Part shown: in pieces, positions 1 to 39,413 of the stretch
Layout: each line of letters begins with the position of its first letter
How positions within the stretch are numbered: position 1 is the stretch's first letter
Assembly (NCBI GenBank): GCA_004524435.1
Contig: SDNO01000003.1
Location: 1 to 39,413, forward strand
DNA: 39,413 nt
Source: Candidatus Thorarchaeota archaeon
GTDB taxonomy: Archaea > Asgardarchaeota > Thorarchaeia > Thorarchaeales > Thorarchaeaceae
Reading direction: 5' to 3'
Notes under the pieces: generated by a model
Told to the model about the DNA's origin: nothing
Seen by the model: the letters and a program-made list of their open reading frames with translations, nothing else
Databases searched by the model: none
Made by a program: the position numbers and the translations under genes

Positions 1-285
1 CCAGCCGAGTACACCATCACAAGAAACGGGACGGTTGTCACAACGGAGGTCTGGGACGGCGGAAACATCGCGATAAACGTCGATGGTCTGGACCCCGGCA
101 ACTACAGCTACACCCTTACTGTGGTGGACTGGACTGGCAATGAGGCGAGCGATACCGTTCGTGTTGAGGTTGAGGCTGGTGGCCTCATCCCAGGTCTACC
201 ACTGGATGATCCCATCGTCCTGCTCATCATCGCAGGCGTTGTTGTTCTGATCATCATTGTGGTTATTGCTAGACGCAGAAAGTAG
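1..285 (+). CDS. C-terminal fragment of Ig-like/cadherin-like surface protein with C-terminal TM anchor (5' truncated by window)
   Basis: Frame 1 is open from base 1 to TAG at 283-285: PAEYTITRNGTVVTTEVWDGGNIAINVDGLDPGNYSYTLTVVDWTGNEASDTVRVEVEAGGLIPGLPLDDPIVLLIIAGVVVLIIIVVIARRRK. Beta-sandwich repeat, TM helix and RRRK stop-transfer; the repeat resembles those in the 3405-5303 protein. Confidence 0.85.
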   Translation, partial: PAEYTITRNGTVVTTEVWDGGNIAINVDGLDPGNYSYTLTVVDWTGNEASDTVRVEVEAGGLIPGLPLDDPIVLLIIAGVVVLIIIVVIARRRK

Positions 286-386
286 TATAGAACCATAGAG
301 CGGCCATCCCGCGGGTTGGCCCTCTTCCCCCTTTCTTTTCCTATACCCTGACCCACCGGGCCTAGCCGTTCTGCACAGGACACTAT

Positions 387-396
387 GCTTATAGCC
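387..396 (+). promoter_or_regulatory. Putative TATA box for the M50 protease gene
   Basis: GCTTATAGCC, centred ~27 bp upstream of the TTG start at 419, would fit a leaderless transcript. Confidence 0.4.
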
Positions 397-418
397 AAAC
401 CCTCCGATTTTCAGCTGA

Positions 419-1615
419 TTGGCACCCATCGGAGGGAATGATACCCTGTCATTTGGCAATGAATACCAAGACCGCGTCATTAGCTATCCTACCTTCACAG
501 AACTGAACGCAGCACTCTCACAATACTTCGAGGTTCTAGAGAGTTCGATGCAGTACAGTATGCCGACTTTCCTCTTTCGGTGGCCTGACAGTAGAGTCCC
601 CGAGCTTGATGAGCAACGCAGAGTCTTTGACGAGTTGGACAGGAAGGCCGAGAAACTGGGGGTCTGGCCTGTGGTTCGGTGGTACGATGAGGATGAGGGA
701 ATCTACAAGTCCCGCTTTGTGCCTGCCCAGAAAGAGGCCAAGTCGGATGTTCGTATCAACTATGCACTCTTCATCGCTACGATTGCGTCAATCGCTCTGG
801 GAGGTTTTCTGCAAGCAACAAGCCCCATTTTTCTGAGCCTCTTCTATCCCCAAGGCTGGACTATCCTTGATCTTGCATTTGTGACTATCATCTTCATCGC
901 ATCACTGATGGGTATCATCTTCACCCATGAGATGGGCCACTATCTGACGGCGAGGAGACGCGGCATCGATGCGACGCCGCCGTATTTCATTCCAGGACTA
1001 CCCCAGCTGGGCGGAACATTCGGTGCTTTCATCCAACAGAAGAGCCCACCAAAGAGTCGCCGTGACCTGTTTGATCTGGGGGTTGCCGGTCCGCTTGCCG
1101 GATTCGCTGTGACTCTTGTTGTACTCTTTGTAGGATTCTTTCTGTCTATCCCCGTCACTGCGGAACAACTAGCCGCGATAGATGCTGCGTTTCCAAACAT
1201 GACTGGATCGCTTCCTGTGCCGCCAGTCTTCTGGATACTCGAGATCGTTTTCTCAGGTTTCATTCCCGCAGGAGGAACCCTCTATCTACATCCAGTGGGA
1301 TTTGCTGCATGGGTTGGCTGTCTTGTGACCGCACTGAATCTGTTCCCTACGAGTCAGCTTGACGGCGGGCACGCTCTTCGAGCTATTGTTGCCTCTGATA
1401 AACACAAATACATCGGTTGGGTGGCGATTGCGGTCATGGCACTTGCAGGCTATTTCACCATGGCAATCCTAGTGATACTCTTGTCCCAAGGAGGAGAGCA
1501 TCCTGGACCACTGAATGACACTGTACCCGTTTCAAAGACCCGGATTGCTGTGTTCATCCTTGCCATGATTATCCTGGTGCTTGCGATACCGCCCATTGGG
1601 CTGGATATCTTCTAG
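419..1615 (+). CDS. Site-2 protease family (M50) intramembrane zinc metalloprotease
   Basis: HEMGHY zinc-binding motif in a TM segment, distal LDGGHALRA motif, multiple TM helices, and the soluble N-terminal domain common in archaeal M50 proteins. TTG start; a TATA-like CTTATAG lies ~27 bp upstream. Confidence 0.92.
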   Translation: MAPIGGNDTLSFGNEYQDRVISYPTFTELNAALSQYFEVLESSMQYSMPTFLFRWPDSRVPELDEQRRVFDELDRKAEKLGVWPVVRWYDEDEGIYKSRFVPAQKEAKSDVRINYALFIATIASIALGGFLQATSPIFLSLFYPQGWTILDLAFVTIIFIASLMGIIFTHEMGHYLTARRRGIDATPPYFIPGLPQLGGTFGAFIQQKSPPKSRRDLFDLGVAGPLAGFAVTLVVLFVGFFLSIPVTAEQLAAIDAAFPNMTGSLPVPPVFWILEIVFSGFIPAGGTLYLHPVGFAAWVGCLVTALNLFPTSQLDGGHALRAIVASDKHKYIGWVAIAVMALAGYFTMAILVILLSQGGEHPGPLNDTVPVSKTRIAVFILAMIILVLAIPPIGLDIF

Positions 1616-1639
1616 CCGGCGAAACAAAACAAGAATGAG

Positions 1640-1671
1640 GAAGCACGCGGAGACATACACTCCGATGCTTC
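1640..1671. terminator. Hairpin between convergent genes (putative bidirectional terminator)
   Basis: GAAGCA-cg-CGGAG-acataca-CTCCG-a-TGCTTC in the short gap between the M50 protease and TBP stop codons. Confidence 0.4.
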
Positions 1672-1678
1672 ATCTCCT

Positions 1679-2281
1679 TTAGAACCATTCTTCTTCTTCG
1701 TAGTCGCCCCAGTCTTCACCTTCGGGAACACGCATCACACCGAGTTCCAAGAGACGATCCATGACCTTCTCTGCAGCCTCATCAATTTGAGGCTCGAACT
1801 TGGCACCGGTGATGACCAGCTTGCCTGAGCCAAAGAGCAGAATGACTACCTTTGGATCACGCATTCGATAGATCAGACCAGGAAACTGCTCAGGTTCGTA
1901 GAGGGTGTTCTCAAGTTTCATCGCTGCCAGCTCAAGGTTGAGCTCAGCTCCGAGACTCGCGCTAGCTACGATATTCTGCACTACAATGATTGGTTTTCCT
2001 GTGATTTCAATTCCGGCCTCTTTGATGTTCTTCACAATCTTGTGAACAGCCTTCTTGGCTTCCTTCTCGCTCTTGGCCCCAGTACACACCATCTTCCCGC
2101 TGTTGAAAATCAGTGTGGCAGTCTTGGGCTTTTTGAGGCGATAGACGAGACCCGGAAACTGCTCAGGGTCAAACTCTACATTAGGCATTGTGGCAGCAAT
2201 CTCGTCTAGGTCAAGACGCTGATTGAGTATCACAGAAGCTACTACATTCTCGATTTTTGTCTTCGGCTGTGGTCTCGGCAT
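1679..2281 (-). CDS. tbp: TATA-box-binding protein (archaeal TBP)
   Basis: Two direct TBP repeats: IENVVASVILNQRLDLDEIA..EFDPEQFPGLVYRLKKPKTATLIFNSGKMVCTGAKS and VQNIVASASLGAELNLELAA..YEPEQFPGLIYRMRDPKVVILLFGSGKLVITGAK. Start taken at MPRPQPK (ATG at 2281); the longer ORF-track start runs through the promoter region. Confidence 0.97.
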   Translation of the reverse strand: MPRPQPKTKIENVVASVILNQRLDLDEIAATMPNVEFDPEQFPGLVYRLKKPKTATLIFNSGKMVCTGAKSEKEAKKAVHKIVKNIKEAGIEITGKPIIVVQNIVASASLGAELNLELAAMKLENTLYEPEQFPGLIYRMRDPKVVILLFGSGKLVITGAKFEPQIDEAAEKVMDRLLELGVMRVPEGEDWGDYEEEEWF

Positions 2282-2293
2282 CCATTTCCCCTG

Positions 2294-2338
2294 CCTTATA
2301 TATATCAGACTCATCCTATATAAGGGTCTTTTTAAAGC
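2294..2338 (-). promoter_or_regulatory. tbp promoter region with three TATA-like elements
   Basis: Minus strand reads GCTTTAAAAAG ACCCTTATATAGG ATGAGTCTGA TATATATAAGG ahead of the ATG at 2281. Confidence 0.5.
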
Positions 2339-2412
2339 TGACGAAGTGGGGCGCTTTTTTGACCAGTTTGTAGGATAATAGTCCAAGGAAAAGATGGATA
2401 TAGCAGACATGC

Positions 2413-3267
2413 ATGGGAGAATCCATGAGTTCTGTAACGTTGAGTGAAGGCACGTATGTGGGATATGATGGAACAGAGATGTTCATGTGCACTTGGCACC
2501 CCGAGGGACGACCCCGTGCTGTGATACTTGCCCTCCATGGTCTGGGAGCTCACTCGGGCCTGTTGTCCTTTGTTGCCAAATACTACGCCGAGAATGGCTT
2601 CAAGGTCTATGTGCCAGACCTGCGAGGCTTTGGACACTACTCGGGACTGAAGGGACACGTTGAGAGTTTCGATGAGTACACGAAGGACATAGATGTCCTT
2701 GTCACTAACATCATGAGCGAGCACCCTGAACTCAAGCTATTCTTACATGGGCATTCTCTAGGACCCCTGTTTGCCATCAGGTATTCTCTGGCTCATCCAG
2801 GAGTCTTCGATGGCTATGTGTTGCCCTGCCCGGCTGTTTCTGAGAGGCTTGAGATTAATCCAGTCGTCAAGGGTCTGCTTCGATTCCTAGCAGTGTTGAA
2901 CGTCAAGAAGCAGTTTTCTAATGGTCTTAACTACGACTATATCGCGAGGAATCCTGAGGTTGTCGAACGAAACAGGACCGACCCGCTCCGTTGGGACAAG
3001 GTGACTCCACGTTTTGCAGTGGAGGGTTTCAAGGCCCGAGAACATGCCTTCAATTCTGCAGAAGAAATGACGGATCCTGTAATCATTCTTCAGACCGGCA
3101 ACGACAAGATCTTGGTGCCAGAAATGAATCGCGATTTCTATGAGCGAATTGGCTCTGAAGACAAGACGTGGAGATTCTACGAGGATCTGTACCACGAACC
3201 TTGGGAAGATGAGGGCGGAGAGGTCATGCTTGAAGAAATGGTCAAGTGGATTGAGGCCAGAATCTAG
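2413..3267 (+). CDS. Alpha/beta hydrolase, monoacylglycerol lipase / lysophospholipase-like
   Basis: ALHGLGAHSG oxyanion region, GHSLG nucleophile elbow, YHEPWED catalytic His region, DLRGFGHYSG motif. An internal ATG at 2425 preceded by GGAG is an alternative start. Confidence 0.9.
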   Translation: MGESMSSVTLSEGTYVGYDGTEMFMCTWHPEGRPRAVILALHGLGAHSGLLSFVAKYYAENGFKVYVPDLRGFGHYSGLKGHVESFDEYTKDIDVLVTNIMSEHPELKLFLHGHSLGPLFAIRYSLAHPGVFDGYVLPCPAVSERLEINPVVKGLLRFLAVLNVKKQFSNGLNYDYIARNPEVVERNRTDPLRWDKVTPRFAVEGFKAREHAFNSAEEMTDPVIILQTGNDKILVPEMNRDFYERIGSEDKTWRFYEDLYHEPWEDEGGEVMLEEMVKWIEARI

Positions 3268-3404
3268 ATGGATTTCATGTTCCGTTCGCAAAGGGCTTGG
3301 TACAGGAGCGTTGCAGTCAAAACCCTTTTATGCCTCTCGAAGTTCCGAGCCCTCTAGCCAAGCGACGGCCTAGTATACCTTGTATCAGTAGAGAGTGACA
3401 ATGG

Positions 3405-5303
3405 ATGATTGGATTCAGACGTGGAATTGCATCGATTCTATTGGCTACAGTACTTGTTAGTATGATTGCTCCCTGTATGTTTGCTGGACGAAACGGAGCA
3501 CAAATCGTTACCTACAATGGTTTCATAACGAGCGAAACGGAATTCAACGTGATCAACAGGACACTGAACATCGGGGGAGAGTTCAATGATGATGACTTTG
3601 AGTTCAGAGTCCTCAATTTTTCGGATCCGATTGACCTTGCCAATGTGAGTCTGTACTTCATTGGAAATAGCTCTCTCTATGACTCTTCTTTGACCGATGG
3701 GCTTGGTTATGCCGTCTTTGAAGATGTCCCGCAGGGTACGTATAACTGGGAAGTCACTTGGGAAGACGACCTTGAGGCCACCGATTCGGGTATCCTTATC
3801 TCTGATGGGCCTGAGGCTGTCATCGATCTGGAACTTGGTAATCTTGACGCAGAGAATGATGATGATGATCTCTATGGCACGATTACGGACGTGGAAGGAG
3901 ATCCAGCAGAGGGATTGAACTTTACACTGCTCTTCGCTGAGAATGCATCGCTCTATTACCAGACCCTCTTGGGTGTTGACGGTGTTGTAAATATCACCGA
4001 CATTCCTGTGGGAAACTACACCTGGCAGTTGATAGTAGAGCAGTACGAGTATGCTGGCACCATACTTGATCAGGCGAACTTCACAGCCGATGGTACAACA
4101 ATCAAGGTTCATCAAATCATTGGGCCTTTTGCTGGAAACCCGTGGTTCTACGATCTAGAGGTCTTTGTCTATTACGAAACCACTCAGGTTCCTTTCTCTG
4201 GTGCGCTTGTTAACGTCACGTACAAGAACGGAACCGAAATCCAATCAGAAACAACCCCCTCAAACGGAACGGCTCTTTTCATTGATTTGCCCATTGCCTT
4301 CGTGAACTGGACTATTACATACGCCGGGGAATTCTTAGGTGTTGGCAAGTACTTCAAGAATCTCACAACGGCAGACACAGACGTACGCCCACCAGTGTTC
4401 TCTTCACCCGGTGACCAGGATTTCTTGGTTGGTTCGGAGAATATCACGGTCACTTGGCATATTGAGGATGAATATCCTTCGGAGATTGCTCTGTATCTGG
4501 ATGGCAATCTTGAAGATGAAGTTGATTGGACGAACTCCTCATACGAGTATACTTACAACGTTACAGGATTCGAACTAGGCCTCTATGAGCTTCGCTTCGT
4601 TGCGACTGATCAGAATGACAACAGCATTGAAGACATGATTACAGTCCGCATCTATGAGAACGTGACTCCGTCGCTATCCGGGCCTGATGATGTCGAGTTC
4701 TTCTTCACCGAGACCGGCTACTCTCTTAGATGGAACATATCCGAGGAGAATCCCGCCAGCTATGTACTAAGGCGAAACGGCACTGAGGTTGAGAGCGGAA
4801 GCGTAGACCTCCTGGAGCCTTATGTGGAGGTTTCACTGGACGATCTCAGTATCGGTATCCACGTCTATATCCTGACCGTCAACGATACGAGCGGCAATGA
4901 AGCAACTGATGAGGTTCTTGTCAACGTACTGCCCGATATGGTCTCACCCGAGATTACTTTCAATCCACAAACCGTCTACTACTCGCAAGGGGACCTGAAT
5001 GTCATCCGCAATTGGACGGCTACCGACAAATACAAGGACTACTACACCATCGAGGTTGATGGATTCATTGTGGAACAGGATGATTGGACCTCCGAATCCA
5101 TTGAGTTCGATTTTGCGGGTCTTACTCAAGGTGAGCATTGGGTCGTCCTGACCGTCTATGATATCGGTGGTAACAGCGCTTCTGCGTCCGTGAAGGTGAT
5201 TGTATCCCCACCAACAATGGTTGTGATAGGAGCAGTATTTGGGGGAATCATTGGTCTGGCAATCGTTGTCTACTTCGTTGTTTGGTATATTAGACGCCGT
5301 TGA
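3405..5303 (+). CDS. Secreted/surface Ig-like repeat protein with C-terminal TM anchor
   Basis: N-terminal signal peptide (RRGIASILLATVLVSMIAPCMFA), many NxS/T sequons, repeated beta-sandwich modules (e.g. SPEITFNPQTVYYSQGDLNVIRNWTATD..GEHWVVLTVYDIGGNSASASVKV), C-terminal TM and RRR. Confidence 0.85.
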   Translation: MIGFRRGIASILLATVLVSMIAPCMFAGRNGAQIVTYNGFITSETEFNVINRTLNIGGEFNDDDFEFRVLNFSDPIDLANVSLYFIGNSSLYDSSLTDGLGYAVFEDVPQGTYNWEVTWEDDLEATDSGILISDGPEAVIDLELGNLDAENDDDDLYGTITDVEGDPAEGLNFTLLFAENASLYYQTLLGVDGVVNITDIPVGNYTWQLIVEQYEYAGTILDQANFTADGTTIKVHQIIGPFAGNPWFYDLEVFVYYETTQVPFSGALVNVTYKNGTEIQSETTPSNGTALFIDLPIAFVNWTITYAGEFLGVGKYFKNLTTADTDVRPPVFSSPGDQDFLVGSENITVTWHIEDEYPSEIALYLDGNLEDEVDWTNSSYEYTYNVTGFELGLYELRFVATDQNDNSIEDMITVRIYENVTPSLSGPDDVEFFFTETGYSLRWNISEENPASYVLRRNGTEVESGSVDLLEPYVEVSLDDLSIGIHVYILTVNDTSGNEATDEVLVNVLPDMVSPEITFNPQTVYYSQGDLNVIRNWTATDKYKDYYTIEVDGFIVEQDDWTSESIEFDFAGLTQGEHWVVLTVYDIGGNSASASVKVIVSPPTMVVIGAVFGGIIGLAIVVYFVVWYIRRR

Positions 5304-5311
5304 TACTCTGA

Positions 5312-5340
5312 GGCCTCTTCGGAGGCCGTCACCCTTTTAT
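5312..5340 (+). terminator. Stem with cUUCGg tetraloop followed by CCCTTTTAT
   Basis: GGCCTC-TTCG-GAGGCC, a perfect 6-bp stem starting 8 nt after the stop codon of the surface protein. Confidence 0.5.
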
Positions 5341-5407
5341 CCTCTCGGAGAGAGGCCAAGAATGGTCTATCCTAGGGATCAGGCCATCCCTACTGGAAGT
5401 TAAACAG

Positions 5408-6703
5408 ATGTCATACATTCACATAGACGAGATACTGGAAGGCAAACATGAAGGAGAAACAGTTGGGGTACGAGGCTGGGTCCATCGTATTCGGAAACAG
5501 AAGAACATGGTCTTCGCCCTACTTCGGGATCCTTCAGGCGTCGTCCAGACTGTCATCAAGGAGTCGGCCGTCAGTGAAGAGGACTATGCCGACGCTGAGA
5601 AGATGCTCATAGAGTCTCTCGTATCCGTCAAGGGTACAGTCAAGGCAGATGAACGAGCAGAGGGCGGATATGAGATTCAGGTGGAGGAACTCGAAGTTCT
5701 GCACTTCGCAGAGGAGTTCCCAATCACTGAAGACCAGAGCATTGAATTCCTGAACGACAATCGCCATCTGTGGATGCGGTCGCGGACCATGACCAACGTC
5801 CTAAAGGTACGGGATGAGGTCTTCCGATCCGCTCGGGAATACTTGAGGGATAATGGCTTCTATGAAACAACGTCTCCAATGTTCGTCGGAACGATGGGCG
5901 AAGAGGGGGCAGAGCTATTCACTGTGAAGTACTTCGGTAAGAAGATGTACTTGACCCAGACCTCACAGATGCACCTTGAGCCGCAGCTCTTCGCGTTGGA
6001 GCGGGTCTTCACTCTTGCCCCGTCGTTCCGGGGAGAGAAGTCTAGAACACGGAAACATCTGACTGAGTACTGGCATTTGGAAGCAGAGGAGGCCTGGTGT
6101 GACCATGATTGCAACATCAAGCGGCAGGAGGAACTCATCTCTCATATGTGCCAGAGCGTAGCCACCAAGTGCGAGGGAATACTCAAAGAAATGGAGATTA
6201 GTCCCGAACGTCTTTTCAGAATTGAATCCCCGTTTGAACGCATGACCTACGACAAGGCCATCGAGTACTGTCAAGCAGAGGGTCTAGATATCTCCTGGGG
6301 CGAGGATATCCGTACCGAGGCAGAGGATATTCTCACAAAGGACCGTGACTCCTTCTTGGTGATAGAGTGTTATCCCAAGGAAATCAAGAGCTTCTATATG
6401 AAGCACAACCCTGAGGACCCTCGAACCTATCTCAACAACGACTTGCTGGCACCTGAGGGATATGGAGAGATTATTGGGGGAAGCCAGCGAGAAGATGACG
6501 CTGAGAAGATTCTTGAGAACCTGAGGAGGATAGGTGATGATCCCAAGAAATACGAGTGGTATATTGACATTCGCCGCTACGGAAGTGTTGTCCACTCGGG
6601 ATTCGGAGTTGGCCTAGATCGATTGATTATGTGGATGTTGAAGCTTGAACATATCCGCGATTCTGTTCCTTTCCCTCGGACTGTGACAAGGGTGTATCCG
6701 TGA
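5408..6703 (+). CDS. asnS: Asparaginyl-tRNA synthetase (class II aaRS)
   Basis: N-terminal OB-fold (VGVRGWVHRIRKQKNMVFALLRDPSG). Class II motif 2 (SFRGEKSRTRKHLTEYWHLEAEEAW) and motif 3 (GSVVHSGFGVGLDRLIMWMLKLEHIRDSVPFPRTVTRVYP); GGSQRE and the IRDSVPFPR ending favour AsnRS over AspRS. Confidence 0.9.
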   Translation: MSYIHIDEILEGKHEGETVGVRGWVHRIRKQKNMVFALLRDPSGVVQTVIKESAVSEEDYADAEKMLIESLVSVKGTVKADERAEGGYEIQVEELEVLHFAEEFPITEDQSIEFLNDNRHLWMRSRTMTNVLKVRDEVFRSAREYLRDNGFYETTSPMFVGTMGEEGAELFTVKYFGKKMYLTQTSQMHLEPQLFALERVFTLAPSFRGEKSRTRKHLTEYWHLEAEEAWCDHDCNIKRQEELISHMCQSVATKCEGILKEMEISPERLFRIESPFERMTYDKAIEYCQAEGLDISWGEDIRTEAEDILTKDRDSFLVIECYPKEIKSFYMKHNPEDPRTYLNNDLLAPEGYGEIIGGSQREDDAEKILENLRRIGDDPKKYEWYIDIRRYGSVVHSGFGVGLDRLIMWMLKLEHIRDSVPFPRTVTRVYP

Positions 6704-6830
6704 ATACTACTGGGAGTCCGAAAGCCGGCTCTAGTCTTAGTACTCTCGGTCTACTGGTGAGAAGCTGGCGAATCAAACCATTTCCCAAGACTCATAAATC
6801 AGTAAACGCTTGTTAATATGAGATTCGCCG

Positions 6831-7808
6831 TTGCAACTTGAGTTCATATACAACATAATCGATGCCATCAGAAACAATTGGGCATTCATCTATCCTCTAC
6901 TGGTTCTCATCGTCGAACTTGTGATTCTCGGGGTCGTCTACGCGGTGACAACCCGGGGTATCACAAATCGGCTCCGTGACTCCGGAGTTTCTCGTGAGGC
7001 TTCCACGGGTATGGTCCTCATCATCCGAATCGTATTCTTTGTTGTGGCCATCGTGTTGTCCGTGAACGCTTTCGGTCCTGACCTCGCTGCTCTTATCTCG
7101 CTTTCAACGCTGTTTGGAACAGCATTGGGACTGGCATTTTCTCAGGCTGTCAGCGGCTTAGTGAATGGTGTCTATATTCTTGTAGCCAGACCGTTCCGTG
7201 TTGGGGATTACGTTCGAATCGGCGACGTAGAGGGTGTTGTGACGGACATCACCCTGAACTATACTCGAATCCTCCAACCAGACGAAACCCGTATCCGACT
7301 ACCTAACACCAATGTTCTATCTACCAGAGTAACAAACTTCCGCGTCCCTGTGGAGGACGTAATCCAAGATGTGACGAAGGAACGCCTTTCTACGGATGAC
7401 TACTCACTTCGTCGGAGGCTGACAACTGCACTGTACCGCCTGAGGAAGGTGGCGACTGGTGAAGTAGCCTATAGATACACGTTCGATCTCACATTGCATT
7501 ACACTCTTGACCATGTACGTTCCCGGAGGCATTTCGCAGTCGTCTGTCAGAAATGGGATGACCGTTTTCTGGTGACACCAGAGTTTCAAGTGTGGGCATC
7601 GGACTCTAACGGCATAACTTACAGATTCACGATAGTTGCTGAGGAGCCCTCCGATCTCATCAAGCATGTTGGGCCACTCATGAACGAGCTATTGATGGTC
7701 TATTCGGAGGAAGCAGATGTTCATGAGGAACCTCCTGATGTGCCCATTTCAAAATCCAAGGCCGTGCCGCACGAATCGAGCTCGAAATCTTCGAGAACAG
7801 AATCATAG
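6831..7808 (+). CDS. MscS-family mechanosensitive ion channel
   Basis: TM segments followed by the MscS pore/beta-domain signature: LSTLFGTALGLAFSQAVSGLVNGVYILVARPFRVGDYVRIGDVEGVVTDITLNYTRILQPDETRIRLPNTNVL. TTG start. Confidence 0.92.
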   Translation: MQLEFIYNIIDAIRNNWAFIYPLLVLIVELVILGVVYAVTTRGITNRLRDSGVSREASTGMVLIIRIVFFVVAIVLSVNAFGPDLAALISLSTLFGTALGLAFSQAVSGLVNGVYILVARPFRVGDYVRIGDVEGVVTDITLNYTRILQPDETRIRLPNTNVLSTRVTNFRVPVEDVIQDVTKERLSTDDYSLRRRLTTALYRLRKVATGEVAYRYTFDLTLHYTLDHVRSRRHFAVVCQKWDDRFLVTPEFQVWASDSNGITYRFTIVAEEPSDLIKHVGPLMNELLMVYSEEADVHEEPPDVPISKSKAVPHESSSKSSRTES

Positions 7809-7855
7809 ATATCCTCCGGTCAGTATTAGGCGGGATTGTTATGCGATTTCCTCTT

Positions 7856-8083
7856 CTACTCAGCAGATTGCTGTCTTGATTGAAGTTCTGCTTGGTGGAT
7901 GCGGACCCAATGAAGAGAGAAGACCAGAGCGAACAGGCCGCCTACTGTGGGAATAAGCCAGAGCGGGTTTGCCCATGGATGGTCCAACCATAGAGTCAGT
8001 AGGTAAACATTCAGTGAGAAGAAGAAGACTCCAAATGAGGCAATCGTTGCGAAGAATGACCATGGTATCTCTGTGGCGTCCAT
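7856..8083 (-). CDS. Small two-TM membrane protein
   Basis: 75 aa ORF with two hydrophobic segments (SFFATIASFGVFFFSLNVYLLTLW; PLWLIPTVGGLFALVFSLHWV); same strand and 40 nt downstream of the last ABC ATPase. Confidence 0.55.
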   Translation of the reverse strand: MDATEIPWSFFATIASFGVFFFSLNVYLLTLWLDHPWANPLWLIPTVGGLFALVFSLHWVRIHQAELQSRQQSAE

Positions 8084-8123
8084 TTGAGATCAGCTCAGGA
8101 TGAATGGCTGTTTCTTTCCATGC

Positions 8124-9002
8124 TTATTTGTCGTTTTGTTTGTTTTCATCCAGAGGTTTGACAAGCAACCCCTCGTCCGTCACTTTGAGGACCACCCGTT
8201 TCTCAATGCCTGCAAGTTTCTTGACCTCTTCGGGGACAACGAGTCTTCCCTTGGCATCGACTTCAGTGATATCACCATAGAGTGTATGTTTCTGTCCCTC
8301 GATCAGACCATCGCGGATATGCAGAACTCTATCAGCATACTTCGCTACACGTGGATTGTGTGTGACATTGACAACGGTTGTTTGAAGATCAGTGTTTGCC
8401 GTCCTGACGTAGTCCATCACCCTTTCTGAAGTCTCAGTATCAAGCTCGCCGCAGATTTCATCACCCAGAATCACGTCAGGTTCATTTGCCAGTGCGACAC
8501 ATACTGCAACTCGCTGAATCTGTCCTCCAGATAGCTGACTCGGTCTATGATCTGCTCTCGCCTTCAGACCCATGGTATCTAGCAGCATCTTAGCTCTCTT
8601 GGACGCTGTGTCTTTCGACTTCCCTGCTATACGCATCGGGAGAAGAACATTCTCAAGGGCGGTCAGACCCTCCACCAGGTTTTCCGTTTGCCAGACGAAT
8701 CCAATCTTTCTCCTTCTGAACTCCACCGCCTGATCGTCCTTCAGCTGACTGATGTTTTGTCCATCGAAGACCACCAAGCCGCCCGTTGGCCTATCCAGCG
8801 TGCCAAGGATTTTCAGCAATGTTGATTTGCCGCTGCCTGATGCTCCCATGAGGCTGACAAACTCCCCCTCCTTCACCTCGAAATCTATTCCTCTGAGGGC
8901 GATCACTTCTTGTGGGCCTTGATTGTATATCTTAATGAGGTCACGGACCACAATCTTGTTTTCTTTTGTAATTCGATCTAGGTCTTCTCCCATGGGTATC
9001 AC
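8124..9002 (-). CDS. ABC transporter ATPase (LolD/MacB-like) with C-terminal SpoVT/AbrB-like domain
   Basis: Walker A GASGSGKST, signature LSGGQIQRV, Walker B DVILGDE, H-loop VTHNPRV. C-terminal tail YGDITEVDAKGRLVVPEEVKKLAGIEKRVVLKVTDEGLLVKPL matches the AbrB/MazE/SpoVT pattern. Overlaps the upstream permease stop (coupled). Confidence 0.93.
   Translation of the reverse strand: MIPMGEDLDRITKENKIVVRDLIKIYNQGPQEVIALRGIDFEVKEGEFVSLMGASGSGKSTLLKILGTLDRPTGGLVVFDGQNISQLKDDQAVEFRRRKIGFVWQTENLVEGLTALENVLLPMRIAGKSKDTASKRAKMLLDTMGLKARADHRPSQLSGGQIQRVAVCVALANEPDVILGDEICGELDTETSERVMDYVRTANTDLQTTVVNVTHNPRVAKYADRVLHIRDGLIEGQKHTLYGDITEVDAKGRLVVPEEVKKLAGIEKRVVLKVTDEGLLVKPLDENKQNDK
8127..8279 (-). other. 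SpoVT/AbrB-like swapped-hairpin domain at C-terminus of ABC ATPase
   Basis: TEVDAKGRLVVPEEVKKLAGIEKRVVLKVTDEGLLVKPL: V-D-x-K-G-R-[LIV]-V-[IV]-P followed by the typical helix and hairpin. Confidence 0.8.
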
Positions 9003-11806
9003 TCCGTTGTTCTGAGTTCTTCTGCGAGGTTACGATTCAGTATTCTATTCGAGATGAAGTATGTGGAACCTAGGGCAAATGCTAGGCTCAGAGCCAGCAG
9101 CAGAGCTGTTACAGTTGGGGGTACTAGAAACCGGACTGTAAGGCGTGACCACTCAACAAGCAATCCAGAACCTGCGTATACAAGTGGCATGTTCATCACT
9201 GTTAGTGTTAGGAAACTTGCGAGTACGAGCCCCAGAGCCGCGCCGATAAGTGTGCTGAACGCACTATCAAGTAGAAGAGATGTACTAAGAGAATGTCTCT
9301 GTGTACCCATGGCTCTCAGGATTGCGAGCTGCTTCCTGAGTTTCCGGCCACGAATCATCGTCAGGAGGACCATCCCTGCCGTCAGATATCCGAGTGAGAA
9401 TATCAGATTGAGTGCATAAACTCCGTAGATTGACCCACTTGTCGCAGACCGGAATAGGGCATCATACTCCTGTGAGGGGACATCATAGGAGAGAGTTTCA
9501 TTCGAGCACGCTTCTCGGATGCTCTGCACGACGGCCTCAGGATTGCTTCCTTCTTTCACACTAACATAGACTTCAGTGATTCGCGACGTATTCAGCGTTT
9601 GATAGACGTATTCTATGTTCATGATGATGAAGTCAGTCGCATCTGCAACGCCTGGAAGATACGTCTTGCTCTCAGTAGTTTCGTCATCTGATAGAAGCCC
9701 CACGATTGTGCAGTTATTCTCCAGCAGCGTTTCATTATGGAGAAAGCTGACTGAGATTTCGTCTGTATACACGGGTTGACCACTGCCGGACTGGTCGGCG
9801 GTTTGAAACAATGGCTTGAAGGATGACAGGATGTTCGATGAATTGGAGAGAAGGCTCAGAGTTGCTTCTATGTCGCGTGTGTCAACAAAGTAAGGCAACC
9901 AGAATGCTGCTCCTGACCAACGCTCCGGCTGAACGGCATACACGGGGTATGTAGTGTTCACCTCGAGCAGTTCAGTTCCGGCCCGAGTCATATATCTCAG
10001 CCAGGCAACTGTCCTGAGCAGGCCTGCAGCGCGGTGAACCCCTTCTATGTCGGCGACTTCGTCAACAAAGGCACAACTTGCATACTCTGAGCCCGGTTCG
10101 ATGTGAATGACTATGTCTGCTCCTGCTTCGAATGTGTACAGGTCTCTGATGTGTTCTGCTCCAGTACTAGAGGCAATGGCCGAGAAGAATCCTGATGCAA
10201 AGACCAGTACGATGAACATCGTACCAAGAGCTTCACTGGTCCTGAACACACGTAGATTCCTGCTGAGGACTCTGGGGCCGATTGCCAGTTTCGTTTTTCC
10301 CACTCTCCCAAGGACCTTTCTGCGAAGAAATGGACCCAATCTCGAAAGAGCTTTTGCCGAGCCTATTATGAGCGCAGAGAAAAGCAGAATGAGAGTCATA
10401 GCGAACAGAACAGAACCTGAGCTGGAGATTCCTTGTTGTCCTAGTCTTCCAAGCATTGGAATCACCAGAATCGCCGATACTGCAGCAATAGAAATCTCCC
10501 ACACGGGACTCACCCTTTCACACCCTTGCCGAGTGGTCTGGCGGTCTATCTTCATTCTCGCCTCGCTGGGCAGCATGATTAGTGCTCTCAATGCAGATGG
10601 AAGACTGACTGCTACTCCAACGACGAAGGAAAATGAAAACACATAGAGAATCAACTCAGGATTCAAGGCCTGTTCAACTGCAATGGTTCGAGACAGATCA
10701 AACTGGAGCGGACCAGAAGTGGTTCCCGATAATACCGCAGCCAAGATTCCAGTGCCCACAGCCCCGAAACTGCCCAAGATGCCCGTCACAAGAGCGCTGC
10801 CCATCACCCAGACGAATGCCTGTCTTCCCTTCGCACCCCTTGTCACTATGTTTCCAATCTCTCTCCGTCTTTCATCGGCGAGAATCTCAGAGTTGTAGTT
10901 CACCAGCATGATGCCCATAATCACACTTGGGACCGAAAAGGCCAGAGCAACGAGTGTCATGGTCGAGGACCATGAGCCGTAGCCATACACGGATTCGAGC
11001 AAGTCAAAACGTTCAACGAGGGCATAGGGTAAGGCCGCCTGCTCTATCCTTTTCTTCACGGTCTTCAGTCCGGGCACGATGGAGGCTGGGTCAGACTGAT
11101 GAAGCAGATTCCGGTCCAGCTGCAGCCAGAAGACATGTCGGATTCCATTGAGGCCTCCTAGCTCCAGACTTCCATACTGATACTCAAGCGACTGACGTGA
11201 CGTCAATATCTGCAAGCTGCTGAATTTCTGACTTGCAGCCATTTCTGTACTCGGAGCTATGGAAAAAGTTCCAATGACTGTGAGATTGCCGTAGTGGAAT
11301 ACAGGCTTGAACTCGGAATCGTATACAACCAAAGGAATCTTCCATGTTTCCCCAAAGGCAAGTCCTTCTTCTATGAAGAGCTGTTCCTCAACATAACATT
11401 CCCCGTTTCGGAGAATTGTGTCATCACTCAATGAGAAGGATGCACCAAAGGATTGGAAGAAGGTGTTGTTGACGCCTAGTATCGTTCGTCTTGAGGCTCC
11501 TGGTAAGTCTCTGGGTTTGGAGTAACCTTGAGCTACAGACAACATTTCTAGATTCGAAACGTCCTGTTGTTCAATGATGTCGTGAAATAGAATGGGAAGG
11601 GTGGTTGAATTCTGGGCGTAGAAACTATTCGTAACTGAAACTTCTAGATCAACCTCTACCTCTGATGTCATCTCGGAGAGCACGTTGCGACTGGAGGCGT
11701 CCAGATAGAGCAGCGCTCCGCCGAGCACACCTGATGCGATCGAAAAGACCACCACTGTCACGAGGACTTGGGGAGCTTTTGATGTGAGTCGCGACTTCAG
11801 GAACAT
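8999..11806 (-). CDS. FtsX/MacB-type ABC permease, 10-TM class (permease B, copy 2)
   Basis: 935 aa. N-terminal TM plus extracytoplasmic MacB_PCD-like domain, three TMs, a central TM pair, a second TM/ectodomain/three-TM FtsX repeat. Homologous to the 15605-18424 ORF (MFLKSRLTSKAPQVLVTVVVFSIASGVLGGALLYLD vs MFLFSRLMSRAPQVLATLIVFSLSSGVLGGVLLYMD). Confidence 0.9.
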   Translation of the reverse strand: MFLKSRLTSKAPQVLVTVVVFSIASGVLGGALLYLDASSRNVLSEMTSEVEVDLEVSVTNSFYAQNSTTLPILFHDIIEQQDVSNLEMLSVAQGYSKPRDLPGASRRTILGVNNTFFQSFGASFSLSDDTILRNGECYVEEQLFIEEGLAFGETWKIPLVVYDSEFKPVFHYGNLTVIGTFSIAPSTEMAASQKFSSLQILTSRQSLEYQYGSLELGGLNGIRHVFWLQLDRNLLHQSDPASIVPGLKTVKKRIEQAALPYALVERFDLLESVYGYGSWSSTMTLVALAFSVPSVIMGIMLVNYNSEILADERRREIGNIVTRGAKGRQAFVWVMGSALVTGILGSFGAVGTGILAAVLSGTTSGPLQFDLSRTIAVEQALNPELILYVFSFSFVVGVAVSLPSALRALIMLPSEARMKIDRQTTRQGCERVSPVWEISIAAVSAILVIPMLGRLGQQGISSSGSVLFAMTLILLFSALIIGSAKALSRLGPFLRRKVLGRVGKTKLAIGPRVLSRNLRVFRTSEALGTMFIVLVFASGFFSAIASSTGAEHIRDLYTFEAGADIVIHIEPGSEYASCAFVDEVADIEGVHRAAGLLRTVAWLRYMTRAGTELLEVNTTYPVYAVQPERWSGAAFWLPYFVDTRDIEATLSLLSNSSNILSSFKPLFQTADQSGSGQPVYTDEISVSFLHNETLLENNCTIVGLLSDDETTESKTYLPGVADATDFIIMNIEYVYQTLNTSRITEVYVSVKEGSNPEAVVQSIREACSNETLSYDVPSQEYDALFRSATSGSIYGVYALNLIFSLGYLTAGMVLLTMIRGRKLRKQLAILRAMGTQRHSLSTSLLLDSAFSTLIGAALGLVLASFLTLTVMNMPLVYAGSGLLVEWSRLTVRFLVPPTVTALLLALSLAFALGSTYFISNRILNRNLAEELRTTE

Positions 11807-14560
11807 CTAGACCCCCTCCCTCTCCAATGAGTGTGCCCAGCTGGCGTCAAGAGCTTGGTTGAGTTCGATATTCGCCCCTACCAATGTCACAATCACGTTG
11901 ACAAGGAATACAGTGGTAATGAACAGCGCAAGAATGATTCCCATAAGCGCAATCGGGATAGAGATCTGTATTGGAACCGGGTACTTGTACCATGAGCCGG
12001 AGTGGGTGTCTGCAAAGAGTAGTAGTTCGTTAGATATCATTAGGGGGGAAAACATCATGACCATGAGTAGGCTGAAGAATGTGAGCGCTACGGTTTCAGA
12101 TACTTGTGTCTTTGTGACATCTCCCCTTGTACTCCCCATGGCCTCAAGAATTGCCATCTCTCTTCTTGCTTTCTGGAGACTCTCCATGGAATACAATAGG
12201 AAGACTGCAATGCTTGCCAATAGACCAACCATCACTGTTACCGTGTCAACTCTCCTCTGGACAAGGTACTGTGGGCTTTGCGTAAGGATAGTGGTCTCGA
12301 TATGAGCTGAAGACCATTTTCCCTCGTCAATCACTTGTGAGGCCCCGTGAGCTATGAGGTCGTATGCAAGTTGAGCGCCCGCCTCTGATTCATCCACCCG
12401 GGCGAAGATTATTGGATCAAGTGTCTCAGCCTTCTGTATTATCTCAGACGCACTACCAATATTGATGAAGACCTTCTGTTGACCTACCACATATGAGTAA
12501 CCGAGACCCGTATAGACCAGCTTCCCATCCTTTGATACGAGCCTATCAGGAAGATAGTCTACAACTGCCACAATGACAAACTCGAAGACCTCAATCTCGT
12601 TGCCGGATTTGAGAAAGGCCCGAAGAAGATCATCCTCTCCAATCTCCATATCACTGGCGATATCTTCCGTCACTATTGCCCCAAGAGGGTTACTTGCGAG
12701 CTCATTCAATGCGATACGAAGGTCTGATTCCTCCAAGTGAATTCCATGTTCGTCATAGGCAACATAAGAGAGTTGTTCCGGATTGACTGCCACAAAGTCT
12801 GCAGTATTACCCCCCTCTGTACTTAGGTCAAGCCGAGTAGCTGCTGCAAAAGTTGCGTTGGTGCAGTAGGGATGAGATGTGACATTGGAGAGGAAAGGCT
12901 GCCAAGAGTCCGGAGAGCTTGAATCCAGGTGAAACGAAACATCACCACCAATGGCGAATCTAGTGTTGACAGTCGCCGTGTAGGGAAGTGTCGTGCTTAC
13001 GAGTGCAGAATTCCACGATGAGCTCAATGCCAAAACAAGCACCATGGCCGCTGGGACTGCAGAGGCTGATTCTTTCACCATCCTCCTTATTCCCACACTC
13101 GCGGATACTCTGCCCATCAACGGGCTGAACATCTTTGCCAACCATGGGGATCCTTTTCTAACGATTCCTATGGAAAGATTGGCAAGCCCGATGAATATGA
13201 CGAGAGGAAGGGACTCGAGGATGAGAGACACCACGAAATCATCTCCAGAAGCGAAACCTCCCAAGTGTAGACTACTGAAAACCAAGAGCCCAATGACAAT
13301 CAAGACAAGGTCCCACCGAAGAATGCCCGTGATCCGTGAGTACTTGCCTAACTGTGCACCCTGAGGTTCTGTGTCCACACGAGTACGGTAGTGAGAGAGG
13401 TAAGCCGCAGCCGTTATCATGGGCAAACCAGTTCCAATGACAATGCCGAAGATTAGGCAATCAAGAGTCACCAGAACCCTTGAGTTCAGGAGCAGTGAAA
13501 AATCGAAAGTGAGAAATCCAGTAGAACTAGTAGCCATCCAACCGAGTAGTGTTCCTAACAGGAATCCTATTCCTGCCGCTGCCAAAGAAAGGGCGAGGAG
13601 TTCGAAGTTGAGGATCCTGTTCAAGTAGGACTGAGGCACTCCACGAGCATGGAGCCTGTTGATCTCTTTCTTCCTCTCAGTCACATGTTTCCGTACCACT
13701 AATAGAGAGGTAACCACTGCCAGCACCAATGAACTCCCGGCACGATATACATTGACCAGGCGCAATTCCTGCAGATATGTTTGGTACTCATTGATACCTT
13801 CCTTCAGCATGCCAATGACAGTGATGAGAGACCAGTCTCTCGTAACACCGTAGTCCTCATCCAGACTCCTAATTGACTCCTCGACTTGAGTGAGGACCGA
13901 GAGGCTCGTACGAGGGTTGAAAGGCGTCACGACATTCTCTGGCACCGATACGTAGACATACCCAGTTTTTGCAAACGTGATTAACTGTTCCAGGACTATG
14001 GCCTTTGCCAATGAATACTGGTTGGGGTTGTGGTTATCCACCGCTCCCAGCTCGAAAATGCCAACCAGAGTGAGTTGATAATCTGTTCTAGGTAGCATGA
14101 CTGTCATATTGACGTCGAATCCAAGTGTGCTCTTCAGGGCTGAAGCGACGCTCTGCTCTAGCGCAATCTCAGATCTGTTTGCTGGCATCCTCCCCTCTAT
14201 TATCCTGAATACAGTGGGATAGTTCTCGATGAAGAGATCGTCTATGTAGGCTGTTGTCGTTTCAACTTCCCATAATAGGGACTTATAGAGGGTTGTCAGT
14301 CTGGCTCGAACAGTAGCCACTGATCCTGCCTTTGCCACGCCTTCCATCTCACGAATCTCATCGAGCTTATGCTGGAGATACTCGGCCTGAGCAGTCATCG
14401 ATGCAGGCCCGACGTCAGTGTGCTCATCCCACTCGCTGAGTGACTCAGTATCAAGATAGACCATCAAGCCAACGATACTTGCAGAACATAGCATGAAGCA
14501 GAACACAGTCACTATTTGGCTGCGGGACTTCTGTAGTATCTTGAGACTCAATGGGACCAT
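11807..14560 (-). CDS. FtsX/MacB-type ABC permease, 10-TM class (permease A, copy 2)
   Basis: 917 aa; C-terminal FtsX signature (REMAILEAMGSTRGDVTKTQVSETVALTFFSLLMVMMFSPLMI). Homologous to the 18424-21213 ORF (shared ...DSYSMHKWDELVEIGPVAM / ...DTESLSEWDEHTDVGPASM). Confidence 0.9.
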   Translation of the reverse strand: MVPLSLKILQKSRSQIVTVFCFMLCSASIVGLMVYLDTESLSEWDEHTDVGPASMTAQAEYLQHKLDEIREMEGVAKAGSVATVRARLTTLYKSLLWEVETTTAYIDDLFIENYPTVFRIIEGRMPANRSEIALEQSVASALKSTLGFDVNMTVMLPRTDYQLTLVGIFELGAVDNHNPNQYSLAKAIVLEQLITFAKTGYVYVSVPENVVTPFNPRTSLSVLTQVEESIRSLDEDYGVTRDWSLITVIGMLKEGINEYQTYLQELRLVNVYRAGSSLVLAVVTSLLVVRKHVTERKKEINRLHARGVPQSYLNRILNFELLALSLAAAGIGFLLGTLLGWMATSSTGFLTFDFSLLLNSRVLVTLDCLIFGIVIGTGLPMITAAAYLSHYRTRVDTEPQGAQLGKYSRITGILRWDLVLIVIGLLVFSSLHLGGFASGDDFVVSLILESLPLVIFIGLANLSIGIVRKGSPWLAKMFSPLMGRVSASVGIRRMVKESASAVPAAMVLVLALSSSWNSALVSTTLPYTATVNTRFAIGGDVSFHLDSSSPDSWQPFLSNVTSHPYCTNATFAAATRLDLSTEGGNTADFVAVNPEQLSYVAYDEHGIHLEESDLRIALNELASNPLGAIVTEDIASDMEIGEDDLLRAFLKSGNEIEVFEFVIVAVVDYLPDRLVSKDGKLVYTGLGYSYVVGQQKVFINIGSASEIIQKAETLDPIIFARVDESEAGAQLAYDLIAHGASQVIDEGKWSSAHIETTILTQSPQYLVQRRVDTVTVMVGLLASIAVFLLYSMESLQKARREMAILEAMGSTRGDVTKTQVSETVALTFFSLLMVMMFSPLMISNELLLFADTHSGSWYKYPVPIQISIPIALMGIILALFITTVFLVNVIVTLVGANIELNQALDASWAHSLEREGV

Positions 14561-14648
14561 TGCGGATTCCTCCGGTGCTCAGGTATCAGCTGGCTTCTCG
14601 AAACACACCGTATCCATTCTCCACGATTCTTGCCCAGTGCTGTATTCA

Positions 14649-14680
14649 GAAACCGGTTTCGTTGATACTGCCTAATAAGC
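14649..14680 (-). promoter_or_regulatory. Putative module-2 promoter with palindromic operator
   Basis: Minus strand: TATA-like GCTTATTAGG followed ~27 bp downstream by the perfect palindrome GAAACCGGTTTC (14649-14660), in the 163-nt gap between module-1 ATPase and module-2 permease. Confidence 0.4.
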
Positions 14681-14691
14681 AGACTCCTTGA

Positions 14692-14717
14692 AGCAGCAGG
14701 CGGTTTGCTCCTGCGCT
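14692..14717 (-). terminator. Hairpin just downstream of module-1 ATPase-AbrB
   Basis: AGC-a-GCAGG-cggtttgct-CCTGC-GCT, 7 nt past the stop codon (minus strand). No strong U-tract. Confidence 0.3.
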
Positions 14718-14723
14718 CTCAGC

Positions 14724-15599
14724 CTATGATTGCTCGTCTTCTTCGAGATGCGTTTCAAGTGGCCGCATGAGGAGCCCTCTGTCTGTGATCTCGAGGACCA
14801 CTCTCTTTCCGATGTTGGCCAGTTTCCTGACTGATTCTGGAATCACGACTCTGCCCTTTGCATCGACCTCTGTCATCTCTCCGTAGATGGTGTGTTTCTG
14901 TCCCTCGATTAGGCCGTCTCTGATGCGGAGCACTCTATCTGCTGTGGCCGCAACCCGGTCATTATGTGTTACATTGACAACCGTCGTGCCGAACTGCTCA
15001 TTAATCATGCGAACGGATTTCATGACCATGTCAGTTGTTTCCGTGTCTAATTCTCCGGTTATCTCGTCGGCCAAAAGAAGCTCTGGTTGGTTAGCCAGTG
15101 CCACACAGATTGCCACCCGCTGGTTCTCGCCGCCTGAAAGCTGATTCGGTTTGTGCTCCATCCTCTTGGAGAGGCCCATCGTCGTGAGAAGCATCTCAGC
15201 ACGTTCTTGGGATTTGTCTTTGGGAGCTCCTGCTAGATTCATCGGCAGCATGACATTCTTCAGAGCGGTGAGGCCTGGTACCAGATTGCCACTCTGCCAA
15301 ACGAAACCGACCTTCCTGCGTCGATACATCATTGCCCTATAGTCATCAAGTAGAGTCACGCTATGCCCATCAAAAAGGACGCTTCCAGCAGTGGGTTTGT
15401 CTAAGGCGCCTAGCAGTTTGAGGAGAGTTGACTTTCCACTTCCTGACGGACCTACAATGGTTATGAATTCGCCCTCCGAGACTTCGAAGTCAATGCCTCG
15501 TAGAGCAATCACTTCTTTCCTTCCCCTCTTGTAGACCTTCATCAGGTCTCTGACCACGACTTTGTATTTTTCCGCAATCTCTTCTATGTTCTCAGTCAT
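14724..15599 (-). CDS. ABC transporter ATPase (LolD/MacB-like) with C-terminal SpoVT/AbrB-like domain
   Basis: Walker A GPSGSGKST, signature LSGGENQRV, Walker B ELLLADE, H-loop VTHNDRV; tail YGEMTEVDAKGRVVIPESVRKLANIGKRVVLEITDRGLLMRPLE. Start taken at MTENIEE (ATG 15597-15599); the ORF-track start lies inside the upstream permease. Confidence 0.93.
   Translation of the reverse strand: MTENIEEIAEKYKVVVRDLMKVYKRGRKEVIALRGIDFEVSEGEFITIVGPSGSGKSTLLKLLGALDKPTAGSVLFDGHSVTLLDDYRAMMYRRRKVGFVWQSGNLVPGLTALKNVMLPMNLAGAPKDKSQERAEMLLTTMGLSKRMEHKPNQLSGGENQRVAICVALANQPELLLADEITGELDTETTDMVMKSVRMINEQFGTTVVNVTHNDRVAATADRVLRIRDGLIEGQKHTIYGEMTEVDAKGRVVIPESVRKLANIGKRVVLEITDRGLLMRPLETHLEEDEQS
14727..14885 (-). 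other. SpoVT/AbrB-like swapped-hairpin domain at C-terminus of ABC ATPase
   Basis: TEVDAKGRVVIPESVRKLANIGKRVVLEITDRGLLMRPL, canonical VDxKGRVVIP motif. Confidence 0.82.
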
Positions 15600-15604
15600 C
15601 AGAA

Positions 15605-18424
15605 TCACTCCGCGTATTGAATTTCCTCCGCAATGTTGGCCTGAAGGCATCTCCATGTCACAGTCAGAACCGCAAAGAGTGAAAAGACAAAGGCTGTGCC
15701 TATGATGCCAGCAAGGATTCCGGTGGGTATCGAAGGCACCACCGGAAGCCGAGTCCACAGACTCGTTGTGCTGCTTCCTATGAAGACTAAGGGAATCTGA
15801 CTGACGAGGCTGGCCAAGAAGATGCCGAAAAGGCTCCCAATGACGCTGGCAATACAGATGCCCGCAAGCATGTCAATTCCCACAACAAGCATAATCGAAC
15901 TTGTATCACTACCAAGGGCCCGCATAATTGAGAACTCTCGCCGCAGTTTTCGCACCCGGATTACTGAGACCACTGCCATCCCAGCCGTCAGGTAGACAAG
16001 TGCGAACACAACGTTCAAGGTATAGACTCCGAATACTGACTGGCCAGCTTTCGCATCTAGAGTCTGATCCCGTTGTTCGTGCGCACTATCGATACCCACC
16101 ACGTTGTTCGGTGCGGCCTCATGGATATCTTGGATTATGCGAGTGTAGTTCGCCCCGTCCTCGATTCTCACGAAATACCGGCTGACACTATCTGTGTCTA
16201 GAGCCATCTGGACATAGTTGAGGTTCACGAGAACAAAACTGGGAAGGTTCGAGTATCCTGGCAGATATCTCACTCCACCGCCCTCCATAGAAGACAGCGT
16301 ATCAACTATATTGCAATCGAGATAGAACTTCTCGTTGGGGTCCCTTGCTATCTCTAGCCTGTATGTGTCGCCATAGACTGGGACCCGGTTCGGATACTGA
16401 CCTGCATAGTGGGAGAAGGGTTTGAAGGAGCTCAACACGTTGGAGTTCGCCAGCTGCATTGCCTGGAGCCCCATCTGGGGCGTATTCTCATAGGCGAAAT
16501 ACGGGAGCCAGAATCCCGTTTCCTCATAGAGCTCTGGTTGTACCCCAATGACATTGATCTCCCTTCGGACCTGTGAAACAGCTCCCATGGTATCCTGTGT
16601 TGTGTACATGACAACACCGCTTGCCTCAAGCACAGCACAGGCAGATGTCACTCCTTCAATGGCGGACAGATTGTCCACAAAAGCACGTGTCATGTTATCG
16701 AAGGCTGGATTCAGTTCAACGCTGATGTCTGCCCCAGTCTCAAACAAGAAGAGATGCTCCATGTGGGCATAGCCCGTCGATGCAGAGACAGATGAGAATA
16801 CGCCAGCAGTGAATACGAGGGCGATGAACATGGTCCCGATGATCTCACTCTTCTTGAAGACATTCGTGGCCCGTGAGAGTACTCTCGAGGCCGCTGCCAA
16901 TCTGGGTCGTTTTATCCGATCCAAGACTCGGGACTTGAACCAAGGTCCAATTCGAGCAGCCCCACGTGTGAACGTGAACAGGGCGATGGCAAGTAATGGT
17001 ACTACTAGCAGCATCATGGATGCGATGGCGACGAGGCTGAATCCGTATCCAAGCATCATGAGCATCGGCCCCAGAAGGTACGCGGAGATAGCGAAGCCAA
17101 CGATATCGAAGAAGGGATTTCCAATAGTTTCTCGATCCAAGAGGTTCTCGCGTTGCACGATACTGTGAGCCTCTGTGGCGGTGATTGTGAGCGCTTTTGC
17201 TGCGGCAGGTATGGAAACTAGTAGCCCCATAACAAATGAGAATACGAAGACGAAGATGATAGACTGTGTAGTGAAGAAGAACGTAAACTCGCCGAGCTGC
17301 GTCAGATCGAAGTTCATGAATGTGCGTACTGTACTCGACATGACAGCCCCTGCAATCCCCGTCCCAATTGCACCGACACTTCCGACGATGGCCGTGAAGA
17401 GACCCGAACCCATGATCCAACTGAATGCCTGTCGTCCTGAAGCTCCCCGAGTCTTCAGTGTTCCAACATCCCTACGTTGTTCGTCTGCCAGTAGATTCGA
17501 ATTGTAGTACACGAGGAACATGCCCATGAATATTGTTGGAATGCAGAAGGCTACCCCTATGGCTCGAATGACAAAGACCCAGTTCACGTACTTGTTGACA
17601 GCGTCACGGAGCTCGTAGCCTCCGTATGGCACGACAGCATAGGGAAGAAGTCGTTGCTCAATGCGGCGGCGAATGTTCTCCAGTTCATCAATGGTTTCTG
17701 CAGGATCCGACGACAGGATAAGGCTGTGGTCGATTGCGGCCCAGACTGCATCCCTCACGGTGCTGTCCATGAAGACGGGCGCCATCCTGTTTCTTATTCC
17801 AACCTGAGTGGTCACCATCCTCAGCGATGTGAACTCCGGTTGCTGCCAGTAATAACTCCTCATGAACAGCTCTGAAGTGAAAGTACCGACGATGGTGAAG
17901 TTGACATTGTTCTCTATCCTGTTACCATGCTGATCCCACTGGACTGTGCGCGCCGTGTAGTTGTCCCCGATTGCCAGCCCGAAATCGTCCATTGTTTCCT
18001 TCTCAACCCAGCAACTGGTGTTATCGAATGGGGAGTTACCCTGGGTGTCCTCTAGTGCGTTTGGGAACGTTTCGAAGAATGAAGACTCAACGCCCAGGTA
18101 TGTGTTTTCATAGTACCTTGGGTCATCCTGATACCACTCAAAGGATTGAAGGTAAGCCACCGACTCTGTGTCCAGAATATGAGTCTGATTTGCTATTGTT
18201 GCAATGATGTCTTCGAGCGATGTCTCGTTCTGGAAGCCGAAGATTGGCTGGATTTCGACCTTCAAGTCGATGGAAACGTCTTCGGTGAAATCATCCAAGA
18301 CCTGTGGTCCGATAGTATCCATGTAGAGCAAGACGCCACCTAGCACACCAGAAGAGAGCGAGAATACAATCAGAGTTGCGAGTACCTGAGGTGCGCGTGA
18401 CATGAGTCTTGAGAAGAGAAACAC
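15605..18424 (-). CDS. FtsX/MacB-type ABC permease, 10-TM class (permease B, copy 1)
   Basis: 939 aa, same topology as the 8999-11806 ORF. GTG start overlaps the upstream stop (TAGTG). Confidence 0.9.
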   Translation of the reverse strand: MFLFSRLMSRAPQVLATLIVFSLSSGVLGGVLLYMDTIGPQVLDDFTEDVSIDLKVEIQPIFGFQNETSLEDIIATIANQTHILDTESVAYLQSFEWYQDDPRYYENTYLGVESSFFETFPNALEDTQGNSPFDNTSCWVEKETMDDFGLAIGDNYTARTVQWDQHGNRIENNVNFTIVGTFTSELFMRSYYWQQPEFTSLRMVTTQVGIRNRMAPVFMDSTVRDAVWAAIDHSLILSSDPAETIDELENIRRRIEQRLLPYAVVPYGGYELRDAVNKYVNWVFVIRAIGVAFCIPTIFMGMFLVYYNSNLLADEQRRDVGTLKTRGASGRQAFSWIMGSGLFTAIVGSVGAIGTGIAGAVMSSTVRTFMNFDLTQLGEFTFFFTTQSIIFVFVFSFVMGLLVSIPAAAKALTITATEAHSIVQRENLLDRETIGNPFFDIVGFAISAYLLGPMLMMLGYGFSLVAIASMMLLVVPLLAIALFTFTRGAARIGPWFKSRVLDRIKRPRLAAASRVLSRATNVFKKSEIIGTMFIALVFTAGVFSSVSASTGYAHMEHLFLFETGADISVELNPAFDNMTRAFVDNLSAIEGVTSACAVLEASGVVMYTTQDTMGAVSQVRREINVIGVQPELYEETGFWLPYFAYENTPQMGLQAMQLANSNVLSSFKPFSHYAGQYPNRVPVYGDTYRLEIARDPNEKFYLDCNIVDTLSSMEGGGVRYLPGYSNLPSFVLVNLNYVQMALDTDSVSRYFVRIEDGANYTRIIQDIHEAAPNNVVGIDSAHEQRDQTLDAKAGQSVFGVYTLNVVFALVYLTAGMAVVSVIRVRKLRREFSIMRALGSDTSSIMLVVGIDMLAGICIASVIGSLFGIFLASLVSQIPLVFIGSSTTSLWTRLPVVPSIPTGILAGIIGTAFVFSLFAVLTVTWRCLQANIAEEIQYAE

Positions 18425-21213
18425 TAGCCATCGCCTCCCATGGGTCCGCCTTCAGACCAAGATGCGTTCAGAGACTGTGAAAGCTGGATTCTTGTTGCAA
18501 GGCTCGATACGGCCACAACAAACAATGTGACTGACACCAGGAAGAAACCTAAGACAAGGGATAGGGTTCCATAAGGAACAGAGAAGAAGAATCGGATTGG
18601 ATAGATGATATAGCTCGTCTGCTGGGATAGGCCGGTCGTGACAATGAGTAGTGGTGCAAATACGAGGAGCAGCATGATGCTCGAAAGTGTGAGTACCAGG
18701 AGCTCCGTCGCTTGCGTCTTCACTATGAGCCTCTTCCCTGCTCCCATCGCTCTCATCAGGGCGATCTCTCTTCGTCGTGAGTTCAGTCCCTCCGCTGCAT
18801 AGACGGATATGGCCCCAAAGATGACCAAGGTAGTGGCTATTGTCAACATTGTGTCCACTGCTCGATCCATCGTATAGTCTGTAGTGCCGATATACGAGCG
18901 AACTTCAGAGTCAACGTCAGCGTAGTCATTGTTGGCAGAGTCATCCCCATCGGTAGATTGGTATCCTGCTGCCTCTAGTATGTCGAGAGCAACTTCGGTG
19001 GTATTACTGGAATCTGCAACACGCATCGCGTACATGTTTCGCGACTCCGTGGTGAAGTTCACGAATTGTGATAGGTATCCTCTGTTGACCCACACAGTCC
19101 GCAGTCCAAATCCCGCACCGTAGTAGCCCCATATGTTCCCAGAAGTATCAGACAGAAGCGCGTTGGTGAGAGCCTCGTAGATTCCAATGATTGTGAAGGT
19201 GAACACCGAAACGTTCCCTCCTTCGGTTCCATATGACCGCAACGAATCGCCCACGGACAGCTCGTATTCTTCGGCTATATCTTGGGAGATTATGGCACCC
19301 ATTGGACTGGTTTCGAGCTCCATTAGCATGCTGCTAAGGGGCGACTCATTGAGGGGCTGGCCTGTGTAGTCGTATCCAACGGCCAGATAGTCCGATGGAT
19401 CCATTGCCACCAAGTCTGCGGCGTCGTAGTATCCGGTAGAGAGCATCCTCTCAGTGATTGACAGCTCTGCTCCAGCGACATAGGCCTCATGAAGCGTGCA
19501 GTTCTGCACGAACTCGGTAGCGTTTGCATCGGCGAAGCTATTCAAGGCATCGAGGTCGAAACGGATGTCTCCTCCGAATGTGAATCTGGCCTGATTCATC
19601 TTTGTTAGAGGGAGTGAATCCCCGATAACCGCGCTGCTCCAGGCAAGGCTGATAGTGAGCACTAGCACCATGGCGACAGGCCCTGCAGAGGACGCAGCCC
19701 TTCCTATTCGTCTGATTCCGACTGACGACGGAATAGAACCAAAGATGCCCTCCATCCTATTCGAGATACGATTTGCCCCGGCTCTGAGGGCCTTGATGAA
19801 TAGACTTGCCATCCCCAGAAAAAGCGCAAAGGGTGCAAGACTTAGTATCATGTTAGAGAAGAATCTCAACAATGGGTTGAGCTGCAGAGCAGTCCCCGTA
19901 GCCAACATGGCTATCAACGCAATGCCTGTCAGAGAGACCAGGAGCACATCCCACTTCACAAATCCCAGGAGGCGTGTGAGTTTGGCGAGTTTACCCGTGC
20001 TCTCCTCTGCCGTCTGTCTAATCCTGTATACGTAGTCATAGGCGAGGATTGCCCCGAAGGGGACGAGAATCCCCGCTACGGCTGATAGAGCCAGTGATTC
20101 GATGCTAATCAGGAACGGCTCATTGACGAAAAGCTCCCATCGGAAGACGAAATAGTCACTCGACATCACTCCCACTCTGCTGAGCAGGGCTCCGAGGCCG
20201 AGGCCGACTATCGTGGAGAGAGCAGCTAGTATCATGATTTCTTTGTACACCATGTTTCGAACCTTGTTCTCATCAGCACCTCTGGAGATGAGAATGTTCG
20301 ATTCGTATCTCCTCTCATTCATGTTGTGACGCACGGCGAGGAAGAGTGTCAAGACTACGAGGAGAATGGGGCCACCAGCTCGAAATAGCTGAGCAACACG
20401 CTTCCCCTGTTGCCAGGATGCATAATTCGTGATTCCTGAGCGGAGCCCGTCGTTTACCCAATATCTACTACCAGTATCCCGGTCTGGATCATACGTGGGA
20501 TCTAGTTCTCTTATTGACTCCTCGATCTGCAGGAGGTAGTCAAGACTGCCCTGAACATTGAAAGCTGATACTCTTGACCTGTCAACGTCAATCCAAAGGT
20601 ATGAATCATCGGTTCGTGGATCTAACATTGATCCCGTGACCATTGCGATCTGCCATCCGTAGTGGAAAGAACCAGAGTTTCCACTGAACTCCCAGAGCCC
20701 AACCACGGTCATGACGTAGGAACCACCTATCCCTGGCTCTCCTCGTGTGTAGTTCACTAGGTCACCAATGTCTATATCGGTTTCTTGGGCAATTTCGGCA
20801 CTGAGGGCTATCTCATCGGTGGCTGAGGGAAAGGCTCCTTTGTTGAGGACGAAAACATTGCCAAAGTGTGTCATCAGTGTTTGATCGTACCTGAAGACAC
20901 TAGCTGACCAAGTTATGGGTTGGCCCCCTGTTCCGATAGCTGTCACGCTTCCTTCTGCCGCTGCAAAGATTGCGATGTCTGTGACTCCGTCAATCTCTGC
21001 AACACCATCTGCGATGTGTTCGACGCCCGCGCCTCCTATCTCCATGGCGACAGGGCCAATCTCCACAAGCTCGTCCCACTTATGCATGGAATACGAATCA
21101 ACGTAGACCGTTATCGCTGCAGCAAGGGACGAGGAGAGCATGAGGCAGATCAGTGTGACGGCCTTTCTGCGGGACCCTCCGAATGTTTCGTATCCTACCT
21201 GCAGGGCAGTCAC
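18424..21213 (-). CDS. FtsX/MacB-type ABC permease, 10-TM class (permease A, copy 1)
   Basis: 929 aa. SPMGAIISQDIAEEYELSVGDSLRSYG ectodomain and RREIALMRAMGAGKRLIVKTQATELLVLTLSSIMLLLVFAP FtsX signature. Confidence 0.9.
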   Translation of the reverse strand: MTALQVGYETFGGSRRKAVTLICLMLSSSLAAAITVYVDSYSMHKWDELVEIGPVAMEIGGAGVEHIADGVAEIDGVTDIAIFAAAEGSVTAIGTGGQPITWSASVFRYDQTLMTHFGNVFVLNKGAFPSATDEIALSAEIAQETDIDIGDLVNYTRGEPGIGGSYVMTVVGLWEFSGNSGSFHYGWQIAMVTGSMLDPRTDDSYLWIDVDRSRVSAFNVQGSLDYLLQIEESIRELDPTYDPDRDTGSRYWVNDGLRSGITNYASWQQGKRVAQLFRAGGPILLVVLTLFLAVRHNMNERRYESNILISRGADENKVRNMVYKEIMILAALSTIVGLGLGALLSRVGVMSSDYFVFRWELFVNEPFLISIESLALSAVAGILVPFGAILAYDYVYRIRQTAEESTGKLAKLTRLLGFVKWDVLLVSLTGIALIAMLATGTALQLNPLLRFFSNMILSLAPFALFLGMASLFIKALRAGANRISNRMEGIFGSIPSSVGIRRIGRAASSAGPVAMVLVLTISLAWSSAVIGDSLPLTKMNQARFTFGGDIRFDLDALNSFADANATEFVQNCTLHEAYVAGAELSITERMLSTGYYDAADLVAMDPSDYLAVGYDYTGQPLNESPLSSMLMELETSPMGAIISQDIAEEYELSVGDSLRSYGTEGGNVSVFTFTIIGIYEALTNALLSDTSGNIWGYYGAGFGLRTVWVNRGYLSQFVNFTTESRNMYAMRVADSSNTTEVALDILEAAGYQSTDGDDSANNDYADVDSEVRSYIGTTDYTMDRAVDTMLTIATTLVIFGAISVYAAEGLNSRRREIALMRAMGAGKRLIVKTQATELLVLTLSSIMLLLVFAPLLIVTTGLSQQTSYIIYPIRFFFSVPYGTLSLVLGFFLVSVTLFVVAVSSLATRIQLSQSLNASWSEGGPMGGDG

Positions 21214-21225
21214 GTCTATATCCTC

Positions 21226-21957
21226 CTACGATACATTCACGATTGTTCCGTCTCTCATGGTGTAGAGCTTCTCCATCTGTTGACCCACCTCTGGGTCATG
21301 CGTCACCACGATGAGTGTCCCACCCTCTGTGTGAGTGAGTTCCCTCAGTACCTGCATGATCTCCTCACCCGTCCTTGTGTCCAGGTCTCCTGTAGGTTCG
21401 TCCGCAAGCACAATTACCGAGCTGGCTTGACCTTTTGGCTTGGCCAAGGCTCGAGCAATTGCAACCCGCTGTTGTTCTCCTCCGGATAACTCGTCTGGTC
21501 TGTGTTCTGCTCTCTCTGTTAGACCCACCAGCTCGAGGAGATGATCAACTCGCTCTTTCCGCGCATTCTCCTCAATACCACCGATGAGTAGCGGCAACTC
21601 GACATTCTCATAGGCGGAGAGAACCGGTAGCAGGTTGAAGAACTGGAAGACGAATGAGATCTTATCTCTCCGAACGGCAGTGAGATCCTTCTCGTCCATC
21701 TTTGTGATGTCCATTCCGTCAATCCTGACTGAACCGGAGGTTGGTCTGTCTAGGGCTCCTATGAGATTAAGAAGCGTGGTCTTGCCGCTTCCCGAAGGCC
21801 CCATGATGGCAATTGCTTCTCCCTCCGTTACGTCCAGGGAAACGCCTCGTAGGGCTTCAACACTCACTTCCCCAACTCTGTAGATCCTAGAAACGTTGTC
21901 AACTGAGATGAGATAGTCGTCGTTCAGCACGTCCCACTCCAAGATTCTTGCTAACAT
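21226..21957 (-). CDS. ABC transporter ATPase, LolD/MacB-type (no AbrB domain)
   Basis: Walker A GPSGSGKTT, Q-loop FQFFNLLP, signature LSGGEQQRVAIARALA, Walker B VIVLADEPTGDLD, H-loop VTHDPEV; ends MRDGTIVNVS as in canonical LolD. First gene of the minus-strand cluster. Confidence 0.95.
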   Translation of the reverse strand: MLARILEWDVLNDDYLISVDNVSRIYRVGEVSVEALRGVSLDVTEGEAIAIMGPSGSGKTTLLNLIGALDRPTSGSVRIDGMDITKMDEKDLTAVRRDKISFVFQFFNLLPVLSAYENVELPLLIGGIEENARKERVDHLLELVGLTERAEHRPDELSGGEQQRVAIARALAKPKGQASSVIVLADEPTGDLDTRTGEEIMQVLRELTHTEGGTLIVVTHDPEVGQQMEKLYTMRDGTIVNVS

Positions 21958-22092
21958 TATGGAATCAGCTAATAAGATAAGCGCTTTCCCTCAAGCAACG
22001 CTGCTATTGGTTCATGGTTTCTGAAGACGAAGCTTTATCTAAGCGAACCGCTGTCACCTGTATAACCACAAAGAGAGAGTTGGTGGGTAGTT

Positions 22093-22740
22093 ATGGACGG
22101 CACTCCGGAGATGCGATATGAGTTCTTCAGTCTGAAGGGCTTCGTGGTTGGTGCAGTGATAATCGCTGCATTGCTGATATTGCAGTCGCTCATCTCCTTT
22201 CCCACGATATGGTTGAATGAACCTCTCCGATTTGGAGCTTTCATCCTCATCTCCGCATTCATCGTTGGATTTGCATCTGGAGCAGTTCTTGTGTATCTTA
22301 TCCCGCCGAATCAGGATGTCATCGGATTAGCCGGTCTAGGGAGCGACGATCTACCCCAGAGCATCTCTCTCTCTCTAGTGATACTGGCCCTGATTCAGCC
22401 GATGTTCTCTGGATTCATATTTTTCTACTCTTATTTCGGAAGCGACCCTCTCATCCCCATTTGGATTCTAGCGGCTTTCGCAGCTCCCAGTGCGGGTTTC
22501 GCAGCAGCGATGTTTGAACGACAGAAGAGAATCGCAGACGATCTCCGCACGTACTTCCAAGAGAACAGCCGGCTCAACATGGTATCTCTGGACTGGCTTC
22601 ATGGACTTGGACCCCGCACAGCCACATACCGTATGGGCATGCTCGAAAGCGCTGCATCACGGGTTGAGAATATTCGCGTTGTCGGTCACGAGATTGTCCG
22701 CGAAGGTTCTGTCGCAAAACAAGAGACTGTTGAGACCTAG
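22093..22740 (+). CDS. Membrane protein of unknown function (4-5 TM) with cytosolic C-terminal tail
   Basis: 215 aa. Hydrophobic segments followed by a soluble tail NMVSLDWLHGLGPRTATYRMGMLESAASRVENIRVVGHEIV. Confidence 0.75.
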   Translation: MDGTPEMRYEFFSLKGFVVGAVIIAALLILQSLISFPTIWLNEPLRFGAFILISAFIVGFASGAVLVYLIPPNQDVIGLAGLGSDDLPQSISLSLVILALIQPMFSGFIFFYSYFGSDPLIPIWILAAFAAPSAGFAAAMFERQKRIADDLRTYFQENSRLNMVSLDWLHGLGPRTATYRMGMLESAASRVENIRVVGHEIVREGSVAKQETVET

Positions 22741-23051
22741 GCTTTATGCCGCTTCTCCATATGGACTCGGAGACCCTCTTCCGTCCAAGCGTACCAGTTG
22801 CATTTCAGGCAGGTGAACTTCTTGCTTCCAAGACCAAATCTCGGTGCAGATTTCTCCTCTAGTTCGTAGATTGTGCCCCCATATCCAGACCGTCTCTTCG
22901 TTTCGACCTTGAAGCGCTTGTCAAAACACTCTCGACAGATACCTAGCCTCTTCTGTTCGTCCTGGACGAAATTATCTTCGAGAGTCTTAGCTGGGCCATA
23001 TGGTGCAATCTCCTTGCCACAGCTTTCGCAACGCTCAGGTATCCTTATCAC
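22737..23051 (-). CDS. Small zinc-finger protein (CxxC/CxxC pair plus C2H2-like finger)
   Basis: CESCGKEI...GICRECFDKRF and FTCLKCNWYAWTEEGLRVHMEKRHKA (C-x2-C-x12-H-x4-H). Confidence 0.8.
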   Translation of the reverse strand: MIRIPERCESCGKEIAPYGPAKTLEDNFVQDEQKRLGICRECFDKRFKVETKRRSGYGGTIYELEEKSAPRFGLGSKKFTCLKCNWYAWTEEGLRVHMEKRHKA

Positions 23052-23164
23052 CTATACTGAAATCCAAGCCCCATTGGGGTGTAGTCAATGTCCTATCACT
23101 GCATTCGAGTATTTGACTCTCGTGGTTAGAGGGGTTACACACTCATTCCAAATAAGGACATGTG

Positions 23165-24478
23165 TCACGTGTTCGAAATCTGGTCATCGTACAAGTCTGC
23201 AGCAGTCTGGAATACATCTTCGACTCCCTCGTTTGTTAGACACGAGGTCTCTACAAACGCTACGGGATGGAAGCTTCCTTCACTTCCTAGGTTTTCCGCA
23301 ATCTTCTCAGCCGCTTTGAAACCTTCCTCGTAGGTCACCGGTGGTTCATCCCACTCTTCCTCCCCTTCCGTTCTCTCGTCTACCTTGTTTCCAACTAGGA
23401 CAATCGGAGGCATATCCTCAGAGGTCATGGCGACTTCGCGAATCCAGAAGTCGATGCTCTCGAAGCTCCACCTGTCGGAGGCAGAGTAGACAATCAAGAG
23501 GACATCAGGGCTAGCGTAGAATGTTCTGCGATCTATTCTTGACTCGACAGCATAGTCAAAGCACCAGACTTGGATTTCCACCCGGTGATTGGTCGTGTCA
23601 AAGACCCGCTCGTAGATGTATCCTGATACTTCGTTGGTTTCCTCATCGATGCAGAGAGGACAGAGATTGGCCTTCGTCATAAGAGTCCTCTTGCCCACAG
23701 ATTTCTCGCCTAGAATCAGAACCTTTGCCTTCACTAAGGGCTTGATCGCGTGTTTTGAGCGCTTAGAGATTGGTTTTTCTTTGTCCTCCAAATCCTGTTC
23801 TTCTTCAGCTCTAGCAGGTGCTTGCTCCAACACATCCGGAGCGATAGGTTCCGAGGCTCTGCTCTTGGATGCGGCCTTTACCTCCATTTCCCCGGATAAA
23901 TCTATCTTGATTCTGGACTTACTCTCTTGCTTCTGGCTGCCCGTCGGCGCCATAAACGTGTCACTCATATGTTCCACCGCTGAGAGTGCTTCTGTTATGC
24001 CTTCATATCCATTCTGCCAGTTTGTGACTTCAGGCTCCGTTTCCGGAGTGGCCACAAATCTGGCTGTTGCCTCTTCTTTCAACTCGGGTTCGGCGTCCCT
24101 TAGAGCTTTTTCGGCGGTCTTTTTTTCTTGAACTGGGGGAGAGGTGTGCATTGTTTCGGACTCCTCTATGGCCTCTACTTCGGGGATCGGCTCGGGTTCA
24201 TCTTCAACCATTATTGATTTGGCCACGGGGACACCGATTGTATCCAGTGTGTCTCGGAGAATTCGGTTCGCAATGAGTTTGCCGTTGGAACGAAGATAGA
24301 GATTGAGGTCCTCGACTATCTCATCAAATGATCTATTCTTGATCTTTATTTTCTTCTTGATGATCCCTCTGTCTCGGACCTCAACGTAGGTTGGTAGAAG
24401 TGTGACCGAGACTGTTGTTCCGGGGACTATCAAGTGCCAGTTGCTCCAGAGCTGGGTTCTATCATGAACCTTCATCAT
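23165..24478 (-). CDS. Ras/Rab-like small GTPase domain protein with N-terminal extension (divergent G motifs)
   Basis: C-terminal domain KAKVLILGEKSVGKRTLMTKANL...VEIQVWCFDYAVESR...VLLIVYSASDRWSFESIDFWIREV...PPIVLVGNKVDE...FVETSCLTNEGVEDVFQTAADL; acidic low-complexity linker; ~85 aa N-terminal domain. Start taken at MMKVHDRTQ. Confidence 0.85.
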   Translation of the reverse strand: MMKVHDRTQLWSNWHLIVPGTTVSVTLLPTYVEVRDRGIIKKKIKIKNRSFDEIVEDLNLYLRSNGKLIANRILRDTLDTIGVPVAKSIMVEDEPEPIPEVEAIEESETMHTSPPVQEKKTAEKALRDAEPELKEEATARFVATPETEPEVTNWQNGYEGITEALSAVEHMSDTFMAPTGSQKQESKSRIKIDLSGEMEVKAASKSRASEPIAPDVLEQAPARAEEEQDLEDKEKPISKRSKHAIKPLVKAKVLILGEKSVGKRTLMTKANLCPLCIDEETNEVSGYIYERVFDTTNHRVEIQVWCFDYAVESRIDRRTFYASPDVLLIVYSASDRWSFESIDFWIREVAMTSEDMPPIVLVGNKVDERTEGEEEWDEPPVTYEEGFKAAEKIAENLGSEGSFHPVAFVETSCLTNEGVEDVFQTAADLYDDQISNT

Positions 24479-24595
24479 GGAAGTCTTAACTGTTTCGTAG
24501 ATAGTTGTCCTCTGAAGTGGCAATCTCTCTCCCAAAGGCTCCGGATAGAAAGAAATATGTCTGATATTATCTGTCGTTTGTTCTGGGAAAAGACC

Positions 24596-25165
24596 ATGAC
24601 AGAAGAAGATACGAATTTCCGCGACTATGTTGACGTTATTATCGACTGGCCCGAACCAGGAAAGGCTGTTTGTGACATCAGTCGACTGCTTGAGCATCCA
24701 ACAATCTTCCATGAAGCTGTCGTGGCTCTGGCTAGGCCACTTGTCGAACTGCAGCCAAATAAGGTTCTAGGCATAGAACAGCGAGGTTTGGCACTTGGAA
24801 GCGCCATTGCGTACTACTTGGGATGCGGAATTGTGCCCGCTCGTTCGATTGCGTATGTGCCAGACGACTACAAGCGACCAGTTGAATTCCTGCCTTCAAG
24901 CATGTTCGCAGATCGAAGGCTTGCTCTCGTATCGGAGTCCATCGATGAGGGTGACAGAGTAGCAATCGTTGATGACTGGCTTGTCCAAGGCACCACTGTA
25001 CTTGCGGTGAAGCGACTGCTTGAAGAAAAGCTGGGTGCAACAGTGGTAGGGATATCGTGTGTGATCAACAACTTATCTGACACTCGTCTCAAACTTCTGG
25101 GACGTCCGGAAGTCTTTGAACTCATCAGGAATCTGAAGACAGATATTCTCACACCAGTTGACTGA
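24596..25165 (+). CDS. Adenine phosphoribosyltransferase-like PRTase
   Basis: VIIDWPEPGKAVCDISRLL, KVLGIEQRGLALGSAIAYYLGCGIVPAR, and PRPP loop VAIVDDWLVQGTTVLAVKRLLEEKLGATVVGISCVI. Start at MTEEDTNFRDY; the longer ORF overlaps the divergent GTPase gene. Confidence 0.85.
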   Translation: MTEEDTNFRDYVDVIIDWPEPGKAVCDISRLLEHPTIFHEAVVALARPLVELQPNKVLGIEQRGLALGSAIAYYLGCGIVPARSIAYVPDDYKRPVEFLPSSMFADRRLALVSESIDEGDRVAIVDDWLVQGTTVLAVKRLLEEKLGATVVGISCVINNLSDTRLKLLGRPEVFELIRNLKTDILTPVD

Positions 25166-25254
25166 GTCGGCCTCCACAATTTTGGCCAGATTCTCCCAAG
25201 GTCCGGTGATATACTCCAGATACCCCTCCCGCAATCTGCCCTAGGGAATTAGAA

Positions 25255-25315
25255 TCAAGATCAAGCACACCTATCAAGATAGATCATTCTATCTCCTAGA
25301 TGTGCTTCATCTTGA
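25255..25315. repeat. Long imperfect hairpin between convergent genes
   Basis: TCAAGATCAAGCACACCTATCAAGATAGA / tcat / TCTATCTCCTAGATGTGCTTCATCTTGA: ~28-nt arms, 4-nt loop. Confidence 0.7.
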
Positions 25316-25325
25316 ACTTGGGATT

Positions 25326-27011
25326 CTATGTCTCGTCTTCTTCTTGCTCTCTGAGTTCTCTACGAAGGACCTTGCCAACTGCTGTCTTCGGGAGCGTATC
25401 AACAACTTCGATGTCTGTCGGTACCTTGTATACCGCCATTTTCTCCTTGGCGAAGCTTCGGACCTCTTCGAGAGTGATTGACTCGGCCGGCTCCAAGACT
25501 AGGTACGCCTTGACGGTCTCGCCGCGTACTTCATCAGGTACTCCAATAACGGCGACTTCCTGGATCTTGGGATGCTCGAAGAGCACCTCTTCCACATCTC
25601 TTGGCCAGACCTTGTAACCGCTCGCATTGATCAGATCCTTCTTTCTGTCCACGATGTACGTCCAGCCGTCCTCATCCATCTTGGCAATGTCTCCTGTGAA
25701 GAGCCAGCCATCCTTGGTGAGAACATCGCCCGTTTCATCTGGGCGATTGTGATATCCCTGCATGACTTGGGGTCCCCAGACTGAGAGCTCGCCCACTTCG
25801 CCTGGAGGGAGTACCTTGCTTCGGTCATCGAGATCAACAATCCGACTATCGGTGCTGGGGAAGGGAAGACCGATTGAACCAATCTTTCTCAATTCCTTGT
25901 CCAAGGGATTTGCGTGGGTGACTGGTGAAGCCTCTGAAAGGCCATATCCTTCGATGATGATCGAATTGGTTGCCTCCTCAAATCTTCGAGTCACCTCGGC
26001 AGGCAGCGCCATTGCCCCGGCGATGGAGAGTTTTAACGATGTGATATCGTATTCCTCTACATGCTCACTTGAATAGATCGAGATGGCCAACGTTGCGACA
26101 ATCGGGAAGAAGGTTGGCTTGAGTTTGTCAATCAATTCGAGCAGGTGCTTGATATTTCGAGGGTCGGGAACCAGAATCATCCCACAGCCCCACGACATGG
26201 ATAGATTCATAGAAACCGTCTGGCCGAAGATGTGTTGCAGCGGCAGGGCTGCCACGAACAGTTCTTTTCCTCGTTCAGCCATCCAATCCATCCAGGCGCC
26301 ACACTGAGCACAATTGGCTTTCAGATTGTCATGTGTCAACATTGCGGCCTTGGGAATGCCCGTGGTGCCTCCTGTGAACTGATATACGGCAATCTGCTTG
26401 GAGGGATCGACCTCTATCTGCGGCGGAACCGGCTCAGTATCTTCAAGGAAATCAAGCCATTCGATGTCTCCCTCTACAAGGGGCGGCACCTCCTTCATCT
26501 CTTTCCGATACACGAGCTTGGCCGCCAAGAATCGCTTGATTGCACTCATATGATCCCAAGCGGCGGTGACGATGATATTCTCAAGACTACTCTCTTCTCT
26601 CACCGCGTTGACTATCTTGTAGAAGTAGTTGAGCGTTACAATCGTCTTCGCTCCCGTGTCCTGCAAGTATATCCTGAGTTCCTTGGGCATGCTGAGCGGG
26701 TTGACAGGGGTCACTATCGCTCCTGCCTTGAGGGCGCCGAAATAGGCAATGACGAACTGTGGAGTGTTGGGCAGCATTATTGCCACAACATCTCCTTTCT
26801 TGACTCCTAGTTTTGCGAACCCGTTTGCGGCTCGGTTGACTAGTTCGCCGACTTCGCTATACGTCATCTCCAGGCCCTCGTAATAGACGGCCATATTGTC
26901 CGGGAATTCTTCTATTGCATCATCGAGCTGACTCCAGAGGGGTCTGTCGTCAATCTCAATCTCTGTTGGCGTTCCTCCAACATAGTGTTTGTGCCATGGT
27001 CTTTCTTCCAC
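25326..27011 (-). CDS. AMP-dependent synthetase / long-chain acyl-CoA ligase
   Basis: P-loop-like FTGGTTGIPKAAMLTHDN, EGYGLSEASPVTHANP, GWLFTGDIAKMDEDGWTYIVDRKKDLINASGYKVWPRDVEEVL, and C-terminal LPKTAVGKVLRRELRE. Confidence 0.95.
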   Translation of the reverse strand: MEERPWHKHYVGGTPTEIEIDDRPLWSQLDDAIEEFPDNMAVYYEGLEMTYSEVGELVNRAANGFAKLGVKKGDVVAIMLPNTPQFVIAYFGALKAGAIVTPVNPLSMPKELRIYLQDTGAKTIVTLNYFYKIVNAVREESSLENIIVTAAWDHMSAIKRFLAAKLVYRKEMKEVPPLVEGDIEWLDFLEDTEPVPPQIEVDPSKQIAVYQFTGGTTGIPKAAMLTHDNLKANCAQCGAWMDWMAERGKELFVAALPLQHIFGQTVSMNLSMSWGCGMILVPDPRNIKHLLELIDKLKPTFFPIVATLAISIYSSEHVEEYDITSLKLSIAGAMALPAEVTRRFEEATNSIIIEGYGLSEASPVTHANPLDKELRKIGSIGLPFPSTDSRIVDLDDRSKVLPPGEVGELSVWGPQVMQGYHNRPDETGDVLTKDGWLFTGDIAKMDEDGWTYIVDRKKDLINASGYKVWPRDVEEVLFEHPKIQEVAVIGVPDEVRGETVKAYLVLEPAESITLEEVRSFAKEKMAVYKVPTDIEVVDTLPKTAVGKVLRRELREQEEDET

Positions 27012-27168
27012 TATTCTTCTCTCCTCATCCTAGAGGTTTCGAACCTTAATAGCCAGTTATTCGGCGTAGCCTGATTTATTCCTTTTGGAAACTAGGGACG
27101 AGAAGCTAGGAATCAGAGAAGGGGTTCAGCAACGCTGTTCTGCTTATTGACTGATGCCCTTAGGCACT

Positions 27169-27687
27169 CTATGCCCTGGTTACCAGCAGACAGAAAACAT
27201 GCCCTTGGAGATTAAACGGTCTTTCTGTACCGACAATCAAGGCATAGACCTCATACCTCCAGGTCCACTGCTCATCGACTTGTCTCCCTAGGCCCACTCT
27301 AATCCAGAACATCTCCGGTTCTGTTGGGAGTCCGTAGGCTGGCGATTCAATACCCCCGGTGACATTGGGATCTACCTCGAGAGTAGTACTGCCGAGTCTG
27401 TTTGTTTCGGCTCTGGCTTCGCCCTCGGTCAGATAGAATGAGAGCTCGATCTTGTACGTGAGATTTGCAGGTTCTGCTGATAGAGTGATGTAGTGAGACG
27501 GTTCATAGGTTGGATCGGTTTGAGGGAACAGATCCATACGAGGAAGCGCATAGAGGCCGAGCAGGAGAATTATCATGAAAGCAAGAGCTCCGTATAGCCT
27601 GCGCCTTGTGACCGTATCGACATGTCCCGGTTCTGCTGGGACTAGTTCATCGGAGTGGTTCCGATAACTCATACACCTCATCCACAC
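27169..27687 (-). CDS. Single-TM membrane protein of unknown function
   Basis: 172 aa. TM segment RLYGALAFMIILLLGLYAL followed by a beta-rich exterior domain. The MSYRNHSD Met is a possible start. Confidence 0.6.
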   Translation of the reverse strand: MWMRCMSYRNHSDELVPAEPGHVDTVTRRRLYGALAFMIILLLGLYALPRMDLFPQTDPTYEPSHYITLSAEPANLTYKIELSFYLTEGEARAETNRLGSTTLEVDPNVTGGIESPAYGLPTEPEMFWIRVGLGRQVDEQWTWRYEVYALIVGTERPFNLQGHVFCLLVTRA

Positions 27688-27757
27688 CCCTTTGATGTTC
27701 GGTACGCCTTATTATTCTTGGGCACCCTCGTTCGGATTCACAGACAAGATAGCACTC

Positions 27758-28966
27758 TCAGAGATTGAGGGCCTCCCGGAGGCAGACCCAGAGAGTCCGT
27801 GCAAGAAGTCGTTTCGCATCTGGACGGGGGTCTTCTGACTCGGCCATGGACGAAGTGACCATTTGCCGTATCGTCCTGTCTCGGCTACCTATCTCGAAGA
27901 GTAGGTCAGTGTATGGACTGGTGAATACCTTCTGCGCCAGAACCATCTGGTTGATTGACATTCCAAAGTCATTATACCAGAGTCTCTGGTATTCAGACAG
28001 AAAACTGGAGGACAAATCATCTCTATCTAATCCCTCATTGATTACCTGAGATGCGTGCCTTGCAGCGCGCATAGCATAGGAGATACCTCCACCGGTGATG
28101 GGATTAACGAAGCCAGCTGAATCCCCCACGAGCAGGCACCTGTCTGCGTACGTCTTTTCCAGCGTGCCTCCAGTGGGAACAAGAGCGCCTTTGGCTGTAG
28201 AGAGATTGCACCCCTTGCCAAGCAAGCCCTCTCTCATGAGGAAACCAACAAAGCGATCGAAGTGGGCAGGAAGCCCTGAAGCATATGAAGCGACTATTCC
28301 AAGGCCGACATTCACAGTATTCTTCTTCGGAAAAATCCATCCGTATCCTGGCCGTCCCTCGAGATTGGCATAAAAATGGTACTCCCTCTCTTCTCTGTAG
28401 GTATCATCGATTAGATCGGGATGCATGGCGATCTCCGCCACACGGCAGGGGGTAACAGCATTCGCCTGCCACTTCCGGTTAAGCCCTGTGGCTCTCGCAA
28501 CCATGCTGTTCGCTCCGTCCGCACCCACTACAACTCTGGCCTTTATCTCCCGTTCTGGCGATGTCTGAATCCTCACGCAATCTGACGAAATCCGGATGTC
28601 TTTGGCCTGCAGACCGAAGGCGGGCACGCTTCCCGCATCTACGGCTTCCTCAACCAAGATACTGTCTAAGACGGTACGAAGCGTGACAGCCATCTCGACG
28701 TGGCCGCGTAGTGTGATTTTCCGATTTGGGGAGTGGACTACGCCCACCTGGCAGATTCCGTGAACCATTTCTTTCTCACGTTTCTTCAAATAGGGGAAGT
28801 CATCCAGTAGCCCGTACGAGAACCCACCTCCACACGGCTTATCCCTTGGAAAGCGATGGCGGTCGAGTAGAAAGACACCGAAGCCCTTCTTCGCGAGGTA
28901 GCGAGCACAGGTGGATCCTGCAGGGCCAGCACCCACAATGGCACAGTCATAGATCATTGTTGACAT
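27758..28966 (-). CDS. Geranylgeranyl reductase family FAD-dependent oxidoreductase
   Basis: N-terminal GxGxxG Rossmann motif (MIYDCAIVGAGPAGSTCARYLAKKGFGVFLLDR), KPCGGGFSYG, VVGADGANSMVARATGL, CLLVGDSAGFVNPITGGGISYAMRAA. Start taken at MSTMIYDC. Confidence 0.92.
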   Translation of the reverse strand: MSTMIYDCAIVGAGPAGSTCARYLAKKGFGVFLLDRHRFPRDKPCGGGFSYGLLDDFPYLKKREKEMVHGICQVGVVHSPNRKITLRGHVEMAVTLRTVLDSILVEEAVDAGSVPAFGLQAKDIRISSDCVRIQTSPEREIKARVVVGADGANSMVARATGLNRKWQANAVTPCRVAEIAMHPDLIDDTYREEREYHFYANLEGRPGYGWIFPKKNTVNVGLGIVASYASGLPAHFDRFVGFLMREGLLGKGCNLSTAKGALVPTGGTLEKTYADRCLLVGDSAGFVNPITGGGISYAMRAARHASQVINEGLDRDDLSSSFLSEYQRLWYNDFGMSINQMVLAQKVFTSPYTDLLFEIGSRDRTIRQMVTSSMAESEDPRPDAKRLLARTLWVCLREALNL

Positions 28967-29092
28967 GAAGACAGGAATTCTCGCCAACTTGTTCTTATCG
29001 GTACAGCTGAAGACGTAGCAGGAAAAAGGCAATAAGCCCTCCAGAAGGGAAACTATAGAGTGAATCGGTATACAAGTACGGACTGAGAGGAG

Positions 29093-30745
29093 ATGAACGA
29101 ACAGTCACGCAAGCAAGACGAACCGGGTGGTTTCATGGTCCGGGTTCGGACCTTGGTTTCTCACTTCGGGGAGAAACGCCGCATGCTTCAGAAGACCCTG
29201 AGGAACAACTCCAATGTTTCTCTCTTCCTGAAGATGTTCGTATGCATAGTCATGTTTCTTGACATCATCCTCATGGTATATGCCCTTCTCGCGGTTACCT
29301 ATCGAGCAAGCAGCCTCGGAGTGTCGCTAATAGACTCACTTCCGCTGGCCTTCTATGCTCTTCCACTGCTCGTGTTTCTGCCCTCAATGCTGAAGGCGTA
29401 TTACGATTCGCGGATGGGCATTGTACCTCTTTTCATCTTCATCATCGCGGGGCTTGTTCTCCTGCTTATCGCTCCCGTGCAGCCCCTGTTCTATGTGGTT
29501 TCAGCGCTCAATATCATGGCAATTTTCGTTGTCATCTTGGACGGTCGTTTTCGACCACAGAGTAGTATCCGATCTCTGGGAAAGAGGACAGTTGTCTATC
29601 TTCTCGTGCTCAACATGATTGGACTCGTGTTTCCTGCCTCTGTCTATGTAATGGGTCAGACACCAATTGCTGCGATATCCTTCGAGGAGCTGCCCAACCT
29701 GTACCTGACTGTACCAACTGCGGCAGTTGAGTACGTTTCTGAGAATATTCCCCCGGACAGCCATCTCCTCGATGAGATACAGGATGCTGGATTTGGGATT
29801 GACATACAGTATCTCGCGATGAACAACAATTCAGTTGATCTGGTCACAGACTGGTTGACGGAGGCGAGCAATCGCTCCCTTCCGCTGAGAGTCACCGTTC
29901 ATAGTAATCGCTCTGCCTTGCTTTCTGAAGACCTCAGTATTGCGAATCAGCATGCGCTTTCAGAAGTGTATTCCATTCTCGAAGACGGGACCCAAGAGGT
30001 ATGTGATATCATACAGAATCTTGGTATTGAGCAATCATCAATTGAGATTCAGGTGGACCTCAGGCTCTCTCCTTGTGAGTGGGGTGCTCTTCTTGAGCCG
30101 ATGCGAGCATTGAATCTCGCTGGATTCAGTGGGCTAGTAGAAGAGGCAATCCGAGGAATTGACCACAGTTCTCTGGATGCCCAATACGAATCCCTTCACG
30201 AAGTGGTTGACAGTGCAGGTTTATCTTTGGGCCTCCTGGTTGACGCGTTTGTCATTGACGACCTGCAGGATGACGATCCGACACTTATGCTTACGAACGG
30301 CGTTACTCCAGCTGTCATCAAGGACGCTGACTTCGTTGAGATTGACATTCAGAGAAGCAAGTTTTCGCTGGAGATGGATGGGGATGTTGGGAAATATCTG
30401 GTTCATTCTTACTCACAGAGTGCAAGAGTATTATCTGATATAGGCATCAAGTGTTCATGTCGGCTAGGGATTGTCGGAGAAGTCGAATTCTTGGATGGAC
30501 GGGACAATCCTGTCTACCAGACTAGTGACACCATCGCAAGTGATGTGGCCGTATGTGCTGGTCATGGACTTAGCAGCCTGACGATTACTTCGCTTGAGTC
30601 CCTGCTCAGAACAGAAGGCGGCCTGTCGGTAAACCAGCTAAAAACGAGAATTCTAGATGCAGGCACCCAGACCGTGACCTACACCTTCAGAATCTATGCT
30701 TTCCGGGCGGTCGTCTTTGCCATTGATTCGTTTCGCATCATGTAG
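29093..30745 (+). CDS. Polytopic membrane protein with large extracytoplasmic C-terminal domain (possible TIM barrel)
   Basis: ~5-6 N-terminal TM helices, then ~350 aa of alternating predicted beta/alpha segments (LYLTVP..FGIDIQYLA..LPLRVTVHS..IEIQVDLRLS..LSLGLLVDAFVIDD..DFVEIDIQRSK..IKCSCRLGIVGEV..LSSLTITSLE). Confidence 0.75.
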   Translation: MNEQSRKQDEPGGFMVRVRTLVSHFGEKRRMLQKTLRNNSNVSLFLKMFVCIVMFLDIILMVYALLAVTYRASSLGVSLIDSLPLAFYALPLLVFLPSMLKAYYDSRMGIVPLFIFIIAGLVLLLIAPVQPLFYVVSALNIMAIFVVILDGRFRPQSSIRSLGKRTVVYLLVLNMIGLVFPASVYVMGQTPIAAISFEELPNLYLTVPTAAVEYVSENIPPDSHLLDEIQDAGFGIDIQYLAMNNNSVDLVTDWLTEASNRSLPLRVTVHSNRSALLSEDLSIANQHALSEVYSILEDGTQEVCDIIQNLGIEQSSIEIQVDLRLSPCEWGALLEPMRALNLAGFSGLVEEAIRGIDHSSLDAQYESLHEVVDSAGLSLGLLVDAFVIDDLQDDDPTLMLTNGVTPAVIKDADFVEIDIQRSKFSLEMDGDVGKYLVHSYSQSARVLSDIGIKCSCRLGIVGEVEFLDGRDNPVYQTSDTIASDVAVCAGHGLSSLTITSLESLLRTEGGLSVNQLKTRILDAGTQTVTYTFRIYAFRAVVFAIDSFRIM

Positions 30746-31652
30746 GTGGCTTCACGTAGATTTCAAAGACCCCAGACCAAATCTCGCTGCTCGGCGCCAT
30801 CTTGATCAAGAGCTCGTTTCCCACGTTGATTCCAAGCGGCTTTGCATCGCTACGCTTCCAGATGTCGGAGAACAACACAGAGTGTATCTTGTTCTGGAAG
30901 TCCTCGCTTATTCGCGACATCATTTCATCCATGAATGCCTCAGTGATTCCTATGTCTGCCATATCCGCGCCGGTCTTGAACAACCTTCCTTCATCCACGG
31001 CTCCAACTTTCTTGTCGAAAGTATAGCCAACTCCTCCGACGAGATGGAACACACTGTGTTGAACCCTTGGTTCATCATCAATCACTACTATCTCACCACC
31101 AGTGAGGAGAACATATTCGGGTTCTGCCATGAGAAACGGTATGGATGCAGCCTCAACAGATACCTCGTCCATCTTTAGGGTCTTGCTGAGAAATGAGTCA
31201 AGCGTAGTGATGCTCTTGTCAAACCGGAAGGCAGAGAAATCTCCAAAATAGACCACATTGCGGGCTTTCCGGATGAAGACATCAATGATCCTCTGACATC
31301 GCTTCATGAATCGCATTCGCTCTTCGACCGTCTCACAGAGTTCTCCCGCAGCCATCACAATCCGGAGATACTGGAGCCCTTTGGTGTTTTCCACGATGGT
31401 CCGGCTGAGATACGTCTTGCGTTCTGCTTCTAAGAGACCCTCATGTTTGGATATCTCCGGAGATATTGGACTACCGAAGTGTACTTGCTTGGGGTCCTTT
31501 TCCCTGCGGGACTTGAAGAAAACCCCGATATCTAACCCGAGAGTCGGAATATCAGTAAACTGACGAACGAATGGCCCTTCTGGGACGATTTCCTTCGCTT
31601 GGGCCTTACGATAAATCTCTGTGTACTTCGAGAATAGATCGGAGCGTGACAT
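30738..31652 (-). CDS. Protein of unknown function (304 aa, soluble)
   Basis: Long clean ORF with no hydrophobic segments; overlaps the convergent gene by 8 nt. Confidence 0.75.
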   Translation of the reverse strand: MSRSDLFSKYTEIYRKAQAKEIVPEGPFVRQFTDIPTLGLDIGVFFKSRREKDPKQVHFGSPISPEISKHEGLLEAERKTYLSRTIVENTKGLQYLRIVMAAGELCETVEERMRFMKRCQRIIDVFIRKARNVVYFGDFSAFRFDKSITTLDSFLSKTLKMDEVSVEAASIPFLMAEPEYVLLTGGEIVVIDDEPRVQHSVFHLVGGVGYTFDKKVGAVDEGRLFKTGADMADIGITEAFMDEMMSRISEDFQNKIHSVLFSDIWKRSDAKPLGINVGNELLIKMAPSSEIWSGVFEIYVKPPT

Positions 31653-31800
31653 GGGTTTCGCCTACCATCATCCAATGAAGTCTGTTTCTATTATCTGTTA
31701 GGGTGCTAAATCCCGTTGGTCGCTTTTTGTCTGGAGAATCCACAATCTATAAAGGAGGCTAGAATGTCAGAGGTTATCGGACTTCAAGGAGAGTATCGAG

Positions 31801-32097
31801 TTGAACCGCAGAAGTAAAGGGATGTTTCTTTCGCTAGCTGGAGTATTCGTTTTGGTGTCTTCTATTCTGATCCTGCTGCCTGTCCCTGAGCTATACCTTC
31901 TGTCTCTCATTTGCATGTTTGTTGGCGTAGTCCTCATTGGCGTAGGAGGCGCAATGGTCAAGGAGTACGACAACAACCTTGACGAACCGGACGAAGACTG
32001 TTACTACTGTAATGGAATGGGGAGGATAGAGGGGCCCGATGGATTTGAAACCTGTCCGAGATGTGGTGGTACAGGTCTCGCTAGGTCCGATGACTGA
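31801..32097 (+). CDS. Small two-TM protein with C-terminal DnaJ-type zinc finger
   Basis: 98 aa. Two TMs, then CYYCNGMG-x9-CPRCGGTG (two CxxCxGxG motifs). TTG start preceded by AAGGAGAG (31785-31792). Confidence 0.75.
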   Translation: MNRRSKGMFLSLAGVFVLVSSILILLPVPELYLLSLICMFVGVVLIGVGGAMVKEYDNNLDEPDEDCYYCNGMGRIEGPDGFETCPRCGGTGLARSDD

Positions 32098-32114
32098 AAC
32101 ATGCCTCATATACT

Positions 32115-32861
32115 ATGGGTTCAAAGGTGTCAGAGTTGAGCGGTGATACTCCCCTGTGGGAACGAAAACTGGTTATTGGCCATCGAGGGGCAGCAGCACA
32201 CGAGCCCGAGAATACGCTTCTCTCTTTTCGCAAAGCGATAGAAATGGGGGCAGACATGGTTGAGCTAGATGTCCATGAAACCGTTGATGGGAAGTTGGTC
32301 TGTGTCCATGACTACGACCTAGCTCGACTGTGCGACTGCAAACGGCTTATCTCTGATATGACATATGATGAAGTTTTGGAATTCGACGTGGGAGGTGGAC
32401 AACACGTTCCCCTCTTGCGAGATGTATTGCAGTCGATGAAAGGTAAGGCTGGTGTTAACATTGAAATCAAGGTGCCCGATATAGAGACGGGGCTGGCTCA
32501 CCTCATAGCGCACTACGATATGTCTTCGGATATTGTGGTTTCTTCCTTCATTCATGAGACCCTAGTGAGATTCAGGAAGAGCGATCCTCATACAAGGACG
32601 GGGGTATTGTTCAACGAGCCATTGGACGATGCAACGTCTTATGCCACAGAGCTCGGTGCAGCTTCTCTTCATCCACTCTTCTTCACAATCGACAGTGAAT
32701 TCGTCAAACAGGCTCACGAAGCCGACCTCCTCGTCTATCCATGGACTGTCAACGATGAAGAGATGATGTTGGAGCTCTGGAATTTGGGTGTGGACGGCAT
32801 CATAACCGATTGTCCGGATGTCGGTGTGAGAACACGAATGGAGTTTATGACTCGGGAGTAG
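32115..32861 (+). CDS. Glycerophosphodiester phosphodiesterase (GDPD family)
   Basis: VIGHRGAAAHEPENTLLSFRKAIEMGADMVELDVHETVDGKLVCVHD (HRG..ENT..E.DV..T.D...V..HD), VNIEIK, and C-terminal VYPWTVNDEEMMLELWNLGVDGIITDCPD. Confidence 0.95.
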   Translation: MGSKVSELSGDTPLWERKLVIGHRGAAAHEPENTLLSFRKAIEMGADMVELDVHETVDGKLVCVHDYDLARLCDCKRLISDMTYDEVLEFDVGGGQHVPLLRDVLQSMKGKAGVNIEIKVPDIETGLAHLIAHYDMSSDIVVSSFIHETLVRFRKSDPHTRTGVLFNEPLDDATSYATELGAASLHPLFFTIDSEFVKQAHEADLLVYPWTVNDEEMMLELWNLGVDGIITDCPDVGVRTRMEFMTRE

Positions 32862-33606
32862 TCTTTCCGACTACTTCATCTACAAAATCGAGAATGAGCG
32901 GATATGCCTGATGTCGAGCTGGATGGCACGTCAGAACGTGCTCAGCCCTAGGTACCAGATGCAGTCTCTTAGTTTCAGATCCTATCTTCTGGAAGACAAT
33001 CTCGGCTCCAACCGGATCTACGGTCTTATCGAGTTCTGACTGGAGGATGAGTGCCGGGCAAGTTATGTTGCTCAATTCATGCTTCACTTCTTTGGCCAAT
33101 GTGAGGAGCTCTTGAATCGAAGCTAGAGGATCTCTCTCATATTTGAATCGCATGACGTCGTACATTTCAGGCATCGTCGTCAGGTCGACCTTGCGGTAGG
33201 GCATGAAGTACTTGATAACGGGTACAAGCTTGCCCAAGAAGCCCCCAAACTCTACGGCAGGAGACATTGGAACGATTGCGTCGATTTCCTCCACCCTTGC
33301 GGCCAGCGCTAGTGTAAGTAGACCTCCCATGGATAGGCCCGAAACAAAGGTATTCTCTAAGCCCCAGCTCTGTACGTGTTCGAGTCCTGATTTTGCAGAA
33401 GTATACCAGTCATGGTGACTCGTTTCGGCCAAGTCCTCAGGTTTGGTGCCATGGCCTGCAATGCTGACTGCGAAAGAAGCAATATCATGGCCTTCGAGAA
33501 ACTCTCCAAGCGTTCCAACTTCGTCCACATGTGCACCGAAGCCATGAATGAGAAGAAAAGCAATGCGGGCTCCCTCGGGACGTCTTTCAACACCCAGGGG
33601 AGCCAC
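32845..33606 (-). CDS. Alpha/beta hydrolase (carboxylesterase-like)
   Basis: LLIHGFGAHVDEVGTLGEFL, nucleophile elbow GLSMGG, LILQSELDKTVDP, and RAEHVLTCHPAR. Confidence 0.9.
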   Translation of the reverse strand: MAPLGVERRPEGARIAFLLIHGFGAHVDEVGTLGEFLEGHDIASFAVSIAGHGTKPEDLAETSHHDWYTSAKSGLEHVQSWGLENTFVSGLSMGGLLTLALAARVEEIDAIVPMSPAVEFGGFLGKLVPVIKYFMPYRKVDLTTMPEMYDVMRFKYERDPLASIQELLTLAKEVKHELSNITCPALILQSELDKTVDPVGAEIVFQKIGSETKRLHLVPRAEHVLTCHPARHQAYPLILDFVDEVVGKTTPES

Positions 33607-33634
33607 GTTTCCTGACCACCTAGCTGTGAGGAGC

Positions 33635-35614
33635 CTACTCCACCAGATCGGTTGGTTTCGTATACTTGAAACCGCCTGTGAGGAAGCCCAACCTGATGCC
33701 TGCTGATAGCCATGCCAGCTCGAGGCAAATCTCTAGACTCACAATCAGCGTGATGAGTATCGTGATGACATTCGCGACCATCGATGCCGGCGGGAATCCT
33801 GAGAACACAACGAAGGCTAGCAAGGCAACACCGCCGCCAATCACAAGTCCAACAGCTGCGGACACTCTGACGAAGTTACCCTCGAGTTCGTGTCCTTCGA
33901 CTAGTATTCGGCTACCAAGATTAAGGTTCAGTGATAGCACAAGCACGAAGCTGATTGCGTACAGTGCGAAGATGATTGCTGCAGCAGTCAGTGCTTGATG
34001 AGTGACATCAGCATTTCCTGCAATGATCACTAGGAGTAGTCCGAACAGAGTGCTGATTCCTCTGAGGACTCCACCACTTGAGAATTCCTGGCCGTACGAA
34101 TATCCACCGAGTGCAACATTCCTGACCAAGAGTGTTAGGACTACTAGCGACAAGATTGTTGGTGCCTGTGCGGCGATGGATGTTTCCGGGAAGAGTGACA
34201 CATTGAACCAACGATTGGCTGGCCAAATGGCTGCTGGCCCGCTTCCAAAGCCTCCGAGCATAAACAGTATGAAGGTCACTGATGCAACAATCGTCACTAT
34301 CACCGTAAGGAGGGTCTGCGAGAATGCTGTATGCCCCCGCACCTTCGTTTCAACAGCGAGGAGTCCCTGTATGAGAAGAGCAAGCAACCAGGGAACCGTC
34401 ACCATGAAGAGCAAAGAGTGCGGTGAGGTGAGCAAGAATATCGCAGCTACTACCAGTGGCAGCCCAGTTATGACGTCATTGGCACCCATGTAGAGGGCAC
34501 CCATGAGAAAGAGAACACCGGCCGGACAAACAGTTAGGAATATTGTATACCCCGCGCCCAAATCCATGAGAGTGCTGGCCTGTGATGCCGCCCAGACGCC
34601 GAAGATTGCTAGTATAACCATAAAGTACTTCTCGCCGCCAGAAACGATGTCAGAACGCACCGCTGTTTCTTTCAATTCTCTCGAGCCCAACCTAGGCCCT
34701 AACATGATCCATACGATCATCATTGATAGAAGTGCCTGTACGGCCCATGGTGGAGTGTCGAGTACGAGGGTTCCCGCTGATTCATTAACAACACTGGTGC
34801 CCCAAGGGAACCAGACTGCGGTTTCGCCCACAAATCCAGAGGGACCAAAGAAGACGGCAACGCTACCAATGAGTATAGTGAGAAAGCCTGTGAGGCCGAA
34901 GGCAAGCTTGCCAACTTGGCTACTCCGAGCAAATTCTCTGACATGTCGCCCGGGTGCTCGCCAGAACAGAACAACCCCAATCTGTCCGAGCAACAGAAGG
35001 ATAAAAGCTAGGACAATGCCCACACCATAGAATCCGGGGATAACGAAGGAGATTGCTGTTATGGGAAGGAATAGTGCGTTTCCCATGCCGGCAAGAATCC
35101 CGATATATGACTTGGTCGTGTCCATGTAGACATAGCTTGTCAGCTGCCACGAGATCACAAAGATCGGTCCAGCAATGGCAAGACTGGCGACGAAATTCTC
35201 GATTTGAGATTGTGCCTCTATGTTGACGCCAAAGGCGGTTGCATAGGTGTATGCTGCGAATGCAGCTCCAATCACTGCAACATACATCAGATTGGGGATA
35301 CCCGACTCAAGTCTTTTCCCCAATCGCTGTACCCCTCTCGTCTGGATAAGTGCACTCACAGCCAAAAGCGCGATGAACACTGTCGAAAGGGTATATGATA
35401 GAGGGTTACTCAATAGCTGTGCTCCCTGAAACGGCAACTGTAAAGCTGAGCCAACAGGAAGTAAGTCCGTGACCAAGAAGGCTCCCAGCCCTAAGAGCGC
35501 AGCTATTACTCCTATGAACCCACCCAAAGCTGCTCTACTGCTTAGGGACTCCATCTCTTGCCCCTCTGGAGTTTGGGCGAGTGCAGACTTCATACTTGAA
35601 ATCATTTCTGCCAT
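33635..35614 (-). CDS. Large polytopic membrane protein of unknown function (>=14 TM)
   Basis: 659 aa, almost entirely hydrophobic helices with short loops. Confidence 0.8.
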   Translation of the reverse strand: MAEMISSMKSALAQTPEGQEMESLSSRAALGGFIGVIAALLGLGAFLVTDLLPVGSALQLPFQGAQLLSNPLSYTLSTVFIALLAVSALIQTRGVQRLGKRLESGIPNLMYVAVIGAAFAAYTYATAFGVNIEAQSQIENFVASLAIAGPIFVISWQLTSYVYMDTTKSYIGILAGMGNALFLPITAISFVIPGFYGVGIVLAFILLLLGQIGVVLFWRAPGRHVREFARSSQVGKLAFGLTGFLTILIGSVAVFFGPSGFVGETAVWFPWGTSVVNESAGTLVLDTPPWAVQALLSMMIVWIMLGPRLGSRELKETAVRSDIVSGGEKYFMVILAIFGVWAASQASTLMDLGAGYTIFLTVCPAGVLFLMGALYMGANDVITGLPLVVAAIFLLTSPHSLLFMVTVPWLLALLIQGLLAVETKVRGHTAFSQTLLTVIVTIVASVTFILFMLGGFGSGPAAIWPANRWFNVSLFPETSIAAQAPTILSLVVLTLLVRNVALGGYSYGQEFSSGGVLRGISTLFGLLLVIIAGNADVTHQALTAAAIIFALYAISFVLVLSLNLNLGSRILVEGHELEGNFVRVSAAVGLVIGGGVALLAFVVFSGFPPASMVANVITILITLIVSLEICLELAWLSAGIRLGFLTGGFKYTKPTDLVE

Positions 35615-35762
35615 AAGTCAATCCTCACGTGGGATGGTCTCTCAACGAGTTCGCAAGAAATCAGGCACTATAAAACCGTATCGGAGGACGCGGCACTCTT
35701 GTTGGCCAAGATGAGGAATACGGTCTTTCGATTGGCTTGTCCCGGTCTGCTCAGACTCCAGT

Positions 35763-36593
35763 CTATCGAGAATCTGGCTCAAGGAGGGGTTGATCTATTC
35801 GTAGGCCAGGCCTAGGAAGTGAACAAGCATATACCTTGTCAATGACAATAGCCGCAGTCTTCCTGTCGATTGGCTTGAACTCGCCCTTCACTTGGAATGC
35901 AGCAGGTTCTTGTGTCACCAGGGAAACTGCTACTCGCTGGCCATCTCTGAGGTCGATTCCCCGTTTCCTTTCCTCGCTCCTGTCTACTACAAGGAGATTT
36001 TCTGACGCAGGTAGCATTCCAAACGCAGGAAATGCTCTAGGAAATCCAGATGAGTCCACATATCCAAGAATCTTGACGGCTGCCATCATATTGAATCGGT
36101 CCAGCACGGCAGGTGGCATTCTGCCTTTGCCTGTTGCCCGGTCAGACACCTTCCTCTTCGAGAGCCTTGCTCTGAGGTAAGTCAGCAGAACAGACATTTT
36201 GGAGAGCCCTTGCTTTTCGCCGACCCAGATAGCCTCTGCTAGACCTGCTCCACGAACGTTTGTGTACTGGTTGTACCGAAACAGAGGAGTCATTGCCATG
36301 AACTCATAGACCTCATCTGCCACATGGTATGAATCGAACTTCGCTGTGATGTTCCAGTTGTCAAGATTCATCTTAAGGACCAAAAGTCCAATCTTGTCAT
36401 TCCCCTTCTCCAAGTTCTGCTTTGTCTTGTGACCCATGAAATCACCGTAGACGAGCTGGTTTCCCTGATAGACAGTCCACGTCATCACAAGAGCTGAATT
36501 CGGCTCGTCCTCCTCATTCTTTGTAATCATGAACTTAGGAGTTTCAAATATGCTCAATGTTTCTTTCAGCTCATTACTAAGTATCTCATCCAC
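35763..36593 (-). CDS. Pyridoxamine-5'-phosphate-oxidase-like / FMN split-barrel-like protein
   Basis: N-terminal half LSNELKETLSIFETPKFMITKNEEDEPNSALVMTWTVYQGNQLVYGDFMGHKTKQNLEKGNDKIGLLVL resembles the split-barrel pattern; a second similar half follows. Overlaps the GRE activase gene by 8 nt. Confidence 0.65.
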   Translation of the reverse strand: MDEILSNELKETLSIFETPKFMITKNEEDEPNSALVMTWTVYQGNQLVYGDFMGHKTKQNLEKGNDKIGLLVLKMNLDNWNITAKFDSYHVADEVYEFMAMTPLFRYNQYTNVRGAGLAEAIWVGEKQGLSKMSVLLTYLRARLSKRKVSDRATGKGRMPPAVLDRFNMMAAVKILGYVDSSGFPRAFPAFGMLPASENLLVVDRSEERKRGIDLRDGQRVAVSLVTQEPAAFQVKGEFKPIDRKTAAIVIDKVYACSLPRPGLRIDQPLLEPDSR

Positions 36594-37569
36594 AGTATGC
36601 AGTCCTCCCTTCCATATTTGTTAGCCTCTCCGATTCGTCACTCTCCGAGGCGGTCATACCCGACCAAGTGACGTTTGCAACACCCATGTTGCGTGCTATT
36701 TCTGCGAGTTCCAACATGGTCTGCTTCCGCATCAAGGGATAGTCCCTGAGAGGATACTCGCGCCCGAAGAGCCTGTACTTGTCCAGACACATCTTATTGA
36801 ATGCTAGAAGATCGTATCTCGAAACATTCGGCATATTCTCCACTATGAATGATGCAACTCTCCGAATGTTCTCGGCCTCATCGGTATGACCCGGGATCAC
36901 CGGTGTACGAATCCAAGCTGGAATTCCCAGCTTGGCAAGAATCTTCGCATTTCGCAGTATTTGCTCAAGCCCGACTCCAGTATACTTCCGATGCTTGTTT
37001 TCGTCCATCAGCTTGAGGTCGAGCAGGACCAAATCAAAGGCGTCTACAGTCTTTGTCCAGACCTGCTCCGTCGCATATCCTGTTGTATCAAGTGCTACGT
37101 GTATTGCCCGTTCTCTCAAACCATTGGCAATTGCAGCAGCAAAATCGTGCTGTAGAAGTGGTTCTCCCCCAGATATCGTAACCCCTCCTCCTGAGGCTTC
37201 AAAGAATGGGGTATCTCTTGCTAGTTCCTCAACAAGCTCGTCCAAATCACGGGTCTCACCCATAATCTCTATTGCTCCAGTCGGGCAGGCTTCCTGACAG
37301 CTACCGCAAAGGTCACAGCGATCATGGTCTATGGCCATTCCTTCTGCAGTCAGAACTAAGACATCGTTTGGACATGCTTGCACACAAGCCCTATCTCCTA
37401 TGCATTTAGTCTCTCTCCAGACAACTCTAGGAGTGGCGCTGATCGTTTCTATATTGTGACACCAGATGCAATGAAGTGGACATCCCTTGAGGAATAGTGT
37501 GGTTCGAATCCCAGGTCCATCCTCTGTGGAGCACCTCTGGATATTCGTAATTTGGCCCGCGATTGTCAT
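36586..37569 (-). CDS. Glycyl-radical enzyme activating enzyme (radical SAM, with ferredoxin-like 2x[4Fe-4S] insert)
   Basis: Radical SAM motif GCPLHCIWCHN (CxxxCxxC), CVQACPNDVL and CDLCGSCQEACPTGAIE clusters, SGGEPLLQ, and RTPVIPGHTD. Confidence 0.97.
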   Translation of the reverse strand: MTIAGQITNIQRCSTEDGPGIRTTLFLKGCPLHCIWCHNIETISATPRVVWRETKCIGDRACVQACPNDVLVLTAEGMAIDHDRCDLCGSCQEACPTGAIEIMGETRDLDELVEELARDTPFFEASGGGVTISGGEPLLQHDFAAAIANGLRERAIHVALDTTGYATEQVWTKTVDAFDLVLLDLKLMDENKHRKYTGVGLEQILRNAKILAKLGIPAWIRTPVIPGHTDEAENIRRVASFIVENMPNVSRYDLLAFNKMCLDKYRLFGREYPLRDYPLMRKQTMLELAEIARNMGVANVTWSGMTASESDESERLTNMEGRTAYCG

Positions 37570-39413
37570 CAGATACTATGCTCCGTTCTGGCGATGATTT
37601 CTTCCTGCAGCTCTCTGCCGATTTGCGTGAAAAAGGCGTTGTACCCTGTTACGCGGACAAGCAGGTTGGAGTACTTCTCGGGAGTCTTCTGGGCATCTCG
37701 TAGCGTTGCTGAGTCAATGATGTTCACCTGCAGGGCAGTTCCGCCTACTTCGTTATACGCCCGTAGAAGCGCGGCTAGTTTTCGGATGTGTTCGGGTGAA
37801 CGGACCATCGAGGGACTCAACGTTATAGTGTGCGATGCACCATTAGGGACGGTTTCAAGGTTCAGTTTGCCCACTGAGCGGATAGAGGCTGTTGGTCCCT
37901 GGGAGTCCATTCCTTGGACAGCTCCAACTCCCCCTGAGAGGTATTCGCCCCTTCGCCTACCGTCGGGTGTTGCTGCGGTCAAGGGTGCGAGAGGGATGTA
38001 GTAATTCCAGCTGAGATAGCCCGCCCGATACTGCCTTCCTGTGGATGGGTTGCTACGTTTGAAGGCCTCTTTGGCCCAGAAGACCGATAATTCACGAGCG
38101 ATACCATCAACGTAGTCATCATCGTTACCAAACTTGGGTGCCTTCGAACGAAGGAGTTGTCTTATCTCTTCATATCCTTCGAAGTTTGCCTCGATTGCCT
38201 GAAGCAACATATCCATCGTCAGCCTTTGAGTGTCAAAGACCATCCTCTTCACAGCTGCAACTGAATCCGCGAGAGTAGCAATGCCCATCCCCTCCAGAGT
38301 ATTGAAGTTCCAGTCAGTACCTCCTTGATTGACATCTCTGCCCCTCTTAGCACAACCGTCCATTAGAGCACTGAGGTAGGGAGTGGGTTGATACTTGGCA
38401 CGGATTGTGTCTGCCATATTTCCACAGTCTGTTAGGAGGTCGATTAGTCTGACAAGCTGCATCTTCACGGCGTTAAGGAACTCGTCATACGTTTGGAATG
38501 TTATGGGATTGGCTGTTTTCGCGCCGATTCTCTCGCCTGTCTTCATATCTCTACCCTCACTTAGGGCGAGCTCTACAGCTTTGGCCAGATTGATGTTGAC
38601 ATCCACTGTATCCGAACGGTCGTTGCCCTGCATCGTATTCTCAAGACAGCCGACAATGCCGTAGTTCCAGGCCTCTTCCCTCGGCACTCCTTGCCACACC
38701 ATTCCCTCTATGCTATGTTCATCGAAGTTCATGAGAAATGGAGAGCCCTGAGCTCTCGAGAGAATCTCTGCTACTCGATACATGAAATCCTCGGGCGTAT
38801 TCCTGTGCAATCTTACGTTTGGCTTGGGCTCAAGTAGATTGATCTCCTCAATTACTTCAAGAGCCAGCCACGTCAGATCGTTGGTCAGGTCTTCACTGTT
38901 CGGACCACAACCGCTCAGAGTCATCAGCTGGCCGAAACTTGAGTTGATTCCCTGATTGATACCCAGTCGACCTTGGTAGTCATATACGTAGTTGTGCTTA
39001 ATCCAATAGCAGTAGAGCAGCTCTTTGGCCCACTCCCGAGTGAGAGTCCCTTCCTCCATGTCCTTCTTGTAGAAGGGATACAGGTACTGATCCCAACGTC
39101 CGAAGGAGAGACCCGCTCCTGGGTAGGATTCAGCTGCCATGACCAACATGTGTGTGAACCAGAGGGATTGAAGCGCCTCCCAGAAGGTTTCCGGGGGTTC
39201 CCAAGGCATTCTCTCACATATCCGAGCAATCTCCTCCAGTTCTTGTCTTCTGCTGGGGTCCTGCTCCTTGTTGGCCAAGACTGAGGCCTTATTCGAGTAC
39301 CTGTAGGCGAAGTCTCGCGCTGTTTCACAGCTTAGAATGAGAGCATCAATGAACTCCTTATGATCTGTAGACAGGTCCTCGACCTGAAGGTCCTGATACT
39401 CTTGAACTAGTCC
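37569..39413 (-). CDS. Glycyl radical enzyme (PFL-like superfamily, GCxE subtype), N-terminus truncated by window edge
   Basis: Glycyl radical motif RVTGYNAFFTQIGRELQEEIIARTEH (Gly codon 37644-37646) and thiyl Cys loop YGIVGCLENTMQGNDRS (Cys codon 38646-38648). Frame stays open to base 39413 (GLVQEYQDLQVEDLSTDHKEFIDALILSCETARDFAYRYSNKASVLANKEQD). Stop/start overlap (TGATG) with the activase. Confidence 0.96.
   Translation of the reverse strand, partial: GLVQEYQDLQVEDLSTDHKEFIDALILSCETARDFAYRYSNKASVLANKEQDPSRRQELEEIARICERMPWEPPETFWEALQSLWFTHMLVMAAESYPGAGLSFGRWDQYLYPFYKKDMEEGTLTREWAKELLYCYWIKHNYVYDYQGRLGINQGINSSFGQLMTLSGCGPNSEDLTNDLTWLALEVIEEINLLEPKPNVRLHRNTPEDFMYRVAEILSRAQGSPFLMNFDEHSIEGMVWQGVPREEAWNYGIVGCLENTMQGNDRSDTVDVNINLAKAVELALSEGRDMKTGERIGAKTANPITFQTYDEFLNAVKMQLVRLIDLLTDCGNMADTIRAKYQPTPYLSALMDGCAKRGRDVNQGGTDWNFNTLEGMGIATLADSVAAVKRMVFDTQRLTMDMLLQAIEANFEGYEEIRQLLRSKAPKFGNDDDYVDGIARELSVFWAKEAFKRSNPSTGRQYRAGYLSWNYYIPLAPLTAATPDGRRRGEYLSGGVGAVQGMDSQGPTASIRSVGKLNLETVPNGASHTITLSPSMVRSPEHIRKLAALLRAYNEVGGTALQVNIIDSATLRDAQKTPEKYSNLLVRVTGYNAFFTQIGRELQEEIIARTEHSI

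Follow-up and report, generated by a model that had tools for sequence, protein, structure and literature searches.

AbrB-type domains at the C-terminal end of LolD-like ABC ATPases in Asgard archaea and several bacterial groups

Why would an ABC transporter ATPase end in a domain of the AbrB type, and which partner would such a domain serve? The question is raised by a locus of Candidatus Thorarchaeota archaeon (assembly GCA_004524435.1, contig SDNO01000003.1), analysed here as a window of 39,413 nucleotides (positions 1-39,413). The first-pass annotation had described two ATPases in this window, each with a complete NBD followed by an AbrB-type tail, and a third one that stops at the usual LolD end. 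We confirmed all three genes on the minus strand and analysed the tails, the NBDs, the neighbouring permeases and the related loci of other genomes.

Gene layout of the window

The window carries a duplicated version of the gene unit described below, with two module copies (Table 1). Module 2 has its own tailed ATPase and is without a plain ATPase. FtsX was detected above the cut-off in all four permeases and MacB_PCD in one of them, and the hydropathy segments of the permeases agree with the duplicated layout. For the tailed ATPase 2, a GTG at 15758, upstream of the ATG, is likewise in frame.

Table 1. Features of the two-module locus (window coordinates)
Feature	Position	Strand	Description
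Tailed ATPase 1 (P0001)	8124..9002	-	292 aa; LolD-like NBD and AbrB-type tail; last gene of module 2
AbrB-type tail of ATPase 1	8124..8294	-	MraZ match about 8160-8264
Permease D	8999..11806	-	935 aa; two FtsX stretches; 35% identity to permease B
Permease C	11807..14560	-	917 aa; two FtsX stretches; 30% identity to permease A
Tailed ATPase 2 (P0002)	14724..15599	-	291 aa from ATG at 15599; LolD-like NBD and AbrB-type tail; last gene of module 1
AbrB-type tail of ATPase 2	14724..14897	-	MraZ match about 14754-14870; AlphaFold2 pLDDT 81.9
Permease B	15605..18424	-	939 aa; two FtsX stretches
Permease A	18424..21213	-	929 aa; two FtsX stretches; MacB-like periplasmic core
Plain LolD-like ATPase	21226..21957	-	243 aa; tail absent; first gene of module 1; proposed NBD partner

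Elsewhere in the window, a 515 aa protein (23165-24712, minus strand) carries a Ras-type GTPase domain C-terminally, and at 36586-39278 (minus strand) a radical SAM activase gene adjoins the gene of a pyruvate-formate-lyase-like glycyl radical enzyme. At two related loci (L045 and L046) module-2 permease copies come after the tailed ATPase, with no further tailed ATPase within the next 2 kb.

Identity of the tail and of the NBD that carries it

In both P0001 and P0002 the NBD is followed by about 55 residues reading '[IM]TEVDAKGR[LV]V[VI]PE.V.KLA.I.KRVVL'. MraZ and MazE are members of the AbrB superfamily. In the comparison with these two families, the isolated P0002 tail passed the MraZ cut-off (PF02381, 26.7 bits against 23) and came just short of the MazE cut-off (PF04014, 22.2 bits against 24.7), and the P0001 tail was slightly under the MraZ cut-off (21.1 bits against 23). 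Of the 58 related tails, 35 matched MraZ and 32 matched MazE at E<=0.01. When these 58 tails, drawn from the window and related loci, were aligned and used as a profile, the 18 best PDB sequence matches were all chains of the MazE/MraZ/AbrB/SpoVT family; in the alignment the Asp in 'vDxxGR' reaches at least 90% conservation, and the Pro in 'IP' never varies.

The predicted structure of the isolated P0002 tail (monomer model, pLDDT 81.9) has the AbrB fold, a swapped-hairpin half-barrel. Foldseek ranks 1-13 were occupied by the AbrB superfamily, with SpoVT (2w1t) first; the match probabilities were 0.89-1.00 and the E-values only 0.04-0.5, modest because the tail chain is so short (about 50 residues). 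In the full-length ATPase model the NBD is confident and the tail core is lower (block means 72-90). By profile and by predicted fold, the tails are true AbrB/MazE/MraZ-superfamily domains.

The assignment of the NBDs to the LolD/MacB type was also borne out, and each NBD is complete with all catalytic motifs. The two tailed NBDs scored 223 and 226 bits with the LolD equivalog TIGR02211, under its curated cut-off of 307.75, and were also under the MacB equivalog cut-off. Walker A Lys, Q-loop Gln, Walker B Asp-Glu and His are invariant in the tailed (n=76) and plain (n=49) NBDs; we therefore rejected a degenerate ATP site in one NBD kind, a few degenerate signatures aside. These are the tailed NBDs of L111 and L125, with an altered signature motif (LSSGE and LTGGD) and possibly a degenerate ATP site. 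The signature-helix Arg (VAIARAL) was found in 49/49 plain and 0/76 tailed NBDs, and the tailed and plain NBDs are therefore distinct kinds.

In an NBD-only tree of 84 rows, compared with plain partners, other ATPases of the own genome and bacterial relatives that lack the tail, E. coli MacB among them, a single branch set all 47 tailed NBDs apart (UFBoot 97, SH-aLRT 98); losses inside the tailed clade would escape this tree, since the tailed rows were picked by having the tail. A recognisable NBD subfamily is thus defined, with the tail present and the signature-helix Arg absent.

Distribution and composition of the unit

The search in other genomes that the first-pass annotation had proposed detected the architecture in Asgard archaea, Chloroflexota/Dormibacterota, Paenibacillus and three actinomycetes. 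A collection-wide peptide scan gave 18 archaeal loci, Thorarchaeota among them, and three Dormibacterota/Chloroflexi loci. The profile of the NBD end plus tail matched in 120/228 Asgard genomes, a second, zinc-ribbon type included, and in at least 129/400 Chloroflexota genomes, a lower bound, as in most cases 15 candidates per genome were scored. In about 110 of the Chloroflexota genomes, as read from the table, the match spans the NBD end and the tail; the remainder are tail-only matches, some of them to stand-alone AbrB-like proteins. All 28 Chloroflexota loci that were read are genuine NBD-plus-tail ORFs. Among plasmid records, tblastn with a Chloroflexota tail detected four tailed ATPases (Paenibacillus, Streptomyces, Nonomuraea and Kitasatospora), and with a Dormibacterota tail there was no match.

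Among the matches listed, the tailed ATPase of the close type is single in most Thorarchaeia and present twice in at least three genomes (G000, G218 and G222). A third tailed ATPase is encoded elsewhere in the own genome (L009/L085, contig C273), with an AbrB-like tail followed by a CxxC...CxxC zinc ribbon. Its relatives are found across Thorarchaeia and other Asgard families, several of them beside their own permease and plain ATPase.

The recurrent unit consists of one or two full-size FtsX-type permeases (about 920-1100 aa), the tailed ATPase and, in the usual case, a plain LolD-like ATPase encoded separately. The gene order is plain-permease A-permease B-tailed in Thorarchaeia, plain-permease-tailed at several zinc-ribbon loci, permease-tailed-plain in other Asgard groups and Chloroflexota, and plain-adaptor-permease-tailed in Paenibacillus. 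The common Chloroflexota unit has one permease and two NBDs. At all 28 Chloroflexota loci read, a plain LolD-like NBD is adjacent or fused to the tailed one, and in four Chloroflexota genomes (L108, L113, L118 and L124) NBD-AbrB-NBD is encoded within a single ORF of 567-601 aa. No plain ATPase was found within the stretch read at some Asgard loci (e.g., L158, L160 and L163), and no permease was found near the ATPase pair at the Chloroflexota locus L174. The unit on the plasmid of Paenibacillus cellulosilyticus (L176) also encodes an RND-type adaptor, and the gene of an extracellular solute-binding protein comes next.

The plain ATPase, rather than the other tailed one, is the likely partner of the tailed ATPase, since the recurrent unit usually has a plain ATPase and the two are fused in four Chloroflexota genomes. 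A dimerisation lock pairing the two tailed ATPases, as suggested previously for this window, was not supported, the recurrent partner being plain, and it was rejected as a general role because many Thorarchaeia have a single tailed ATPase of the close type. The trees of the tailed and plain NBDs are congruent (r 0.92 and 0.95; 0/5000 permutations), which fits co-inheritance of the two sequences and may merely mirror species history, i.e., vertical inheritance.

Public records name the tailed ATPases only 'ATP-binding cassette domain-containing protein' or 'ABC transporter ATP-binding protein'. The first-pass annotation knew of no AbrB fusion to a LolD/MacB-type NBD, and our literature search, thin on subscription journals, likewise found no published description of an AbrB-type domain on an ABC ATPase. 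One Chloroflexota tail passes the Pfam MazE cut-off, and the combination may thus already stand, uncommented, in automatic domain catalogues. The presence of the tailed ATPase with its own permease, and usually a plain ATPase, in several bacterial phyla suggests that a known transporter class has an old branch that has been overlooked.

Possible working of the unit and relation to known systems

We suggest, with moderate confidence, that the tails, AbrB domains added to one NBD subfamily of Type VII (MacB/LolCDE/FtsEX/YbbAP-like) systems, act as a dimerising or regulatory module on a heteromeric NBD pair. In each unit, two different ATPases would serve a duplicated FtsX-type permease of full size, and most simply the tailed and plain ATPases would pair as the two NBDs of that one permease, an arrangement favoured by the fused ORFs and the single-permease loci. 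The AbrB domain would sit at the cytoplasmic end of the tailed NBD as a protein-protein module, and one such domain would be added per transporter. Because AbrB domains normally dimerise, the tails of two complexes may pair, or a tail may dock on the neighbouring NBD; this would set the NBD spacing or cluster transporters and may regulate the ATP cycle. It speaks against this reading that, if each NBD pair has a single tail, an obligate AbrB dimer requires a second transporter or another AbrB partner; an AbrB-like partner domain was looked for in the permeases and none was found.

In a rather unlikely alternative, the tailed ATPases would be homodimers on one permease, their tails forming a swapped hairpin within the transporter as a MetN-like clamp, and the plain ATPase would serve the other permease. 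AbrB domains are dimers in solved structures, and the plain-A-B-tailed order of the window puts each ATPase beside one permease, so that permease A could take a plain homodimer and B a tailed one. However, the Chloroflexota and some Asgard units have both ATPases with a single permease, and some units fuse both NBDs into one chain. A reading of the tail as what is left, without function, of a fused antitoxin-like gene is highly improbable: the tail is short and diverges in sequence among phyla (identity to the first tail as low as 12%), but it is kept across several phyla with its fold-defining Asp and Pro, and among 26 Thorarchaeia sequences its conservation equals that of the NBD (identity 80.3% vs 80.8%; pN/pS 0.17 for both, with pS about 0.8, near saturation).

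AbrB, MazE, SpoVT and MraZ are DNA binders, and the tail could be a working DNA-binding domain, the ATPase binding its own promoter or tethering DNA to the membrane and so coupling transport to transcription. The Thorarchaeia tails have a net positive core and are basic at the equivalents of R15, R23 and R24 (16/16, 16/16 and 15/16). Against this, the R8/K9 equivalents are lost in nearly all tails, the R23 and R24 equivalents are basic in 33% and 4% of the Chloroflexota tails, the R15 equivalent is lost in one Asgard group, and the rest of the unit is a membrane transporter. The contact-residue test is weak, because stand-alone AbrB-like proteins vary at these positions too, the controls also being without basic residues at R8/K9. 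We consider DNA binding improbable, and from the residue pattern a link to transcription is not favoured as the general role of the tail.

Returning to the AbrB domain as a dimerising or regulatory module on a tailed-plain NBD pair, its retention as the C-terminal part of an ABC ATPase in both archaea and bacteria suggests an undescribed control of the NBD or a clustering of transporters. A bolder proposal, which we regard as doubtful, is an ancient, uncatalogued Type VII ABC class with two different ATPases, common to Asgard archaea and several bacterial phyla, in which AbrB tails would link transporters to their neighbours or anchor DNA at the membrane. The two-ATPase Type VII unit is directly testable in cultivable bacteria, e.g., Paenibacillus cellulosilyticus and Streptomyces clavuligerus.

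Compared with the AbrB/MazE/SpoVT/MraZ superfamily, the tails share the sequence profile and the predicted fold, but they are attached to an ABC ATPase, the AbrB DNA-contact residues are not generally conserved, and the turn that follows the helix has about two residues fewer than its counterpart in AbrB and MazE. The only other PF04014 matches in the own genome (L133 and L134) are both AbrB-PhoU fusions, and one of the two adjoins a PstS-like phosphate-binding protein. In such archaeal fusions, too, the AbrB-type domain belongs to a protein associated with an ABC transporter, but there it is N-terminal on PhoU and not on the ATPase.

C-terminal domains on ABC ATPases are known from MetN (C2/NIL domain) and ModC, where they dimerise across the NBDs (PMC10710835). 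In contrast to the tails, these belong to importers of another type, have an unrelated fold and bind the transported substrate; by analogy, the tail may exert a similar control of NBD spacing through another fold. The NBD family and the FtsX/MacB-type permease domains are those of the MacB/LolCDE/FtsEX family, whose members have permeases of half size and no AbrB domain attached to their NBDs (PMC5985334). The unit also resembles the E. coli Type VII system YbbAP-TesA, in which the permease YbbP is a 10-helix single chain carrying two YbbA copies (PMC12646458). In both systems a separate LolD-like ATPase sits on a full-size permease that is built from two FtsX repeats, has about 10 helices and bears two large extracytoplasmic domains. 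YbbA, however, is one ATPase used twice, whereas the unit described here has two ATPase kinds, one of them AbrB-tailed.
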